DNA from: Amycolatopsis sp. 2-15
GTDB lineage: Bacteria; Actinomycetota; Actinomycetes; Mycobacteriales; Pseudonocardiaceae
Length of the DNA: 64,000 bases
Direction of reading: 5' to 3'
Assembly (NCBI RefSeq): GCF_030285625.1
Contig: NZ_CP127294.1
Coordinates: 6,852,001 to 6,916,000, forward strand
The notes beneath the pieces are model-generated. The model searched no databases. It was not told where the DNA came from and saw nothing but the letters and a program-made list of their open reading frames with translations. Position numbers and translations under genes: made by a program. Numbering within the stretch: position 1 is the first letter of the stretch; each line of letters starts with the position of its first letter. Shown in pieces: positions 1-64,000 of this stretch.

Positions 1-1
1 A

Positions 2-250
2 GCCGTGCTCACCGCCGACGGCGAGAAGCTCGCCGCGGCCCGCGTAGAGCGGACGATCGCGTACTACTTCTCCTTCGACGAGACGCTCGACGTCGGCGTC
101 GACCTCGGCACGCCGGTGTCCGACGCCTACGCCGCGGGGACCAACGCGTTCACCGGGCTCGTGCACACCGTCCGGATCGACCTCGGCCCGGCCGCCGAAG
201 TCGCGGAATCCGACGGTGGCCTGCAGCGACGGATCATGGGCGCCCAGTGA
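2..250 (+). CDS. Arylsulfatase, C-terminal fragment (runs in from the left)
   Basis: Only the last 82 or so residues are present; the frame is open to the left edge, so the gene starts outside the window. The visible stretch contains RTIAYYFSFDETLDVGVDLG followed by GTPVSD and a hydrophobic strand, the typical C-terminal beta region of bacterial arylsulfatases (sulfatase family, formylglycine-dependent hydrolysis of sulfate esters). The catalytic CxPxR motif and the metal site would lie upstream and cannot be checked. The stop is TGA at 248-250. The assignment rests on the C-terminal motif alone. Confidence 0.6.
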   Translation, partial: AVLTADGEKLAAARVERTIAYYFSFDETLDVGVDLGTPVSDAYAAGTNAFTGLVHTVRIDLGPAAEVAESDGGLQRRIMGAQ

Positions 251-306
251 CCGCCCCCGAATGATCAGCGCTCTGACCGGCCGTTAACTTAGCTCCCTAG
301 TCAATT

Positions 307-332
307 GGGGTAACGGAGTCAGGGGTAACGGA
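307..332. repeat. Direct repeat of GGGGTAACGGA upstream of the YtrA-type regulator
   Basis: Two identical 11-bp copies (307-317 and 322-332) with a 15-bp period lie directly upstream of the GTG at 337. An inverted CCGTTA is seen upstream near 281. The position fits an operator or leader for the downstream regulator-transporter operon, but no known YtrA operator is matched. Function is inferred from location only. Confidence 0.35.
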
Positions 333-336
333 CACG

Positions 337-741
337 GTGTTCGAGTTCCGGTTCGAGAGTGGTTCGGGTGTGCCGCCGTACCTGCAGCTGGTGCGGCAGG
401 TCGAGCACGCCGTGCGGCTCGGTGAGCTCAAGCGGGGCGACCGGCTGCCGACGGTCAAGGAGGTCGCGCGCCAGCTCGTGATCAACCCGAACACCGTGCA
501 GAAGGCGTATCGCGAGCTGGACCACCGCGGCATCGTGCGCGGCCGGCCCGGGATGGGCACGTTCGTCGCGCGCGACGACCCGGCAGGCGTGTCGCCCGAA
601 CGGCAGGCGCAGCTGCGCGCCGGGTTCGAGCGGTGGATCAACGAGGCCCGCGGGTCGGGCCTGACCGTCGCCGACGTCGAGGCCCTCGTCTCGTCCGTGC
701 TCCTGCGCATCGGGAAACGTTCCGGGAAGGAGAACGAGTGA
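337..741 (+). CDS. GntR-family transcriptional regulator, YtrA subfamily
   Basis: This 134-residue protein has a winged helix-turn-helix over roughly residues 12-78, including GDRLPTVKEVARQL and NPNTVQKAYREL, and only a short helical tail. That is the YtrA subfamily of GntR, whose members lack a large ligand domain and usually repress a linked ABC transporter operon. The GTG start is preceded by a repeat-rich leader. The stop overlaps the GTG of the ABC ATPase by four bases (GTGA), so the two are translationally coupled. Autoregulation of the three-gene operon is likely from the architecture; the inducer is unknown. Confidence 0.85.
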   Translation: MFEFRFESGSGVPPYLQLVRQVEHAVRLGELKRGDRLPTVKEVARQLVINPNTVQKAYRELDHRGIVRGRPGMGTFVARDDPAGVSPERQAQLRAGFERWINEARGSGLTVADVEALVSSVLLRIGKRSGKENE

Positions 742-1604
742 GCACAGCGGCGATCGCGACCCATGCCCTGGGCCGGCGCTACGGTCGCACCTGGGGGCTT
801 CGGGACTGCACACTCGAAATCGGCGAGGGTCGTGTGGTCGGCCTCGTCGGGCCCAACGGTGCGGGGAAGTCGACCCTGCTCAACCTCCTGGCCGGGCTCC
901 TGCGGCCCTCGACCGGGGACCTCGAACTGTTCGGCCGCGCGGTGAAGCCTGGTGCGCCGTCCGACGGCGTCGCCTACCTCGACCAGCGGCATTCGCTCTA
1001 CGAGTCGTTCCGTGTCCGTGAGATGCTGGAAGCCGCCCGCCGCCTCAACCGGCGCTGGGACCACCGAGCGGCCCTCGATCGCGTGCGCGAGCTGGACATT
1101 CCGCTGGGACGCCGCGTCGGTGAGCTCTCCGGCGGCCAGCGGGCGCAGGTGGCGCTGAGCATGGCCCTCGCGCGGCGCCCGGAGCTGCTGGTGCTCGACG
1201 AGCCCGTCGCGAGCCTCGACCCGCTCGCCCGCCGCGACCTCATGGGCAGCCTGATGGCGGCGAAGGCCGACCACGACTGCACGGTCGTGCTGTCCTCGCA
1301 CGTCGTGTCCGAGCTGGAGCGGCTGTGCGACCACCTCGTGGTGCTCGATCACGGCCGGGTCGTGCTGTCCGGCGACGTCGACGACCTCATGGCGGAGCAC
1401 GTGCGGCTCACCGGTCCGGCGTCCACTGTGGACGAGATCCGGAGCGTCCCGCTGTCCTGCGAACGCCGGGGCGACGCGGCCACGATGCTCCTGCGCGGTC
1501 CGCGGCCGGCGCTTCCGCCGGGCTGGCGCGCCGAGCCGGTGTCGCTGGAAGACCTCGTGCTGCACCACCTCGCGGCCGGGCGGCCGAAGGAGGTCGCGGC
1601 GTGA
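738..1604 (+). CDS. ABC transporter ATP-binding protein
   Basis: This 288-residue ATPase has Walker A GPNGAGKST at about 38-46, a Q-loop glutamine near 83, signature LSGGQ at 130-134 and Walker B LLVLDEP ending near 156, followed by an SSHVVSELE switch-histidine region. The layout is that of exporter-type (YtrB/CcmA-like) ABC ATPases encoded next to a YtrA regulator. The start is the GTG at 738 overlapping the regulator stop; an upstream in-frame extension is not used because it would lie inside the regulator gene. The stop overlaps the permease start. The export substrate cannot be deduced; such operons often respond to cell-wall-active agents. Confidence 0.9.
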   Translation: MSTAAIATHALGRRYGRTWGLRDCTLEIGEGRVVGLVGPNGAGKSTLLNLLAGLLRPSTGDLELFGRAVKPGAPSDGVAYLDQRHSLYESFRVREMLEAARRLNRRWDHRAALDRVRELDIPLGRRVGELSGGQRAQVALSMALARRPELLVLDEPVASLDPLARRDLMGSLMAAKADHDCTVVLSSHVVSELERLCDHLVVLDHGRVVLSGDVDDLMAEHVRLTGPASTVDEIRSVPLSCERRGDAATMLLRGPRPALPPGWRAEPVSLEDLVLHHLAAGRPKEVAA

Positions 1605-2524
1605 TCTGGGTTTCCTGGCGGCAGGACCGGGCGCGGCTGCTAGGCCTCGCCGTCCTGTTCGTTGTACTGGCCGCGGGCTACGTGGCGATGGGCGCCGGCA
1701 TGCGGTCATCGCTGTCCACAGTGGACCTGCCCGATTGCTTCGCCGGTGCACCGGACCCGCGGTGCGGTGACTGGCCGGCGCTGATCGCCTTCGTGCACAA
1801 CTACGCGCAGCTGCTGCTGACGCTCCTGCCCGCCGCGCTCGGCATGTTCCTCGGCGCGCCCGTCGTGGCCACGGAGCTGGAGCACCACACGTTCCGGTTC
1901 ACTTGGACGCAGTCGGTGACCCGCGGTCGTTGGCTGGGCTCGAAGCTGCTGCTCGGCGGTGCGTTCTCCGTGGCCTACGGGCTCGTCTTCGCCGCCGCGT
2001 ACGCGTGGTGGTACGCGCCGGCCACGCAGCTCGACGGCTGGTTCCCGACCTTCGACTTCGGCCTCGTCTCGTTTCCGGCGACCTGCCTGTTCGGCTTCGC
2101 GCTCGGTGTGGCGGGTGGTGCGGTGTTCCGGCGGACGCTCGCCGGGGCGGCCGTCGCGCTCGTGGGTTTCCTGCCGGTGATCGTGGTCGTGAAAAACCTC
2201 GTGCGCCCGCGGTTGCTCTCCGCCGTGCTCACCGAGCAGACCCACGGCGGCGACCTCACCGTCGGCACGGAGGTGTTCCGCGACGGAGCCGGGGTGATCC
2301 ACGGCTACAACGAAACCCTGGCCCTGGCCGGGATCCCGCGGCCCCCGATCCCGGGGATGGAGCCGGTCGACCGGCTGGCCGCGGCCGGGTTCACCCGGCT
2401 CTACCCCGTGCAACCGGCCGGGCGGTTCTGGACGTTGCAGCTGTGCGAGGCGGGTCTGTTCGTACTGCTGGCCGCGCTGTGCGTGGCGCTGGCGTTCTGG
2501 TGGGTCCGCCGGCGCCTGGCCTGA
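1601..2524 (+). CDS. ABC transporter permease (exporter type)
   Basis: This 307-residue membrane protein starts at a GTG overlapping the ATPase stop and is the third gene of the regulator-ATPase-permease operon. Hydrophobic segments are seen near residues 13-33, 65-88, 120-140, 155-190 and 280-302, with a long extracytoplasmic loop at about 215-270. The stretch ATELEHHTFRFTWTQSVTRG is typical of ABC-2-type permeases. It should form the membrane channel partnered with the preceding ATPase. The 3' end overlaps the convergent kinase gene. Confidence 0.85.
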   Translation: MIWVSWRQDRARLLGLAVLFVVLAAGYVAMGAGMRSSLSTVDLPDCFAGAPDPRCGDWPALIAFVHNYAQLLLTLLPAALGMFLGAPVVATELEHHTFRFTWTQSVTRGRWLGSKLLLGGAFSVAYGLVFAAAYAWWYAPATQLDGWFPTFDFGLVSFPATCLFGFALGVAGGAVFRRTLAGAAVALVGFLPVIVVVKNLVRPRLLSAVLTEQTHGGDLTVGTEVFRDGAGVIHGYNETLALAGIPRPPIPGMEPVDRLAAAGFTRLYPVQPAGRFWTLQLCEAGLFVLLAALCVALAFWWVRRRLA

Positions 2525-3050
2525 GCACTGCGTGCAACGCGGCGGTGCGGGTGAGCACCTGGGCACTGCCGAAGCCCGGGGGCACCCGCCCCGCGCGCAG
2601 CTCCGCACGCACTGCGTCGGCCCTCGCGACGTGCCGGGCGAACGAACGGCTGCGCACGACCCGGGCCCGGCAGTGCTGCCCGGCCAGCGCCTCCTCGGCG
2701 GTCGCGTCGAGCCACAGCAACCGCGCCGGACGCCGGGTGCCCCGGGCCACCAGACCTAGCCACCGGCGTGTCGACGCGCGGGTGGCGGGCTCGTGCACGA
2801 CCAGCGGCCCGCGTCGCAGAGCCGCGAACAGCACGATCCGCGCGCGGTGGCACACGTGCACCACCGGCCGGTAGAGCCGGTACGGCACGGCGGCGGGCAG
2901 CACGGCTCCGAGGCGGCCGCGGACCTGGTCCGAATCGAGCACGCGCAGGGAGCCGGCGGCGTGGCGCAGCAGGGTCGTCTTGCCGGCTCCGGGCAGTCCC
3001 GCCACCACGAGCAGGTCGCGGCTCCCGAGCTCGATCACCGTGCGCTCCAT
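2391..3050 (-). CDS. AAA-type P-loop kinase (zeta-toxin-like fold)
   Basis: This 219-residue protein has a Walker A GLPGAGKTTL near residues 18-27 and an LDSDQVR segment, as in small ATP-dependent kinases of the zeta-toxin / chloramphenicol phosphotransferase-like group. A basic helical region follows (SRSFARHVARADAVR). The last 45 or so codons overlap the 3' end of the ABC permease on the other strand and are Arg/Pro/Thr-rich, so the functional protein may end nearer the overlap. No antitoxin-like partner is next to it, so a toxin role is not supported. The substrate is unknown. Confidence 0.65.
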   Translation of the reverse strand: MERTVIELGSRDLLVVAGLPGAGKTTLLRHAAGSLRVLDSDQVRGRLGAVLPAAVPYRLYRPVVHVCHRARIVLFAALRRGPLVVHEPATRASTRRWLGLVARGTRRPARLLWLDATAEEALAGQHCRARVVRSRSFARHVARADAVRAELRAGRVPPGFGSAQVLTRTAALHAVLRPGAGGPTRTPAPRTARPAVRTDPPRTAATSRTARPVARGRAG

Positions 3051-3096
3051 GCCCTGACAACGGGCAACGAAAGGTAATGGTTCCTTTACTTTTTCC

Positions 3097-4458
3097 TCAC
3101 GTGCGATTGACCCGGTGCGCGCCGCTCCCCTTCCGCCACCGCGCCACGGCCTTGCCGGCCTCCCACAGGATCAGCAGCGCGACCGCCGGGACCAGGGCCC
3201 AGAAGAACTCCGTCAGCGTCAGGTCCGTGGTGCCCAGCAGCTTGTTGAAGACGTCCATCTTGATGACCAGCACCGCGAGCACGAACTCGCCCAGCATCGC
3301 CCAGTTCATCTGCTTGCTGTCGAACGTGGCGATCGTGAGTGCGGTCCCCGTCTCGCTGCGGCATTCGACCGCCGCCACGATCAAGCACATTGCGAAGGCC
3401 GTGAACGCGATCGTGGTGGCGACCTCGGCGCTGCCGAAGTACGCCTGGCCCAGCGAAAGCAGCAAAAGCAGTCCGACGGTCACGACCAGCCCGGAGAGCC
3501 CGACGGTGACGAACACCGGGCGGGTGAGCACCGACTCGCCGCGCGGCCGCGGTTTCAGCCCCATGAGCCCCGGTGTTTCGCGGTCGAAGCCGAGCGCGAA
3601 CCCGAATGGCGCGTTCACCACGAAGTGGATCCACAGGACCTGCGCCGGCGTGAACGGCTCCCCGGCGGCGATGTTGAACAGGGGGCGCCCAGGAACGTCA
3701 GCACGAACACGACCAGCAGCACCAGGACGAAGCGGATGTACTTCGTGAGGTTGTCGTAGATCTTGCGGCCCTGCTCGACGGCGAACACGATCGTCGCGAA
3801 GTTGTCGTCCGACAGGATCATCCGGCTCGCGTTTTTCGCGACGTCGGTGCCGCTGCCCATCGCGATCCCGAGGTCCGCCGCTTTGATGGCCGGCGCGTCG
3901 TTCACGCCGTCGCCGGTCATCGCGACGACGTCGCCTTTCTTCTTGAGCGTGTCGGCCAGGATCACCTTGTGTTCCGGGGAAACGCGTCCCACGATGCCGA
4001 TGTCATCGATGCGGGACAACCGTTCGGCCTCGGGCAGGTCCGCGAACTCCGAGCCCAGGACCGCGTCACCCGGGATGCCGAGCTGCTTCGCGATCGCCGC
4101 ACCGGTGGTGACGTCGTCGCCGGTCACCATGCGCACCCGGATGTGGGCCGCCTGCGCGCTGGCTACCGCCGCCTTGGACTGCTCCCGCGGCGGGTCGACC
4201 ATCGCGACCAGGCTCATGCCGAAAGCGGCCTGGTTGCGGTTCCTCGACCAGTACACCAGCTACATGCAGCTCATCCTGGTCGCCGCCGCCGTGTTTCTCC
4301 TCGGGCAGCGCGTTGGGGCCGTTCACGCTGAGCCGTTCGGCCGCCGTCGCCGACGAGAGCCCGAACTCCAGGTCGACGCCGAACGCCGAGGCCACGTCGC
4401 CGGGCGTCCGTGAGAACCAGTTGTGCTCCTTCACCGGCACGTGCTCCGGTGCGACCAT
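3097..4458 (-). pseudogene. P-type cation-transporting ATPase remnant with internal deletion, flipped segment and frameshift
   Basis: The 5' end has a good ribosome site (GGAGGG) and a cation-ATPase N-terminal domain (WFSRTPGDVASAFGV to NALPEEK). The next segment, about 4229-4293, encodes RFLDQYTSYMQLILVAAAV on the plus strand, although this is the conserved sequence expected next on the minus strand, so it is inverted in place. The minus frame resumes at SLVAMVDPPREQ, skipping most of the membrane, actuator and phosphorylation parts; the DKTGT aspartate is gone. The hinge motif MTGDGVNDAPAIK is intact. A second break at a run of five Gs (3681-3685) moves the C-terminal membrane helices into another frame. 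It cannot make a working pump. Confidence 0.88.
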
Positions 4459-4495
4459 TCCGCCCTCCGATCGCCGTGAGCCGAAACAGCGGCCT

Positions 4496-5473
4496 TCAGT
4501 GCTTCTTTTTCTTCTTCTTCTGCCGCTTCTTCTCGGCGGCGGCCGCGTACGGGTCGGCCGGCGCGCCTTCGGGTGCTTCGTTTTCCAGCTCCGCGCGTGC
4601 GACGAGGAGGTCGTCGCGCCGCTCGTCGCTCACCGTGGGGTACTGGGGGTCGATGTCGATCAGGGTGTGCGCCAGGACGGCGGCCGCGCACGTGCGGGCG
4701 AACCATTTGCGGTCGGCCGGGATCACGTACCACGGGGCCCACTCCGTGCTGGTCGCCGAGAGCACCTTGGAGAACGCGCGCTGGTAGTCGTCCCAGAACC
4801 GGCGTTCGCGGGCGTCGGCCGCGGAGAACTTCCAGTTGCGGTCGGGCCGGTCGATCCGCCTGAGGAACCGGGCGCGCTGTTCTTCCTTCGAGAGATTGAG
4901 GAACAGCTTCACGATCTTGAACCCGTTGTCGGTCAGATAGTGTTCCCAGTCGTTGATCTCGCGGAACCGGCGCGCCCACACGTGCCCGCGCCGGGCCGAC
5001 GCGGGCAGCCGCTGGTGGTCCAGGTGCTCCGGGTGCACGCGCACCACGAGCACCTCCTCGTAGTGCGACCGGTTGAAGATCCCGATGTCCCCGCGCGCGG
5101 GGAGCCGGCGCGCGTAGCGCCACAGGTAGTCGTGGTCCAGCTCCTCGGACGAGGGCACCTTGAACCCGCTCACCCGCACGCCCTGCGGGTTCACGCCGCT
5201 CATCACGTGCCGGATCGTGCCGTCCTTGCCCCCGGCGTCCAATGCCTGCAGGCAGACCAGCACGCCGTAGGTGTTCTGGGCGGCCAGGCGCCGCTGGTAG
5301 TCCGCCAGCAGGGTGACTCCCGCCGCGAGCAGCTCGCGGCCGTCCTTCTTGCGCAGCACGTCACCTCGGTAGGCCGGGTCGAAGTCCCGGGAGAGACGGA
5401 CCTTCGACCCCGGCTCGACGCGCAGCGGCCTGATGAACTCCGCGATCCGCTCGGCCCGCTTATCGCCCGCCAT
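4496..5473 (-). CDS. ppk2: Polyphosphate kinase 2 family polyphosphate:nucleotide phosphotransferase
   Basis: This 325-residue cytosolic enzyme transfers phosphate between polyphosphate and nucleotides. Walker A GGKDGT lies at 81-86 inside LQALDAGGKDGTIRHVMSG, and the lid/Walker B region GDIGIFNRSHYEEVLVVRVH follows at about 127-147, both hallmarks of PPK2. The sequences DHDYLWR and RLPARGDIGIFNR place it in the one-domain group that includes AMP- and ADP-phosphorylating enzymes. The tail is a lysine-rich stretch (residues about 313-325), which may help bind polyanionic polyphosphate. The gene stands just upstream of the broken P-type ATPase on the same strand. Confidence 0.9.
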   Translation of the reverse strand: MAGDKRAERIAEFIRPLRVEPGSKVRLSRDFDPAYRGDVLRKKDGRELLAAGVTLLADYQRRLAAQNTYGVLVCLQALDAGGKDGTIRHVMSGVNPQGVRVSGFKVPSSEELDHDYLWRYARRLPARGDIGIFNRSHYEEVLVVRVHPEHLDHQRLPASARRGHVWARRFREINDWEHYLTDNGFKIVKLFLNLSKEEQRARFLRRIDRPDRNWKFSAADARERRFWDDYQRAFSKVLSATSTEWAPWYVIPADRKWFARTCAAAVLAHTLIDIDPQYPTVSDERRDDLLVARAELENEAPEGAPADPYAAAAEKKRQKKKKKKH

Positions 5474-5675
5474 GGTTCAGTCCTCTTCGCACCGACCAGG
5501 GTCCCTTCCCCCGGCGACGCCTGAACCTTTCAACCACGGCGGGTTTCCCCATCACCTGCTGAGGGCGAGATATCCCGCCGGCCCGCGCACCGCCCGCCTC
5601 ACCGGCAGCGCGGGCGCGGGCAGCGGCGGACCGGTGCGCCCGGCCACCCGGCGGTGGCGCCGTCCGACGCGCGCG

Positions 5676-5698
5676 GCCTCACCCGTTTCGGGTGAGGC
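5676..5698 (-). terminator. Hairpin terminator downstream of the flavin monooxygenase operon
   Basis: CCTCACCCG and CGGGTGAGG form a perfect nine-base-pair stem (ten with the flanking G-C) around a TTT loop. It lies about 70 bases past the RibBA-like stop in the direction of transcription. There is no U-tract, as is common in high-GC actinobacteria, so factor-independent termination is an inference from structure and position. Confidence 0.6.
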
Positions 5699-5766
5699 GC
5701 GCGGCGCGAACCCGGTTTCGCGGCACGGTTCCCGGCCGGAAGTCCACAGTGGAACACCGGATGCGG

Positions 5767-6663
5767 TCAGTCGTCCACACCGAGGTCGCGCAGGATCTGG
5801 CCCGCCACGTGGTCCGTCCGGCCGTCCGGCACCCGGTGACCGGTGAGCGTGGACCACAGTGATCGGCGGCCGCGGACGTAGACCAGCACGCCCGATCCGG
5901 CGCGGGTGATCTCGTCGAGCGAATCGCGCACGGCCTGCGCGCACCCGCAGTGCCGGGCGCCGAAGGCGTCGCCGGCAGGGCACTCCATGTGGACGCGCAC
6001 CACCGAGCCGCGCCCCGGTTCGCCGTGCACGAGGGCGACGTGCTCCCCGCCGTCGACGAGGTCGCGGTACCCGAGCGCCCGGAAACCGCCGTACGCCAAG
6101 GGAAGCCGCGCATCCGCGGCGCGTTCGACGAGCCGTTCGCGCGCCCGCCGGTACGCCGCCACTTCGCTGACGGTCACCCATAGCAGGCCGTCGGCCGCGG
6201 CATCGAGCTCCACGAAGGCCGCGACGGGTTCGCGGCCCGCGATCCGGGCCAGGTCCACGGCCGCCTCGGCGAGGCCGGGGCGTTCGAGCACGCCGAGCTC
6301 GCGGGTGCGGGTGGGGAACACGGGCCCCGGCACGCGGAAGTCCTCGCGCCGCGTCGCGGGATCGGCCAGCGCGCGCAGTGTGCGGGCCGGCGACCCGTGC
6401 CCCACCCCGACGTGGACGTCGGAGCCGGGCACCATCGCCGGGATCCGCAGCCGGTCGAGCCACGTGCCGGGCAGCGCGCAGCCGACCGGCCCGCCGTGGG
6501 CGGCCAGGAACCGCGCCGTCTCGCCGGTCACGAGCCCGGCGGCGGCGACCAGCGCCGCCCCCGCTTCGCCCGCGACCAGCACGATCTCTCCCCGGGCCAA
6601 GGCCGCGGCGGCGTCCGTGACGCCGCTCGCCGCGACCAGCTCCCGGGCCGGTGACAGTGTCAC
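5767..6663 (-). CDS. RibBA-like protein with eroded DHBP synthase and truncated GTP cyclohydrolase II domains
   Basis: This 298-residue protein has the layout of RibBA (3,4-dihydroxy-2-butanone-4-phosphate synthase fused to GTP cyclohydrolase II). In the N-terminal domain the acidic EDRENEGD metal motif is replaced near residues 30-38 by AGEAGAA. The catalytic His of GHTEAAVDL is Leu (RPGLAEAAVDL, near 131), and the RPGH His is also lost. In the C-terminal half the zinc cysteines are spaced correctly (C228, C239, C241), but the arginine motif RQEGRGIGL is absent and the protein stops after QILRDLGV, about 60 residues short. It is the last gene of the operon; its GTG overlaps the FMN reductase stop. 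Riboflavin synthesis is doubtful; a flavin- or nucleotide-binding accessory role is possible. Confidence 0.75.
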   Translation of the reverse strand: MTLSPARELVAASGVTDAAAALARGEIVLVAGEAGAALVAAAGLVTGETARFLAAHGGPVGCALPGTWLDRLRIPAMVPGSDVHVGVGHGSPARTLRALADPATRREDFRVPGPVFPTRTRELGVLERPGLAEAAVDLARIAGREPVAAFVELDAAADGLLWVTVSEVAAYRRARERLVERAADARLPLAYGGFRALGYRDLVDGGEHVALVHGEPGRGSVVRVHMECPAGDAFGARHCGCAQAVRDSLDEITRAGSGVLVYVRGRRSLWSTLTGHRVPDGRTDHVAGQILRDLGVDD

Positions 6664-7250
6664 GCGGCACTCCACAGCCGCGCGAACCCGCACACCTGCC
6701 GGCCCACCGTGGCCAGCTGGTCGCCGACCTTCGCGTCGGCGATCCCGCCCGCAGCGTCGAACGGCTTGGTCGCCGAGTTCACCACGACCCCCAGCGGCGT
6801 CGGCCAGCCCCGCAAGGCGTGGACCGTCGAGCGCAGTGACGTCAGCGTGGTGACCCCGGCCTGCCAGCCGCCCGTCGCGACGACGCAGCCCACGGCCTTC
6901 CCGTCGAGGTAGGGCACCGGGTCGTCGGCGAGTTCCTGCAGGTGGTCGAGCGCGTTCTTGAGCAGCCCGGAGATCCCGCCGTGGTAGCCGGGCACGGACA
7001 GCACGAGGGCGTCGGCGCGCCGGACGGCTTCGAGCAGCCGCACGGCCTCGCCGGTCAGCGGGGCCACACCCGGGTCGTACATCGGCAATGTCAGCTCCGC
7101 GGCGGTGATCAGCTCGGTCTCGGCGCCCTCGGCCTCGGCCGCCGCGAGCGCGTGCCGCAGCGCGCGCTCCGACGTCGAACCCGGCCGCAGCGTGCCGCCG
7201 ATTCCCAGCACGCGCACGGGGTCTCCCCCGGTGATCGGGACAACGGTCAT
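6660..7250 (-). CDS. NAD(P)H-dependent FMN reductase (SsuE/flavodoxin-like fold)
   Basis: This 196-residue flavoprotein begins with the FMN phosphate-binding loop GIGGTLRPGSTSERALRHAL near residues 17-36 and has the PGYHGGISGLLKNALDHL motif at about 106-123 typical of NADPH-dependent FMN reductases. It would supply reduced FMN to the two-component monooxygenase encoded just upstream. The ATG is preceded by AAGGAG six bases away. The stop overlaps the RibBA-like start, so the three genes form one operon. Confidence 0.9.
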   Translation of the reverse strand: MTVVPITGGDPVRVLGIGGTLRPGSTSERALRHALAAAEAEGAETELITAAELTLPMYDPGVAPLTGEAVRLLEAVRRADALVLSVPGYHGGISGLLKNALDHLQELADDPVPYLDGKAVGCVVATGGWQAGVTTLTSLRSTVHALRGWPTPLGVVVNSATKPFDAAGGIADAKVGDQLATVGRQVCGFARLWSAA

Positions 7251-7261
7251 GATCGGCTCCT

Positions 7262-8590
7262 TCAGCCGGCCGGGACGAGCGCCGGGGCGGGCAGGCCCAG
7301 GCTCTCGCGCAGGGTGTCGTGCTCGTAGTCGGTGTGGAACAGGCCGCGCCGCTGCAGCTCCGGCACCAGCATCTCGACGGCGTCGTGCACGCCCGAGGGC
7401 AGCATGTCGACCATGAGCGTGAAGCCGTCGGCCGCACCGGCCAGCAGGCGTTCCTGCATCTGGTCGGCGACCTGCTCCGCGGTGCCGACGACCTGGTGGT
7501 GGCCGCCGCCGTAGCTGCCGATGAGCTCGCGGACGGTCAGGTCCTCCTTCACCGCGAGGCTCACGATGCTGCGGCGGAAGCCGATCGAGCCGGTGAACTC
7601 CGCGTCGGGACCGCGCAGGTGGGCGGGGAACTTCTCGTCGAGCTTGAGCACCTCGACCGGCAGGCCGACGCGCTTGGACAGCTTCTTGATGTTCGCGGTG
7701 ACGCCGAAGACCTCGTCCATCAGCTGCTTGCGCTCCTGCGCGTCCTTCTCGGTGGCGCCGAGGACCACGGACATGTCGGGAAGGATCTTGATGCTGTCGG
7801 GATGGCGGCCGTATTCGGCGGCGCGGCGGCGCATGTCGTCGCGGAACGCGACGGCATCTTCGAGCACGTGCTGGGCGGTGAACACCACGTCGGCGTACTT
7901 GGCGGCCTGGTCGCGGCCGCGGTCGGACGAGCCGGCCTGGAAGATCACCGGACCGCCCTGCGGCGAGCGCGCGAACGGCATCGGGCCCTTCACCGAGAAG
8001 TACTCGCCGACGTGGTTGATCTCGTGCACGCGGTCGGGATCGGCGAACACGCCGGCCTCCTTGTCACCGACGAGCGCGCCCTCCTCCCAGCTGTCCCACA
8101 GCTTGAGCACCACGTCGATGAACTCGTCGGCGCGCGCATAGCGCTCCGCGTGGTCGGGGTGGCTGCCGCCGCCGAACATCTCGATCACGGTGGGGTTCGG
8201 CGTGGCGATGGAGTTCCAGCCGACGCGGCCCTGGCTGAGGTGGTCCAGCGTCGCGAAGCGCCGCGCCAGGTCGTAGGGCTGGTTGTAGGTGGTCGACGCG
8301 GTGCCGACCAGGCCGATCCTGTCGGTGATCCCGGCCATCAGCGACAGCACGGTGACGGTGTCGAGCGCGCCGCACGGGCGCTCGGTGCCGACCTCCTGGT
8401 TGGTCATCTGCTCGGCGAGGAAGATCGCGTGCAGCTTCCCGGCCTCGGCGGTGCGGGCGATGTCCTTGTACAGCCCGGGGGTCAGGTGGTCACCGGCATC
8501 GCCTTCGCGTGCCATCCACGCGCCGGTGTGCATGCCGAGGCCGTGCATCAGCGCGGCCGTCAGGATCATGGAGGGAGTGCCGGCGTCCAC
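7262..8590 (-). CDS. LLM-class flavin-dependent monooxygenase, NtaA/SnaA/DszA family
   Basis: This 442-residue protein matches the length and motifs of the reduced-flavin monooxygenases that include nitrilotriacetate and dibenzothiophene-sulfone monooxygenases. Visible segments are FLAEQMTNQEVG, LDHLSQGRVGWNSIATPNP, the GGGSHPDHAERYARADEF region and VIFQAGSSDRGRDQAAKYAD, all typical of this subfamily. It is the first gene of an operon with an FMN reductase and a RibBA-like protein, so it should be a two-component oxygenase. The GTG start follows GGAGA at good spacing. The substrate is not predictable from sequence. Confidence 0.9.
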   Translation of the reverse strand: MDAGTPSMILTAALMHGLGMHTGAWMAREGDAGDHLTPGLYKDIARTAEAGKLHAIFLAEQMTNQEVGTERPCGALDTVTVLSLMAGITDRIGLVGTASTTYNQPYDLARRFATLDHLSQGRVGWNSIATPNPTVIEMFGGGSHPDHAERYARADEFIDVVLKLWDSWEEGALVGDKEAGVFADPDRVHEINHVGEYFSVKGPMPFARSPQGGPVIFQAGSSDRGRDQAAKYADVVFTAQHVLEDAVAFRDDMRRRAAEYGRHPDSIKILPDMSVVLGATEKDAQERKQLMDEVFGVTANIKKLSKRVGLPVEVLKLDEKFPAHLRGPDAEFTGSIGFRRSIVSLAVKEDLTVRELIGSYGGGHHQVVGTAEQVADQMQERLLAGAADGFTLMVDMLPSGVHDAVEMLVPELQRRGLFHTDYEHDTLRESLGLPAPALVPAG

Positions 8591-8707
8591 TGGGGTCTCC
8601 TTGGCGTCGTCGGGGATCAGGGCCGCGATCGACGCTAGGTTCGCTCCGCGGCCACGACCAGCGGCGTTCTGTGAGGGGATTCCTTAGCGCGGCTAACACC
8701 TCCCCCG

Positions 8708-9208
8708 TCAGCCCGGCGTCGCGAGATCCTCCGGGGTGGTGCCCTCGGCGACCGTGACGTCGTCGAACCAGCCGCAGCCAGGGTCGCCGGGCGGGCGGTC
8801 GAAGGCGGTGACATAGGGCATGAGGTCGAGGATCGGCGTGCCGTCGAGCAGATCGACACCCGCGAAGCGCACCGTGTTCCCGATGACCTCCACGATCCGA
8901 ACGAGGCTCAGCCCGATCGGATTCGGCCGCCGCGGCCCACGCATCGCGAAGATGCCCATGAGCCGTTGCGCGCGGCGCAGCAGGTAGGGCACCTGGGTGA
9001 GGCTGGCCAGGGGCCGGTCCGGGCGGTCGAGCCAGCTCGGCAGCCAGGCGTAGCCGAAGCCGGCCAGCCCGTCGAGACCTTCGACGTACTCCGCGGCGAG
9101 CTCGAGCACGCCCTCCTCACCGCGGTTGGCGCCGGCCTGCACGGGCGTGCGCTCGAGTTCCGTGCGGGCAGTGCGGACGTACCCGATGACGGGCAAGGGA
9201 CATTCCAT
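8708..9208 (-). CDS. trmO: TrmO/TsaA family tRNA m6t6A37 methyltransferase
   Basis: This 166-residue protein begins at VIGYVRTARTELERTP and carries the MRGPRRPNPIGLSLVRIVEV motif near residues 95-114 and the LDLLDGTPILDLMPYV-like strand near 123-138, characteristic of the TsaA/TrmO beta-barrel family. Characterised members use SAM to N6-methylate threonylcarbamoyl-adenosine 37 of tRNA. The ATG directly follows the stop of the hydrolase upstream. The C-terminal extension is short, as in other actinobacterial members. Confidence 0.85.
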   Translation of the reverse strand: MECPLPVIGYVRTARTELERTPVQAGANRGEEGVLELAAEYVEGLDGLAGFGYAWLPSWLDRPDRPLASLTQVPYLLRRAQRLMGIFAMRGPRRPNPIGLSLVRIVEVIGNTVRFAGVDLLDGTPILDLMPYVTAFDRPPGDPGCGWFDDVTVAEGTTPEDLATPG

Positions 9209-9932
9209 TCAGGACAGCTCCACTGTGGACAGTTTGGCGAGGGCGCCGACCAGTGCGGGCCACGCCGGTCCGTCCGCCACGACGACGTCCAGGTGCCCGG
9301 CGCCGGGAACCAGCACCAGCTCCGCGCCGGTAGCGGCGGCGTAGTCGCGAGACAGCTGCGTGGGCAGGGCGGTTTCGAGCTCGCCGGGGAAGAGGACGAC
9401 GGGCCCGGGCGGTGTGCCGAGGCGGCGGGGTCGGACTCGGCGTAGCGCTCCGGCACGTCCTGCGGTCCGCCACTCAGCAGCCGGTCGACGGGACCTTCGG
9501 GGTCACGGCGGTGGGCGTCGGCCAGCGCGGCCACCGGGGCGAGCGCGACGACCCCGGGCGCGCCGGGCCGGTGGGCGGCCCACGGCGCGAGCGTGCCGCC
9601 GGCCGAGTGTCCCAGCACCACCACTCGCGCCGGGTCGATCCGGCCCGGCGCCTCGCCCTCGATCAAGCCCGGCAGGGTGTCCACGGCGAGAGCGGTGTCG
9701 GCGAAAGTCTCGGGCGCGCCGCCGCCGCCACCGGGCCGGCGGTACTCCACATTGGCGACGGCGAACCCGTGGCGCGTCAACGCCCGAGCCGGCGGTTCGA
9801 GGTATCCGCGGTCGACGTCGAGCCGCCAGGATCCACCGTGCAGCAGGAGAACGAGGGGTGCGGGAGCGGTCGCGGGAAAAACACGTCGGCGAGCTGGTCG
9901 GTTTCCGGCCCGTACCGCACGGTGAGGTCCAT
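9209..9932 (-). pseudogene. Alpha/beta hydrolase (esterase/dipeptidyl-peptidase-like) with two frameshifts
   Basis: The start MDLTVRYGPETDQLADVFFP is in one frame. The oxyanion-hole segment LVLLLHGGSW, the nucleophile elbow GHSAGG and the body ALDTLPGL to RYAESDPAA are in a second, and the last part, VVLFPGELETALPTQL to the catalytic-His segment GAGHLDVVVADG, returns in a third. One base seems to be missing near 9861-9880 and another near 9418-9432; restoring both gives one continuous hydrolase of about 240 residues ending at TGA 9209-9211, immediately before trmO. All catalytic motifs are otherwise intact, so sequencing or assembly indels are as likely as real inactivation. Confidence 0.75.
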
Positions 9933-9942
9933 GCCGGCCAGC

Positions 9943-11151
9943 CTAGCGAGCGTCCGGCTCCAGCTTCCCCAGTTTCGGGACCAGCACGAGCGAAGCGAGC
10001 ACCAGGCAGCCACCCACCAGTATCGGCGTGCGGACGCCCGCCGCGGTACCGAGGACACCGCCCAGTGCCGCGCCGAGCGGGATGCCACCCCAGCCGATGA
10101 GGCGGTAGGCGCTGCTCACACGCCCACGCAGCTCACGCGGGACCAGGCGCTGGCGCACCGACACGGCCTGCACGTTCCAGACGACGATCCCGAAACTGCC
10201 CAGCGCGTACATCCCGCCCACGAGCACCACGGACGTCGCGAACGAAGTCACCACCAGGGCGCCGCCGATGGCCGCGATGGCGAGACCGATGCGCGCACCG
10301 AGCGGCAACCGGCGCTTCAGCGACCCTGCGACAAACGACCCCAGCACGCCACCTGCGGCGCCCGCCGCGAGGACCAAGCCGTAGGCGAACTCCGGCGCGT
10401 GCAACGTCCCGACGACGAGCAGCACCAGCACCGAGGTCGCCAGCTGCACCGCCAGCGCGGCAATTCCGAGTTCGACCGCGAGCAGCCGCAGCCCGTGGTG
10501 ACCCCAGAGCCAGCGCAGGCCTTCGGCGATCTCCGCGCGCATCGAACGGCCGGAACGGGCCGGCACCGCGGGCCGCGCCCGGACGAACCACATCAGCAGA
10601 GCCGCCACCGCGAACGACGCGGCGTCCACCACCAGCGGCGCCCCAGCCGAAGCAGCGAACAGCGCGGCCCCCAGCGGCGGCCCGACGAACTGCAGCCCGA
10701 TCACCTGACTGCCCTGCAGGCGGCCGTTCGCCGCGTCAAGCCTTGCGGGCGCCACGATATCGGGCAACATCGCTGTGGACGCGTTGTCGAACACCGTCTC
10801 CGCGCACCCCAGCGCGAACGCCAGCACCACCAGCACCCCGACCGGCGGCGTCGCGAGGAAAACCCACCCCGCGGCCGCCGCCACGAGGACGGCGCGGACC
10901 GCGTCCGTGCGCCACATCAGCGTCCGGCGGTCGTGGCGATCGGCCAGCGCGCCGCCGAACAACGAGAACACCAGCCACGGCAGCGACCCGGCCGCCGCGA
11001 CCGCACTCACGGCTCCCGCCGTCGGCGAAACGGCCACCGCGAGCAGCGGCAGCACCGCGACCCGCACGCCGTCGCCCACCACGGACACCGACGCCGCCGC
11101 CCAGACGCGCGCGAAGTCCGGGCCCAGCCGTTCCCCCTGCCCCACCGTCAC
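9943..11151 (-). CDS. MFS transporter, MFS_3/EntS-like drug or siderophore exporter
   Basis: This 402-residue integral membrane protein has about 12 hydrophobic segments and the loop 2-3 motif GGALADRHDRRTLMWRTD near residues 66-83, typical of the MFS_3 group that includes enterobactin exporter EntS and macrolide pumps. A large, basic central loop lies around 190-205. The GTG start is near a terminator-like hairpin that separates it from the transpeptidase upstream. The substrate is unknown; a drug or metabolite efflux role is inferred from family. Confidence 0.88.
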   Translation of the reverse strand: MTVGQGERLGPDFARVWAAASVSVVGDGVRVAVLPLLAVAVSPTAGAVSAVAAAGSLPWLVFSLFGGALADRHDRRTLMWRTDAVRAVLVAAAAGWVFLATPPVGVLVVLAFALGCAETVFDNASTAMLPDIVAPARLDAANGRLQGSQVIGLQFVGPPLGAALFAASAGAPLVVDAASFAVAALLMWFVRARPAVPARSGRSMRAEIAEGLRWLWGHHGLRLLAVELGIAALAVQLATSVLVLLVVGTLHAPEFAYGLVLAAGAAGGVLGSFVAGSLKRRLPLGARIGLAIAAIGGALVVTSFATSVVLVGGMYALGSFGIVVWNVQAVSVRQRLVPRELRGRVSSAYRLIGWGGIPLGAALGGVLGTAAGVRTPILVGGCLVLASLVLVPKLGKLEPDAR

Positions 11152-11193
11152 CCGGCCATCCTGCCAGCACCGGGGTCCAGACCACCACGACCG

Positions 11194-11221
11194 CGCGGGG
11201 CGGGAACCTCCCCACCCCGCG
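11194..11221 (-). terminator. Hairpin between the L,D-transpeptidase stop and the MFS start
   Basis: CGCGGGG pairs with CCCCGCG, extended by GGG/CCC after one mismatch, around a short loop. It begins about ten bases beyond the transpeptidase TGA in its direction of transcription. It likely ends that transcript. Confidence 0.5.
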
Positions 11222-11231
11222 ACCGTCTGCC

Positions 11232-11666
11232 CTACTTCACCACCTGGACCACGTCACCCGGGTGGAGTGCGTTGTAGAACGCCACCGCGTCGGCGTGGGA
11301 GAGGTGGACGCAGCCGTGCGACTGCACCTTCAGGCTGCCCTGGTGGAACGCCACCCCGGTGGTCGTGAAGAAGACCGAGTACGGCATGGGCCCGTTGAAC
11401 TGCTTGCTGTAGTGGTCGATGTCCTTGTACTGCACGTGGAACGTGCCGGCCGGCGTCGGGTACGCGGGTTTGCCCACCGTGATGGGGACACCGCCGCGCA
11501 CGACGTTTCCGTTGTCCATCAGCCAGGCCGTGCCGGTGTGCAGCTGCACGCAGGCTTTCGCCTGGGCGCTGCACGGCGCGGTGGCCGCGTTCGCGCCGTC
11601 GGCGAACCCGATCGTGGCCGCGACCGCCGCCGCGCCCGCCAAGGCTGCCGTGATCCTCCACTTCAT
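11232..11666 (-). CDS. Small secreted L,D-transpeptidase (YkuD domain)
   Basis: This 144-residue protein has a Sec signal peptide (MKWRITAALAGAAAVAATIG, cleavage near ANA|AT at 27-28). The remainder is a compact YkuD domain: PTPAGTFHVQYKD, conserved His108 in VAFHQG and the active-site motif SHGCVHL with nucleophile Cys119. It should cross-link or anchor peptidoglycan outside the membrane. It lacks the Ig-like domains of the large mycobacterial Ldt enzymes. Two extra cysteines (32 and 39) near the mature N-terminus could form a disulfide. It appears monocistronic, with a hairpin behind it. Confidence 0.9.
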   Translation of the reverse strand: MKWRITAALAGAAAVAATIGFADGANAATAPCSAQAKACVQLHTGTAWLMDNGNVVRGGVPITVGKPAYPTPAGTFHVQYKDIDHYSKQFNGPMPYSVFFTTTGVAFHQGSLKVQSHGCVHLSHADAVAFYNALHPGDVVQVVK

Positions 11667-11729
11667 CGTTCTGCCTCCCGTCAGTCACAGGAAGAATTCC
11701 CCGGCCGGCGAGTTTCCAACCAACCGTGA

Positions 11730-12290
11730 TCAGAGAGTGCGCCAGGACAACGGCGACAGCGCCAAAGCCGCAGCGGCGACACGGCGGGCCGTCTCCGTGA
11801 ACAGGCCGGTGGACGCCGAGTCGATCCACTCGTCTACTGTGGACACGCCCGCGGAGCGGTATTCCAAGGCCTGCAGCAGCATTTCCAGCTTGTCGGCGTC
11901 CTTCGCGCAACGCGCCTCAGTGGACTGCCGCGCCTCGTACTCGTCGACAGCCTCGCGCACCACCGCCCGCGAACGCGACGGCAACGCCGCCGTCTGGTCC
12001 GCCGTGATCGCCCGCGGGTCCGGCTTCACCAGGTACGGCCCGGCCGAATGCGGCAGATCACCCGTACGGGTCTCCTGCGTGTCGTGCCAGATCGCCAGAA
12101 ACGCCGCGCGCTCGGGCGACGCGCCTTCCTCCGCGGCCAGTAGCGCCGCGAGCTGCGCGGCCCGCACGCTGTGCTCGGCCACCGACTCAGGGTCGCGCAC
12201 GCCGGCCTGCCACCAGCCACTGCGGCGGACGCGCTTGAGCACCCCCAGTTCGTAACCGAACGCGGCCAGCGCGGCGGGCTCGTCAGCCAT
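11730..12290 (-). CDS. HD-domain hydrolase, YfbR/5'-deoxynucleotidase-like
   Basis: This 186-residue protein starts at the ATG at 12290 (MADEPAALAAFGYELG). It carries an HD metal site: EHSVRAAQ (His near 40), the IWHDTQETRTGD pair near 68-79, and DADKLEMLLQALEY, with the distal Asp. That order is typical of YfbR-like HD phosphohydrolases, which dephosphorylate deoxynucleoside 5'-monophosphates. An in-frame upstream extension is rejected because the added residues are basic and lack family match. Function is by family. Confidence 0.85.
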   Translation of the reverse strand: MADEPAALAAFGYELGVLKRVRRSGWWQAGVRDPESVAEHSVRAAQLAALLAAEEGASPERAAFLAIWHDTQETRTGDLPHSAGPYLVKPDPRAITADQTAALPSRSRAVVREAVDEYEARQSTEARCAKDADKLEMLLQALEYRSAGVSTVDEWIDSASTGLFTETARRVAAAALALSPLSWRTL

Positions 12291-12439
12291 GTCTGCGTAC
12301 TCCCCGGGTCGGTGATCTCCGGCGCCCAGCCTAGGCGGCCGTCGACCTCGAAGCATCGACGCAGTCAGGTTCCCGAGACGTTGCGCGGCCCCCGAGGTCA
12401 ATCCGGTGGCCGTACTGGGTCAGGAAGCCAGTCCGCTGC

Positions 12440-13321
12440 TCATTCCTTGACCGCGCCCATCGTGAAACCGGCGACGAACCGGTCCAGGAACCAGGTGAAC
12501 ACCAGTGCGATCGGCACGGCCACCAGCACGGTGGCGCCCTGCAACGACTGCCAGAAGAACACGTCACCGCGCACCAGCTGGGTCGGCACCCCGATGCTCA
12601 CCGACATCTGGTCCGTCGGGGCGACGAAGGCGAGCGCGTAGATGAACTCACTCGCCGTCAGGGTGAATGCGAACACGACCACCGCGATGATGCCGGGGTA
12701 CGCCAGTGGCAGGACGGCCCGCACGAACGCACCCACCCGGCTGTAGCCGTCGACCATGGCCTGTTCCTCGATGTCCTTCGGGATGTTCTTGAGGAATCCC
12801 ATGAGCAGCCAGACCGAGACCGGGATGGTGATGGTCGGGTAGATCAGGACCAGCGACCACGTCGAGTCCTGGAGCCCGACCGCCACCACGATCCGCGACA
12901 AGGCGAGGAACAGCAGGCTGGGCGGCACGAGGTAAACGAGGAAGATACCGATCGCCATGGGCCCGGACCACGGTCGATCCAGCCGGGCCAGCGCGTACGC
13001 GGCGGGGAGGCCGAGTGCGAGCGTGATCAGCACGACGAGGACCCCGACCAGCAGGGTGTTGGCCACGAAGGTCAGGAATTCGGTGTCGGTGAACAGGTAG
13101 CCGACGTGGTCCGAGGTGGGCGGCCGGTTGAACACGAACGGGTTGTTCTGGGGGTTGTACAGGTCCCGGTTCTGCTTGAACGCCGTGATCAGGCTCCACA
13201 GGAAGGGCGCCGCGCAGATCAGCGCCGCCACGATCGCCGTCAGGTACAGGCCCACCCGGGCGAGCACGTGGCGCCTGGCGTATCGCTGCCGCAGCCGTCC
13301 GGCTTCCTCGGCGGTGGTCAT
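12440..13321 (-). CDS. Carbohydrate ABC transporter permease (MalG-like, CUT1)
   Basis: This 293-residue inner-membrane protein has six hydrophobic segments and the EAA loop KNIPKDIEEQAMVDGYSRVG near residues 183-202, which docks on the ATPase. The long first periplasmic loop (KQNRDLYNPQNNPFVF) and C-terminal FVAGFTMGAVKE fit the MalG half of CUT1 sugar importers. Its ATG overlaps the stop of the other permease (ATGA). It is the last gene of the binding protein-ATPase-permease-permease operon. Confidence 0.92.
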   Translation of the reverse strand: MTTAEEAGRLRQRYARRHVLARVGLYLTAIVAALICAAPFLWSLITAFKQNRDLYNPQNNPFVFNRPPTSDHVGYLFTDTEFLTFVANTLLVGVLVVLITLALGLPAAYALARLDRPWSGPMAIGIFLVYLVPPSLLFLALSRIVVAVGLQDSTWSLVLIYPTITIPVSVWLLMGFLKNIPKDIEEQAMVDGYSRVGAFVRAVLPLAYPGIIAVVVFAFTLTASEFIYALAFVAPTDQMSVSIGVPTQLVRGDVFFWQSLQGATVLVAVPIALVFTWFLDRFVAGFTMGAVKE

Positions 13322-14256
13322 CGCACCTCGATCCGGCGCACCGCGCGCAGGATGAGCACCGCCGCGGCGAGCAACAGCGGGAACAGGAACAGCGCGATGA
13401 CGGCGCCCTGGGCGACGTCGCCGCCGTCGATGCCGCGATAAAAGGCCCAGCTGGCGAGCACCTGCGTGGCGTCGTTCGGGCCACCGCGGGTGAGCACGCG
13501 GACCACCGCCATGTCGGTGAACGTGAAGATCGCACCGAACAGCGCGGCGACCGCCGCCACCGGGAGGACCAGCGGGATGGTGATCTCGAACATCCGGCGC
13601 CAGTACCCGGCTCCGTCGACCCGCGCGGCCTCGTCGATGTCCTTCGGAATGGCCATCAGCCCGGCCATCATGATCACCGCGGCGAGCGGGGTCAGCCGCC
13701 AGACATGGACCACGATCACCGAGGCCATCGACAGGCCGGGCTGGCCGAGCCAGTACATGTTCTCCGCCGGACCGAGCGCGCCGAACTGCCGCAGCATCCA
13801 GTCGATCGGCGAGTAGATGGAATCGAGCAGCCAGAGCCACGAGATCGAAGACAGGGCCACCGGCGTCGTCCACGCCAGCAGGACCAGGAAGCGGACGAGC
13901 CACTTGCCACGGAAGTCCGCGATGAGGATGTTGGCGAGCACCTTGCCCAGCACCACGATCAGGACCATCGAAATGAGGGTGAACACGAACGTGTTGCCCA
14001 GCGCCCGCCAGAACACGGGGTCGTGGAAGACCCGCTCGAAGTTGCGGAAGCCGACGAAATCGTAGGAGGGGTCCCCTGCCGTCACGTCCGAGAACGCGAA
14101 CGCGATGGCGAGCACGAACGGAACGCCGACCAGCGCGGCGATGTAGACGATGCTGGGCAGCAGGAAACCCCACGCCAGCAGGCCGTCGCGATCCGCCAGC
14201 CGGCGCCGCGCCGGCGCGGTCGCGGGACTGGTGACGGTGTCGGTGGCGGTGGCCAT
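13318..14256 (-). CDS. Carbohydrate ABC transporter permease (MalF/UgpA-like, CUT1)
   Basis: This permease has about 312 residues and six membrane segments, with the EAA motif MAIPKDIDEAARVDGAGYWR near 205-224. The ATG at 14256 is chosen because GGTGGG sits four bases upstream and it follows the ATPase stop by one base; a GTG nine bases further upstream is possible. It pairs with the MalG-like permease to form the channel of a CUT1-type sugar or sugar-alcohol importer. Confidence 0.92.
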   Translation of the reverse strand: MATATDTVTSPATAPARRRLADRDGLLAWGFLLPSIVYIAALVGVPFVLAIAFAFSDVTAGDPSYDFVGFRNFERVFHDPVFWRALGNTFVFTLISMVLIVVLGKVLANILIADFRGKWLVRFLVLLAWTTPVALSSISWLWLLDSIYSPIDWMLRQFGALGPAENMYWLGQPGLSMASVIVVHVWRLTPLAAVIMMAGLMAIPKDIDEAARVDGAGYWRRMFEITIPLVLPVAAVAALFGAIFTFTDMAVVRVLTRGGPNDATQVLASWAFYRGIDGGDVAQGAVIALFLFPLLLAAAVLILRAVRRIEVR

Positions 14257-14257
14257 C

Positions 14258-15301
14258 TCACCCACCGTCCAGGCGGACCGGCTCGGAGCGTTGCCCGCTC
14301 TGCGTGTCGAAGAACCGCAAGCGCGCGCCGGGCACGGCGAATTCGTGCGTCTCGCCCGTCGCGATCGCGGTGTCCACTGTGGCCGGAAGCCGGGCGACTA
14401 CCCTGGTGCGCTCGCCGATCCGCGACACCGTGCCGTACACGTGCCGGTCGCCAGAGAGGTATTCGAGCCGCTCAACGGCCAGCGGCATCGTGACACCCTC
14501 GCCGGCGGGGACGTTCTCGACCGGCAGCAGGTGCTCGGGGCGGAACCCGACCAGCTTGCCGTCGTGCGGGATCAGGTTCATCGGTGGGGAGCCGAGGAAG
14601 GTCGCCACGAACGTGTCGGCCGGGTCGTCGTAGACCTCCACCGGCGGGCCGGCCTGGTGGACCTGGCCCGCGTTGAGCACGGCGATCCGGTCGCCCAGGC
14701 CCATGGCCTCGGCCTGGTCGTGAGTCACGTAGATCGTCGTGGTTCCCACTTCCTGCTGGAACCGCTTGAGCTCGTCCCGGGCGCTGGCGCGCAGTTTCGC
14801 GTCCAAATTGGACAACGGCTCGTCGAGGAGGAACACCTGGGGGTCGCGGACCAGCGCCCGCGCGAGCGCCACCCGCTGCCGTTCACCACCGGAGAGCTGT
14901 CGAGGTTTGCGGTCCAGCAGCAGCTCGAGACCCAGGAGCTCGGCCGCCCAGCGGGCCTTGCGCTCGCGTTCCTCCCTGGCCATGCCCACAGCCCGGAGCG
15001 GGAACACGATGTTGGCCAGCACGGTCTTGTGCGGGTAGAGCGCGTAACTCTGGAACACCATCGCGATCTGGCGCGCCCGAGGCGGCAGCCCGGTCACCAC
15101 GTGCCCGCCGATCAGCACATCGCCGCTGGTCGGCTGTTCCAGCCCGGCGATGGTGCGCAACAGGGTCGTCTTGCCGCAGCCCGACGGCCCCAGCAGCACC
15201 AGGTACTCCCCGGCCGCGGCGGCCAGACTCACCCGGTCGATGGCGGGCACCCGCCCGCCGTCGAACCGCTTGACCAGGTCGCGAACCTCGACGACCGCCA
15301 T
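14258..15301 (-). CDS. ABC transporter ATP-binding protein, MalK/UgpC family
   Basis: This 347-residue ATPase has Walker A GPSGCGKTTL near 38-47, Q-loop VFQSYALYPH, signature LSGGERQRVALARAL, Walker B VFLLDEPLSNLDAKLR and switch THDQAEAM. After about residue 230 comes an OB-fold regulatory domain with FRPEHL, as in MalK/UgpC-type energy couplers that can serve several CUT1 importers. It starts at the ATG beside 15301, six bases after the stop of the binding-protein gene, and is followed closely by the two permeases. Confidence 0.93.
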   Translation of the reverse strand: MAVVEVRDLVKRFDGGRVPAIDRVSLAAAAGEYLVLLGPSGCGKTTLLRTIAGLEQPTSGDVLIGGHVVTGLPPRARQIAMVFQSYALYPHKTVLANIVFPLRAVGMAREERERKARWAAELLGLELLLDRKPRQLSGGERQRVALARALVRDPQVFLLDEPLSNLDAKLRASARDELKRFQQEVGTTTIYVTHDQAEAMGLGDRIAVLNAGQVHQAGPPVEVYDDPADTFVATFLGSPPMNLIPHDGKLVGFRPEHLLPVENVPAGEGVTMPLAVERLEYLSGDRHVYGTVSRIGERTRVVARLPATVDTAIATGETHEFAVPGARLRFFDTQSGQRSEPVRLDGG

Positions 15302-15306
15302 CGCAC

Positions 15307-16716
15307 TCAGCCGCCGACGAGACCGGCGGCACGCCACTTGGCGAAGACGGCGTTGATCTGTCCCTCCGCCTCGGCGACTGATTGTTGCGGGGTGGCTTCG
15401 CCGCGTACCGCCCTGGCGAACATGTTGGGGATGACGAAGGTGCTGAACACCTCTCCGATGGCCGTGCTGGCCGGCCCCGGATGGCCGATGTTGGCGCTCC
15501 ACGGGATGGCGTCGGCGAGCAGCTTCAGTTTGTCCGGCGGCCGGGAGCCGAACGGGTCGTTCGCGAGCCAGTTCGGCAGCTCGGGGGTCAGCTTGGACCA
15601 AGCCGAGAAGTCGTACAGCTTCGACTGGTAGGTCGCCGAGGCGAAATTGGCGGTGTAGTGCAGCAGGAACTCCTTCGCCGCCGGCACCCCGGTGGCGTGC
15701 TGCGGGATGATCCAGTTGTACAGAACGTGCTGCGCGGCCAGCGCGGTCTCCGGGCCGCGCAACGCCGGGACGAAGAACGTGTCATCGGCGACGGTCGGGT
15801 TCGACCCGGCGGCGGTCCGCCAGGCGGAGATCGAGTTGACGATGTAGGACATCTTGCCGGCGACGAGGCCCTGGTTGTTGCTCGCGGCGTTCCAGGAGAA
15901 CACCTCGGGCGTCATCGCCTGCTGGTAGAGCTTCGTCATGTACTCCACGGCAGCGATCGTTTCCGGCGAGTTGATCGTGACGCGCTCGTTCGCATCCTGC
16001 TCGGACGCCCCGAAGGACCACATCAAGGCTCGCAGCACCATGTTGGAGTCGATCTCCTGAGACATGCCGAGGCCGAGCGGGACACCCTTGCTGTTCTTGA
16101 TCTGCGCCGCGCCCGTGAGGAGCTCGTCCCACGTGGTGGGGCCGTTCGGCATGCCGACGGCCTCCCACAGCGACCTGCGGTAGTTGCCCGGGTCGGGTAC
16201 CCAGCCCGGTGAGTACGCGTAGAACTTGCCGGTGGCGGGGTTGAGGCTGGACTTCTCGCACAGCGGGAGCTGCCGTCCCCAGCGCCCGGTCGCTTCGCTG
16301 ACCAGATCCCGCTGGTCGAGCACGCTCGGCTCGAACTGCGACAGCGTCGCGATGTACTGAATGAGGTCGTGGCCCTGGCGAGCCTGGATCTCGGCCGCGA
16401 TCCGGGTGGGAATCTGCGCCTGGTCGATGTGGTCGACGGTCACGTTGACACCGACCCGGGAACCCCAGTCCCGCGCGAACCGGTCGAACCACACGTCATG
16501 GTTCGGCACGAAGTGGCTCCAGAGAAGGATTTTCAGGTCACCGGACAGCTTTGTGGACGGTTCGCTGAAGGTCTCCTGCGGGGCCTGGACACCGGTGGTT
16601 TCCCCGGTGTCCTCCTCGGAGGCGCAGGCGCCCAGCGCCACCGAGCCCAAGGTGATGGCGGCGGCCGCGCGCAGCACGTCCCGCCTGCTGTGTTGTGAAG
16701 TGAGGAAGTCGCTCAT
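15307..16716 (-). CDS. Extracellular solute-binding protein, Tat-type lipoprotein
   Basis: This 469-residue protein begins at an ATG with GGAGGA seven bases upstream. The N-terminus has a twin-arginine motif (SRRDVLRAA) and a lipobox LGAC near residues 30-33, so it should be exported by Tat and lipid-anchored. The mature part is a family 1 (MalE-like) sugar-binding protein with SAWRTAAGSNP and FVPALRGPE-type segments. It is the first gene of the CUT1 importer operon. About 250 bases of noncoding DNA separate it from the FadR-type regulator upstream; I see no clear promoter in that gap. Ligand unknown. Confidence 0.9.
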   Translation of the reverse strand: MSDFLTSQHSRRDVLRAAAAITLGSVALGACASEEDTGETTGVQAPQETFSEPSTKLSGDLKILLWSHFVPNHDVWFDRFARDWGSRVGVNVTVDHIDQAQIPTRIAAEIQARQGHDLIQYIATLSQFEPSVLDQRDLVSEATGRWGRQLPLCEKSSLNPATGKFYAYSPGWVPDPGNYRRSLWEAVGMPNGPTTWDELLTGAAQIKNSKGVPLGLGMSQEIDSNMVLRALMWSFGASEQDANERVTINSPETIAAVEYMTKLYQQAMTPEVFSWNAASNNQGLVAGKMSYIVNSISAWRTAAGSNPTVADDTFFVPALRGPETALAAQHVLYNWIIPQHATGVPAAKEFLLHYTANFASATYQSKLYDFSAWSKLTPELPNWLANDPFGSRPPDKLKLLADAIPWSANIGHPGPASTAIGEVFSTFVIPNMFARAVRGEATPQQSVAEAEGQINAVFAKWRAAGLVGG

Positions 16717-16962
16717 CACCGACTCCTCCCTCTCGGGAAAATGTGGCAAATCAGTGTAGTCGATGTCGGGCACAGTGGCAGCTCGAGCACAGCGGCAGTT
16801 TGAATGGAACCATGGAGCCACCTACGGCGGCGATCACGCGCAAGACAGCGCAACGTCGTCGGACGTTGCTTCAAACCACCTCGAACCGTTCCACGACCCG
16901 GCCACCCACTGCACCCAACGCGCCGCCTGCTACCAGGCCCCCATCGCCGCGGCAGCGCAGCG

Positions 16963-17691
16963 TCAGGGGTTGAGCACCCGGTCGGTGTAGAAGCGTGTGA
17001 TGTGCTCGGCCACGAGCTCGGCCGCGCGGTCACCGTCTCCCGCCTCGATGGCACGCAGGATCGCCTCGTGCTCGGCCACCAGGTCGGCCGCGACCGCCCG
17101 CCAGTCGGGCAGGCGCGCGAACGCCGCCGCCATCTCCGACTCGACGGCGCCCCGCAGCGCCTGCATGAGGTCGGTGGCCAGCGCGTTGCCCGAGATCCGG
17201 GCGATGCTCACGTGGAACTCGGTGTCCAGCGCGTTGAACTGCTGGTACTCCTGGTCCGCCGCGCGCATGCCCTCGACCAGCTCGGCGAGCCTCGCCACGT
17301 CCTCGGGTGTGCGGGTCGCCGCCGCGCCCCGGGCGGCGTTGCGTTCGAGCTGCACGCGCGTCTCGACCAGATCGGCCAGGCTGATCCGCGCGAGCGCGAG
17401 GTGCAGCCGCAGCAGGTTGGTCAGCGCCGGGGTCGACCGGGCCGTGACGACCGAACCCGCGTCGGCGCCCGAACCCGTGCGGGCTTCGATGATCCCCATG
17501 GCTTCGAGCGCGCGCAGGGCTTCGCGGACGCTGGTCCGGCTCACTCCCAGCGCGCTCACGAGCTCGCGTTCGCTGGGGAGCTTCTCCCCCGCGCGCAGGC
17601 TGCCGTCGAGGATCTTCTCCTCGATCTGCGCCAGGACCTGTTCGTGCATCCGCACGCGGCGCACCGGCTCCCAGGCCGCCTCGGTCGTCAT
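16963..17691 (-). CDS. FadR/GntR-family transcriptional regulator with FCD domain
   Basis: This 242-residue regulator has an N-terminal winged helix (LPSERELVSALGVSRTSVREALRALEAMGII, about residues 36-66) and a C-terminal all-helical FCD ligand domain with FHVSIAR and AEHEAI metal-site histidines. The ATG at 17691 is chosen because the DNA-binding domain begins soon after it. A TGGTATGACCA site lies about 245 bases upstream. The gene lies downstream of the lactate-permease operon and upstream of the sugar ABC operon on the same strand. FadR-type LldR proteins control lactate permeases through TnGTnnnACnA sites, so regulation of the permease operon is plausible but not shown. Confidence 0.85.
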   Translation of the reverse strand: MTTEAAWEPVRRVRMHEQVLAQIEEKILDGSLRAGEKLPSERELVSALGVSRTSVREALRALEAMGIIEARTGSGADAGSVVTARSTPALTNLLRLHLALARISLADLVETRVQLERNAARGAAATRTPEDVARLAELVEGMRAADQEYQQFNALDTEFHVSIARISGNALATDLMQALRGAVESEMAAAFARLPDWRAVAADLVAEHEAILRAIEAGDGDRAAELVAEHITRFYTDRVLNP

Positions 17692-17934
17692 GACCGGTTC
17701 CCCGGCGTCATTCGCCGCGTCGTTTCCGGCATCACTGTGGTCACGCTCCTCCTCGGGTTCGTGCGACCCGCTCAAGGATGGACGCGGCGAGAGGGTCTGC
17801 CTGCGAACCCCGCCGGGCGGGGTCCGATCACAGTGGCGCGACCGGCCCGGAATCTCACCGGAGTTCCTCTGCACCGCGTAGTGCTCACTCAAGGTAATCG
17901 GAGCTCGCAGCCAGTGTCAATATGACCTCTTTGT

Positions 17935-17945
17935 TGGTATGACCA
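17935..17945. promoter_or_regulatory. TGGTATGACCA, candidate FadR-family operator
   Basis: The sequence matches the TGGT-N3-ACCA pattern recognised by many FadR-type GntR proteins. It lies just beyond the stop of the 137-residue protein and upstream of a FadR-type regulator gene. Two related sites occur at 24658 and 25824. Confidence 0.45.
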
Positions 17946-17947
17946 CA

Positions 17948-18361
17948 CTAGTCGGCACACGATCCGGCGTAGCCGAGTGACCGTTCGCGCTCCTCCGCGC
18001 GGAACGCGACCGCGAGCAGGACCGCACCCAACCGGTCGAGCACCACCACCGCGTCGGCCGGGGCTTCCCGCGCCGCCCGCCGAGACACCGCCCGCGCGAG
18101 TTTCAGCAGCCCGGCCGCGGCGCTCAGCCCGCCGAGCACCTCGAACCCTCGCGGCACCCCCACGGGACCGAGGTCCCGAGCCGCCCGCCACAGCCGGGGC
18201 AGCTCGGGCACCGGTGTCCCGGCGGCGAGGGCGTCGGCCAGTTCGAGCAGCTCGTACTGGACGTCGAGCAGCACGGCCTCGTCGCCGGCCGGCAACGTGC
18301 ACCTGGACACCGCCGCGCCGATCGCCGCGTTGGCCTCTTCGACGGCGTCGCGGGCGCTCAC
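17948..18361 (-). CDS. Hypothetical protein coupled to the lactate permease gene
   Basis: This 137-residue, soluble, mostly helical and leucine/alanine-rich protein is not recognised. Its GTG overlaps the permease stop (GTGA), so it is translated from the same message. Visible segments are DEAVLLDVQYELLELADAL, PELPRLWRAARDLGPVGVPRG and DAVVVLDRLGAVLLAVAFRAEE. There is no signal peptide, membrane segment or cysteine-rich motif. The tight linkage suggests a cytosolic accessory of the transporter or of the hydroxyacid pathway; no function can be assigned. Confidence 0.75.
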   Translation of the reverse strand: MSARDAVEEANAAIGAAVSRCTLPAGDEAVLLDVQYELLELADALAAGTPVPELPRLWRAARDLGPVGVPRGFEVLGGLSAAAGLLKLARAVSRRAAREAPADAVVVLDRLGAVLLAVAFRAEERERSLGYAGSCAD

Positions 18362-20025
18362 GGCACCATCCACGACAGCACCGGCGTCGACTGCAGGTAC
18401 ACCAGCACGCACATCAACGGCACGAACACCGCCGACGCCGCGAGCACCCGCCGGAACAGCAGGCCCTCCTTGCCCGCGAGACCCACGGCGCTGGCGCCGA
18501 TCGCGAGGTTCTGCGGGCTGATCATCTTCCCGAGTACCCCGCCGCTGCTGTTCGCGGCCGCCATCAGCACCGGTTGCAGCTGCGCACCGTGCGCGGCCGC
18601 GACCTGCAGCGCGCCGAACAGCGAGTTCGACGACGTGTCCGAGCCCGTCACCGCCGTGCCGAACCAGCCCAGCAGCGGCGAGAGCAGCGCGAACAACCCA
18701 CCCGCGCCCGCGAGGAATAACCCGAGCGTGGCCGTCTGGCCCGACATGTTCATCACGTAGGCCAGCGCCAGCACCGCCATCACCGTCAGCCCGGCGGTGC
18801 GCAGCTGCACGATCGTCTGCCCGTAGGCGCGGATCGCCTGCCCCAGCGGCACTTTCAGCAGGAACGCGGACACCACACCGGCGATGAACAGCACCGTGCC
18901 GCTGTCGGCGAGCCAGTCGAACTTGAACGACACCAGGCTCAGCGGCTTGCCCTCCGAAGTCGCGATGTGCAGGCCGGGCCAGCTGAACGTCTTCGTCGTC
19001 GTGGCCAGCGCCGCGGCCACCACCGGGATCGCGGCGATCGAGAACAGCACGATGATCGTCGCGTACGGCGCGAACGACCGGACCTGCTCGACGCGCGAGT
19101 CGACCACCGTCCGCTCCCGCACCGCGGTCGCCGCGGCCACCCCGCTGCCGCCGGAAGCCGGCGCGGGCCGCGCGCCACCGTCGTCGGGCGCGCGGTCCGG
19201 CGCCTCGGCCGGCTTCGGCCGCCAGAACCGCAGCAGCACCAGCACGGCCGCGGCGGACACGAGCGAAGCCGCGATGTCCGTGAGCTGCACCGGACCGAAG
19301 TTCGCCATCAGGTACTGGACGACCGCGAAGCTCACGCCGCACACGAGCGCGGCCGGCCACGCCTGCCGCAGCCCGCGCCGCCCGTCGAGCACGACCATGA
19401 GCACCAGCGGCACGACCAGCGCGAGGATCGGCACCTGCCGCCCGGTCATGGCAGCGAGGTCGTCGAGCGGCAGCCCGGTCACCTTGGCGAGCGTGATCAC
19501 GGGCAGCGCGACGGCACCGTACGCGACGGGCGCGGTGTTGGCGATCAGCGCGACCGTCGCCGCCTTCAGCGGTTTCAGCCCGACAGCCACCAGCATCACC
19601 GAGCAGATCGCCACCGGCGCGCCGAAACCGGCGAGCGCCTCCAGCAGGGCGCCGAACGAGAACGCGATGATCACGCCCTGCACCCGCTGGTCGTCGCTGA
19701 TCTTCGCGAAGGTGCGCCGCAGCACGTCGAAGTGCCCGGACACCTTCGTCATCTGGTAGATCCACAGGGAGTTGAGCACGATCCACAACGCGGGGAACAG
19801 GCCGAACGCCGCGCCTTCGAGCGCGGAGTCGAAGGCCGGGCCAGCGGGCATGCCGTAGACCGCGATGGCGACCACGATCGACAGCACGAGCGCGATCACC
19901 GAAGCCAGCCAGGCGCGGACGCGGAACACGCCCAGCAGCACGAACAACACCAGCAGGGGCAGGGCGGACACGAGGGCGGACCAGCCGAGGCTGCCGCCCA
20001 GTGGCGCGGGAACCTGTGTGTACAC
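18358..20025 (-). CDS. lldP: L-lactate permease (LctP/LldP) family transporter
   Basis: This 555-residue polytopic protein has 12 or more membrane segments and family signatures ALLEALAGFGAPVAIC near residues 125-140, TGSDTSSNSLFGALQ near 440-454 and SSGGVLGKMISPQNLAIG near 475-492. LctP members are proton symporters for lactate, glycolate and related 2-hydroxy acids. The GTG start has GGAGGT upstream. It begins 55 bases after the mutase large-subunit stop on the same strand, so it is probably in the mutase operon. A 2-hydroxyisobutyrate (2-methyl-lactate) substrate is inferred from that context. A central loop (about 255-290) is unusually Pro/Ala/Gly-rich. Confidence 0.9.
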   Translation of the reverse strand: MYTQVPAPLGGSLGWSALVSALPLLVLFVLLGVFRVRAWLASVIALVLSIVVAIAVYGMPAGPAFDSALEGAAFGLFPALWIVLNSLWIYQMTKVSGHFDVLRRTFAKISDDQRVQGVIIAFSFGALLEALAGFGAPVAICSVMLVAVGLKPLKAATVALIANTAPVAYGAVALPVITLAKVTGLPLDDLAAMTGRQVPILALVVPLVLMVVLDGRRGLRQAWPAALVCGVSFAVVQYLMANFGPVQLTDIAASLVSAAAVLVLLRFWRPKPAEAPDRAPDDGGARPAPASGGSGVAAATAVRERTVVDSRVEQVRSFAPYATIIVLFSIAAIPVVAAALATTTKTFSWPGLHIATSEGKPLSLVSFKFDWLADSGTVLFIAGVVSAFLLKVPLGQAIRAYGQTIVQLRTAGLTVMAVLALAYVMNMSGQTATLGLFLAGAGGLFALLSPLLGWFGTAVTGSDTSSNSLFGALQVAAAHGAQLQPVLMAAANSSGGVLGKMISPQNLAIGASAVGLAGKEGLLFRRVLAASAVFVPLMCVLVYLQSTPVLSWMVP

Positions 20026-20029
20026 AGGT
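20012..20029. promoter_or_regulatory. Inverted repeat ACCTGTGT-GT-ACACAGGT over the permease start codon
   Basis: Two perfect 8-bp arms flank a 2-bp centre and span the permease GTG (20023-20025), next to its GGAGGT ribosome site. As RNA it could sequester the start; as DNA it could bind a regulator. It may also be a chance by-product of the N-terminal codons. No known regulator is matched. Confidence 0.3.
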
Positions 20030-20080
20030 CACCTCCGGGACTCTCGTCGTTGAGAGGGGGTGGGGACTGGAGCTGGGCCC

Positions 20081-21799
20081 TCAGAACACCGGGGTTTCGG
20101 TGTAGGAGCCGAAGACATCACGCAGCGCGCCGGTGATCTCTCCCATGGACAGGTGTGCCTTCACGGCCTCGATCGTGGCGGGCATGAGGTTCGCCGCCGG
20201 GTCGGCCGCCACGGCGAGCAGGTGCTCCATCGCCGCTTTCGCCCGGTCCGGGTCCCGGTCGGCCCGCACCTGCTTGAGGCGCGAGAGTTGCCGGGCTTCG
20301 GATTCCGGGTCGAGCTTGTGGGTCTCGATCTTCTCGCCGGCACCGGCGTCGACGTACTTGTTGACCCCGATCACGGGCCGGTCGCCGCTGGCCTTGCGGC
20401 GCGCGTAGTCGTAGGCGGTGTCGGAGATCTCGCGCTGGAAGAAGCCCTGTTCGATCGCGGCGACCACGCCGCCGAGCTCTTCGATCTTCGTGAAGTAGTC
20501 GTGGATGCCCTGTTCGAGGCGATCGGTGAGGTTCTCCACGTAGTACGAACCGCCGAGCGGGTCGATCACGCTGGTGACGCCGGTTTCGTCGGCGATGATC
20601 TGCTGCGTGCGCAGCGCGACCTTCATCGCCTGCTCGCTCGGGATCGTGTAGGCCTCGTCGAGACCATTGGTGTGCAAGGACTGCGCGCCGCCGAGCACGG
20701 CCGAGAGGGCCTGCAGCGCCGTGCGGATGATGTTGTTGAGCGGCTGGGGTTTCGTGAGCGTGGCCGCTGCCGTCTGCGCGTGGAAGCGCAGCCGCATCGA
20801 CTGCGGGTTCTTGGCGCCGAAGGTCTCCTTCATCATCTTCGCGTAGAACCGCCGCACCGCGCGGAACTTCGCGACCTCCTCGAAGAGGTCCGCCTGGCTG
20901 ACGAAAAAGAACGACAGCCGTGAAGCGAACTGGTCCACGTCGACCCCGGTGGCGACGACGTCCTCCACGTAGGCCTTCGTGATGGCCATCGTGAACGCGA
21001 TCTCCTGCACCGCGTTCGCCCCGGCCTCGCTGATGTGGTAGCCGGAGATGTTCACGGGGTTGTAGCGGGCGATGTGCTCGCTGGCGTAGACCACGGTGTC
21101 GCGCACGATCCGCATGCTCGGCCGGACCGGGAACACCCACTCCTTCTGCGCCACGTACTCCTTGAGGATGTCGTTCTGGATCGTCCCCGAGAGCTTGTTG
21201 AGGTCGTAGCCACGCTGCTCGGCGACCGCGACGTACATCGCGAGCAGAATCCACGCCGAGGGGTTGATCGTCATCGACACGCTGATCTTCTCGAGGTCGA
21301 TGCCGTCGAACAGCGCCTCCATGTCGGGAAGTGTGTCGATCGCGACGCCCTCGCGGCCGACCTCGCCGAGGCTCATCGGGTCGTCGCTGTCCAGGCCCAT
21401 CAGCGTCGGCATGTCGAAGTCCACGGACAGGCCGGTCTGGCCCTGCGCGATGAGGTATTGGAACCGTTTGTTCGTCTCCTCGGCCTGCCCGAAGCCCGCG
21501 ATCTGACGCATGGTCCAGTTCCGGCCGCGGTACATCGTCGGGTACGGGCCGCGCGTGTACGGGTAGCGGCCGGGCAGGCCGATGTCGTGCCAGTCGTCCG
21601 GCAGGTCGGCCGGCGTGTAGACGCGCTGCACCTCCATGCCGCTGCCGGAGCGGTAGACGTCGCGGGATTCGGGCTGGCGGTTGACGAACGCCGCGAGCTC
21701 GTCGCCCTCCCAGCCGGCCAGCTCGCGCGTGACCGCTTCGACGAGTGCCTCGGTCGTCAGTGCTCGTTCCGCTGGGGCCGGGTCGTGCTCGTTCACCAC
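20081..21799 (-). CDS. hcmA: B12-dependent acyl-CoA mutase large subunit, 2-hydroxyisobutyryl-CoA mutase type
   Basis: This 572-residue substrate-binding subunit of the methylmalonyl-CoA mutase superfamily lacks the cobalamin domain, as in isobutyryl- and 2-hydroxyisobutyryl-CoA mutases (ICM, HCM). Key residues favour HCM: RQIAGF gives Ile100 where MCM/ICM have Tyr/Phe, and SVDFDMP gives Asp127 where ICM has Ala. These correspond to IleA90 and AspA117 of the Aquincola enzyme, with the same 27-residue spacing. KEYVAQKEW has Gln rather than the Arg of methylmalonyl-CoA mutase. The C-terminus GSYTETPVF also resembles HcmA. HCM interconverts 2-hydroxyisobutyryl-CoA and (S)-3-hydroxybutyryl-CoA. 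Start is one of two tandem GTGs (21799 or 21796) overlapping the meaB-like stop. Pivalyl- or isobutyryl-CoA mutase is the alternative. Confidence 0.85.
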   Translation of the reverse strand: MVNEHDPAPAERALTTEALVEAVTRELAGWEGDELAAFVNRQPESRDVYRSGSGMEVQRVYTPADLPDDWHDIGLPGRYPYTRGPYPTMYRGRNWTMRQIAGFGQAEETNKRFQYLIAQGQTGLSVDFDMPTLMGLDSDDPMSLGEVGREGVAIDTLPDMEALFDGIDLEKISVSMTINPSAWILLAMYVAVAEQRGYDLNKLSGTIQNDILKEYVAQKEWVFPVRPSMRIVRDTVVYASEHIARYNPVNISGYHISEAGANAVQEIAFTMAITKAYVEDVVATGVDVDQFASRLSFFFVSQADLFEEVAKFRAVRRFYAKMMKETFGAKNPQSMRLRFHAQTAAATLTKPQPLNNIIRTALQALSAVLGGAQSLHTNGLDEAYTIPSEQAMKVALRTQQIIADETGVTSVIDPLGGSYYVENLTDRLEQGIHDYFTKIEELGGVVAAIEQGFFQREISDTAYDYARRKASGDRPVIGVNKYVDAGAGEKIETHKLDPESEARQLSRLKQVRADRDPDRAKAAMEHLLAVAADPAANLMPATIEAVKAHLSMGEITGALRDVFGSYTETPVF

Positions 21800-22764
21800 A
21801 GTTCCTCCTCGTCAGTCGTCTCGGCACCGGGCCGCCCGACCAGGCGGCGCGCGGCGGAGAGCGGGTCCTCGCGCCGCGCGGTCACGTCGTCCACCGCTTC
21901 GTCGAACGCGGGGACGCCGGGCCGCAGCCCGTCGAGCACGAGCTGTTCGGCGACCCACCGGATGCGGGTCGCGCTGTTGCGCCGGGCGCGGCGCTCGCGT
22001 TCGCCGTGCTCGGTCATCCACGCCAGGTGCGCGGCGAACTCCTCGGCGAGCTCGGGCACGCCGTCGCCGGTGGCGGCGACGGTCTGCTGGATCGGCACGT
22101 TCCACTGGTGCGGCTTGCGGTGCGCCAGCCGCAGCATGTCGCGCAGCTCGGCCACGGTCTTGGCCGCGCCTTCGCGATCGGCCTTGTTCACCACGTGCAC
22201 GTCGGCGATCTCCAGTAGGCCGGCCTTGATCGCCTGCACGTCGTCGCCCATGCCCGGCACGCTCACCACGGCCACGGTCTGGGCCGCGCTGATCACGTCG
22301 ACCTCCGCCTGCCCGACGCCGACGGTCTCGAGCACCACCACGTCCTTGCCCGCGGCGTCGAGGACGGTGATCGCGTCGAGCGTCGCGCGGGAAAGACCGC
22401 CGAGCGCGCCCCGGGTGGCGACGGAGCGGATGAACACCCCCTCGTCCCCCGCGAGGCCGGTCATCCGGATGCGGTCACCGAGGATCGCGCCGCCGCTGAA
22501 CACGCTGGACGGGTCCACCGCCAGCACGCCGACCGTCTTGCCCGCTTTCCGGTAGTGCTCCGTCAGCGACTTGACCAGCGTGCTCTTGCCGCTGCCCGGC
22601 GGTCCGGTCAGACCGAGCACGTGCGCGTGCCCCGCCTTGCCGTGCAGCTCGGCGAGCGCCTCGTCGACACCGGCGGTGCGCCGCTCCACGAAGGTGAGCA
22701 TCCGCGCGATGGCCGGGTGCTCCCCTGCGAGCACCCGCCCGACGACGTCGCCCGGCGTCTTCAC
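21793..22764 (-). CDS. meaB: MeaB/ArgK-family GTPase, mutase chaperone (MeaH-like)
   Basis: This 323-residue G-protein has Walker A GPPGSGKS at 54-61, the VLAVDPSSVFSGGAILGDRIRM switch region split around 80-100, ETVGVGQAEVD near 150-160 and the base-recognition NKAD motif. MeaB proteins load and protect adenosylcobalamin in partner mutases. The GTG overlaps the CoA ligase stop and the gene overlaps the mutase start, so it is dedicated to this mutase. In known 2-hydroxyisobutyrate clusters the equivalent gene is meaH. Confidence 0.9.
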   Translation of the reverse strand: MKTPGDVVGRVLAGEHPAIARMLTFVERRTAGVDEALAELHGKAGHAHVLGLTGPPGSGKSTLVKSLTEHYRKAGKTVGVLAVDPSSVFSGGAILGDRIRMTGLAGDEGVFIRSVATRGALGGLSRATLDAITVLDAAGKDVVVLETVGVGQAEVDVISAAQTVAVVSVPGMGDDVQAIKAGLLEIADVHVVNKADREGAAKTVAELRDMLRLAHRKPHQWNVPIQQTVAATGDGVPELAEEFAAHLAWMTEHGERERRARRNSATRIRWVAEQLVLDGLRPGVPAFDEAVDDVTARREDPLSAARRLVGRPGAETTDEEELW

Positions 22765-24182
22765 GACCCACTTCCGAGGCGGCGCAGCAGGTCGCGGTCG
22801 TCGATCACCCGCCGCGCCTTGAACTCGGTGCGGTCGAACGTCTTGTACTCCACCGGGACCACGTGCGCGCCGACGCCGAGCGCGCGCCGCAGCTTGTCCT
22901 CGATCGCGCGAGCCCAGCCGTCCAGAGTGGACTCCGCGACGCCGCGGTGCTCCACCTGCACGGCGAGGGTGTCCATCGTGGACTTGCGGCTGATCACGAT
23001 GCGGTGCTCGCCGCCGTAGCCCTCGGCGGCCATCACCACGTCGTCGATCGCGCTCGGGTACACGTTCTCGCCGCGCACGGTGAACATGTCGTCGATGCGC
23101 CCGTAGATGCCCTGCGGCAGGAACGGGTACGTGCGGCCGCGGTCGGCCGAGGGCGCTTCCCAGCGTGTGAGGTCGTTGGACAGCAGCCGGATCATCGGCT
23201 GGCTGGTGCGCTCCAGCGTGGTGTACACGGGGGTGCCCTCGCGGCCGTAGTCCACGCGGTGGTGGTCGACGGGGTCGCACACCTCGGTGTAGACGAGGTC
23301 CTGCCAGGCGAACACGCCCGGCTCGTGGTTCGCGGCACCCAGGTGCATCCACGGGCTGACCTCGGCCATGCTGCCCGAGTCGTAGACCGCCGCATCGAAG
23401 GCCGCTTCGATGCGGCCGCGGATCGTCGGCACGCTCGCGCCGGGCTCGCCGGAGAAGAACAGCTTGCGCAGCCCCAGATCCGCGGGGTCCACACCTTCGT
23501 CGGCGGCGACCTCGGCCAGGTGCAGCGCGTAGGACGGCGTGCCATAGAAGACGGTCACGCCCATCTGCTTCATCCACATCACCGTCCGAGCGGTCTGGCC
23601 CGGCGTGCCGGCACCGAACGGGAACACGCGCGCGCCCAGCCGTTCCGCGCCGATGTAGGCACCCCACGAACCCCAGTAGAGGCTCAGCGGCGAGGCGACC
23701 AGCACGGTGTCGGTTTCGCGGATGCCCATCCCCCACATCACGCGGGCGTGAGCGTTGGCGACGCTGCGCCAGTCGCGCTCGCTGATGCCGAACGCCGTCG
23801 GGCGGCCGGTGGTGCCCGACGTGCCGTTCACGTGCTTGACCTCGCCCGGGTCCACGGCGAGGTAGCTGCCGAACGGCTCGTGGGCGGCCTGGTCGGCGCG
23901 CAGCTCTTCCTTGCGCACCACGGGAACCTTCTCGAAGTCCGACAGGTCGCGGATGGCCGACGGGTGGATCCCCGCCTCCTCCCACTTGCGCCGGTAGAAC
24001 GGCGCGTGGTCCCACGCGTAGGCCATCACCTCACGGATGCGGGCGAGAATCGCCTCGTCGCGTTCGCCCGCGGGCATCGTCTCCCGCCGTGGGAACCAGT
24101 GCCGCTGCCCGGACGGCGGGCGGTAGGTCTCGTCGTAGCGCGGCGGCCAGCTCCACTGCTCCATCGGGTTCTGCGCGTCCAT
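22761..24182 (-). CDS. Acyl-CoA ligase, phenylacetate-CoA ligase (PaaK) fold; probable 2-hydroxyisobutyryl-CoA synthetase
   Basis: This 473-residue adenylate-forming enzyme has the P-loop motif TSGTTG at 121-126, an FFSGEPGASVPTIR segment, YDSGSMAEVSPW and the YGRIDDMFTVRGENVYPSAI hinge motif typical of PaaK-like ligases. The ligase of the Aquincola 2-hydroxyisobutyrate cluster is of this type. It would make the CoA thioester consumed by the mutase. The ATG at 24182 shares a base with the small-subunit stop (TGATG); a GTG three bases upstream is possible. Substrate is inferred from context. Confidence 0.8.
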   Translation of the reverse strand: MDAQNPMEQWSWPPRYDETYRPPSGQRHWFPRRETMPAGERDEAILARIREVMAYAWDHAPFYRRKWEEAGIHPSAIRDLSDFEKVPVVRKEELRADQAAHEPFGSYLAVDPGEVKHVNGTSGTTGRPTAFGISERDWRSVANAHARVMWGMGIRETDTVLVASPLSLYWGSWGAYIGAERLGARVFPFGAGTPGQTARTVMWMKQMGVTVFYGTPSYALHLAEVAADEGVDPADLGLRKLFFSGEPGASVPTIRGRIEAAFDAAVYDSGSMAEVSPWMHLGAANHEPGVFAWQDLVYTEVCDPVDHHRVDYGREGTPVYTTLERTSQPMIRLLSNDLTRWEAPSADRGRTYPFLPQGIYGRIDDMFTVRGENVYPSAIDDVVMAAEGYGGEHRIVISRKSTMDTLAVQVEHRGVAESTLDGWARAIEDKLRRALGVGAHVVPVEYKTFDRTEFKARRVIDDRDLLRRLGSGS

Positions 24183-24625
24183 CACGCCTCCTCTGCGACG
24201 CCGGTCAGCGCGCGAATGCGCTCGACGATCGTCTCCGGGGTGGTGTCCTGGCCGAGCACCTCGGCCACGCCCATCTTCTTGAGCGTCTCCTCGTCCTCGT
24301 CCGGCATCACGCCGCCGGCGACGATGGCGAAGCCGGGCCGGTCGGGCATCGCGTCGATCAGCTCGAAGATGCGGGTGAAGATCGGCATGTGCGCGCCGGA
24401 GAGCAGGCTCACGCCGAGCACGTCGACGTCCTCCTGCACGGCCGCTTCCAGCACCTGCTCGGGGCTGCGGTGCAGGCCGGTGTAGATCACCTCCATGCCC
24501 GCGTCGCGCAGGGTCCGCGCGACGACCTTCACGCCACGGTCGTGGCCGTCCAGCCCGATCTTGGCCAGCATCACCCGGATCGGTTCGCCGCCGCTCTCAC
24601 CCACCGTGTCCACACCTCGTTCCAC
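24182..24625 (-). CDS. hcmB: B12-binding small subunit of the acyl-CoA mutase
   Basis: This protein of about 147 residues is a stand-alone cobalamin-binding domain. The base-off/His-on motif DxHxxG is present as DGHDRG (Asp26, His28, Gly31), followed by SLLSGAH and VAGGVMPDEDEETL, the other two loops that hold the nucleotide tail. It is the first gene of the operon. The start is taken as the GTG at 24625, with two further in-frame GTGs downstream. The divergent promoter region with a TGGTCTGACCA site lies immediately upstream. Confidence 0.88.
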   Translation of the reverse strand: MERGVDTVGESGGEPIRVMLAKIGLDGHDRGVKVVARTLRDAGMEVIYTGLHRSPEQVLEAAVQEDVDVLGVSLLSGAHMPIFTRIFELIDAMPDRPGFAIVAGGVMPDEDEETLKKMGVAEVLGQDTTPETIVERIRALTGVAEEA

Positions 24626-24657
24626 GACCTGAACTGCATCTGGTCTTGCCTTGCATG

Positions 24658-24668
24658 TGGTCTGACCA
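24658..24668. promoter_or_regulatory. TGGTCTGACCA operator in the divergent mutase/hydrolase promoter region
   Basis: This FadR-type site (TGGT-N3-ACCA) sits in the 108-bp gap between hcmB (minus) and the 3-hydroxyisobutyryl-CoA hydrolase gene (plus). The same 13 bases TGTGGTCTGACCA recur upstream of the FadR-type regulator at 25923. A shared regulator acting on both is the simplest reading. Confidence 0.6.
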
Positions 24669-24733
24669 TAGAAGTGGGCGTATGGAATGTGCAACCCTGG
24701 GATCGAGCACCACCCGGCTGCAGGAAGGCGAAG

Positions 24734-25801
24734 GTGTCCTACGTGAGCACCGTTTTGGCCCGCACACAGGGGGCGGTCGGCAGGTTGACCGTGAACCGCC
24801 CGGAGGCACTGAACGCCCTGGATCTGCGCATGATCCGGGCGATGCGGACCGCCCTCGACGAGTGGGAGTCCGACCCGGCCGTGACCGCTGTCGTGCTCGA
24901 CGGCGCGGGCGATCGGGCCTTCTGCGCGGGCGGCGACATCGGCGTGGTCCACTCGTCGGCCGTCGGCGATCCCGCGGTCGCCCTGACGCTGTGGCGCGAG
25001 GAGTACCGGCTCGATGCCCGCCTCGCGCGCTACCCGAAACCCGTCGTCGCGCTCATGGACGGCATCACGATGGGCGGCGGGATCGGGATCGGCGCGCACG
25101 CGGCGGTCCGGGTGGTCACCGAACGCTCGGTGCTCGCGATGCCGGAGGTCGCGATCGGCCTCGCGCCCGACGTCGGCGGCACGCTCCTGCTCGCCCGCGC
25201 ACCCGGCGAGCTGGGCACGCACCTCGCGCTCACCGCCGGTCGCGCCGGTCCCGCCGACGCGGTCCACTGTGGACTCGCCGACCACCACGTGCCCGCCGGC
25301 CGGCTGGCCGCGCTCGTCGACGACCTCGCCGCCGGTGCGGCACCCGAGCCGACCGTGGCGAAATACGCCGAGGATCCCGGCCCGGCTCCGCTTGTGGCCG
25401 CGCGGTGCTGGATCGACCATGCGTACGGCGGCGCGACCACCGTCGAAGACCTGCTGTACCACCTCGAGGCGATCGACGAGCCGCGGGCGCGCGAGGCCGT
25501 CGCCGCGATCACCGCGGCCGCCCCGACGGCACTCAAGGTGACGCTGCGAGCTGTGCGCGCGGCTCGCGAGATGAGCACGATCGAGGAATGCCTGCGCCAG
25601 GACTTCCGCCTGTGCAGCCGGTTCCTCGAGCATCCCGACCTGGCCGAGGGCATCCGGGCGGCGATCCTTGAGAAGGATCGCGCACCGCGCTGGCGCCCGG
25701 GCACGCTCGCCGAGGTCGGCGACGAGGCCGTCGAGGCGTTCTTCGCGCCGCTGGCCGAGGAGCTGGACCTGCCGGGTCCCGATCACCTGGTCCATCCGTA
25801 G
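24734..25801 (+). CDS. 3-hydroxyisobutyryl-CoA hydrolase family protein (ECH_2)
   Basis: This 355-residue crotonase-fold enzyme carries FCAGGDIGVVHSS near residues 60-72 and ITMGGGIGIGAHAAVRVVTE near 111-130, followed by AMPEVAIGLAPDVGG. The PDVGG motif, the length and the C-terminal DRAPRWRPGTLAEV mark the 3-hydroxyisobutyryl-CoA hydrolase branch rather than simple enoyl-CoA hydratases. It hydrolyses a short 3-hydroxyacyl-CoA thioester. The GTG at 24734 has GGAAGG five bases upstream. It is divergent from the mutase operon and shares its control region, so it may act on a branched or hydroxylated acyl-CoA of the same pathway. Confidence 0.85.
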   Translation: MSYVSTVLARTQGAVGRLTVNRPEALNALDLRMIRAMRTALDEWESDPAVTAVVLDGAGDRAFCAGGDIGVVHSSAVGDPAVALTLWREEYRLDARLARYPKPVVALMDGITMGGGIGIGAHAAVRVVTERSVLAMPEVAIGLAPDVGGTLLLARAPGELGTHLALTAGRAGPADAVHCGLADHHVPAGRLAALVDDLAAGAAPEPTVAKYAEDPGPAPLVAARCWIDHAYGGATTVEDLLYHLEAIDEPRAREAVAAITAAAPTALKVTLRAVRAAREMSTIEECLRQDFRLCSRFLEHPDLAEGIRAAILEKDRAPRWRPGTLAEVGDEAVEAFFAPLAEELDLPGPDHLVHP

Positions 25802-25823
25802 CAGTCCACGGCAGTCCACATTG

Positions 25824-25834
25824 TGGTCTGACCA
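25824..25834. promoter_or_regulatory. TGGTCTGACCA operator upstream of the second FadR-type regulator
   Basis: Identical to the site at 24658 and about 90 bases upstream of the ATG of the FadR-type regulator. Autoregulation is the likely meaning. Confidence 0.6.
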
Positions 25835-25922
25835 CCGCTGTCTTAGGCTGCGATGGATCGGGAGCAGTGCGGGGAGCACGTACCGACAGTCCGACAACGC
25901 GGTCGAGGAGGCGGTCCGATCG

Positions 25923-26630
25923 ATGGGCCAACCGGACAACGTGCGCTACCTCGGGTCACCCGGCCAGGCGCTGGCGGGGATCCAGGACTGGATCGTCTCC
26001 GCGCGGCTGAGCGCGGGCGACCCGCTACCCGCCGAACGTGACCTGGCCCGGGCGCTCGGCGTCGGACCCGCGCACGTGCGCGACGGGGTCCGCGCCCTGG
26101 AAGCGGCGGGGGTGCTCGAACCGGCGGCCACGGGCAGCGCGGCCGCGGTCGTGGCCGGTGAGCCGAGCGGCGCGCTGCACAAGCTGCTCCGGCTGCACCT
26201 CTCGCTGTCGCGGTTCGCCACCGGTGACCTCATGTCGATCCGGCTCGAGCTGGAACGCTCGTCGGCGGCGCGCGCGGCCCGGGGCGCCGCACCAGCGGAC
26301 ATCAAGGAGCTGAGGGAGGTCACCGACGAGATGGGCCGGCCCGGCGTGACCCGGGTGCGGTTCCGCGAGCTCGACTCCGGTTTCCACCTCGGCCTCGCCC
26401 GTGCGGCGCACAACGACCTCGCCGCCGTGCTGCTCGCCTCGCTCGGCGACGCTGTCGGCGACGAGATGACCGCCGGGTACGCTCGGACGGCCGACTGGCC
26501 CGCCACCGCGCGGCAGCTCGCGACCGAGCACACGTGGATCCTCGACGCGATCGAAACCGGCGACCCGGATCGCGCGTCGGCCGAGGTGACACGGCACATC
26601 GCCGGTTTCTACGGTCTGCGCGCCGGCTGA
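25923..26630 (+). CDS. FadR/GntR-family transcriptional regulator with FCD domain
   Basis: This 235-residue protein has a winged helix (LPAERDLARALGVGPAHVRDGVRALEAAGVL, about 38-68) and an FCD-type helical ligand domain with FHLGLARAAHND and ATEHTWILDAIETGD. It is paralogous to the regulator at 16963-17691: both have the LLRLHL-(A/S)-L-(A/S)-R stretch at the domain junction. It lies directly downstream of a TGGTCTGACCA site identical to the one in the mutase promoter region, so it is the best candidate for control of the mutase cluster. The start is the ATG at 25923 with a GGAGG-rich region upstream. Confidence 0.85.
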   Translation: MGQPDNVRYLGSPGQALAGIQDWIVSARLSAGDPLPAERDLARALGVGPAHVRDGVRALEAAGVLEPAATGSAAAVVAGEPSGALHKLLRLHLSLSRFATGDLMSIRLELERSSAARAARGAAPADIKELREVTDEMGRPGVTRVRFRELDSGFHLGLARAAHNDLAAVLLASLGDAVGDEMTAGYARTADWPATARQLATEHTWILDAIETGDPDRASAEVTRHIAGFYGLRAG

Positions 26631-26715
26631 GCGGTTCCCCGGAACCCCTTGCGGGGCATAGGGTCTCCCCCAGGTTTCACGGATGAGCAGTTCACCGTCG
26701 AGCACTGGAGGACGC

Positions 26716-27495
26716 ATGTCGTTGCTGGCCGAGCTGAGCGCGGCGATCACCGGGGGTGGCATCGAGGTCGTCGACCTCACCGCTCCCCTGACTTCGAGCA
26801 CCCCGATCCTGCAGCTGCCCGAGCCGTTCGCGAACACGATCCCGTTCCGGCTCGAGGAGATCAGCCGCTACGACGAGCGCGGCCCGCGCTGGTACTGGAA
26901 CGACATCCACACCGGCGAGCACACCGGCACCCACTTCGACGCGCCCGTCCACTGGCTGTCCGGAAAGGACGGTCTCGACGTTTCGCAGGCGCCGCTGAGC
27001 ACGCTCGTCGCGCCCGCGGTGGTGCTCGACGCGTCGGCGAAAGCCCAGGGCAACCCGGACTTCCTGCTGTCGGTGGACGACGTGCGCGAGTGGGAGTCCG
27101 AGCACGGCGCGCTGCCGGCGGGCGCGTGGCTGCTCTACCGCAGCGGCTGGGACGTGCACTCCAACGATCAGGACGAGTTCCTCAACGCCGACGCGTCCGG
27201 CTCGCACACCCCCGGGGTGTCTCCCGAGTGCGCCAAGTGGCTCGCCGAGGAGACGCCGATCGCGGGGCTGGGCGTGGAGACCGTCGGCACCGACGCCGGC
27301 CAGGCGCCCGGGCTCGACCCGGCCTTCCCGTGCCACGAGCTGCTGCTCGGCGCGGGCAAGTTCGGCCTGACGCAGCTGCGCAACCTGGCGAACCTGCCCG
27401 CGACCGGTGCGATGCTGGTGATCAGCCCGCTGCCGATCGTCGGCGGTTCGGGCAGCCCGGCCCGGGTGTTCGCGCTCGTCGAGCGTGGCGCGTGA
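26716..27495 (+). CDS. Cyclase family protein (kynurenine formamidase-like metal hydrolase)
   Basis: This 259-residue cytosolic enzyme has the cyclase-family metal motif HTGTHFDAPVHW with His69, His73, Asp75 and His79. Family members hydrolyse amides or lactone-like bonds (kynurenine formamidase, isatin hydrolase). The ATG at 26716 has GGAGG at ideal spacing. Its stop overlaps the start of the thiamine-diphosphate enzyme, so the pair is co-translated and should act in sequence on one substrate. Which substrate is unknown. Confidence 0.85.
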   Translation: MSLLAELSAAITGGGIEVVDLTAPLTSSTPILQLPEPFANTIPFRLEEISRYDERGPRWYWNDIHTGEHTGTHFDAPVHWLSGKDGLDVSQAPLSTLVAPAVVLDASAKAQGNPDFLLSVDDVREWESEHGALPAGAWLLYRSGWDVHSNDQDEFLNADASGSHTPGVSPECAKWLAEETPIAGLGVETVGTDAGQAPGLDPAFPCHELLLGAGKFGLTQLRNLANLPATGAMLVISPLPIVGGSGSPARVFALVERGA

Positions 27496-29126
27496 AGGTC
27501 GCGGAACTCGTCGGGCGCACGCTCGCCGACCTCGGCGTCGGCATGGCCTTCGGGGTGGTCGGCAGCGGCAACTTCGAGGTGACCAACGCGCTGCGGGCGG
27601 CGGGCGTGCGCTTCGTCGCCGCGCGGCACGAAGGCGGCGCGGCGAGCATGGCCGACGCGTACGCGCGGATGAGCGGCCAGGTCTCCGCGCTGAGCCTGCA
27701 CCAGGGGTGCGGGCTGACCAACGCGATCACCGGCATCACCGAAGCGGCGAAGAGCCGCACACCGATGGTCGTGGTCGCCGCCGACGCCGCCGCGGCGGCC
27801 GTGCTGTCGAACTTCAAGATCGACCAGGACGCGCTCGGCGTCGCGGTGGGCACGGTGGCCGACCGCGTGCATTCGGCGGAATCCGCCTTCGCCGACACGA
27901 TCCGCGCGTTCCGCACCGCGCGGCAGGAGAACCGGACCGTCGTGTTCAGCCTGCCGATCGACCTGCAGCAGCAGGAAGCGCCGACGCCCGGCGAAGTGCC
28001 GGAGGTGCCCGGCCCCGCGCCGATCCGGCCGGAAACCGCGGTGTCCGACGAGCTGGCGGAGCTGTTGTCCGAGGCGCGGCGCCCGGTGTTCATCGCCGGC
28101 CGCGGCGCCCGGGGCCAGGCCACCGCGCTGCGGGCGCTGGCCGACGTCACCGGCGCACTGCTCGCGACCTCGGCCGTGGCGAATGGCCTCTTCCACGACG
28201 ACCCGTGGTCACTCGGGATCAGCGGCGGTTTCTCCTCGCCGCTGACCGCGGAGCTGATCGCGGACGCGGACCTCGTCGTGGGCTGGGGCTGCGCGCTGAA
28301 CATGTGGACCACGCGCCACGGCAAGCTGCTCGGGCCGCGGGCGCGGCTCGTGCAGGTCGACCGGGAGCAGGCCGCGCTCGGCGCGCACCGGCCGATCGAC
28401 CTCGGCGTGGTCGGCGACGTCGCGGCCACCGCCGTCGACGTGCTGGAGCTGCTGGAAGCCCGCGGGCACAAGGCCGAGGGCTACCGCGGTCCCGAGCTCG
28501 CTGCGCGTCTGGCGGCCGAGGTGCGCTGGAACGACGTCGCGCACCTCGACAACTCCGGCGACGGCCGGATCGACGCGCGCACACTCAGCGCCCGCCTCGA
28601 CGAGCTGCTGCCCGCCCAGCGCGTGGTGTCGATCGACTCGGGCAACTTCATGGGTTACCCGAGCGCGTACCTGTCCGTGCCGGACGAGAACGGGTTCTGC
28701 TTCACGCAGGCCTACCAGTGCGTCGGGCTCGGGCTGGGCACGGCGATCGGCGCCGCGCTCGCGCGCCCGGACCGGCTGCCCGTGCTCGGCGTCGGCGACG
28801 GCGGGTTCCACATGGCGATCTCCGATCTGGAGACGGCCGTGCGGCTGCGGCTGCCGCTGGTGGTGGTCGTCTACAACGACGCCGCGTACGGTGCGGAGGT
28901 CCACCACTTCGGCGACGCCGACCTCGACACGGTGCGCTTCCCCGACACGGACCTCGCGGCGATCGCGCGCGGCTTCGGCTGCAGCGGCGTCACGGTGCGC
29001 ACGCCGGGGGACCTGGCCGGGGTGACGAAGTGGCTCGGCGGTCCTCGCGAGACACCGCTGGTGATCGACGCGAAGGTCTCCGACGACGGTGGTTCGTGGT
29101 GGCTCGCCGAAGCGTTCGGGCACTGA
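27492..29126 (+). CDS. Thiamine-diphosphate-dependent enzyme (acetolactate synthase superfamily)
   Basis: This 544-residue enzyme has the three-domain layout of the family: an N-terminal Pyr domain with catalytic Glu47 in RHEGGAAS, a central domain near 200-330, and a C-terminal PP domain with the GDG motif VGDGGFHMAI near residue 433 and YNDAAYG about 25 residues later. Members include decarboxylases, C-C ligases and lyases. Actinobacterial 2-hydroxyacyl-CoA lyases are ThDP enzymes that cleave 2-hydroxyisobutyryl-CoA, but I cannot place this protein there from motifs. It is fused in expression to the cyclase gene, which suggests a joint two-step pathway. Confidence 0.82.
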   Translation: MKVAELVGRTLADLGVGMAFGVVGSGNFEVTNALRAAGVRFVAARHEGGAASMADAYARMSGQVSALSLHQGCGLTNAITGITEAAKSRTPMVVVAADAAAAAVLSNFKIDQDALGVAVGTVADRVHSAESAFADTIRAFRTARQENRTVVFSLPIDLQQQEAPTPGEVPEVPGPAPIRPETAVSDELAELLSEARRPVFIAGRGARGQATALRALADVTGALLATSAVANGLFHDDPWSLGISGGFSSPLTAELIADADLVVGWGCALNMWTTRHGKLLGPRARLVQVDREQAALGAHRPIDLGVVGDVAATAVDVLELLEARGHKAEGYRGPELAARLAAEVRWNDVAHLDNSGDGRIDARTLSARLDELLPAQRVVSIDSGNFMGYPSAYLSVPDENGFCFTQAYQCVGLGLGTAIGAALARPDRLPVLGVGDGGFHMAISDLETAVRLRLPLVVVVYNDAAYGAEVHHFGDADLDTVRFPDTDLAAIARGFGCSGVTVRTPGDLAGVTKWLGGPRETPLVIDAKVSDDGGSWWLAEAFGH

Positions 29127-29135
29127 GGTTTCGGG

Positions 29136-29162
29136 CGCCGAGTTTCCCGACGCCGAGTTTCC
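29136..29162. repeat. Twelve-base direct repeat CGCCGAGTTTCC between convergent genes
   Basis: Copies at 29136-29147 and 29151-29162 with a 15-bp period fill the gap between the ThDP-enzyme stop and the SDR stop. No hairpin is formed. Function is not apparent. Confidence 0.4.
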
Positions 29163-29171
29163 GGCCCGGTG

Positions 29172-29924
29172 TCAGTGTTTGCTGCCCGCCCGCGCGGCGA
29201 TCCGCGTCATCAGCGGGCGGGGCAGCAGCTTCCCCAGCGCCGCCGCGGTCTTGTAACGCACGTCCGGCACGCTCACCGCCGTGCCGCGGCGGAAGTCGCG
29301 GATCGCGGCGGCGACGAGGGTTTCCCTGTCCAGCCACAGCGAGTCCGGGATTCCACTGGTGTCCATTCCGGACCGTTCGTGGAACTCCGTGCGCACCCAG
29401 CCCGGGCACAGCGCCATCACGTGCACGCCGCTGCTGCGCACCTGTTCTCGCACGCTGTCGCTGAAGACGACGACCCAGGACTTCGACGCGCTGTACGTCC
29501 CGCGTGAGAAGAACGCCGCCACCGAAGCCACGTTGATCACTCCCCCACGCCGACGCGTGAGCATGCCGGGCAAGGCCGCCTTCGTGATCCGCAGGACGGC
29601 CTCGCAGTGCACCCGCAGCATGGCCACCTCGGCGGACACCTCGGTCTCGAGGAACTCGCCCTGCTGCCCGAACCCGGCGTTGTTCACGACCAAGTCCACC
29701 GTGGCCACGCGCTGCTCCACGCGCGCGATCCCGGCGTCCGCCGCCAGGTCCGCCACGAGGACCTCGACCGGCACGCCGTGGTCCGCCCGCAGTGAGCGCG
29801 CGAGCTCCTCGAGCCGGGCCGCGTCCCGGGCGACGAGCACGACCCCGAACCCGTCGGAGGCGAGCCGGCGGGCGAACGCCGCGCCGATTCCGGCGGTCGC
29901 ACCGGTGACGAGAGCTTCGGGCAT
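29172..29924 (-). CDS. Short-chain dehydrogenase/reductase (SDR)
   Basis: This 250-residue classical SDR has the nucleotide motif TGATAGIG near residues 8-15, NNAG near 85-88, catalytic Ser and the YSASK motif near 150-154. The absence of an acidic residue after the second beta strand (LVARD) suggests NADP(H) preference. The C-terminal PRPLMTRIAARAGSKH is basic. It follows the P450 gene on the same strand after a 23-base gap, so the two may be co-transcribed. Substrate unknown. Confidence 0.88.
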   Translation of the reverse strand: MPEALVTGATAGIGAAFARRLASDGFGVVLVARDAARLEELARSLRADHGVPVEVLVADLAADAGIARVEQRVATVDLVVNNAGFGQQGEFLETEVSAEVAMLRVHCEAVLRITKAALPGMLTRRRGGVINVASVAAFFSRGTYSASKSWVVVFSDSVREQVRSSGVHVMALCPGWVRTEFHERSGMDTSGIPDSLWLDRETLVAAAIRDFRRGTAVSVPDVRYKTAAALGKLLPRPLMTRIAARAGSKH

Positions 29925-29947
29925 GCGCGGCAGTCTAGGCCGGATGC

Positions 29948-31130
29948 TCACCACGTCATCGGGAGCCGGGCGATCGACCCGCCCACCTGGTCGCCGAGTT
30001 CGGTACCCAGCATGGGGATCTCGGTGAACGGGACGGTCAGGCGCAAGTCCGGCATCCGCTTCAGCAAAGCGGCGTACGCGGCGCGCAGCTCGACCCGCGC
30101 GAGCGGCGCGCCGATGCAGTGCGACATGCCGTAGCTGAACGCCGGGTGCGGGTTGGGGCGGCGCCCGACGTCGAAGCACTCGGGATCGGTGAACACGAGG
30201 TCGTCGAAGCCGGTCGAGTAGTGGTCGCACAGCACGAGGTCGCCCGCGCGGATCACGACGTCCGCCACGGCGATGTCCTCGGCCGCGTACCGCGGCACGC
30301 AGGTCTCGGCGACCCGCCCGACGCGCAGCACCTCTTCCACGGCCGTGTCGAGCAGGCGCGGGTCGGCCCGCACGCGGTCGCGCTGGCCGGGGTGCCCGGC
30401 GAGCAGCGCGAGGCCCGCGCTGAGGTTGCTCGGCGTGACGAGGAAAGAGAAGCTCGCGAGCGCGAGCAGGCCCGACACGTCGGCGTCGTCCCGGATCACT
30501 TCGCACAGCGTGGACGCGAGGTCGTCGCCCGGGGTGCTTCGCTTGCGGCGCGCGAGCTCCCGCAGGTACGCGTACAGCTCGTCCAGCGCCGCGGCCGCGG
30601 TGTGCTCGGCGTCGACCTCGCCGGCGCTGAGCAGCAAGGCGAGGAAGCCGTCCGGATCGGGCACGCCGACGAGGTCGCACAGGATCCGGAACGACAGCGG
30701 CAGCGAGAAGTCGTTGTGCAGGTCGGCCTGGGGCCCGGCGGCGAGCACGACGTCGATCTGCTCGTCGACCATCGCCGCGACCCGGTCGGCCAGGCGCTGC
30801 ATCTTGCGGCCGGTGAAGTGGGGCACGAGGACGCCGCGGATGTCGCCGTGGCGTTCGCGGGCCGCGGCCGGCTCCGCGTCGGACACCGCCAGGTCGAACA
30901 TCGGCGTGCGCACGTACCGCGGCCGGCCGGCCGGCCGGATCGGGGTGCGTCTTGCCCAGCCGCGGGTCGAGCAGCAGCCGCCTGAGTTCCGCGAGCCGGG
31001 TGACGAGCCAGGCGGGGTCACCCGCCGGAGTCCGCACACGGGCCACGGGACCGGTGTCGCGCACGGCGCGCAGCACCGGATCCAGCTCGCCCAGCACCAG
31101 GTTCCCGCATTTCAGCACGGGTGTGTCCAC
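29948..31130 (-). pseudogene. Cytochrome P450, frame broken at a CGGC tandem repeat
   Basis: The first 70 or so residues (MDTPVLKCGNLVLGELDPVL to KTHPDPAGRP) are in one frame. The remainder, from RYVRTPMFDLAVSDAE to the stop, is in another. The switch falls exactly on a CGGC tandem tract at 30920-30938; removing one 4-bp unit joins the frames as AGRPRYVRTP. The rest is a complete P450: EEVLRVGRVAE (ExxR), heme loop FSYGMSHCIGAPLAR. The I-helix, normally AGxxTT, reads FLVTPSNLSAG, without the usual acid-alcohol pair. GTG start with GGAGGGAG upstream. Either slippage/assembly error or a switched-off gene. Confidence 0.8.
30920..30938. repeat. CGGC tandem tract (4.75 copies) inside the P450 gene
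   Basis: A 19-bp run of CGGC units coincides with the P450 frame break. Loss or gain of one unit shifts the frame by four. A similar GGCC run of four units at 51860-51875 lies at another apparent frame break. Confidence 0.7.
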
Positions 31131-31275
31131 CGCCGGCTCCCTCCGGTCAAGATCACTTCACGCTAAGCGGGTGCGACTGCGGGAAACCCCAGTGATCCCC
31201 GTCAGCGGGACGACACCCCGATCGTGATCGGTGGCGCTGCGGCGGCGGTGAGCGGGAAGTCGGTAGCCTGGCCCC

Positions 31276-32193
31276 GTGGTCGACCCCATCCCCCGCGGTT
31301 CCGCCGAGAGTGACCCCGAACGTCCTGATCAGGACGGTGAGGGCGAGTCGTCCGGTTCGGACGGTCGCGGACGCAAGGCGCGCAAGAAACGTCCGTTCTG
31401 GCAGGAGCTGCCGATCCTGATCGTGATCGCCCTCGTGCTCACGATCCTGATCCAGCAGTTCGTGGCGAAGGTCTTCATGATCCCGTCCGAGTCCATGGAG
31501 ACCACGCTGCACGGCTGCACGGGGTGCTTCGGCGACCGCGTGGTCGTCGACCGGGTCACCTACGACTTCACCGACCCCTCGCCGGGCGACGTGATCGTGT
31601 TCCGCGGGCCGGGCCCGTGGACGGAACACGAGATCGCGCCACAGGAGCCGAGCAACATCTTCGCGAAGGGCCTGCGCGAGCTCGGCTCGCTCGTCGGGTT
31701 CGCGCCGCCGGACGAGCAGGACTTCGTCAAGCGCGTGATCGCCGTCGGCGGGCAGACGGTGCAGTGCTGCGACCCGAAGGGCCGGGTGATCGTGGACGGC
31801 AAGGCGCTCGACGAGCCCTACGTCCACTGGGTCGACCCGAACAACGCGGCGCAGGACTCGTTCGCCCCGGTCACCGTGCCGCAGGGCAGCCTGTGGGTGA
31901 TGGGCGACAACCGCAACGACTCGTGCGACTCCCGCTGCCAGGGCGGCGGCGGGATCAACGGCACGGTGCCGGTCGACGACGTGATCGGCAAGGCGCGCTT
32001 CATCGTCCTGCCGCCGTCGCGCTGGGGCGGGGTGAGCGACTTCGACGCGCAGGACTCGGCGACACCGGTGGCACTCGGCGCGCCGGCGTGGCAGCAAGGC
32101 CTGCCGCTCGGCGTGGGCACGGCGCTGTCGGTGCCGGCGCTGATCGTCGGCCGGCGCACGCGGGACGCGCTCCGCAAGCGGCGCCGCGGCTGA
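31276..32193 (+). CDS. lepB: Signal peptidase I
   Basis: This 305-residue membrane protease has a charged, disordered cytoplasmic N-terminus (1-40), a membrane anchor (about 44-64), the catalytic Ser73 in IPSESMETTL, the general-base Lys in FVKRVIAVGG near 152 and the MGDNRNDSCDSR box near 211. A second hydrophobic segment near 275-292 gives a C-terminal anchor, common in actinobacterial enzymes. It removes signal peptides from exported preproteins on the outer face of the membrane. The conserved box cysteines may be disulfide-linked. GTG start. Confidence 0.95.
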   Translation: MVDPIPRGSAESDPERPDQDGEGESSGSDGRGRKARKKRPFWQELPILIVIALVLTILIQQFVAKVFMIPSESMETTLHGCTGCFGDRVVVDRVTYDFTDPSPGDVIVFRGPGPWTEHEIAPQEPSNIFAKGLRELGSLVGFAPPDEQDFVKRVIAVGGQTVQCCDPKGRVIVDGKALDEPYVHWVDPNNAAQDSFAPVTVPQGSLWVMGDNRNDSCDSRCQGGGGINGTVPVDDVIGKARFIVLPPSRWGGVSDFDAQDSATPVALGAPAWQQGLPLGVGTALSVPALIVGRRTRDALRKRRRG

Positions 32194-32241
32194 CCGCGTT
32201 CCGCAGGAGAGTTCACACCGGTCCCGTTAGGGTCACCCGAC

Positions 32242-33418
32242 GTGGACAGCGCACGCGAGCCCTACGACCGCGAAGCCGCCGAGCAGTGGTTCCGGCCGCG
32301 CGGCCTGCCGTCAGTGGTGCGGACGCCCGGCGCACCTGCTGGCGCGGATCGTGCCCGCCGAGGTGCTCGTGGTGCTCGGGCTGCTGTTCACCACGGCGAC
32401 GTCGGTGCTCGACGGCGGCAGCGACGAAGAGTTCGCCCGCCGGATGGACCAGACCTGGTTCGCGCTGCTCTACCTCGTCGTGCTCCTCGCGTATGTGGTG
32501 GTGCCGTCGGTCGGCGCGTGGCTCGCCGCGCGCTGGGTCCGGCGGCGCGTGCCGGCGCGGCGGGGCACGCCCGTGGCACTCGGGGTGGCCGCGGTGTTCC
32601 TGGTGCTCAATCCGATCGTCGACGCCGCGGCCCCGCCGCACGACTCCCTGCCGGTCGGAGTGCTGGAGCAGCTCGGGCTGCTGGTGGTGCTGCTCGTCGC
32701 GGCGTTCTTCGGCGGCGGCTCGATCCTCGGCTGGGCGTTGCGGGCCGCGTTCCGCCAGCTCGGCCGCCTCGGTGACCTCACGTCCCGAGCGTTGCCGCTG
32801 CTCCTGCTGTTCACCGTTTTCGGCTTCTTCACCACCGCGATCTGGCAGGTGACCGCCGACCTCACGCGGCACCGGATCTGGCTCGTCGTCGGGCTTTTCT
32901 CGGTGGTGGCGGTGCTGTTCCTCGTGTCGACGCTGTCGGACGAGGTCCGGTCGCTGACGAAGGCGCAGATGCCCGCCGAACCGGACACGCTGGAGGGTAC
33001 GCCGTTCGCGTCGTGCACCGATCCCGCGCCGGAGCGGGTGCCGCTGACCAAGCTGGAGCGGGCGAACATGGTGCTCGTCCTGCTGCTCACGCAGATCCTG
33101 CAGACGCTCGTGCTGTCAGTGCTCACGTTCGTGTTCTTCGTGGCGTTCGGCGTGATCACGGTCCGCGCGCCGGTGATCAAGTCGTGGGTCGGGCACGATC
33201 CGACGCCGGGCACGCTGTTCGGCATCCAGGTGCCGATCGCCAACGAGCTGCTGCAGGTGTCGTTGTTCATCGCCGCGTTCTCGGCGCTGTACTTCGCGGC
33301 CGGCGCGGTCACGGACTCGACTTACCGCAGCTCGTTCTTCGAGCCGCTCGTGCGGCACCTGGGCACGAGCCTCACGGCCCGCGACCGCTACCTCGCGCGC
33401 TTGCCCGTGCCCGGCTGA
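32242..33418 (+). CDS. Polytopic membrane protein, probable frameshift near the 5' end
   Basis: From the GTG at 32351 a protein of 355 residues reads through with about eight hydrophobic segments (for example 5-20, 38-60, 75-90, 107-125, 147-165, 175-195, 240-275 and 290-310). An upstream frame from GTG 32242 gives MDSAREPYDREAAEQWFRPR and LPSVVRTP, which looks like a conserved N-terminus. Removing one C near 32325-32330 joins them as VRTPAHLLARIVPAEVL. Either the gene is frameshifted or the true start is 32351. I do not recognise the family. It follows lepB by about 50 bases. Confidence 0.65.
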
Positions 33419-33966
33419 GCCCGCAGCCCCGCCAGTACGAGGCGCAGCAGGCGGTCCGGCAGCTTCGGGTCGTCCGGCGTTTCCTCCGCCGCCTGGCCGA
33501 TGGCGCCGGCGAGGCGCAGGAGGTCGGCGATCGTCACGTTCTTGTCGGCCTCCCCCGCCTTGTGCGCGCGGGCGAGCAGCGTCTTCCCGGCTCGTTCGAC
33601 GGGAACCCGCGACGCTGCGAGTGTCGCGTTCGGACGGTCCTGCCCGGTCGCCGCCGCGATGGCCTGCCACGCGCGGTGGCGGTCGACCACGGCCCGCAGC
33701 CACGAGCTCAGCGCGGCGAACGCGTCGTCGGCGCGTGCCAGCTCCCGGCCGAGGTCGAGCAGCGCGTCCACCTCGCCCTGGAACACCGCATCGAGCAGGT
33801 CCTCACGGCGCGGGAAGTGGCGGTAGAGCGTGCCGATCCCGACGCCGGCCCGGCGCGCGATCTCCTCGAGCGACGCACCCGTGCCGTCGGCGAGGAACGC
33901 CGCCCGGGCCTCGGCGACGAGCCGCTCGCGGTTGCGGCGGGCATCAGCGCGTAGCGGGCGGGTCAC
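33388..33966 (-). CDS. TetR-family transcriptional regulator
   Basis: This 192-residue regulator has an N-terminal TetR helix-turn-helix (ASLEEIARRAGVGIGTLYRHF, residues about 31-51) with the usual FPRRED continuation, and a helical ligand domain. Its GTG overlaps the stop of the SnoaL-like gene upstream, so the two form an operon. A 15-bp inverted repeat around a TATAGT box upstream of that operon is a likely autoregulatory operator. Its 3' end overlaps the convergent membrane protein gene by 31 bases. Confidence 0.9.
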   Translation of the reverse strand: MTRPLRADARRNRERLVAEARAAFLADGTGASLEEIARRAGVGIGTLYRHFPRREDLLDAVFQGEVDALLDLGRELARADDAFAALSSWLRAVVDRHRAWQAIAAATGQDRPNATLAASRVPVERAGKTLLARAHKAGEADKNVTIADLLRLAGAIGQAAEETPDDPKLPDRLLRLVLAGLRAQPGTGKRAR

Positions 33967-34388
33967 GCGGCTTTGAGGTGGTGGCTGAGGTCCCCGGCCA
34001 GCGCCACGTGCGGCCGCCGTTCGACGAAGCGCCACTCGCCGTGTGCGTGTTCGAAGCGGTCGTCGTAGTGGCCCGACGCGATCGGCTGCAGCGGCAGCCC
34101 CGGCGCGGCCTGCAGCGCGGTCCAGTAGCTGTGGGCCGTGGCGGTGCCGGCGGCCTCGTCGACGTGGACGCGCACGTTGCTGGTCAGGTGGCGGGTGCGC
34201 GGGGTGCCGTCAGGGTAGAGCACAAGGGTGTCGTGGAAGTACCGCTCCACGGCCTCGCGCCCCGTCGCCGGGTCGCCACCGGCGAAGGTGCCGTGGGCGA
34301 ACAGCTTGCCGACCGCGGCGAAGTTCCCGGAGTCGACGTGCGCGGCGTAGGTGAAGATCAGGTCCTCGATGGCCTGGTGTGCGGACAT
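33963..34388 (-). CDS. SnoaL-like / NTF2-fold protein
   Basis: This 141-residue protein has the SnoaL_4-type layout: an N-terminal helix (AIEDLIFTYAAHVDSGNF), FAHGTFAG, then four strands with TRHLTSNVRVHVDE and YDDRFEHAHGEWRF. Members are polyketide cyclases, hydroxylases or small-molecule isomerases. The ATG has GGGAG upstream. It precedes the TetR gene in one operon, suggesting that the regulator senses a compound this protein acts on. Activity unknown. Confidence 0.8.
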   Translation of the reverse strand: MSAHQAIEDLIFTYAAHVDSGNFAAVGKLFAHGTFAGGDPATGREAVERYFHDTLVLYPDGTPRTRHLTSNVRVHVDEAAGTATAHSYWTALQAAPGLPLQPIASGHYDDRFEHAHGEWRFVERRPHVALAGDLSHHLKAA

Positions 34389-34409
34389 GGTCGCTCCCGG
34401 TGAATAAGA

Positions 34410-34449
34410 GGAGGGGTGCCTCCGCTCCACTATACGGAGGCACCCCTCC
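34410..34449 (-). promoter_or_regulatory. 15-bp inverted repeat flanking a TATAGT box upstream of the SnoaL/TetR operon
   Basis: GGAGGGGTGCCTCCG (34410-34424) pairs perfectly with its complement at 34435-34449; the 10-bp spacer contains TATAGT on the minus strand, a good -10 hexamer about 40 bases from the SnoaL ATG. The arrangement suits a TetR operator that blocks the promoter. The arms could alternatively form an RNA hairpin. Confidence 0.6.
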
Positions 34450-34593
34450 CCTTCGCCAGTGCCGTGCCCCGGTCACGGAAAACCGTTGGCACACTGGGGA
34501 AATTCACGGCGGTGCTGCCGACGGCAGGCGTGGTAGGTTCGCCTCGGATCCGGCGCCGCCGCGATCCCACGACGGACTTCCCGGGGGCTTCAC

Positions 34594-35091
34594 ATGTCCA
34601 TCGTCATTCCCAGCTTCGACGACTCCGTGATCGTGCGTTCGGGCGACGCCGAGGTCATCGGCCGCGCACCCACGACCGTCAAGCTGCTCGCCGACAGCAG
34701 CTCCACGGGCGGCGCCCTGTCGACCATCCAGGTCGAGCTCAAGGACGGCGCCAACGGCGCGGCGCCCCACCACCATGCCGGCTCGGCCGAGCTGTTCTAC
34801 GTCCTCGGCGGCACCGTCCAGGTCCTCTCCGGCGACACCGTCGTCACCGCCGACCGCGGCGACCTCGTCGTCGTGCCGCCCGACCTGACCCACGCCTTCG
34901 CCGCCGCTCCGGGCGAGGACGCCACCCTGCTCATCGTCATCGCCCCGGGCGTCGAGCGCTTCGAGTACTTCCGCCACCTCGAGCGCATCGCGTACGGCAA
35001 AGCGGCCCCCGAAAGCCTCCTGGAGGTCCAGGAAATCTACGACACGTACTTCAGCGCGAGCGCGGCGTGGGAAGCGGCGCGGACGGTCTGA
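34594..35091 (+). CDS. Cupin-domain protein
   Basis: This 165-residue protein has a single cupin barrel: motif 1 as APHHHAGSAELFYVLGGTVQV (three consecutive His plus Glu as metal ligands, about 58-78) and motif 2 as DLVVVPPDLTHAFAAAPGED. It begins at an ATG after a GGGGG element. It is divergent from the TetR/SnoaL operon and could share its control. A metal-dependent dioxygenase or isomerase role is possible, or a ligand sensor; the fold alone does not decide. Confidence 0.85.
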   Translation: MSIVIPSFDDSVIVRSGDAEVIGRAPTTVKLLADSSSTGGALSTIQVELKDGANGAAPHHHAGSAELFYVLGGTVQVLSGDTVVTADRGDLVVVPPDLTHAFAAAPGEDATLLIVIAPGVERFEYFRHLERIAYGKAAPESLLEVQEIYDTYFSASAAWEAARTV

Positions 35092-35095
35092 GCCG

Positions 35096-35767
35096 TCACT
35101 TCGGCAGCGAGTCACCCGCCGCGCTGTACGCGTTCATCGGTAACGTCACGATGCCGCCCAAGACGGTGGTGTCGCGGCGGGGGAACCAGAACACCGTGAC
35201 TGCCAAGGCCTCGACGTGCTGCGCCTCGGCGCCGTACATCAGGCCGCCCACCTCCGCGGTGATGCGGGTGGCGGGGCCGGTGTAGTAACCGTAGAGCGGC
35301 AGGTCCCGGCCCGGGCGGCCCGCGGTGAGGGCGTGGAAGCCGGGTGCGCTCGAGCGGGAGCCGGTGGCGAGCTCGGCGGTGATGCCGTCGCCTTTGCGGT
35401 GGCCCAGCACCAGTTGGTACGGCGAGCTGTCGGGTCCCGCTGGTGCGCGTTCGAAGAACAGCACCACCTCGCCTTCCGGGTCCTCGATCTTGGTGCCCAC
35501 CACCTCACCGATCGGAGCCGCGGCGCGTCGCTCGGGCTGGGCGGCCGTGACGGCCAGCGTGGTCACCGCGGGCGCACCGGGAGTCCGCAACAGCTGCGCG
35601 CCCACGACGACGCCGACCAGCACGACCACCGTCGCGGCGGCGGCCGAAAGCCGGCGCAGGCGACGCCGGCGGCGTCCCCGGCGCATCACGTCGGCCAGGT
35701 CCACGGCCGAGAACTCCACGGGCGGCGGCTCCGCCAGCACCCCGCGCAGCGCTTCGAGATCCGTCAC
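35096..35767 (-). CDS. Single-pass membrane protein, probable anti-sigma partner
   Basis: This 223-residue protein has a cytoplasmic N-terminus of about 40 residues with a dense Arg cluster (MRRGRRRRRLRRL), one membrane helix (about 42-62) and an extracytoplasmic domain of about 160 residues. The GTG overlaps the sigma-factor stop (GTGA). That is the usual layout of a membrane-bound regulator of a SigE-type sigma factor, although no zinc anti-sigma motif is seen. The outer domain (EDPEGEVVLFFERAP) is not recognised. Confidence 0.7.
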   Translation of the reverse strand: MTDLEALRGVLAEPPPVEFSAVDLADVMRRGRRRRRLRRLSAAAATVVVLVGVVVGAQLLRTPGAPAVTTLAVTAAQPERRAAAPIGEVVGTKIEDPEGEVVLFFERAPAGPDSSPYQLVLGHRKGDGITAELATGSRSSAPGFHALTAGRPGRDLPLYGYYTGPATRITAEVGGLMYGAEAQHVEALAVTVFWFPRRDTTVLGGIVTLPMNAYSAAGDSLPK

Positions 35768-36273
35768 GACGCCTGCCCCGCCGCGCACGAGTGCCGCTCG
35801 GCGGCCGTGCCGCGCATCTTCGCCAGCGCCCGCGAGTTGGTGCTCTTCACGGTGCCCAGCGACACCTTCAGCTCGGCCGCGACGTCGGCCTCCGACAGGT
35901 CCCAGAAGTGCCGCAGCACCACGATCGCGCGTTCCCGCGGGCTCAGTGGCGCCAGCGCCCGCATGAGCCACTCCTGGTCGACGACGCCGGCGGTGAAGTC
36001 GCGTTCGACAGCACGCTCGGGCACCTCCTCGGTGGCCTGCTCGCGGTACGGGCGGCGCCAACGGTCGATCACGTGGTTGGCCAGCACCTTGCGCGCGTAG
36101 GCGAACGGGTCCTGCTTGCGGATCCGCGGCCACGACGTGTACGTGCGCACCAGAGCGGTCTGGACGTCGTCCTCCGCCTGGTGCCGGTCGCCGGTCAACA
36201 GGTAGGCGGCGTGCAGCAGCCGCGGCGAGACCGCGCGGACGAAGTCCGCGAACTCGCTGTCACCTCGGGCCAT
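35764..36273 (-). CDS. SigE-family ECF RNA polymerase sigma factor
   Basis: This 169-residue sigma factor has region 2 (FADFVRAVSPRLLHAAYLLT and DPFAYARKVLANHVIDRWRR) and region 4 (LSPRERAIVVLRHFWDLSEA then VSLGTVKSTNSRALAKMR). Size and motifs match the actinobacterial SigE/SigM-like family. The ATG has GAGGA upstream. It is co-translated with a single-pass membrane protein that likely controls its activity in response to an envelope signal. The target promoters are not identified. Confidence 0.9.
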   Translation of the reverse strand: MARGDSEFADFVRAVSPRLLHAAYLLTGDRHQAEDDVQTALVRTYTSWPRIRKQDPFAYARKVLANHVIDRWRRPYREQATEEVPERAVERDFTAGVVDQEWLMRALAPLSPRERAIVVLRHFWDLSEADVAAELKVSLGTVKSTNSRALAKMRGTAAERHSCAAGQAS

Positions 36274-36392
36274 GCCGGTCCTCGCGCGCGTACATGACCG
36301 GTCAGACGAGCGGGACCGCGAAAAGGTTGAGTCCTTTTTCGTCGGGGCCGGGTGCTAGAACAGACCCCGGCATCCCCGACGGAAGGTGCTCT

Positions 36393-37769
36393 ATGCAGCG
36401 CGCGGACACGATCGACCAGGCCCTGACGCGGTTCGACTCCGGCGAGCTCTTCGCCGAGCTCGCCCGCCGCGTGGCCTACCGGACCGAGAGCAACCTCACC
36501 GACGGACACCCGCGGCTGCGCGCGTACCTCACCGACGAGCTCGCCCCGGCGCTGGAAGCCCTGGGCTGCCGCACCCGCGTCGCCGAGAACCCCGTGGCGC
36601 CCGAGTGCCCGCTGCTGGTGGCGACCCGCCACGAGTCCGCCGACCGGCCGACGGTGCTGCTCTACGGCCACGGCGACGTCGTCAACGGCGAAGCACCCCG
36701 CTGGCGCGAAGGCCTCGACCCGTGGACGCTGATCGCGGAGGGCGAGCGCTGGTACGGCCGCGGGTCGGCCGACAACAAGGGCCAGCACACGCTCAATCTC
36801 TTCGCCCTGCGCGAGGTGCTGCGGGCGCGCGGGCAGCTCGGGTTCAACCTCGTCGTGCTCGTGGAGACCGGCGAGGAACGCGGGTCCCCCGGCCTCGTCG
36901 AGGTGTGCGGCGAGCTGCGGGACGAGCTGCGCGCGGACGTGCTGATCGCCTCCGACGGGCCGCGCGTACGCGCCGACCTGCCCACGCTTTTCCTCGGCTC
37001 GCGCGGCGTCACGCAGTTCACGCTCACCGCGGACCTGCGCCCGCGCGACCACCACTCCGGCAACTGGGGTGGTGTGCTCCGCAACGCCGCCACCACGCTG
37101 GCCACCGCGATCGCGTCGATTGTGGACGGTCGGGGCCGGATCCTGGTGCCCGGACTGCGTCCCCCGGCGATCCCGGCGTCCGTGCGGGAGGCGCTGGCGG
37201 CCGTCCCGGTCGGCGGCGGCGCGGACGACCCGGCCGTCGACGAGGACTGGGGCGAGCCGGATCTCACGCCGGCGGAACGGCTGTTCGGCTGGAACACCGT
37301 GGAGGTCCTGGCGTTCCTCGCCGGCACCCCCGCGTCACCGGTGAACGCCATCCCGGGCCGCGCCGAGGCGACGCTGCAGCTGCGGTCAGTGGTGGGCACG
37401 AACCTCGCCGGGCTCGAGCCGGCACTGCGGAACCACTTGGCGGAGCACGGTTTCCCGATGGTCGACGTCGCCGTGACCGAAAGCCGACCACCGACGCGCA
37501 CCGATCCCGATCACCCCTGGGTGCGCTGGGCCGCCGGCTCCCTCGCCCGCACCGCGGGCCGCGCGCCCGTGCTGCTGCCCAACCTCGGCGGCACGATCCC
37601 CAACGACGCGTTCGCCGAAGTCCTGGACCTGCCGACGATCTGGCTCCCCCACTCGTATCCGGCCTGCGCGCAGCACGCGCCCGACGAGCACCTGCTCGCT
37701 CCCCTGGCGCGCGAGGCCGTCGCGATCATGACAGGCCTGTACTGGGACCTGGGTGAAAAGGACATCTGA
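36393..37769 (+). CDS. M20-family metallopeptidase/deacylase
   Basis: This 458-residue enzyme is a dinuclear zinc hydrolase of the ArgE/DapE/CPG2 family. Zinc ligands are visible in LLYGHGDVVNG (near 90-100), GRGSADNKGQH (near 125-135) and the catalytic ETGEERGSPG (near 165-174); a C-terminal His is in LPHSYPACAQHAPDE. The insert lid domain spans about 200-340. The ATG follows GGAAGG at good spacing; an upstream in-frame start is rejected for lack of a ribosome site. Substrate could be a dipeptide, N-acyl or carbamoyl amino acid. It is divergent from the sigma factor gene. Confidence 0.88.
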   Translation: MQRADTIDQALTRFDSGELFAELARRVAYRTESNLTDGHPRLRAYLTDELAPALEALGCRTRVAENPVAPECPLLVATRHESADRPTVLLYGHGDVVNGEAPRWREGLDPWTLIAEGERWYGRGSADNKGQHTLNLFALREVLRARGQLGFNLVVLVETGEERGSPGLVEVCGELRDELRADVLIASDGPRVRADLPTLFLGSRGVTQFTLTADLRPRDHHSGNWGGVLRNAATTLATAIASIVDGRGRILVPGLRPPAIPASVREALAAVPVGGGADDPAVDEDWGEPDLTPAERLFGWNTVEVLAFLAGTPASPVNAIPGRAEATLQLRSVVGTNLAGLEPALRNHLAEHGFPMVDVAVTESRPPTRTDPDHPWVRWAAGSLARTAGRAPVLLPNLGGTIPNDAFAEVLDLPTIWLPHSYPACAQHAPDEHLLAPLAREAVAIMTGLYWDLGEKDI

Positions 37770-38018
37770 GCAGAACTCGCCGGTGCGGCCGGTCACGAGA
37801 CGAACCAATCGCCGATCACAAGGAACACGCGGCTTCTCCCCCTTCGCCCAAGCACCTCGAAGCTGTGACCTGGGGCGTTCACCCAGCGAATCCGGATGCG
37901 TGACCGTGCGGACACGCACATCGACCTCCCGCCGCGAACCGGCGAGAGGTCGATGGCATGATGCCCCAACCGGTCCCGCCCGCGGAGGGCGGCAGTGAGC
38001 CGACGAGGAAGGTGAGGC

Positions 38019-38516
38019 TTGAGCACGCGCACCACCCAGGTGGACGATCTCCGGCTGGTGGCTCAGCCCAGTGCGGTTCCGTGCACCGAGCTGTTCGTCC
38101 GCCTGATCCTGTCGGACTGGTCGCTCCTGCCAATGCTGGAACAGGTCACCGCCACCACGTCGCGGCTCGTCGGCGACATCGTGGACCAGAGCAATACCGC
38201 CGCCCCCGCGTTCATCACCGTGCGCCTGCAGCTGCGCGGCGAGGTGCTGGTGGTCGAGATCGAGGACGACCTGGTCGGCCCGAACCCGCCGCGCACCGCA
38301 CCCGGCGAGCGGATCGGCGTGGAGCCGCTGCGCAACGGCCGCCTCACGTGGTGCGAGATGCCGCTGCCCGGCGGCCTGACCGCGGGCCAGGTCCGCCTGC
38401 CGCGCCGCCAGGAACGCCGCACCCTCGTGGACGAGCCCGTGTCGGGCGCGCCGGTCGCCGCCGACCCGGAAGTGCTGGAACGGCTGCTCAACCGGCTCAG
38501 CGGCTGGTCCGGCTGA
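38019..38516 (+). CDS. Histidine-kinase-like ATPase-fold regulatory protein (degenerate RsbW type)
   Basis: This 165-residue protein starts at TTG after a strong GGAAGGTGAGG region. The core (PCTELFVRLILSDWSLLPML to ITVRLQLRGEVLVVEIEDD) resembles the small stand-alone ATP-binding/anti-sigma regulators common in actinomycetes, with a helix then a long beta hairpin. The N-box and glycine-rich lid of active kinases are not obvious, so ATP binding is uncertain. No anti-anti-sigma gene is adjacent. The 249-bp gap before it holds nothing I recognise. Confidence 0.55.
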   Translation: MSTRTTQVDDLRLVAQPSAVPCTELFVRLILSDWSLLPMLEQVTATTSRLVGDIVDQSNTAAPAFITVRLQLRGEVLVVEIEDDLVGPNPPRTAPGERIGVEPLRNGRLTWCEMPLPGGLTAGQVRLPRRQERRTLVDEPVSGAPVAADPEVLERLLNRLSGWSG

Positions 38517-38523
38517 GCGCGCC

Positions 38524-38536
38524 GTCCACAGTGGAC
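38524..38536. repeat. GTCCACAGTGGAC palindrome between convergent genes
   Basis: A perfect copy of the window's recurrent 13-bp palindrome, here in the 34-bp gap between two convergent stops, so it is not explained by coding. It could act as a small bidirectional hairpin. Other perfect copies are at 1421, 1714, 25262 and 61195. Confidence 0.6.
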
Positions 38537-38550
38537 TCAGAGGACCGCGG

Positions 38551-39177
38551 TCACGCGGCGCGCTCGCTCCACGCGCGCTCGAGCGCCTGCGCGAACACCT
38601 CGGTGGCCTGCCCGCCGGCGACGCCGATGCGCCGGTCCAGTACGAAGAACGGCACCCCGGTCGCGCCGAGCTGCGCCGCTTCCCGCTCCTCCGCGCGCAC
38701 GGCGTCCGCGTAGACCGCCGGATCGGCCAGCACGCGGCTTGCATCTTCGCGGTCCAGCCCCGCCTCCACCGCCACGTCGAGCAGCGTGTCCCCGGTGAAC
38801 AGCGGCCGCGCCTCGGCGAAGTTGGCCTTGAACAACGCGTCCACCATGGCGCGCTCCAGCCCACGCTCGCGCGCGAGGTGCATGAGCCGGTGCGCGTCGA
38901 AGGTGTTGCCGATCTCCCGGTCGGACCGGTACCCGAGACCGACCTCCGCCACGAGCCCGGCCAGGCGCTCCTCCATCTCCACCGCCTGCGGCCCGTACCT
39001 CGCGGTCAGCATCTTCTGCAACGGCTCCACCGTGTCGCGCGACGGGTCCAGCTCGAACGACCGGAACGTCACCTCCACCTCGTCCCGGTGCTCGAACCCC
39101 GCCAGCGCCGCCTCGAACCGCGCCTTCCCGAGGTAACACCACGGGCAGATGACATCGCTCCAGATTTCCACGTGCAT
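38551..39177 (-). CDS. DsbA-family oxidoreductase, FrnE-like
   Basis: This 208-residue cytosolic protein has a thioredoxin fold with the CPWC active site at Cys11-Cys14 inside SDVICPWCYLGK, a helical insert, and the cis-proline loop ATGVPFFVLDRR near 170-181. It belongs to the FrnE / 2-hydroxychromene-2-carboxylate isomerase-like branch. There is no signal peptide. Actinobacterial members are disulfide oxidoreductases or isomerases. It stands alone, convergent with the preceding gene. Confidence 0.9.
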   Translation of the reverse strand: MHVEIWSDVICPWCYLGKARFEAALAGFEHRDEVEVTFRSFELDPSRDTVEPLQKMLTARYGPQAVEMEERLAGLVAEVGLGYRSDREIGNTFDAHRLMHLARERGLERAMVDALFKANFAEARPLFTGDTLLDVAVEAGLDREDASRVLADPAVYADAVRAEEREAAQLGATGVPFFVLDRRIGVAGGQATEVFAQALERAWSERAA

Positions 39178-39381
39178 GCCCCCAGCCTAAGGACCGCGGG
39201 AGTGATCCAGAAGTACGCACTCGCAGGTAAGCGGCACCTTCCTGCGGGGAGCGGCAGCCGGGCCCGGCGGGTGTGGGACGACTCACCACGAGCCCGGCCC
39301 ACGCAGGGTGACCACCCGGACCACCCGGCCGTGGGCCCAAGCCAGGAGTTTGCCTAGTTCCCGCCCGTTTCAATCGAAGGT

Positions 39382-40050
39382 GTGGAGCGACCTGGGACGA
39401 AGACCGAAGCCTGGCGGGACGACGCCGGGTCCGCCTCCGAGCCACGGCCGCGCACAGCGTGGGAGCGGACGGGCGGGCTGGTGGGCCTGCTCGTGTCGTC
39501 GCTGCCGTCGCTGGTGTTCGTGGTGGTGAACTCCTTCGCGGGGCTCATCCCGGGGATCGTGACCTCCGTGGCGTCGGGCGTGGTGTTCGTGGTGCTGGCC
39601 GTGGTGATGAAGAAGCCGCTGCAGCCGGCGGTGTCGAGTTTCGTCGGGGTGGCCATCACGTCGCTGATCGCGTTCCTCACGGGCTCGGCGAAGGGCTACT
39701 TCCTGTCCGACATCTGGTTCAGCCTCGCGTGTTTCGTGGTGCTGGCGGTGTCGATCGTCGTGCGCCGGCCGCTGGTCGGCGTGGTGTGGAGCCTGGTCAA
39801 CAGCGAGAAGATGACCTGGCTCGCCGACCGGCGCTCGCGGCTGGGCTACGACCTGGCCACGGCCACGGCCACGCTGGTGTTCGCGTCGCGGTTCCTGGTG
39901 CAGCAGTACCTCTACGACCAGGACCGCACCGGCTGGCTCGCGGTCGCCAAGATCGCGATGGGCAACCCGCTCACCGGCCTCGCGTTCGGCGCCGCCGCGT
40001 GGGCGATCCACTACGCGAGCAAGCGCGAGAAACTGCTGGCCGACGCGTAG
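39382..40050 (+). CDS. DUF3159 family membrane protein
   Basis: This 222-residue protein has five or six hydrophobic segments from about residue 32 onward (LVGLLVSSLPSLVFVVVNSF, then IPGIVTSVASGVVFVVLAVV) and the conserved SDIWFSLACFVVLAVSIVVRRP and RSRLGYDLATATATLVFASR segments of actinobacterial DUF3159. Function is unknown for the family. It begins at a GTG. A promoter-like region precedes it, and the ECF42 unit follows on the same strand. Confidence 0.8.
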   Translation: MERPGTKTEAWRDDAGSASEPRPRTAWERTGGLVGLLVSSLPSLVFVVVNSFAGLIPGIVTSVASGVVFVVLAVVMKKPLQPAVSSFVGVAITSLIAFLTGSAKGYFLSDIWFSLACFVVLAVSIVVRRPLVGVVWSLVNSEKMTWLADRRSRLGYDLATATATLVFASRFLVQQYLYDQDRTGWLAVAKIAMGNPLTGLAFGAAAWAIHYASKREKLLADA

Positions 40051-40092
40051 GGCCGGGAAAGCGGCAAAAGCGAGACGTTTTTCCCTTCGTGG

Positions 40093-40119
40093 TGTCGAAT
40101 GGCGTCGAGCCGGTTCGTG
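40093..40119 (+). promoter_or_regulatory. Candidate ECF42-type promoter (TGTCGA, 17-bp spacer, CGTG)
   Basis: TGTCGA at 40093-40098 is the -35 element reported for ECF42 sigma factors; CGTG at 40116-40119 is at the right distance and close to the reported CG(A/T)C -10 element. It lies about 55 bases upstream of the DGPF protein start, as expected for autoregulation of this unit. Confidence 0.5.
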
Positions 40120-40172
40120 GACAGGGTGACGGACCGGCCAACGGACCGGTCGCCCGAGCGAAGGAACCCACC

Positions 40173-40526
40173 ATGAAGCAGTACCTGCTCGCCGTCCAGC
40201 TCGACGAGAGCAAGCCGGAGCCCGAGGAAGAGTTCGAGGCGATGCTGACCCGGACCGGCCAGGTCACCGAGGACATGAAGTCCGCCGGGGTGTGGGTGTT
40301 CGTCGGCGGCCTGGAGCCTTCGCACGCGTCCACGGTCGTGCGGCCGGGCGACGGCACGGTCACGGTCACCGACGGCCCGTTCACCGAGACGAAGGAACAG
40401 CTCGGCGGGTTCTGGGTGATCCGGTGCGACGACCTCGACCAGGCACTGGCGTGGGCCGGGAAGTGCGCGCTGGCCTGCGGGCAGTCGATCGAGGTGCGCC
40501 CGTTCGGCGAAATCCCGCAGCGCTGA
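40173..40526 (+). CDS. YCII/DGPF-domain protein linked to the ECF42 sigma factor
   Basis: This 117-residue protein is a ferredoxin-like alpha-beta YCII domain with the diagnostic DGPFTETKEQLGGFWVI segment near residues 72-88. DGPF proteins are the conserved genetic partners of ECF42 sigma factors and are typical targets of them. The ATG follows GAAGGA. The sigma gene begins seven bases past its stop, so they form one transcript. Biochemical activity is unknown. Confidence 0.9.
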   Translation: MKQYLLAVQLDESKPEPEEEFEAMLTRTGQVTEDMKSAGVWVFVGGLEPSHASTVVRPGDGTVTVTDGPFTETKEQLGGFWVIRCDDLDQALAWAGKCALACGQSIEVRPFGEIPQR

Positions 40527-40533
40527 GGCGCCG

Positions 40534-41724
40534 GTGGACCTCGACAGCGTCTACCGGGCGGAGTACGGCCCCTGCGTGGCCACGCTGACGCGGCTGCTCG
40601 GCGACATCGGCCTCGCCGAGGAGGCCGTGCAGGACGCGTTCGCGGTGGCCGTCACCAAGTGGGCCGACGCCCTGCCACCCAACCCCGGCGGGTGGATCGT
40701 GACCACGGCCCGCAACCGCGCCATCGACCGCCTGCGCCGCGAATCCACTCGCGACGCCCGCCACGCACAGGCGCTGCTGCTGAACCAGCCCGACGAGCCC
40801 GAGGAGGTGGGACCCGTGCGCGACGACCAGCTCCGCCTGATCTTCACCTGCTGCCACCCGGCGCTCTCGCCGCTCGCTCAGACCGCGCTCACCTTGCGGC
40901 TGCTCGGCGGGCTGGAGGTGCCGGAGATCGCGCGGGCCTACCTCGTGCCGGAGGCGACCGTCGCCCAGCGGATCGTGCGCGCCAAGAAGAAGATCCGCGA
41001 CGCGGGCATCCCCTACCGCGTGCCCGGCGAGTCCGACCTGCCCGACCGGCTGCCGCCCGTGCTCACCGTGCTGTACCTGGTTTTCAACGAGGGTTACACG
41101 TCGACGTCCGGTGAGCTGGTGCGGACGGACCTGTGTCTCGAGGCCGTCCGCCTGGCGCGGGCGCTGGCCGGGCTGATGCCGGACGAGCCGGAGGTGCTCG
41201 GGCTGCTGGCGCTGCTCCTGCTCACCGAAGCGCGCCGCCCGGCGCGCGTGGGTCCCTCGGGTGAGCTGGTGGTGCTCGCGGACCAGGACCGGTCGCGGTG
41301 GAACCGCGAGCTGATCGCCGAGGGCCACGACCTGGTGCGCCGCTGCCTGCGCCGGGGGCAGCCGGGCCCGTACCAGCTGCAGGCCGCCATCAACGCCGTG
41401 CACACGGACGGGCCGGCCACCGACTGGACGCAGGTCCTGGCGCTCTACGACCAGCTCCTGCGGCACTCCCCGACGCCGGTCGTCGCGCTCAACCGCGCGG
41501 TCGCCGTCGCCGAAGTGCACGGTCCGGCGGCGGCGCTGGCCGCTGTGGACGAGCTGGACCTGCCGGGCTACCACCTGCTGCCGGCGACCCGCGCCGATCT
41601 GTTCACCCGGCTGGGCCGGACGGCGGAAGCGGTCGCCGCCTACGACGAGGCGATCAGCCTGGTCGGCAACGACACCGAACGTGCCTTCCTGCAGGCTCGC
41701 CGGGCGCGTCTGGGCGGAACCTAA
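40534..41724 (+). CDS. ECF42-group RNA polymerase sigma factor with long C-terminal TPR-like extension
   Basis: This 396-residue protein has sigma regions 2 and 4 in its first 170 or so residues ([15 protein letters not shown] and [20 protein letters not shown]) and then a helical extension of about 220 residues ([39 protein letters not shown]). The extension defines group ECF42, in which it is needed for activity in place of an anti-sigma factor. The partner DGPF gene lies just upstream. The GTG start has weak Shine-Dalgarno support but immediate coupling. Its stop overlaps the convergent EamA gene. Confidence 0.92.
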
Positions 41725-42614
41725 GGCGCCGCAACGCGTTCCCGCGCGCCCGTGCGTTCGGCACCGACGCCCGCGACCACCACGAACAGCACGCCCGCCG
41801 CCGCGGCGAGGTCGGGCACCTGGTGGAGCACGAGCAGCCCGATCGTCATCGCGATGGCGGGTTCGAGGCTCATGAGCGTGCCGAAGGCCGACGCCGTGAG
41901 CCGCCGCAGCGCGAGCATCTCGAAGCTGAACGGCACCACCGGCAGCAGGATCGCCAGTCCGAGCCCCGCGAGCAGCAGCTCCCACGACAGGTGCCCGAAC
42001 ACCGCCGGCCCCTGCACGAGCGTCGCCACGATCGCGGCGACCGGCATGGACACCGCGAGCCCGCGCACGCCCGACACCTCGTCGCCGACGCGTTGCGTCA
42101 GCAGGATGTAGGTCGCCCAGCAGACCGCCGACGCGAGGGCGTATCCGACGCCGACCAGGTCCGCCCCGCCCTCCCACGGTTCGGTCAGCAGCAGCACGCC
42201 GACGGCGGCGAGCACGGGCCACAGGCGCTTGCCGCCGCGCCCGCGCGTGATCGCGACCGTGAGCGGGCCCAGGAACTCCAGTGCGCTCGCGGTGCCCAGC
42301 GGCAGCCGCGCGACGGCGGCCATGAACAGCATCGTCATGCCGGCGGTGACGACGCCCAGCACCACGCACGCGAGCAGTGCCGAGCGGCTGAACGAGGACG
42401 GGCGCGGGCGGACCAGCACGAGCACCAGTACCCCGGCCCAGGCGAGCCGCAGCCACGCGGCGCCCTCGGGCCCGACGTGGTCGAACAGGCCGACGGACAG
42501 GGCCAGGCCGAGCTGCACGCAGAGCATCGCGGCGACGGCGAGCGCCGCCCCGGTGCGGGTGGAGGAGGAGAGCACGCGTCCAGCAGAACCGATGCCCACC
42601 GTTCGTGTCCACAT
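41721..42614 (-). CDS. EamA/RhtA-like metabolite exporter
   Basis: This 297-residue protein has ten hydrophobic segments in two five-helix halves, as in the drug/metabolite transporter superfamily. [19 protein letters not shown] and [20 protein letters not shown] are the paired conserved segments of RhtA (threonine/homoserine exporter) homologues. It likely exports an amino acid or small metabolite. It is divergent from a LysR gene 44 bases away, which is the usual arrangement for LysR-controlled exporters. Confidence 0.88.
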
Positions 42615-42658
42615 GCCGATCGTGAACGTACCGTCCAGGAATCCTGGACAATGGCGAG

Positions 42659-43561
42659 ATGGACACCCGCAGGCTGCAGTTCCTCCTCGAGCTGTCGCGG
42701 CTCGGCTCGATGCGCGCCGTCGCTGATGTGCTCGACACCACCACGTCGACGGTCTCGCAGCAGATCTCCGCGCTGGCGCGGGAGACGGGCGCGCCGCTGC
42801 TCGAACCGGACGGCCGCCGCGTCCGCCTGACCCCGGCCGGGCAGCGGCTGGCCGAGCACGCCGTGACGATCCTGGCCGCCGTGGAGGCCGCGCGGGCGGA
42901 CCTCGACCCGCACGCGGAGCCGGCGGGCACCGTACGGGTCGCGGGTTTCGCGACGGCGATCCGGCGCGCTCTGCTGCCGGCGGCCGACCGGCTGGCGCGG
43001 ACGCATCCGCGGGTGCGGCTGGTGATCAGCGAGTACGAACCCGCCGAAGCCCTGGCCCAGTTGCTGACCGACGACGTCGACCTGGCGCTGATCTACGACT
43101 ACGACCTCGCGCCCGCGACCACCGACCGGTCGCTCGACGTCCGTCCTCTGTGGACGGCCGCGTGGGGGCTGGGTGTGCCGGCGACGGACGCGGACCGCGT
43201 GGCGGGCGAGGGCACGCTGGCCGTGTTCGAGGCGTTCCGCGACCACGACTGGATCGGCAACTCCCGCAACCGCGCCGACGAGGACGTGGTGCGCACGCTG
43301 GCGACGATGGCCGGGTTCACCCCGCGCGTCACGCACCTGGCCGACAGCCTCGACCTCGTCGAGGACCTGATCGTCGCGGGGCCGGGCGTCGGGTTGCTGC
43401 CGGTCGCGCGCCCGACGCGACCGGAGGTGGCACTGCTGCCGCTGACCGGGCCGGACGTGCGGCTGAGGTCGTTCACGGCCACCCGTCGAGGGCGGGACGC
43501 GTGGCCGCCGCTCGCGCTCGTGCTCGGCCTGCTGCGACGCGGCTACGATGACGAACCATGA
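42659..43561 (+). CDS. LysR-family transcriptional regulator
   Basis: This 300-residue regulator has an N-terminal helix-turn-helix ([20 protein letters not shown], about 14-33) and a periplasmic-binding-like effector domain with [20 protein letters not shown] and [12 protein letters not shown]. It is divergent from the EamA exporter and probably controls it. Its stop overlaps the msrA ATG by four bases, so msrA may be read on the same message. Confidence 0.9.
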
Positions 43562-44058
43562 CCACGGAAAAGGCGATCCTCGCCGGCGGGTGCTTCTGGG
43601 GTATGGAGGAGCTGTTCCGCCACCAGCCCGGGGTCGTGTCCACGCGCGTCGGCTACAGCGGCGGCGACACGCCCAACGCCACCTACCGCAACCACGGCAC
43701 CCACGCCGAGGCCATCGAGGTCCTCTACGACCCCGCCCAGACCGACTTCCGCCACCTGCTCGAGTTCTTCTTCCAGGTCCACGACCCGACCACGAAGAAC
43801 CGCCAGGGCAACGACATCGGGATGAGCTACCGCTCCGCGATCTACTACACCAACGACGAGCAGAAGAAGGTCGCCGAAGACACCATCGCCGACGTCGAGG
43901 CCTCCGGCCTCTGGCCCGGCAAGGTCGTCACCGAAGTCACCCCCGCCGGTGACTTCTGGGAGGCCGAGCCCGAGCACCAGAACTACCTGCAGAGCTATCC
44001 CGACGGGTACACGTGTCACTTCCCGCGGCCGGGCTGGAAGCTGCCCAAGCGGGCCTGA
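43558..44058 (+). CDS. msrA: Peptide methionine-S-sulfoxide reductase MsrA
   Basis: This 166-residue enzyme has the catalytic GGCFWGMEE motif with Cys12, and the conserved [28 protein letters not shown] and EPEHQNYLQ segments. It reduces methionine-S-sulfoxide in proteins, with thioredoxin as electron donor. The C-terminal tail [10 protein letters not shown] is normal for actinobacteria; the only other Cys is near residue 154 in YTCHFPRP, a plausible resolving residue. The ATG overlaps the LysR stop. The last 43 bases overlap a convergent MFS gene. Confidence 0.95.
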
Positions 44059-45245
44059 GCGAGCTCGGCGTCGCGGAAGGCGGCGGGCGAGAGCTGCCAC
44101 CACACCACCGCGGCGCCGGCCAGCTGGATCAGCGCGCTCATCACCCACACCGCGCGCAGGCTCACGTGCGCGGCGACGAACCCGCCCGCGAGCGCGCCGA
44201 GCGGCGTCAGGCCCCACGCCAGAGCACGGTGGCTGGTGAGCACGCGGCCCAGCAGCGGCGACGGCGTGAAGCGCTGGCGTGAGGACTGGGAGCAGACGTT
44301 CCACACGAGTGTGGTCGCCGTGAGGAACACGAGCACCAGTCCCACGACCGGCGGCCACGGCGGCACCACGGCGATCGCCAGCTGCGCCACCACCCCGCAG
44401 CTCTGCGCCAGCCGCATCGACCACGAGTAGCCCAGCCGCTGCACCACCCGGTCGACCACGAACGACGACGCGACCCAGCCGACCGCCAGGCACGCCATCA
44501 GCCCGCCGTAGCCGACGGGGCCGAGGTGCAGCACCTGCGTCGCGAAGAGCACGAGCATCGCGTTGCTCGCGCTCGCCGCGAACGACCCGAGCGCGACGGT
44601 GATCGTGATCGACCGCAGCAGCGGCGTGCCCACCAGGTACCGCAGCCCTTCGCCGATGTCCCGCAACGGGTGCGCCGGCGACTTGACCGGCGGCGGCGAC
44701 GGAATCCCCCGGACCAGAGCGAAAGCCACGACCGCGGCCACCGTGGCGCCCCACGCCGGGAGCCCCGCCCCGATCCCGAGCAGCACCCCGGTGAACGGCG
44801 GGACGACGAACTGCACCAGCCCCCGGTCGATCACCTGCAGCCGCGCGTTCGCCGCCGCCAGCCGGTCGGGCCCCACGACGTCCGGCACGAGCGCGCCGCT
44901 GGCCCCGTCGCCGAACACCGACGCCGTGGTGACCACGAACGCCACCACCGCCACCACCGGCAGGCTCAGCGCGTGCAGCGACCCGGCCACGGCGAGCGCC
45001 ACGGCGGCCGCGGTGAGCACGGCGTACGCCCCCGCCAGCACCGCCGTCCGCCGCACCCGGTCGATCACCACACCCGCGAACAACGACAACACCAGCCACG
45101 GCGCCTGCCCGGCCACCGTCACCAGCGAAATCTCCCGCGGGTCGGTCGTGATCGACACGGCCAGCAGCGGAATCGCCGACAGCACCAGGCCTTCCCCCGC
45201 CGACCCGAACACCGCGACCAGCTGCAACCGCCCCCACGACCCCAT
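44016..45245 (-). CDS. MFS transporter, MFS_3-like efflux pump
   Basis: This 409-residue protein has about 12 membrane segments with the loop [19 protein letters not shown] near residues 57-75 and [20 protein letters not shown] near 125-144, both typical of the MFS_3/EntS-like group also seen at 9943-11151. The last third includes [20 protein letters not shown]. It starts at an ATG facing a 180-bp gap that holds a coding remnant. Its 3' end overlaps msrA on the other strand. Substrate unknown. Confidence 0.88.
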
Positions 45246-45287
45246 ACCGGCGAGTCTGGTGACGCGGTCAAGCGATTTTCTTGCCGG

Positions 45288-45425
45288 TCAAGCCTTTCCG
45301 ACGGCGACGAGGTGCGCGCTGGCGTTGATCAGGTGCGGATCGCGCTCAACCGGCGCCGGCATCGCGCAGCGCGTCCGCCCACCGCATCGCGCTCCCGGCG
45401 AAAAACGGCTCCGAGGGAATCCGGT
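45288..45425 (-). pseudogene. Possible remnant of a gene tail (methyltransferase-like C-terminus)
   Basis: Downstream of the SDR stop the minus strand encodes EPFFAGSAMRWADALRDAGA in one frame and VERDPHLINASAHLVAVGKA, then a stop, in another; one indel would join them into a coherent tail of about 45 residues. The ending resembles small SAM-methyltransferases, but that is weak. No start codon or full domain remains, so it would be a leftover of a lost gene. Confidence 0.25.
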
Positions 45426-46193
45426 TCAGCCCACCGGTGACGGCGCCGTCGTGACCCAGCCGCCGTCGACGATGAGGGTCTGGCCGGTGATGTACGACGA
45501 CGCGGGGGAAGCGAAGAACAACACAGCGGCAGCGACGTCGGCCGGCTCACCGACCCGGCCCAGGGGCACGGTCTCCAGGTACTTCGCCCGCGCCGCGTCG
45601 TCGTCGACGATCCAGGCGCCGAGGGTGGTGCGGACGGCACCGGGACTGACGGCGTTGAAACGAACGCCGCGGGAGCCCCACTCGGCGGCCAGCGCGCGGG
45701 TGGCGGCTTCAGCGCCGGCGCGAAGTCCGCTGTAGACGGACAAGCCGGGAAGCCCGCGGTGGGCGGCGCCCGACGACAGGGTGATGACGCTGCCGCCGCC
45801 GCGAGCGGCCATGCCGGCGGCGGCGAGGCCGGCCAGCACAATCGGGGCGCGCAGGTACACCGCCCAGGCTTCGTCGACGTCGGCGAGCTGCAGCCGGTCG
45901 GCGAAACCCGCGCCCGTGCCGCTGCCGGCGTTGTTGACGAGGACGTCGACGGGGCCCGCGGCGGCGAGGATCTCGGCCGGGGCGTCCGGGCGTGCCAGGT
46001 CGGCGGCGACCACGTCGGCGTCGCCGGGGAGCTCGCGCGCCACCGCGGCCAGGGTCTCGACGGACCGGCCGACCAGCACCACGCGCGCGCCCGCTTCCGA
46101 CAGCACCCGGCTCACGGCGGCGCCGATCCCGCGGCTCGCCCCGGTGACGAGGGCGGTCCTGCCGGTCAGGTCGAACAGTTCGGTGATCTTCAT
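45426..46193 (-). CDS. SDR-family oxidoreductase with YxxxR in place of YxxxK
   Basis: This 255-residue protein has TGASRGIG near residues 17-24, VNNAG near 88-92, catalytic Ser in LSSGAAH and the C-terminal [13 protein letters not shown], so the fold is a classical SDR. The catalytic motif, however, reads VYSGLRAG, with Arg where Lys normally lowers the Tyr pKa. It also has TLSSG-to-GLR spacing as usual, so this is not a misread. ATG at 46193. It is divergent from an AraC regulator 81 bases away that may control it. Substrate unknown. Confidence 0.85.
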
Positions 46194-46274
46194 GAGACTC
46201 ACGTTAGAACCGCTGAGCCGGACGAGTGTTACCTTCGGGTCCGCAATCGTTGTCCGATCGTCCAGGAGGACCGC

Positions 46275-47177
46275 GTGGATCCCGTGGAGGACGTGCTCAC
46301 CGCGATGCGGATCGAGCAGTCCCGGTACGTGCGGATCGAGGCCGGTGCGCCGTGGGGCATCGCCTTCCACTCGCCCGAGACCACCCGCCTCGTGCTGATC
46401 GCCTCCGGTTCGTGCGTGCTCACGGGCGAGCACGTGGGCGAACCGCGCCGGCTCGCGCCGGGCGACTGCTTCGTCGTCCGCGCCGGTGCGCAGTTCACGC
46501 TCGAGGACGAGCCCGGCCGGGAGCTCGTCGAGTGCGAAACCCTGTTCACCGAACCGGAAGGCACCGTCGCGACGCACGGCGGCACCGGCGCGCGCACCGA
46601 CATCGTGTCCGGCCGGTTCTCCTTCGACGCCACCGCGGCCGAACCGCTGTTCGCGATGCTGCCGCCCCTGTTCCTGCTCGACCTGCACGGCGAGGCCGGG
46701 GAGCAGCTGCGTTCGACGTTCGACCTGCTCGCCCGCGAGGAGGCCGGCGCGGGCCTCGGCTCCCGGCTCGTGACCAGCCGGCTCGCGGACGTGCTGTTCG
46801 TCCAGGCGATCCGCGCGTTCTGCGACATCGGGGGCGGCGACCTGGGCTGGCTCGCCGCCCAGCGCGACCCGCGCCTCGCGGCCGCCACGCGCGCGCTGCA
46901 CGCCGACCCCGCGCACCCGTGGACGGTCGAGGCGCTGGCCAATGAGGCCGGCCTTTCGCGCTCGGCGTTCGCGGCGGCGTTCCGCGCCGTGGTCGGCGAG
47001 ACCCCGCTGGGCTACCTCACGTCGTGGCGGCTGCACCAGGCGAAGCGGCTCCTGCGCGAGACCGACCTGAGCGTCGCGCAGATCGCGGCTCGGGTGGGTT
47101 ACGAGTCCAACGCCGCGCTCACCCGGGTGTTCAGCCGCCGCGTAGGAACGACGCCTGGGGCGTGGCGGCGCCGGTGA
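46275..47177 (+). CDS. AraC-family transcriptional regulator with cupin_6 ligand domain
   Basis: This 300-residue regulator has an N-terminal cupin-type sensor ([38 protein letters not shown]) and a C-terminal double helix-turn-helix ([20 protein letters not shown] and [20 protein letters not shown]). The GTG is preceded by AGGAGG at five bases. Divergent from the SDR gene, which is its likely target. The TGA lies in the left arm of a strong bidirectional hairpin. Confidence 0.9.
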
Positions 47178-47206
47178 CCGGTCTCCCGCAAGGGAAACCG
47201 GTCACC
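47173..47206. terminator. Bidirectional terminator between the AraC and amino acid permease genes
   Basis: GGTGACCGGT (47173-47182) pairs with ACCGGTCACC (47197-47206), and TCCC/GGGA extend the stem after a C-A mismatch to close a GCAA tetraloop. It starts within the AraC stop codon region and ends eight bases before the permease stop, so it serves both convergent genes. Confidence 0.8.
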
Positions 47207-47213
47207 CGCGACC

Positions 47214-48854
47214 TCACTGCACAGCCAGCTCCAGCGCCTCCCGTTCGACCGCCGCCTTCACCTTGCCGCTGTCGACGGCGACGTTCACGGCCCAGTAGAA
47301 CACCGCCAGGCTGAACGCGATCACCACCAGCAGGTCGATCCACTCCGGCAGGACGCTGATGTTGCCCGACTCGCCGTAGCGGCCTAGATAGCCGATGAGC
47401 ACGTGGCCGGCGAGCCACGGCGCGATCCACTGCGCGGCCTTCCAGTCGATCGGGAGGCGTTCCAGCTTCGGGCTCGTCGCGCGCGCGATCAGGAACAGAC
47501 CGAAGCCGATCACGACGGCGATCATGATCTTCCACGTGATGTCGAAGCCGCCCCAGTAGATGATCAGGTTCGCGGCCACGAATCCCGCGGGCGCCAGCAC
47601 CTTCGGCATCGGCGCGCGGTACGGGCGCGGGCGGTCCGGGTCGCGTTTGCGCAGCGCGATCATCGAGACCGGGGCGAACGCGTACATCAGCGCGGTGGCC
47701 GAGGTGATCACGCTGACCAGCGACTGCCAGCTCGGGAACGGCAGGAACGCGATCTCGCCGACCACGAACGACAACCCGATCGACCACACCGGCACCCCGC
47801 GCACGTTGAGCTTGCCGAGGCCCTTCGGCAGCGTGCGCTCGCGGCCCATCGCGTAGGACAGGCGCGCCGACGTGCCGAGGTAGAGCATGCCGGTGCCCGC
47901 CGGGGAGACGAAGGCGTCGGCGTAGAGGACGTACGACAGCCAGCCCGCGCCGGCGAGGGTCGCCAGCGTGGCGTACGGGCCGAAGGAGCCTTGTGCGATC
48001 GGGTTGTCCCAGCCCTTGAGCAGCGCGGCCGGGTCGAGCGCGCCGATGAACGCGACCTCCAGCAGCAGGTAGACGATCGTGCCGATCACCATCGCGACGA
48101 TAATCGCGCGCGACAGGTCCTTCTGTGGGTCGCGCGCCTCGCCGCCGACCTGCACGGCTTGCTCGAAGCCCTGCAACGCGAACACCACGCCGACCGGCAG
48201 CGCCGCGAAGATGCCGTGGGCGCCGTGCGGGGCGAAGCCGCCGCCGGCGGTGAAGTTGCCCGGGTGGAACCGCAGCGACAGCAGCACGACCACGGTCAGC
48301 ACCGGCACCGCGGTCTTCCAGATCACCGTGGCCGAATTGCTTTCCGACAGCAGTTTCACGCCGACGAGGTTGATGAGCGTGAAGATCGCCATGAGCAGCG
48401 TCGCCCAGCCGAATCCGCTCGCGGTGAGCGTGCCCGAGGGACTCAGCAGATTCAGGTGTTCTTTGACCCAGGTGATGTTGTCGAGGTACTCGAGACTCGC
48501 CTCGACCTCCACCGGCGCCAGCGCCACCGCCTGCAGCCACGCCACCCAGCCGCCGACGAACCCGCCGAGCACTCCGTACGCGAGCGCGGGGTACCGGGCC
48601 GTGCCCCCGGCGACCGGGTAGGCGGCGCCGAGCTCCGCGTGGATCAGGGCGAGTGTCGCCATGATGATCGCGGTGAGCACCCACGACACGAGCGAGGCGG
48701 GGCCCGCCACCTTCGCCGCCTTGAGCGCGCCGAGCAGCCAGCCGGAGCCGATGATCGAGCCGAGCGAAACGAACATCAGGCCGTAGAAACCGACCGATCT
48801 GCGCATTCTCGGCGAAGTGCCCGCGGATGCGGTTTTCTGGGCGGGTTCAACCAT
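47214..48854 (-). CDS. APC-superfamily amino acid permease
   Basis: This 546-residue protein has 12 or more membrane segments; SLGSIIGSGWLLGALKAAKV near 24-43 is the conserved substrate-binding helix 1 of APC permeases, and GFEQAVQVGGEARDPQKDLS near 205-225 is the helix 6 region. It resembles GABA/glutamate-type (YbeC/YdaO-like) transporters. The ATG at 48854 follows a GAGG box. An in-frame upstream ATG is less well supported. A strong hairpin terminates it. The 293-bp gap to the next gene upstream contains no gene I can see. Confidence 0.9.
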   Translation of the reverse strand: MVEPAQKTASAGTSPRMRRSVGFYGLMFVSLGSIIGSGWLLGALKAAKVAGPASLVSWVLTAIIMATLALIHAELGAAYPVAGGTARYPALAYGVLGGFVGGWVAWLQAVALAPVEVEASLEYLDNITWVKEHLNLLSPSGTLTASGFGWATLLMAIFTLINLVGVKLLSESNSATVIWKTAVPVLTVVVLLSLRFHPGNFTAGGGFAPHGAHGIFAALPVGVVFALQGFEQAVQVGGEARDPQKDLSRAIIVAMVIGTIVYLLLEVAFIGALDPAALLKGWDNPIAQGSFGPYATLATLAGAGWLSYVLYADAFVSPAGTGMLYLGTSARLSYAMGRERTLPKGLGKLNVRGVPVWSIGLSFVVGEIAFLPFPSWQSLVSVITSATALMYAFAPVSMIALRKRDPDRPRPYRAPMPKVLAPAGFVAANLIIYWGGFDITWKIMIAVVIGFGLFLIARATSPKLERLPIDWKAAQWIAPWLAGHVLIGYLGRYGESGNISVLPEWIDLLVVIAFSLAVFYWAVNVAVDSGKVKAAVEREALELAVQ

Positions 48855-49147
48855 GGATGTGCCTCGATCCGAATGTTCGGGAACTTTGTCCGAATGATTC
48901 GCGCCAGTACCTGTTTTCAAGATTTACGGCAAGCCTCCGAATGCATTTCTGACGCGATCACAACGCGCGATTCTGGCGCGCGCACCGGCGGAGTGGAACC
49001 ATCGCCCCGTTACAAGTTAGTTTCAGTCCGGGAAACAGGACGTCTCGTGAGGTACCGACGAAGTGCTCCGGACCACGCCGGAACCGGAACAATCCCGGCG
49101 GCGTCGAGGTTGATCTCGGGCAGAACCCGGAGCCAGGAGGAACTGCT

Positions 49148-50179
49148 GTGCCGATCACCTCGGAACCGTTGCGCAAGCTGGGCTTCCTCACGATCGGGCT
49201 GTTTGACGAGGCCGATCCCGCGGCCGGTCACGAGTCGACGCTGCAGGTCATCCAGCTCGGCGAGGAGCTCGGTTTCGACAGCGCGTGGGTGCGCCACCGG
49301 CACCTGCAGTTCGGCATCTCCTCACCCGTCGCCGTTCTGGCCGCCGCCACGCAGCGCACGAGCCGCATCGAGCTGGGCACCGCCGTGATCCCCCTCGGCT
49401 GGGAAAACCCGCTGCGCCTCGCCGAAGACCTCGCCACGGTCGACGTCCTCTCCGGCGGGCGCCTCAACCCCGGCCTGAGCGTCGGCGAGCCCCGCCACTA
49501 CGACCACCTCGCGCCCGCGCTCTACCCCGACACCGCGTCGGCCGAGGACTTCAGCTACCGGCGCGTGGAGCGCCTCCTGGGCTTCATTCGCGGCGAGAAG
49601 GCCACGGACTTCAGCGGCACCGAGGGCATCGAGGAGTACTCGCCCCTCGTCCAGCCGCACTCCCCCGGCCTCGCCGACCGCCTCTGGTACGGCGGCGCCG
49701 GCACCCGCTCCGCCCGCTGGGCCGGCGAGCACCGCATGAACCTCCTGGCCAGCAGCGTCGTGCGCGTCGAAGACCCCGACGCCACCGAGATCGACTTCGC
49801 CGCCATCCAGGCCCGGCAGATCCGCGAGTTCCGCGCCCACCACCCCCTGGGCGCCGACGCCCGCGTGTCCCAGGGCCTGGTCGTCATCCCGACCGACAGC
49901 GCGACCCCCGAGCAGCGCGCGAAATACGAGGCCTACGCCGCTTTCCGCCTACCCCGCGTCGGCAAAGCCCACGGCCCTGCCCGCATGACCTTCGCCGAAG
50001 ACCTGGTGGGCACGTCGGCGTCCATCGCCGAGCGGCTGTACGCGGACGCCGCTTTCCGGGAGGTCTCGGAGGTGGCGTTCGCCCTGCCGTTCAGCTTCGA
50101 GCACGCCGACTACGTGCAGATCCTGACGGACATCGCCACCAGGTTGGGTCCGGAGCTGGGCTGGAAGCCGGCGGTCTGA
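49148..50179 (+). CDS. LLM-class flavin-dependent oxidoreductase
   Basis: This 343-residue TIM-barrel flavoenzyme of the luciferase-like family has GEELGFDSAWVRHRHLQFG near 36-55, ELGTAVIPLGWENPLRLAED near 77-96 and LSGGRLNPGLSVGEP. LYADAAFREVSEVAFALPF closes the barrel. The GTG has GGAGGAA eight bases upstream. It is monocistronic as far as can be seen. The cofactor may be FMN or F420; substrate unknown. It is only distantly similar to the NtaA-type enzyme at 7262-8590. Confidence 0.85.
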   Translation: MPITSEPLRKLGFLTIGLFDEADPAAGHESTLQVIQLGEELGFDSAWVRHRHLQFGISSPVAVLAAATQRTSRIELGTAVIPLGWENPLRLAEDLATVDVLSGGRLNPGLSVGEPRHYDHLAPALYPDTASAEDFSYRRVERLLGFIRGEKATDFSGTEGIEEYSPLVQPHSPGLADRLWYGGAGTRSARWAGEHRMNLLASSVVRVEDPDATEIDFAAIQARQIREFRAHHPLGADARVSQGLVVIPTDSATPEQRAKYEAYAAFRLPRVGKAHGPARMTFAEDLVGTSASIAERLYADAAFREVSEVAFALPFSFEHADYVQILTDIATRLGPELGWKPAV

Positions 50180-50430
50180 TCCTCGGCGCGAGAGCTCCCT
50201 CACCGGGGTGAGTTGCGGCCGGGACAACCCCGCGCGAGACGATCCGCGACTCACCCTGCGCTATGCTTCGTCGCGCACCGTGCGGGCACTGCTGGTGTCG
50301 CCCACCCGGCAACCCGGGCGACAGAACCACCGAACAGCACGAACCACTGATCGCACCCTCGTGGTGCCTGAAGAACCATGGCTGGATCCCTCCTCGCCGA
50401 GCCGGGCGGTGACGAAGGAAGGACTCTGCC

Positions 50431-51675
50431 GTGACCACTTCAGTCGCCGGACTCGCCTTGGTGCGCCGCCGGTTCACCGGTGAGACGCACCAGGAAGCCC
50501 ACAAGGCGATCAGTGCCGACCTCCCCGGCGCGACCACTCCGCGGGACGCGACGATTCCGTCCGCGCATTCCTTGCACCAGCGGGTTCTGGAGACTTCGCT
50601 CCTGCTCGCCGTCCGGTATTCCGCCCACCGATCCACCGGGCACGGGGTGTTCAGGAAGGTCAGCCCACGCCGCGACACACTCGTGGTCAGCGTGGCCGAC
50701 GATGCGGTGCCCCGGTTCTTCCGTGCGCTGCTGGCTTCTCTCGAACCGAATGAAGGCCGCGATGGCGTTCCCGGATTGCGCATCACCTTCACCGGGCCGC
50801 ACCTGGAGCTCCGGTTGCTCGATGTCGACGGCCGAGCCACGCCCTGCCGCTTCGTGGTCCGTGACATCGGAGAAAACGACTGGGCGCGGATCTGGGGAAC
50901 CATCAGGCACACGGCCTACGACGGGAAATGCGTGGACCCGCGCCTCGAGCGTTCGCCGCAGCTGAGCTCGGGCGAGCGCTACGGATACGACTTCCACTGG
51001 CAGCACTGCGGTCCGGTCGCACTCGGCAGCGCGATGCTGCGCCGCATCGGACTCGTGGCACACGCCGGCGCGATCGACGTGTGGAGCGGTTTGGGCGGGA
51101 CCGCGCTCCACCTCGAAACGGAGCAGGGTCCTTCGGTGTTCTCGCTGGTCCAAGATCTGTGCGACCCCGTGGCCGGGATCCTCGGGGAAGGCGTCGTTCT
51201 CGATGCGGCACGAGGACCGGTCGAACGTTCGGCGACATTCGCACGGATCGTCGACCGAAGCCCGACTCCGGACAGGATCGTCGGCCGGCTGCGCGACCAG
51301 GGCCGGCCCCTGCGCTCGCACCGCGCACCGCCGATCGGCCGAGCGCGGCGGCGAACCGGTGACCACCGTCCCCCGGGGCACCGACCGCCTCACCTTCCTC
51401 CAGTTGCTCGACCGGGTCCTCACCTCCGACGATCGCACTCGGCGCGCGCGGGCACTGGTCCGGACCGTTTCGCTTTCCGCGGCCGCACTGCTCTCGTCTC
51501 TCGCGCTGCTTGCGGCCAGCCTCGGTTCCGCCGGGTTCTCCGCGTCGCGACCGCCGTCGTCGCGTTGCTGAGCGCGGCAGCGGGAAGCGTCGTCGCTGCC
51601 GCGCGGCGTCAGCGGCGGAAGACGACGGCTTCCCAGGGGCGCAGCTGCGCCCCCACCGAAGCGGAGCCCCGATAG
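50431..51675 (+). CDS. Unrecognised protein with a possible frameshift near its 3' end
   Basis: The open frame gives 414 residues from a GTG preceded by GAAGGA. Up to about residue 290 it reads as an ordinary soluble protein (FFRALLASLEPNEGRDGVPG, WARIWGTIRHTAYDGK, YGYDFHWQHCGPVALG). After RLRDQGR it turns into a Pro/Arg/His-rich stretch that looks out of frame. A one-base shift near 51300 would end the gene at TGA 51360-51362, overlapping the GTG of the small membrane protein in the usual GTGA manner. Codon use is less GC-rich than the neighbours, suggesting acquired DNA. No domain is recognised. Confidence 0.5.
   Translation: MTTSVAGLALVRRRFTGETHQEAHKAISADLPGATTPRDATIPSAHSLHQRVLETSLLLAVRYSAHRSTGHGVFRKVSPRRDTLVVSVADDAVPRFFRALLASLEPNEGRDGVPGLRITFTGPHLELRLLDVDGRATPCRFVVRDIGENDWARIWGTIRHTAYDGKCVDPRLERSPQLSSGERYGYDFHWQHCGPVALGSAMLRRIGLVAHAGAIDVWSGLGGTALHLETEQGPSVFSLVQDLCDPVAGILGEGVVLDAARGPVERSATFARIVDRSPTPDRIVGRLRDQGRPLRSHRAPPIGRARRRTGDHRPPGHRPPHLPPVARPGPHLRRSHSARAGTGPDRFAFRGRTALVSRAACGQPRFRRVLRVATAVVALLSAAAGSVVAAARRQRRKTTASQGRSCAPTEAEPR
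51359..51571 (+). CDS. Small membrane protein, probably split by a frameshift
   Basis: From GTG 51359 the frame gives 70 residues: a soluble N-terminus (DRLTFLQLLDRVLTSDDRTR) and one membrane helix (SLSAAALLSSLALLAASLGS). A second helix, RVATAVVALLSAAAGSVVAA, followed by a basic tail, is encoded directly after in another frame up to 51675. Restoring one base near 51533 joins them into a two-helix protein of about 105 residues. It probably forms a pair with the preceding gene. Function unknown. Confidence 0.35.
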   Translation: MTTVPRGTDRLTFLQLLDRVLTSDDRTRRARALVRTVSLSAAALLSSLALLAASLGSAGFSASRPPSSRC

Positions 51676-51790
51676 TTCCCCAGAACCAGCGAAGCACCCA
51701 GCCAACCATCCACAGCGGACGAAGGCACGTCGAGCGGCAACCCCGACCAGTCGGCCAGCACCAACAGCCCGTGGTCACCGGAAATACGGG
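51609..51790 (-). pseudogene. C-terminal fragment of a GH13 alpha-glucosidase/trehalose-synthase-like enzyme
   Basis: About 57 residues ending at TGA 51609-51611 read GDHGLLVLADWSGLPLDVPS, a short linker, then LVLGNYRG and LRPWEAVVFRR. That is the beta-sandwich C-domain ending of GH13 enzymes (LLxNxSG, LLGNY, LxPxEAxVxR). No catalytic barrel is present upstream, so only the tail survives. It overlaps the convergent end of the unrecognised gene. Confidence 0.6.
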
Positions 51791-52045
51791 TGTGGAGATG
51801 ACGGACGCGTCGGCGATGCGCCGGTCGACGGCGTTGACCAGGTACCGGTAGGGGTCCTTGGCCGGCCGGCCGGCCGCAGCACACCCACCGCGTCGACCCG
51901 CGCGTGGAGCGCGCTGGAGGCGTGTGGCCGGCGGCTCGGCGAGATCGTGCTCGCCCGCGTCGCCTCGGCGAAGGACCCGGTACCGGAGGTCTGGCCGACG
52001 ACGATCTCCCCCGGCGACAGCGACACCGCACCCCGCGCACCGCGG
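51790..52045 (-). other. Unrecognised coding remnant upstream of the GH13 tail
   Basis: The minus strand reads SLSPGEIVVGQTSGTGSFAE and RPHASSALHARVDAVGVLRP in one frame, then KDPYRYLVNAVDRRIADASV in another. The switch falls on a run of four GGCC units (51860-51875). The two pieces look like one protein disrupted by repeat slippage, but I do not recognise it. No start codon with a ribosome site is visible. Together with the GH13 tail it fills the 555-bp stretch between 51572 and 52126. Confidence 0.3.
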
Positions 52046-52126
52046 CACGGCTGGGCTGAGCCGGGCCGTCCACTTCGGACGGCCCGGCTCCCCGGCTCAG
52101 TCGGCTCGCGTTCGGTCGGCTCGCGT

Positions 52127-53014
52127 TCAGTCGGCCCAGTAGAGCCGCATCGGGTTGTCCACCAACAGCTTCTGCCGCGCTTCGGCACTCGGCGCGATGC
52201 GGGGCACGAAGTCGACCAGCGTGCCGTCGTCGGGCATGTGGCTCTTCATGTTGGGGTGCGGCCAGTCCGTGCCCCACAGGACGCGGTCCGGGAACTCCTC
52301 CACGAGCGCGCGGCCGAAGGGCACCACGTCGTCATACGGCGGGCCGGCCACCGTGAGGCGTTCCGGGCCGGTGACCTTCACGTGGAAGTTCGGGTGCTCG
52401 CGCAGCAGCGTGCGGAAGCGGCCGAACTCCGGGCCGTCGACGGGTTTCGTCACGTCCGGGCGGCCCATGTGGTCCACCAGGACCGTGGTCGGCAGCGAGG
52501 TGAACAGGTCCCACTTCTCGGCGAGGTCCGCCGCCTCGAAGTAGATCACGATGTGCCAGCCCAGCGGCGCGATCCGGGCGACCAGGTCGTGGTAGTACGC
52601 GTCGGGCTTCGGGTCCACGAGCCGGCGCACGAAGTTCAGCCGGATGCCGCGCACGCCGGCCGCGTGCAGCCGGGCGAGCTCGTCGTCGGACTCGGTGCCG
52701 CGGATCGTCGCGATGCCGCGGGCGCGCTCGCCCGCCGCGTCGAGCGCGTCGACCAGCGCGCTGTTGTCGGCGCCGTGGCAGGTCGCCTGCACGATCACCT
52801 GGCGCTCGATGCCCAGGAAGTCGCGCAGGGCGAAAAGCTGCTCCTTGCCCGCGTCGGTCGGCGTGTACTTGCGTTCCGCCGCGTACGGAAACTTGTCACC
52901 CGGGCCGAACACATGCGTGTGCACGTCGACGGTGCCCGGCGGCAGCACGAAGGCCGGCTTCGACGGTTCCGGGTCGTAGGAGAGCCAGCCGGGGTCGGCC
53001 GTGAACGCGCTCAC
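52127..53014 (-). CDS. ligI: Amidohydrolase, 2-pyrone-4,6-dicarboxylate lactonase (LigI) type
   Basis: This 295-residue TIM-barrel hydrolase has the HxH motif in VDVHTHVFGP near 31-40, RGIRLNFVRR, LVDHMGRPD and the barrel-end Asp in VLWGTDWPHPNM. These match LigI, which opens 2-pyrone-4,6-dicarboxylate to oxalomesaconate in the 4,5-cleavage pathway; 4-sulfomuconolactonase is a close alternative. The GTG overlaps the stop of the LigJ-type gene, and it is the last gene of the operon. Confidence 0.85.
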   Translation of the reverse strand: MSAFTADPGWLSYDPEPSKPAFVLPPGTVDVHTHVFGPGDKFPYAAERKYTPTDAGKEQLFALRDFLGIERQVIVQATCHGADNSALVDALDAAGERARGIATIRGTESDDELARLHAAGVRGIRLNFVRRLVDPKPDAYYHDLVARIAPLGWHIVIYFEAADLAEKWDLFTSLPTTVLVDHMGRPDVTKPVDGPEFGRFRTLLREHPNFHVKVTGPERLTVAGPPYDDVVPFGRALVEEFPDRVLWGTDWPHPNMKSHMPDDGTLVDFVPRIAPSAEARQKLLVDNPMRLYWAD

Positions 53015-54027
53015 CCGACCCTCGCCTTCAGCGCCTGGTCCAGGCGCGGGTAGACGCGGCGCACGTTGCCCTCGTACACCTTGGTCTTGTCCTCTTCGGA
53101 CAGTCCGAGCGCGTCGACGTAGCGGCGGGTGTCGTCGAAGTGGTGCCCGGTGCGCGAGTCGATGCCCCGCACCGCGCCGACCATCTCCGAGCCGAACAGC
53201 ACGTTGTCCACGTTGATCACGTCGAACAGCAGGTTGATGCCCGGCTGGTGGTACACGCAGGTGTCGAAGAAGACGTTCGGCAGCACACCCTCGTCGGGCT
53301 CGGGGCGGCCGAGCATGTCGGCGAGCCCGCGGTAGCGGCCCCAGTGATACGGCACCGCGCCGCCGCCGTGCGGGATCACGAAGCGCAGGCCCGGGAAGTC
53401 GGTGAACAGGTCCGACTGCAGGAACTGCATGAACGCCGTGGTGTCGGCGTTGAGGTAGTGCGCGCCGGTGGCGTGGAAGCTGGGATTGTCCGAGGCCGAC
53501 ACGTGCACCATGGCCGGCACGTCGAGCTCCACCATGGCTTCGTAGAACGGGTACCAGCTCTTGTCCGTGAGCGGCGGCGCGGTCCAGTGGCCACCACTCG
53601 GGTCGGGGTTGAGGTTGCAGCCGACGAACCCGAGTTCCTCCACGCAGCGGCGCAGCTCGGCCACGGAGTGCTCGACCGGCACGCCGGGCGACTGCGGCAG
53701 CTGGCAGACGCCGATGAACTTGTCCGGGTACAGCGTGGTGACGCGGTGCACGAGGTCGTTGTTCACGCGCGCCCACTCGGTGCTCACGGCCTCGTCGCCG
53801 ATGTGGTGGCCCATCGCCGATGCGCGCGGCGAGAACACCGTGAGGTCCACGCCGCGGTCGGCCATCAGGTCGAGCTGGCCCCGCACCGATTCACGCAGCT
53901 CGTCGTCGCCGATCTCCGGGTAGGCCGGGGCGGCGGTGCCCGCGTCGTACGCGGCGCGCTGCGCGTCCCGCCAGCTCGTGTGGGCCGCGGGCACGGTCGT
54001 GTAGTGGCCGTGACAGTCGATGATCAC
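53011..54027 (-). CDS. ligJ: 4-oxalomesaconate hydratase (LigJ) type amidohydrolase
   Basis: This 338-residue enzyme begins with the metal motif IIDCHGHYT and has VIPHGGGAVPYHWGRYRGLA near 215-234, LPNVFFDTCVYHQPG and VLFGSEMVGAVRGIDSRTG, the last being characteristic of LigJ (Glu in place of the usual Asp). It hydrates 4-oxalomesaconate to 4-carboxy-4-hydroxy-2-oxoadipate. The GTG overlaps the stop of the dehydrogenase gene upstream, and it is followed by ligI in the same operon. Confidence 0.9.
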   Translation of the reverse strand: MIIDCHGHYTTVPAAHTSWRDAQRAAYDAGTAAPAYPEIGDDELRESVRGQLDLMADRGVDLTVFSPRASAMGHHIGDEAVSTEWARVNNDLVHRVTTLYPDKFIGVCQLPQSPGVPVEHSVAELRRCVEELGFVGCNLNPDPSGGHWTAPPLTDKSWYPFYEAMVELDVPAMVHVSASDNPSFHATGAHYLNADTTAFMQFLQSDLFTDFPGLRFVIPHGGGAVPYHWGRYRGLADMLGRPEPDEGVLPNVFFDTCVYHQPGINLLFDVINVDNVLFGSEMVGAVRGIDSRTGHHFDDTRRYVDALGLSEEDKTKVYEGNVRRVYPRLDQALKARVG

Positions 54028-54917
54028 TCGGTGTCGCCTTTCCGGTCTTCTTCGGACATTCGCGTGCGGACGGAGTCGAGCAGCGGCAGCAGCCTGGTCT
54101 CGAGCTCGCCCAGGTCTACGGGCCGGTGGGCCGCCGCCCAGTCCTGGCGGCGTGCGATCGCCTCCGCCATCACGGGCTCGACGCCGGTCTCGGCCACGGT
54201 CACCGCGGCCTCCCGCAGCTCCTCGGCGCGGCGGACACCGTGCTCCAGCGAGCGGGAGATCATGTACGCGGCGAGGCTCTCCCAGTCGTCGCTGGGCAGC
54301 AGGTTCGACAGCGACCCGAGCACGCGCCCCTCCACACCCCACTCGCGGGCGGCGAGCAGCGACTCGGTGAGCAGGGCCTCGACGCCCTTGATCACCACGG
54401 AGCGGCACAGCTTGGTGGCCGCGGCCCGGCCGACCACGTCGGCGTAGACCTCCAGCCCGGTGAAGCCGAGCGGACGCGCGAACTCCGCGAACCCGGCCGC
54501 GTGCGGGCCGCCGAGCAGCATCGGCGCCGCGAGCCGCTTGGGGTTGATCGGCGACATCACGGCGGCCTCGACGTAGCGTCCGCCGGCCTTCTCGATCACT
54601 TCGGCCGAGGCCTGCTTCTGGCCGGGTGCCGCGGAGTTGAGGTCGAGGAACCAGCAGCCGGCGGGCAGCCCGTCGGCGATCGACTTCGCCGCCGTGAGGT
54701 CGTTGGCCGCGGTCACGGCACTGATCACCAGATCGGCCGCGCGCACGGCGTCGTGCGCGTCCACAGCGGACACCAGGCCGAACCGTTCGGCGTTGCGCGT
54801 GGCGGCGCTCGCCGGATCCGCCAGCGCCACGTCCCACGCGGTGAGCTCCACCCCGGTGAGGTCTTCCGCCAGCACGGAACCCACCTCACCGAGGCCCAGC
54901 AGCGTGATGGTCGTCAT
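54024..54917 (-). CDS. NAD(P)-dependent dehydrogenase of the 6-phosphogluconate dehydrogenase-like / DUF1932 family
   Basis: This 297-residue protein has an N-terminal Rossmann fold (LLGLGEVGSVLAEDL near 6-20), DLNSAAPGQKQ near 93-103, the conserved Lys of the beta-hydroxyacid dehydrogenase family in AAATKLCRSVVIKGVEALL, and a DUF1932 helical C-domain. It sits between the transporter and ligJ in one overlapping operon. The known pathway needs a CHMS dehydrogenase (LigC), which is a different family, so this protein may replace it or serve a side branch. Substrate is inferred only. Confidence 0.8.
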   Translation of the reverse strand: MTTITLLGLGEVGSVLAEDLTGVELTAWDVALADPASAATRNAERFGLVSAVDAHDAVRAADLVISAVTAANDLTAAKSIADGLPAGCWFLDLNSAAPGQKQASAEVIEKAGGRYVEAAVMSPINPKRLAAPMLLGGPHAAGFAEFARPLGFTGLEVYADVVGRAAATKLCRSVVIKGVEALLTESLLAAREWGVEGRVLGSLSNLLPSDDWESLAAYMISRSLEHGVRRAEELREAAVTVAETGVEPVMAEAIARRQDWAAAHRPVDLGELETRLLPLLDSVRTRMSEEDRKGDTE

Positions 54918-56275
54918 GCGCTCACCGGCTTCGCCTGCGGCTGGCCCGCGGTCGCGACGCCGAGGTCGACATCCTTGGTCTCCGGACCGATCAATGAGCC
55001 GACGAACACGAGCGCCCCACCGAGCACCAGCAACGCCGCGGCCGTGAAGCCCGAGGGCATGATGTGCTCGAGCCAGCCCTGGTAGTAGGCGTAGAACGAG
55101 GTCAGGATCAACGGCATGCTGTAGCCGAGGCCGAACCCGCTGCCGCGCACCGCGGGCGGGAACCGCTCACACAGGTACGACGGCGTGACCGCGAACGTGC
55201 TGCCCCCCGAGAGCCGGATCACGAGCGTGAGCAGCAGCACCGCGCCGAAACCGGAGTACCAGCCGAGGCTGATCGTCGCGAACGCGCCGGCGCACACCAC
55301 GCCGATGCCGATGCCGGACCACGCGAGGAACTTGCGCCGGCCGATCTTCTCCGAGAGCAGCCCGAGGAACGGGAACAGCACGGAGTGGATCGCCTGCACG
55401 ATCACCAGTGCCGCGGTCACCTGCGTCGCCGACACGTGCGCCTGGTACTGCAGCGCGCTCGGCAGCAGGCCGGAGGCGAGGTTGGACGCGAACCAGATGC
55501 CGCTCATGATCACGAACACCTGCAGGAACTGCTTGCGCGAGGAACCCACGAGCACGTCGCGGATCGGCGTGCGCGACTTCTTCGCCGACTTCCACGTCTC
55601 GGACTCCTCGACCGTGCGCGAGAAGTACACGCAGAACACCGCGCACAGCGCCGCACCCACGAGGAACGGCACGCGCCAGCCCCACTGCGAGTAGGCCGAG
55701 TCGGAGCCGCCCGAGGGCGTGATCCGCAGCATGATGAACGTCACCAGCGAGATCGCGCAGTACGAGATCGGGAAACCCATGCCCACGAGGCCGCCGTACC
55801 AGCCGCGTTTGCCGGTGGGCACGGCCTCCATGGCCAGCGGCGTGGCCCCGGTGTACTCGCCGCCGAGGAACACACCGTCGATCAGGCGCAGCACCACCAT
55901 CAGCACGACGCCGAGCAGTCCCACGGCGTGGTAGCCGGGCAGCAGCGCGATGAGCAGCGTGCAGATGCCGCAGCCGGTGATCGACCACAGCGTCACGCGG
56001 CGGCGCCCGACCTTGTCGGCCAGGCGGCCGAAGATCAGCGAGCCGAGCGGCCGGCCGATGAGGGTGGCCACGAAGATCAGCGACGTGATCACGGCCCGGC
56101 TGCCCGGGGAGACCGCGGGCGGGAGGAAGTAGTTCATCGCCGGCGTGAGCGCGACCACCGGCAGGTAGACGTCGAACATGTCGACGAAAAAGCCGAAAGA
56201 AGCGCCGATCACGGCGTTGCGGGTCGAAGTCTTGGCCCCTCTGGCGGCGGGCGGTGACGTGGCCGGTCCGGTCAT
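54914..56275 (-). CDS. MFS transporter, aromatic-acid:H+ symporter type
   Basis: This protein of about 453 residues has 12 membrane segments, the loop GRLADKVGRRRVTLWSITG and DGVFLGGEYTGATPLAMEAV, typical of the sugar/metabolite symporter branch that includes aromatic-acid and ShiA-like carriers. GWRVPFLVGAAL and ETKDVDL-type ends are also present. Two in-frame ATGs (56287, 56275) are possible; the AGGAG box fits the downstream one better. It is the first gene of the lig-type operon and should import the aromatic or dicarboxylate substrate. It faces the GntR regulator across a shared promoter region. Confidence 0.85.
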   Translation of the reverse strand: MTGPATSPPAARGAKTSTRNAVIGASFGFFVDMFDVYLPVVALTPAMNYFLPPAVSPGSRAVITSLIFVATLIGRPLGSLIFGRLADKVGRRRVTLWSITGCGICTLLIALLPGYHAVGLLGVVLMVVLRLIDGVFLGGEYTGATPLAMEAVPTGKRGWYGGLVGMGFPISYCAISLVTFIMLRITPSGGSDSAYSQWGWRVPFLVGAALCAVFCVYFSRTVEESETWKSAKKSRTPIRDVLVGSSRKQFLQVFVIMSGIWFASNLASGLLPSALQYQAHVSATQVTAALVIVQAIHSVLFPFLGLLSEKIGRRKFLAWSGIGIGVVCAGAFATISLGWYSGFGAVLLLTLVIRLSGGSTFAVTPSYLCERFPPAVRGSGFGLGYSMPLILTSFYAYYQGWLEHIMPSGFTAAALLVLGGALVFVGSLIGPETKDVDLGVATAGQPQAKPVSA

Positions 56276-56378
56276 CGTCGAGATCATCTCCTGTCGTGCC
56301 GGGCGCGTCTTCGCGGCCGGGGGTGGTCCGGGGGAACGTAACTCGCCGACCCGGATCGTCACAAGAGTCGTCTACGAA

Positions 56379-56411
56379 ATTGTTGACAATCTCGTATGGG
56401 ATGCTTAGCGT
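56379..56411 (+). promoter_or_regulatory. Promoter with palindromic operator ATTGTTGACAAT upstream of the GntR gene
   Basis: TTGACA (56383-56388), a 17-bp spacer and TAGCGT (56406-56411) form a sigma70-like promoter about 24 bases from the GntR ATG. ATTGT-TG-ACAAT (56379-56390) is a palindrome overlapping the -35 box, in the TTGT-N2-ACAA form seen for FCD-type GntR proteins. It lies in the divergent region shared with the transporter operon. Confidence 0.6.
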
Positions 56412-56434
56412 CACCATCGAGGAGAGGAGCCGGG

Positions 56435-57088
56435 ATGACCACCACGCCCAAGGAAGGGGAGGCCGGCAAGCACGCGGCGCTCGACGCGCTGCGGGCCGCC
56501 CTGCTGGCAGGCGATGTCGTCCCGGGGCAGCGGCTGGTGGAGGCCGAGCTGGCCGAGACCTTCGGCGTCACGCGCGCGAGCATGCGCGCGGCCTTGATCG
56601 ACCTGACCGCGGAAGGCCTGGTGGAGCGCATTCCGCACCGCGGGGCCCGGGTGCGGGTGGTGTCGGTCGAGGAGGCCGTGGCCATCACCGAGTGCCGCAT
56701 GGTGCTCGAGGGCCTGTGCGCGGCCAAGGCGGCGGAGAAGGTGACCGACGACGAGATCGACTCGCTGCGCGAGCTGGCGGGGCGGCTCCGGTCGGCCGTC
56801 GACGACGGCGACTCGACGAAGTACTCGGAGCTCAACCGCGAGCTGCACCGCACGGTGCGTGAGATCGCGGGCCAGTCCGTGGCGGCGGAGCTGCTGGAGC
56901 GGCTCCACGGCCAGATCGTCCGCCACCAGTTCCGGCTCGCCATGCGCGCGGGCCGGCCGCACGTGTCGCTGCCCGAGCACCTGGCGATCATCGACACGAT
57001 CGCCCGCCGCGACCCGGACGCCGCCGAGCAAGCGGCCCGGGCGCACCTGCGCAGCGTGATCACCGCGCTGCGTGAGACCGACAACTGA
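56435..57088 (+). CDS. GntR-family transcriptional regulator with FCD domain
   Basis: This 217-residue protein has a winged helix (LVEAELAETFGVTRASMRAALIDLTAEGLVE, about 33-63) and an FCD domain with LNRELHRTVREIAG and SLPEHLAIIDTIARRD metal-site histidines. The ATG is preceded by GGAGAGGAG. It heads the plus-strand operon with ligK and ligU and is divergent from the ligI/ligJ operon, so it most likely controls both. The palindrome at 56379 is the obvious operator. Pathway intermediates such as 4-oxalomesaconate are candidate inducers by context. Confidence 0.88.
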   Translation: MTTTPKEGEAGKHAALDALRAALLAGDVVPGQRLVEAELAETFGVTRASMRAALIDLTAEGLVERIPHRGARVRVVSVEEAVAITECRMVLEGLCAAKAAEKVTDDEIDSLRELAGRLRSAVDDGDSTKYSELNRELHRTVREIAGQSVAAELLERLHGQIVRHQFRLAMRAGRPHVSLPEHLAIIDTIARRDPDAAEQAARAHLRSVITALRETDN

Positions 57089-57105
57089 GCGATGGAGCAG
57101 GCTGA

Positions 57106-57810
57106 ATGAACAACGTGGTGGTGACCGACGTCCCCCGGGCGCCCGGCGACAAGATCGACGAGCTGGCCGGCTTCGGGGTCGCCACGGTGCACGAGGCGCT
57201 CGGGCGCGTCGGCTACGTCGGCACCGAGCACCGCCCGCTGCACCGCGGCTCCCGCATCGGCGGTTCGGCCGTGACGGCGCTGTGCTGGCCGGGCGACAAC
57301 ATGATGATCCACGCCGCGGTCGAGCAGTGCCGGCCGGGCGACATCCTCGTCGTCACCACCGCTTCCCCTTCGACCGACGGGATGTTCGGCGAGCTGCTCG
57401 CCACGTCGCTGGTGTCGCGCGGCGTGCGGGGTCTCGTGATCGACGCGGGCGTGCGTGATGTCGCGGAGCTCAAGGAAATGGGCTTCCCGGTGTGGTCGCG
57501 GGCGATCAGCGCGCAGGGCACCGTGAAGGCGACGGCCGGTTCGGTCAACGTGCCGGTGACCGTCGGCGGACAGACCATCCACGCCGGCGACGTGATCCTG
57601 GCCGACGACGACGGCGTGCTGCGAGTCGCGCAGGCCGACGTCGAACGGGGCATCACCGCGTCGAAGGCGCGTCTGGCCAAAGAAGAAGCCACCCGGGCGG
57701 CCCTGGCCGGCGGCGAGCTGGGGCTCGACCGCTACGGGCTGCGCGAGAAACTCGCTTCGCTGGGCGTGCGGTGGGTAACCGCCGAGGAGTACGCGAAGGA
57801 ACAGGCGTGA
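57106..57810 (+). CDS. ligK: 4-carboxy-4-hydroxy-2-oxoadipate aldolase (HMG/CHA aldolase, RraA fold)
   Basis: This 234-residue class II aldolase has an RraA-like fold with GGSAVTALCWPGDNMMIHAA near 48-67, the substrate loop PGDILVVTTASPSTDGMFG and the metal/Arg motif GLVIDAGVRDV near 109-119. It cleaves 4-carboxy-4-hydroxy-2-oxoadipate to pyruvate and oxaloacetate. It exceeds the length of RraA RNase inhibitors by about 70 residues, as expected for the aldolase. The stop overlaps the GTG of ligU. Confidence 0.88.
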   Translation: MNNVVVTDVPRAPGDKIDELAGFGVATVHEALGRVGYVGTEHRPLHRGSRIGGSAVTALCWPGDNMMIHAAVEQCRPGDILVVTTASPSTDGMFGELLATSLVSRGVRGLVIDAGVRDVAELKEMGFPVWSRAISAQGTVKATAGSVNVPVTVGGQTIHAGDVILADDDGVLRVAQADVERGITASKARLAKEEATRAALAGGELGLDRYGLREKLASLGVRWVTAEEYAKEQA

Positions 57811-58865
57811 AGGGCGTCCCCTGCCTGCTGATGCGCGGCGGCACGTCCAAGGGCGCGTACTTCCGTGCCGAGGACCTGCCCGCCGACGCGGCGGAGCGCG
57901 ACGACCTGCTGCTACGCATCATGGGCAGTCCCGACCCGCGCCAGATCGACGGCATCGGCGGCGCCCACCCGCTCACCAGCAAGGTCGCCGTGGTGTCGCC
58001 GAGTACCTCGCCCGGTGCCGATGTCGACTACCTGTTCCTGCAGCTCGGCGTGGCCGAGGCAACCGTGAGCGACCGGCAGAACTGCGGCAACCTGCTCGCG
58101 GGCGTCGGCCCGTTCGCAGTGGAACGCGGCCTCGTGCCGGCCGGGGACGGCGAGACGACCGTGCGGATCCGGATGGTCAACTCGGACAGCACCGCCGTCG
58201 CCCGCTTCCCCACGTCCGGCGGAGTCGTGGAGTACGCGGGTGACACGGCGATCTCCGGCGTGCCCGGCACCGCGGCTCCGGTCGTGCTCGACTTCGCCGA
58301 CACCGCCGGGTCCACGGGCCACGGCCTGCTCCCGACCGGGCATCTCGTGGACACTGTGGACGGTGTGCCGGTGACCTGTGTGGACAACGGCATGCCCGTG
58401 GTCGTCGCGCGGGCCGCCGACTTCGGGCTCACGGGCTACGAAACCGTCGAGCAGCTCAAGGCCGACACCGCGTTGCGCGAGCGGATCCAGTCGCTGCGGT
58501 TGCGGGCGGCCGAGCTGATGGGCCTCGGCGACGTGCGCGACAGCTCGGTCCCCAAGACCACGCTCGTCGCGCCGCCCGTCGACGGCGGCACGATCTGCAC
58601 CCGCACGTTCATCCCGCTCGAACCGCACACGTCGATCGGCGTGCTCGGGGCCGTCAGCGTGGCCACGGCGCTCCTGCTGGACGGCGCTGTCGGGCACGAG
58701 CTGGCGAAGCTGCCCGGCACCTCGCGCATCGACGTCGAGCACCCGACCGGTCACCTGCAGGTCGAGGTCGAGGTGGACGCGGGCGAAACCCCGCCGCGGG
58801 TTCGCCGCAGCGGGGTCGTGCGCACGGCCCGGAAGCTGTTCGACGGCACGGTTTTCCCGCGCTGA
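57807..58865 (+). CDS. ligU: 4-oxalomesaconate tautomerase (LigU/GalD), PrpF family
   Basis: This 352-residue isomerase has two diaminopimelate-epimerase-like domains: LMRGGTSKGAYFRAEDLP near 7-24, GAHPLTSKVAVVSPS (conserved Lys), DRQNCGNLLAGVGPFA (conserved Cys) and SVPKTTLVAPP. This is the PrpF family; LigU and GalD members isomerise 4-oxalomesaconate before hydration by LigJ. The GTG overlaps the ligK stop. With ligK, ligJ and ligI nearby the assignment is strong, although methylaconitate isomerase PrpF is a relative. Confidence 0.88.
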   Translation: MKGVPCLLMRGGTSKGAYFRAEDLPADAAERDDLLLRIMGSPDPRQIDGIGGAHPLTSKVAVVSPSTSPGADVDYLFLQLGVAEATVSDRQNCGNLLAGVGPFAVERGLVPAGDGETTVRIRMVNSDSTAVARFPTSGGVVEYAGDTAISGVPGTAAPVVLDFADTAGSTGHGLLPTGHLVDTVDGVPVTCVDNGMPVVVARAADFGLTGYETVEQLKADTALRERIQSLRLRAAELMGLGDVRDSSVPKTTLVAPPVDGGTICTRTFIPLEPHTSIGVLGAVSVATALLLDGAVGHELAKLPGTSRIDVEHPTGHLQVEVEVDAGETPPRVRRSGVVRTARKLFDGTVFPR

Positions 58866-58884
58866 CGCCGTTCCCCGGGGGTGC

Positions 58885-60081
58885 TCAGGCGCCCCTGGGG
58901 AACGCGTGCCCGCGACCGCCGACCACCGCGATCACCGAGAAGACCAGCAGCACCAGCGAAGCCCACGTGATCGATGCCGTGCCCAGGCCTGCGATCAGGA
59001 GCCCGCCGACGAGTCCGCCGAGCGCGATCGAGCCGGAGAAGAACGAGATCACGATCGACTGGGCCACGTCGGCGGCTTCGACCGTCGCGGTGATCGCGGC
59101 GCCGATGAACAGGCTGGGTGAGCTGCCGAACGCCAGCCCCCACGCCGCCGCGGCGAGGTAGACGAACGCCGGCACACCCGAGAGCACCGCCAGGACCAGC
59201 ACGCTCACCGCGAACAACAGGGTGCTCGCGACGATCAGCTTACGCAGGTGGTGGTCGATGTGCGCGCCGACCACGACCACGCTCAGCACCGACGTGACAC
59301 CGAAGGCGAACAGCACCCACCCGACCTGGCTCTCCAGGCCCGCGAACCGCAGGAAGTCGGTCACGTAGGTGTAGAGGATGTTGTGCGCCACCATGTACGT
59401 GGTCAGCGCGAACAGGATCGTGCGCAGCCCGGGCATCGCGAGGACCTGGCCGAGCGTGAAGCGTTCGTGGCCCGCCTGGCCGGGCAGGTTCGCCAGGTTC
59501 ACCACGAACCACAGCATGTTCAGCAGGCTCAGCGCCGCCGCGACCCAGAACGCCGTCTGCCAGCCGCCGAAGGTGCTCAGCCACGTGCCGACCGGGACAC
59601 CGAGGGCCAGTGAGATCGGCGTGCCCGCCAGCGCGATCGCGATCGCGCGCCCCTGCACGCTCGGCGGCGACAGGCGCGCGGCGTACCCGGCGAGCTGCGT
59701 CCAGACCAGCGCGGTGCCGAGGCCGGCGACGAACCGGATCACCATCGTGAGGGTGTAGTCGGTGGACAACGCCGTGAGCGCGTTGGTGATCGCGACGGTG
59801 CCCAGCGCGACCTGCAGCACGGTCTTGCGCGACCACTTCACGGTCAGGCGCGACAGCGGGATCGCGGCGAGCGCGGTGGCAGCGGCGTAGACAGTGACGA
59901 TCTGGCCGGTGGCCGCGACGCTCGTGGACAGGGTCCGGCTGATCTCGGGCAGCAGGCCGGCGGGCAGGCACTCGGTGAGGATGCCGATGAACCCGGCGAG
60001 GAACAGGCCGAAGAGGGCCTTGCCCGGGAGCCGGTCCCGGCCGCGCGCGGTGGCGGGCGAAGCTGCGGTGGTTTCGGTCAT
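58885..60081 (-). CDS. MFS transporter, DHA1 family (AraJ/NepI-like efflux)
   Basis: This 398-residue protein has 12 membrane segments with motifs GILTECLPAGLLPEISRTL (N-terminal), RFVAGLGTALVWTQLAGYAA near 110-130 and AGTPISLALGVPVGTWLSTF near 148-167, all typical of DHA1 exporters such as NepI (nucleosides) and AraJ. It faces the XRE regulator at 60253 across a 171-bp gap, suggesting control by that regulator. A drug or metabolite efflux role is inferred from family. Confidence 0.88.
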   Translation of the reverse strand: MTETTAASPATARGRDRLPGKALFGLFLAGFIGILTECLPAGLLPEISRTLSTSVAATGQIVTVYAAATALAAIPLSRLTVKWSRKTVLQVALGTVAITNALTALSTDYTLTMVIRFVAGLGTALVWTQLAGYAARLSPPSVQGRAIAIALAGTPISLALGVPVGTWLSTFGGWQTAFWVAAALSLLNMLWFVVNLANLPGQAGHERFTLGQVLAMPGLRTILFALTTYMVAHNILYTYVTDFLRFAGLESQVGWVLFAFGVTSVLSVVVVGAHIDHHLRKLIVASTLLFAVSVLVLAVLSGVPAFVYLAAAAWGLAFGSSPSLFIGAAITATVEAADVAQSIVISFFSGSIALGGLVGGLLIAGLGTASITWASLVLLVFSVIAVVGGRGHAFPRGA

Positions 60082-60252
60082 CTCACTGATCCCTCTCCCT
60101 GGTGCCGGGCCGTTCGGCGGGCCCGGGTTCACTGTGCGCCGGGCGGGCAGGGTTACCCAGGTGCCCGTTTCGCGTACGTCCGGCATGCCTGCTACTGGCA
60201 GGGACAGGCTCAGGAGCAGCGTTTTCGTGGTTCCGACGCGATACTGAGGGAC

Positions 60253-61167
60253 ATGGCGACGCGCCCTCGCACCGAGCAGGCGCTGGACCCGCGCGCGGAG
60301 CTGAGCGAGTTCCTGCGCTCGCGGCGCGCCCGGCTGAAGCCCGCCGACGTCGGGCTGCCCGAGTACGGCCGACGCCGGCGTGTGCCGGGGTTGCGACGTG
60401 AGGAGCTCGCGCAACTGGCCGGGGTTTCCGTCGCGTACTACACGCGGCTGGAGCAGGGCAACGGCCGCAACGTCTCGCTCGAGGTGCTGAACGCGATCTC
60501 CACCGCGCTCGACCTGTCGGAGACCGAGCACGCGCACCTGCTGCACCTGGCCAAACCGCGGCAACGCGACCGGCCGGCACCGCGGCAACGGCAGCAGGTG
60601 CGGCCGGTGCTGCAGACGATGCTGGACGCGATCGAGAGCGTGCCCGCGTATGTGTGGGGCCGCCGCACCGATGTGCTCGCCTGGAACAAGACGGCGTCGG
60701 CGCTGTTCGGCGACTGGACCGCGCGAGCGCCGCAGGACCGCAACTGGGCCCGCATCGTCTTCCTGGATCCGGCCGCGCGCAGCCTGTACCCGGACTGGCG
60801 AACGAAGGCGGCCGACGTCGTCGGGCAGCTGCGGCTCGACGCCGGGCAGCACCCGAACGACCCGCTGCTCACCGAGCTGGTCGGGGAGCTGTCGGTGAAG
60901 AGCGAGGAGTTCCGCACGATGTGGGCCGCGCACGACGTGAAGCGCAAAACGCACGCGACGATGCGGCTGCGGCACCCGCTCGTCGGCGAGCTGACGGTGT
61001 ACTACGAGACGTTCACGCTGCCCGAAGACCAGGACCAGGCGTTGTCGGTGTACCACACCGAGCCCGGTTCGAAGTCGGAGGAAGCGTTGCGGCTGCTGGC
61101 CAGCTGGGGCCCGGACGCGCCCGCCTCGGTCGAGCACGCTCGCGCGCCGGGGGCTTCGAGCCACTAG
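60253..61167 (+). CDS. XRE-family regulator with MmyB-like ligand-binding domain
   Basis: This 304-residue regulator has an N-terminal helix-turn-helix (RVPGLRREELAQLAGVSVAY followed by YTRLEQG, about 43-69) and a PAS-like MmyB domain with VPAYVWGRRTDVLAWNKTAS near 131-150 and FRTMWAAHDVKRKTHATMRL. This architecture is abundant in actinobacteria, where it commonly controls an adjacent oxidoreductase or efflux gene. Here it is divergent from the DHA1 pump. The ligand is unknown; some MmyB domains bind fatty acids. Confidence 0.9.
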   Translation: MATRPRTEQALDPRAELSEFLRSRRARLKPADVGLPEYGRRRRVPGLRREELAQLAGVSVAYYTRLEQGNGRNVSLEVLNAISTALDLSETEHAHLLHLAKPRQRDRPAPRQRQQVRPVLQTMLDAIESVPAYVWGRRTDVLAWNKTASALFGDWTARAPQDRNWARIVFLDPAARSLYPDWRTKAADVVGQLRLDAGQHPNDPLLTELVGELSVKSEEFRTMWAAHDVKRKTHATMRLRHPLVGELTVYYETFTLPEDQDQALSVYHTEPGSKSEEALRLLASWGPDAPASVEHARAPGASSH

Positions 61168-61177
61168 CCTGGACCGC

Positions 61178-61954
61178 GTGACCCCCGACTACACGTCCAC
61201 AGTGGACCTCGCCCGGCCCGCCGGCGACGAGCGCACCGCCGAGCAGTGGGCGCGCGCCGTCTGGGAAGACGCGCCGGCGGCGCTGCGGACGTTCCTGCGC
61301 GTGGGCTGGCGGTGCCTCGGCCTCGGCCTGCGCACCCGGCCGGGGCCGGGCCTCGTGCTCGGCTGGACGGTCGTGAGCTCCGAGCCCGGCCGGGTGGTGC
61401 TCGAAGCGCCGTCAAGCCTGCTGACCGCTCGCAACACCGTCGAGGTCGGCTCTCGTGTCCGGTGGACGACGACCGTGCGGTTCGACCGCGCACCGGCCCG
61501 GGCGTTGTGGGCGCTCGCGACGCCCGCCCACGCGGTGGTCATCCCGTGGCGGCTGCGCGAAGCCGCCCAACGGGGCAGCGGGTGGCACCGGCTGGTGACG
61601 ACGTTCCAGCGCCGCGTCGGCAACCCCGTGCTGTCGCGGCTGCCCGGCCAGGTCCTGCTGGAGACCACGAGCCGCACGTCGGGTCTCCCCCGCCGCACGC
61701 CCGTCGGCGGCCGCCGCACCGGCGACGAGTTCTGGCTGGTGTCGGAGTTCGGCACCCGCGCGCAGTACGTCCGCAACCTGCAGGCCGATCCGCACGTCCG
61801 CGTGCGGCTGCGTGGGCACTGGCACCGCGTGACCGCCCACGTCCTGCCCGACGACGACGCCGTGGCCCGGCTGAAGTCGTTGCCGCGCTTGAACAGCGTC
61901 GGTGTGCGTACGTTGGGCAACAACCTGCTGACGGTGCGCGTCGACCTGGAGTGA
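61178..61954 (+). CDS. Fusion of a DUF2867-like domain with a Ddn-type deazaflavin-dependent nitroreductase domain
   Basis: This 258-residue protein has two parts. Residues about 20-140 (EDAPAALRTFLRVGWRCLGL, WTVVSSEPGRVVLEAPSSLL) look like the steroid-hormone-transfer-like DUF2867 group. Residues about 145-258 (GQVLLETTSRTSGLPRRTPV, EFWLVSEFGTRAQYVRNLQA, DPHVRVRLRGHWHRVTAHVL) are a Ddn-family split-barrel, which binds F420. The combination suggests a hydrophobic-ligand cup feeding an F420-dependent reductase. The GTG start lies 11 bases after the XRE stop, so the two may be co-expressed. A GTCCACAGTGGAC palindrome is within the first codons. Confidence 0.7.
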   Translation: MTPDYTSTVDLARPAGDERTAEQWARAVWEDAPAALRTFLRVGWRCLGLGLRTRPGPGLVLGWTVVSSEPGRVVLEAPSSLLTARNTVEVGSRVRWTTTVRFDRAPARALWALATPAHAVVIPWRLREAAQRGSGWHRLVTTFQRRVGNPVLSRLPGQVLLETTSRTSGLPRRTPVGGRRTGDEFWLVSEFGTRAQYVRNLQADPHVRVRLRGHWHRVTAHVLPDDDAVARLKSLPRLNSVGVRTLGNNLLTVRVDLE

Positions 61955-62180
61955 GTGAGCACGCCGGTCACCGCGTCGAAGGGCAGGGTCGGGGTGATCG
62001 TGCGGCCGGCGAGCGGGCGCCCCAGGGCAGCATGAGGACCGTCAACCAGGTCCGCGCGGTGCGTGGCGGCGTTCCACAGTGGATCCAAGCCCGGTGCGGG
62101 TCCTTGACACGCGCGGTTTTGCCCGACCATGCTCGCGTCCGGGCGTGGTGCCCCCTCGACGGTGGGAGGCACGGCGGGCC

Positions 62181-64000
62181 ATGACGGTTCTCGAGTGGCT
62201 GCGAAGCCGGGACAACAACCTCTCGGCCCTGCGCCGCACGGGCCGGGCCGCGATCATCCTGCCGTCGCTGTTCGCGGTCGGGAACCTGGTGCTGGGCAAC
62301 GCGCTGACGGGCCTGTTCGCGTCCGTCGGCTCGGTGGCGCTGCTGCTGTTCGTCGACTTCGGCGGGCCGATCCGCGACCGGGTGTTCGCGCAGGGCGCGC
62401 TCGTGCTCGCCGGCGGTGTGCTGATCTCGCTGGGCACGCTGGTGTCGCGGGTCGTGTGGCTCGCGGCGGTGACCACGGTGGTGGTGGCGTTCGTGGTGCT
62501 GTTCGCCGCCGTGGTGAGCTCCGTGATCGCGAGTGCCACGACGTCGTTGCTCGTGTCGTTCATCCTGCCCGCGACGCTGCCCGGCTCGCTCGCCACACTG
62601 CCCGACCGGCTGCTGGGCTGGGGCATGGCGGGGGTTGTGTCGATGGCCGCCGTCGCCGTGCTGTGGCCCTCGCCGGTGCGCAACCCGCTGCGGCTCGCGA
62701 CGGCGCGGGCGTGCGCGTTGCTGGCGCAGCGGCTGCGGACCGAGGTCGAGTGCGTGCGCTGCGGGTTCCTGCCGAACGTGGTGGCGCAGGTCGACGACGT
62801 CGTCGCGGAGTCGAGTGCCGCCGTCGCCGCACTGCGGGACTCGTTCTTCGGCACGCCCTACCGGCCGACGGGGCTGACGACCTCGACACGCACGCTCGTG
62901 CGGCTCATCGACGAGGTCGTGTGGCTCGAGGGGATTCTGGCGCGGATGCCCGTCGCCGAAGGCCACGGCGCCACGACGGCGGCGGTGTCGGAGGTCAAGC
63001 TGGCGGCCGCCGTGCTGCTGGACCACGGCGCGGGGCTGCTGAAGGTGGTGGCTTCGGCGCCCGACGACCTGATGGCCGAGCTCGCGCGGCTGCGGGACGC
63101 GCGCGGGGAGATGGAAGCCACCGCGACGTCCGCGTTGCCGGACCCGGACACGGCGGAGTTCGTGACGTCGCTCGAACCGAGCTTCCGCGCGCAGGAGATG
63201 AGCTTCGCGATCTCGGCGATCGCGCAGAACATCGAGCTGACCGTGGCGGCGCGGCGGCGGACCTGGTGGGAGCACCTGATCGGGCGGCGACCGGACGGCG
63301 CGGGTTCGGCGTTGTCGTCGGTGCAGGAACGGACGGGCGCGCACGTCGCGTGGAACTCGGTGACGCTGCACAACAGCCTGCGCGGCGGCATCGCGCTAGG
63401 GGCGGCCGTGCTCATCGCGGAGCTGACCGGGGTGGAGCACTCGTTCTGGGTCGCGTTCGGCACCATGGCCGTGCTGCGGTCCAACGCGCTGAGCACCGGC
63501 CAGAGCGCGGTGCGGGCGCTGCTCGGCACGGTCGCGGGGATCGTGGTCGGCAGCGTGCTGATCCTGCTGCTCGGCCACGACACGGCGGTGTTCTGGGCGC
63601 TGCTGCCGATCGCGGTGGTGTTCACGGGGCTCGCGCCCGCCGTGATCTCGTTCGCCGCCGGGCAGGCCGGGTTCACGGTCGTGCTGTTGCTGCTGTTCTC
63701 CCTCATCGCGCCGGCCGGGCTGCGGATCGGGCTGGTGCGGGTGGAGGACGTGGCGCTCGGGTGCGCGGTCAGCCTCGTGGTGGGGGTCGTGTTCTGGCCC
63801 CGCGGCGCCGCGGCCGAGCTGCGGCGCGCCGTCGCCGACGGCCTCGCCGAAAGCGCCCGCTACCTGCGCGGCGCCGTCGAGTACGGCGTGAGCCGCTGCG
63901 ACGCGCTCGTCCCCGCGACCATCGAGCCCGGCGACGAGAACCGCCGCGCCGCCGCCGCGGCCCGCCGCCTGGACGACGCGTTCCGCGTGTTCCTCACCGA
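62181..64000 (+). CDS. FUSC-family transporter (aromatic-acid exporter type), 5' part
   Basis: An ATG-initiated frame is open from 62181 to the right edge (606 codons without a stop), so the gene is cut by the window. The N-terminal half has a membrane block (about 20-155: TGRAAIILPSLFAVGNLVLG, VVWLAAVTTVVVAFVVLFAA) followed by a soluble helical region. From about residue 400 comes a second membrane block (GGIALGAAVLIAELTGVEHS, FWVAFGTMAVLRSNALSTGQ), the FUSC_2/ArAE signature. Such proteins are inner-membrane components that export aromatic or fusaric-acid-like compounds. The 226-bp gap upstream shows no gene. Confidence 0.85.
   Translation, partial: MTVLEWLRSRDNNLSALRRTGRAAIILPSLFAVGNLVLGNALTGLFASVGSVALLLFVDFGGPIRDRVFAQGALVLAGGVLISLGTLVSRVVWLAAVTTVVVAFVVLFAAVVSSVIASATTSLLVSFILPATLPGSLATLPDRLLGWGMAGVVSMAAVAVLWPSPVRNPLRLATARACALLAQRLRTEVECVRCGFLPNVVAQVDDVVAESSAAVAALRDSFFGTPYRPTGLTTSTRTLVRLIDEVVWLEGILARMPVAEGHGATTAAVSEVKLAAAVLLDHGAGLLKVVASAPDDLMAELARLRDARGEMEATATSALPDPDTAEFVTSLEPSFRAQEMSFAISAIAQNIELTVAARRRTWWEHLIGRRPDGAGSALSSVQERTGAHVAWNSVTLHNSLRGGIALGAAVLIAELTGVEHSFWVAFGTMAVLRSNALSTGQSAVRALLGTVAGIVVGSVLILLLGHDTAVFWALLPIAVVFTGLAPAVISFAAGQAGFTVVLLLLFSLIAPAGLRIGLVRVEDVALGCAVSLVVGVVFWPRGAAAELRRAVADGLAESARYLRGAVEYGVSRCDALVPATIEPGDENRRAAAAARRLDDAFRVFLT

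What the first reader, a model, noticed from the sequence alone, without database searches (positions are those of the whole stretch)
17948..25801. Mutase operon that joins 2-hydroxyacid uptake, CoA activation and B12-dependent rearrangement
In one direction and almost without gaps the window has B12 small subunit, PaaK-like CoA ligase, MeaB-type GTPase, mutase large subunit, then 55 bases later an LctP-type 2-hydroxyacid permease and a 137-residue unknown protein. The first four match the known 2-hydroxyisobutyrate (hcmB/hcl/meaH/hcmA) set. 2-Hydroxyisobutyrate is 2-methyl-lactate, so a lactate-permease homologue in the same operon would be a fitting importer. The permease link and the small protein are, to my knowledge, not part of the described clusters.
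Basis: partly seen in the sequence, partly recalled or inferred. Interest (0 to 1): 0.75.

Follow-up and report, generated by a model that had tools for sequence, protein, structure and literature searches.

The report
Hydroxyisobutyrate mutase operon with own permease
A soil-type actinobacterium carries one gene block that very probably imports the branched acid 2-hydroxyisobutyrate, activates it and rearranges it with a vitamin-B12 enzyme; the block includes a lactate-type permease of its own branch and a shrunken relative of the enzyme that makes active B12, both also found in related bacteria.

Summary
On the minus strand, nearly gap-free: hcmB, hcl, meaH, hcmA, 55 bp, an LctP permease, then a 137-aa protein. 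HcmA, HcmB and HCL match the solved 2-hydroxyisobutyryl-CoA mutase and ligase far better than their relatives. The permease follows hcmA in 10 of the 20 closest loci; hcm-linked permeases form one clade (100/100), apart from this genome's four other LctPs. The palindrome TGGTNNNACCA occurs three times in the 64-kb window, only at this cluster's promoter regions; in the 10 lctP loci none lies between hcmA, lctP and the start of the small gene. The "unknown" protein is a truncated PduO-type cobalamin adenosyltransferase homologue without the N-terminal ATP-binding segment, with the fold predicted intact, dN below dS, and a conserved C-terminal cysteine. PduO-type adenosyltransferases follow hcmA in nine gammaproteobacterial loci, so this looks like an operon-linked B12 enzyme turned into a probable pseudoenzyme. 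The permease substrate and the small protein's role are inferred, not shown. New variant of a known catabolic operon.

The parts
24182..24604 (-). hcmB, B12-binding small subunit of 2-hydroxyisobutyryl-CoA mutase (140 aa; start codon approximate)
   Evidence: Best PDB match 4r3u_C HcmB 170 bits, next 123; PF02310
22761..24185 (-). hcl, 2-hydroxyisobutyrate-CoA ligase (474 aa)
   Evidence: 6hdw 2-hydroxyisobutyryl-CoA synthetase 638 bits, next PaaK-type 209; next homologue in the genome 34% identical
21793..22764 (-). meaH, MeaB-type G-protein chaperone of the mutase (323 aa)
   Evidence: TIGR00750 318 bits over cut-off 240.75; PF03308
20081..21799 (-). hcmA, large subunit of 2-hydroxyisobutyryl-CoA mutase (572 aa; searches used residues 6-572)
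   Evidence: 4r3u_A 794 bits against 444 for the best methylmalonyl-CoA mutase; RQIAGFG and DFDMPT motifs
18358..20025 (-). lctP, lactate-permease-family transporter (555 aa), hcm-linked clade; proposed 2-HIBA importer
   Evidence: TIGR00795 427 bits over cut-off 341; PF02652; hcm-linked clade 100/100
17948..18361 (-). atrL (name given here): truncated, probably catalytically dead relative of PduO-type cobalamin adenosyltransferase (137 aa); start overlaps the lctP stop
24658..24668 (.). operator TGGTCTGACCA in the hcmB / ech2 divergent promoter region
   Evidence: exact operator 32-64 bp upstream of the approximate hcmB start in 16 of the 20 closest loci
25824..25834 (.). operator TGGTCTGACCA upstream of gntR_b
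17935..17945 (.). operator TGGTATGACCA upstream of gntR_a
16963..17892 (-). gntR_a, GntR/FCD regulator directly after the operon (ORF; true start probably internal)
   Evidence: PF00392 and PF07729 over cut-offs; a same-strand homologue follows the operon in 13 of the 20 closest loci
24743..25801 (+). ech2, 3-hydroxyisobutyryl-CoA hydrolase-like protein, divergent from hcmB
   Evidence: NF004127 394 bits over cut-off 274; 4hdt 336 bits; divergently next to hcmB in 5 of the 20 closest loci: L004, L007, L009, L011, L013
25923..26630 (+). gntR_b, second GntR/FCD regulator (start taken as an in-frame ATG after the operator)
   Evidence: PF07729 and PF00392 over cut-offs; homologues beside hcmB in related loci

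Best explanation
It is a regulated 2-HIBA catabolic unit. Proposed route: the LctP-family permease brings in 2-hydroxyisobutyrate (2-methyl-lactate), presumably with a proton as annotated for E. coli LldP and GlcA; HCL makes 2-hydroxyisobutyryl-CoA; HcmAB with adenosylcobalamin rearranges it to 3-hydroxybutyryl-CoA, which would enter beta-oxidation encoded elsewhere (not searched); MeaH loads and protects the cofactor. AtrL, descended from an adenosyltransferase, most likely no longer adenosylates: it holds or hands over cobalamin for MeaH/HcmAB, or docks the genome's canonical adenosyltransferase to them. The flanking GntR/FCD regulators control the unit through TGGTNNNACCA operators. Shown here by sequence: gene identities, operon-like layout, conservation, one clade and similar branching for permease and mutase, operator placement, adenosyltransferase homology and absence of the ATP segment. 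Inferred: all activities, the permease substrate, the AtrL role, regulator-operator pairing.
For: Core identity; mutase motifs in related loci. Permease: lctP directly after hcmA in 10 of the 20 closest loci (L003-L022). In 200 family genomes the 5 LctPs at >=75% identity all lie next to hcmA and the next best is 64%. One clade of 13 rows among 37 (100/100), branching much like the HcmA tree. Four other LctPs in the same genome, one beside GlcD/GlcF-like genes and one beside an FMN-dependent L-lactate-dehydrogenase-like gene (all these neighbours score under their curated NCBIfam cut-offs), so lactate or glycolate uptake is probably covered. Operators: 3 of 3 exact sites in the window at cluster promoter regions; in 10 of 10 lctP loci none between hcmA and lctP or between lctP and the atrL start (L003 has no exact site at all). 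In three mycobacterial hcm loci without lctP (L015-L017, of five) a different transporter, MFS, is found with two such operators at its front. No actinobacterial 2-hydroxyacyl-CoA lyase over cut-off in the genome, best 368 against 600. AtrL.
Against: No functional data. 10 of the 20 closest loci, and the 60 more distant ones, show no lctP in the held flank (several flanks are cut short), so the permease is not obligatory. Only four positions separate the hcm-linked LctPs from the others by my criterion, weak support for a changed substrate. LctP members in the review passages I saw carry lactate and glycolate; the 2-hydroxyisobutyrate carrier named there, CitP, is of another family. Weaker homologues of the mycobacterial MFS transporter also lie near hcm in L003, L004 and L010, which have lctP, and none was found in the mycobacterial loci L018 and L021. 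AtrL scores far below the curated adenosyltransferase cut-off (24.3 against 108.45); 9 of the 20 closest loci show no AtrL-type ORF, and in L003 and L014 a very divergent one lies on the other arm. Its cysteine lies in a tail modelled at pLDDT under 50. No promoter- or terminator-like site was found.
Confidence: 0.6

Rival explanations
1. The permease carries lactate or another small 2-hydroxyacid; it is in the operon because such acids are met together with 2-HIBA or because the family is broad, not because it is a 2-HIBA specialist.
For: [quoted passage not shown] the window LctP is still 57-62% identical to the paralogues beside the L-lactate-dehydrogenase-like and GlcD-like genes; few clade-specific positions.
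Against: The genome has paralogues beside lactate- and glycolate-oxidation-like genes; none of the cluster genes scanned is a lactate enzyme; in the genomes sampled the hcm-linked permeases are one clade and those at >=75% identity occur only beside hcmA.
Confidence: 0.2
2. The mutase system works mainly on a related branched acid (for example pivalate or 2-hydroxy-2-methylbutyrate) rather than 2-HIBA.
For: Substrate scope cannot be read from sequence alone; the natural source of 2-HIBA, or of a related acid, is described as not yet identified.
Against: HcmA keeps the RQI and DFD motifs of the solved 2-HIBA mutase, unlike methylmalonyl-CoA mutase; HCL is by far closest to the solved 2-HIBA ligase.
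Confidence: 0.1
3. AtrL is a decaying gene product with no function.
For: 65 of 92 canonical conserved columns not kept; no AtrL-type ORF in 9 of the 20 closest loci; very divergent forms in L003 and L014.
Against: Open frame kept in several genera; dN below dS in 9 of 9 pairs, though most pairs are too divergent for exact ratios; invariant residues and a conserved C-terminal cysteine; confident fold.
Confidence: 0.12
4. AtrL is still an active adenosyltransferase, alone or as a mixed oligomer with the canonical enzyme that supplies the missing ATP segment.
For: Two arginines of the conserved RRAxR motif are kept in 12 of 12 rows, 10 of them distinct; each of the four family genomes with an AtrL-type match has a second match to the profile, seen at canonical-type score for three.
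Against: The N-terminal ATP segment is absent from the window protein and further canonical residues are replaced; the model begins at about residue 27-33 of bacterial adenosyltransferase chains.
Confidence: 0.15

Closest known systems
hcmB-hcl-meaH-hcmA clusters of Aquincola tertiaricarbonis L108 and Methylibium petroleiphilum PM1
   Same: PM1 has GntR, then a B12-binding protein, AMP-binding protein, meaB and mutase large subunit in the same order; the closest solved mutase and ligase are named as the 2-HIBA enzymes, which PMC7176365 describes for Aquincola.
   Different: PM1 has no LctP annotated within the 9 kb shown on either side; it has two PduO-type adenosyltransferases after hcmA, a ThDP enzyme and 3-hydroxybutyryl-CoA dehydrogenase. 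The window has lctP and a truncated adenosyltransferase homologue. The Aquincola cluster itself was not fetched.
ibc cluster 2 of Mycolicibacterium sp. ELW1 (PMC13188929, passages seen)
   Same: HCL, two-subunit mutase, auxiliary protein and FadR/GntR regulator in an actinobacterium.
   Different: Its listed transporter is an MHS-family MFS protein, not LctP ('permease' occurs 0 times); it also has cobalamin biosynthesis genes.
Lyase-HCL cluster of Actinomycetospora chiangmaiensis (PMC7176365, abstract, introduction and passages seen)
   Same: HCL-based activation of 2-HIBA in an actinobacterium, with a GntR regulator in the same table as the lyase-HCL genes.
   Different: Uses a ThDP-dependent lyase to acetone and formyl-CoA, no mutase. 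The window genome has no lyase over the family cut-off.
LctP family (LldP, GlcA, LutP; TC 2.A.14)
   Same: Family membership over curated cut-offs.
   Different: 39-42% identical to the two E. coli members; own clade tied to hcmA.
PduO-type ATP:cob(I)alamin adenosyltransferase (human MMAB, Mycobacterium tuberculosis ATR)
   Same: Homology and predicted fold.
   Different: ATP-binding N-terminus missing, most conserved residues replaced, conserved cysteine in the C-terminal tail.

Membership tests
2-hydroxyisobutyryl-CoA mutase (HcmAB) | Separate large and B12-binding small subunits, closest to the characterised HcmAB | tested here: met
   4r3u_A 794 bits against 444 for the next chain; 4r3u_C 170 bits against 123
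2-hydroxyisobutyryl-CoA mutase (HcmAB) | Active-site signature isoleucine in RQIAGFG and aspartate in DFDMP (roles and numbers Ile90 and Asp117 recalled, not read here) | tested here: met
   Both in the window; RQIAGFG in 34 of 36 rows, DFDMPT in 36 of 36; methylmalonyl-CoA mutase has rqyagf and afdlat
2-hydroxyisobutyryl-CoA mutase (HcmAB) | Activity on 2-hydroxyisobutyryl-CoA | not testable with these tools
   Needs enzyme assay
2-HIBA-CoA ligase (HCL) | Closest to the solved ligase rather than to phenylacetate-CoA ligase, and in operon with the mutase | tested here: met
   638 against 209 bits
LctP family transporter | Score over the curated family cut-off | tested here: met
   TIGR00795 427.1 against 341.15; PF02652 439 against 27
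L-lactate permease or glycolate permease equivalog | Score over the equivalog cut-offs | tested here: not met
   PRK10420 389 against 918; PRK09695 408 against 1121
2-HIBA transporter | Transport of 2-HIBA | not testable with these tools
   Inferred from context only
PduO-type cobalamin adenosyltransferase | Homology and fold | tested here: met
PduO-type cobalamin adenosyltransferase | N-terminal ATP-binding segment (GDxGxT and following) | tested here: not met
   13 of 13 canonical conserved columns between positions 3 and 32 are gaps in the window protein
PduO-type cobalamin adenosyltransferase | Curated NCBIfam cut-off | tested here: not met
   TIGR00636 24.3 against 108.45
Actinobacterial 2-hydroxyacyl-CoA lyase route | NF058623 over cut-off in this genome | tested here: not met
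   Best of 21 matches 368 against 600

The most novel reading that the evidence does not exclude
AtrL is a dedicated cobalamin escort made from a dead adenosyltransferase: having lost ATP binding, it keeps the corrin-binding bundle and uses an acquired, conserved C-terminal cysteine, possibly as a cobalt ligand, to pass or park B12 for the MeaH-HcmAB mutase, in an operon whose LctP permease is the first 2-HIBA-specific member of its family.
Probability: 0.28. Interest if true: 0.75.

Novelty: new variant of a known kind. Interest (0 to 1): 0.5.

Why it matters
2-HIBA arises from fuel-ether breakdown, and its mutase serves as an engineering scaffold (passages), yet none of the papers I could list or read was seen to name an LctP-type importer for it. 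A permease clade tied to the mutase gives a direct candidate. An adenosyltransferase homologue without the ATP segment, kept next to a B12 mutase and its G-protein, offers a natural test case for separating cofactor delivery from cofactor synthesis, two jobs that the human adenosyltransferase MMAB does together (passages).

Tried and rejected
A lactate-operon reading was set aside: none of the cluster genes scanned is a lactate enzyme. The ThDP enzyme at 27492-29126 as a 2-hydroxyacyl-CoA lyase was rejected: 158 against a cut-off of 600, and the lyase is not its best PDB match. In some searches I had given that gene in a wrong frame (no family); searches used the right one. An early operator guess was wrong in form; its count was at chance. 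The longer form GTGGTCNGACCAC with two mismatches is also at chance, 7 found against 6.4 expected; only exact TGGTNNNACCA stands out, and I chose it after seeing the sites and from recall of GntR-type operators, so its window statistic is not independent; the recurrence in other loci is the better evidence. Promoter and terminator scans gave nothing. A comparison of ech2 with HcmA was uninformative. The plasmid collection has HcmA-like genes in 47 records, best 65% identical; only the PM1 hit was opened. Search for a cobalamin-adenosyltransferase pseudoenzyme gave one paper, on microcompartments by its title. The descent of AtrL is open: one clade (100/99) on long branches. Foldseek gave no PDB match at E <= 0.001; its best rows are engineered scaffold proteins and adenosyltransferases at 0.001-0.03, so the structural claim rests and the sequence profile. 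PDB has no LctP relative by sequence. The lists are cut after the best rows or by the E-value limit, so weaker AtrL or LctP matches may be missed. In one search the lctP/atrL labels on the HcmA tree need as many changes as shuffled labels; I use only the branching order. Of 10 membrane-protein candidates near lctP-less loci, several are unrelated families and one (L026) has no Pfam match.
Full report
What is in the sequence. Six genes run on the minus strand from 24604 to 17948 almost without gaps: hcmB, hcl, meaH, hcmA, then 55 bp, lctP and a 137-aa ORF whose start overlaps the lctP stop. HcmA matches the solved 2-hydroxyisobutyryl-CoA mutase large subunit with 794 bits against 444 for the next protein, HcmB its small subunit with 170 against 123, and the ligase the solved 2-HIBA-CoA ligase with 638 against 209. 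The isoleucine and aspartate motifs of the mutase are present; DFDMPT is in 36 of 36 HcmA rows examined and RQIAGFG in 34 of 36. That these residues set the substrate is recalled; the primary paper is not held.

The genome. The window lies in a 10.05-Mb single-contig genome. Its small protein is 94% identical to one from an Amycolatopsis strain, so it is probably an Amycolatopsis. No actinobacterial 2-hydroxyacyl-CoA lyase passes its cut-off in it (best of 21 matches 368 against 600), so the mutase route is the likely one. Downstream dehydrogenase and thiolase were not searched for.

The permease belongs to the unit. A scan of genome contigs (84,980 species) with HcmA kept the best 80 of 330 confirmed loci. 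Among the 20 closest (L003-L022, HcmA identity 78-88%; 19 actinobacterial by their titles, L020 titled Acidobacteria), lctP directly follows hcmA in 10: L003-L007, L009-L011, L013 and L022. None of the other 60 loci shows lctP in the held flank, though several contigs end soon after hcmA. In 200 genomes of the same family, HcmA at >=83% identity occurs in 7 and LctP at >=75% in 5; all 5 lie next to hcmA, and the best LctP elsewhere is 64% identical. A maximum-likelihood tree of 37 LctPs puts the 13 hcm-linked ones in one clade (100/100), apart from the four other LctPs of the same genome and from E. coli LldP and GlcA; its inner order is much like that of the HcmA tree. Of the four paralogues, one sits beside GlcD/GlcF-like genes, one beside an FMN-dependent L-lactate-dehydrogenase-like gene (these neighbours score under their NCBIfam cut-offs), one among acyl-CoA genes and one near an IclR regulator. 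The hcm-linked copy is therefore probably not the cell's lactate permease. Only four positions separate the clade from the other rows by my criterion, so the sequence itself says little about substrate.

A shared operator. The palindrome TGGTNNNACCA occurs three times in the 64-kb window (0.30 expected; 0 of 100 shuffles reach three): between hcmB and ech2, before gntR_b and before gntR_a. An exact copy lies 32-64 bp upstream of the approximate hcmB start in 16 of the 20 closest loci; L003, L008, L019 and L020 lack it. In the 10 lctP loci none lies between hcmA and lctP or between lctP and the atrL start; in L005 and L007 one overlaps the very end of the atrL frame, before gntR_a, and L003 has no exact copy anywhere. 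Of five mycobacterial loci (L015-L018, L021), none with lctP, three (L015-L017) have an MFS transporter with two such operators at its front; in L015 the open frame runs across the operators and the start was not mapped. Weaker homologues of that transporter also lie near hcm in L003, L004 and L010. The ELW1 paper lists an MHS-family MFS transporter in its mutase cluster (passages seen). Different lineages may thus place different transporters in the same regulon.

Where it occurs, and whether it is just decay. Among the 20 closest loci an AtrL-type ORF follows hcmA or lctP in nine (L004-L010, L013 cut by the contig end, L022); two more, very divergent, lie on the other arm in L003 and L014; nine loci show none. 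dN is below dS in 9 of 9 pairs, with ratios of about 0.2 to 0.6; the divergent pairs are unreliable. In the MAG locus L008 a longer AtrL with a remnant of the ATP segment follows hcmA directly, and it branches first in the AtrL clade (midpoint drawing). Of the rows inspected, 18 of 18 distinct complete rows without that remnant carry a cysteine in the C-terminal tail; L008 has none at that place, and two rows (P0011, cut short, and P0012, altered tail) were set aside. As a control, 7 of 25 canonical enzymes have a cysteine somewhere in their last 30 residues. A search of 5.8 billion proteins with profile A1 returned 12 clusters at E <= 1e-5 among the 7,997 candidates scored, incomplete ones included.

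Adenosyltransferases in other hcm clusters. Among the 80 loci, nine gammaproteobacterial ones (L038, L060, L067, L068, L070, L071, L074, L076, L082) have a PduO-type adenosyltransferase whose frame starts within 165 bp of the hcmA end; the five printed are full length, and the L070 frame is shorter. Other loci, such as L072 and L075 of Marinobacter, gave no match in the held flank. Methylibium petroleiphilum PM1 has two, the one nearer hcmA being divergent. An adenosyltransferase in this position is thus not new. A truncated, probably inactive one was not named in what I saw (20 of 31 papers listed; 1 paper; 12 of 24 listed; 2 papers), by listings only.

Mechanism. Import by LctP, activation by HCL, rearrangement by HcmAB with MeaH, and B12 handling by AtrL is the reading I find most likely (0.6 overall; pathway core about 0.85; permease substrate about 0.65; AtrL as non-catalytic B12 handler about 0.5). 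In the human system the adenosyltransferase both makes and delivers the cofactor (passages seen); AtrL could be a delivery-only derivative. Everything functional is inference.

Other cluster members. The divergent ECH_2 protein (24743-25801) resembles 3-hydroxyisobutyryl-CoA hydrolases and lies divergently next to hcmB in L004, L007, L009, L011 and L013; it may release CoA from 2- or 3-hydroxyacyl-CoA, but this was not tested.

Noticed in passing
window 24743-25801 and 25923-26630 (+): 3-hydroxyisobutyryl-CoA hydrolase-like gene and a second GntR/FCD regulator, divergent from the operon, with operators in front; homologues recur beside hcm in related loci.
   Followed up: partly
window 26683-29126 (+): A PF04199 cyclase-family gene overlapping a ThDP-dependent enzyme gene (best PDB match BbmA, about 149 bits); substrate unknown, probably a separate unit.
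   Followed up: partly
window 12440-16821 (-): ABC import genes (UgpC/MalK-like ATPase, a BPD_transp_1 permease, a long ORF without NCBIfam match) next to the cluster.
   Followed up: no
L221:10961-11542 (Methylibium petroleiphilum PM1 plasmid): The adenosyltransferase nearest hcmA in PM1 is itself a long-branch, divergent PduO member, with a second canonical-looking one in the same stretch: possibly independent specialisation.
   Followed up: partly
L015, L016, L017: Mycobacterial hcm loci carry an MFS transporter with two copies of the operator at its front, and no lctP.
   Followed up: partly
L008:5661-6557: AtrL with an N-terminal remnant (RGDAYYTSL) directly after hcmA, a possible intermediate between canonical and truncated forms.
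   Followed up: partly
genome G000:C1:8431478-8433043: A further LctP paralogue lies among acyl-CoA dehydrogenase, enoyl-CoA hydratase and ATP-grasp/succinyl-CoA-ligase-like genes: another possible acid uptake unit.
   Followed up: no
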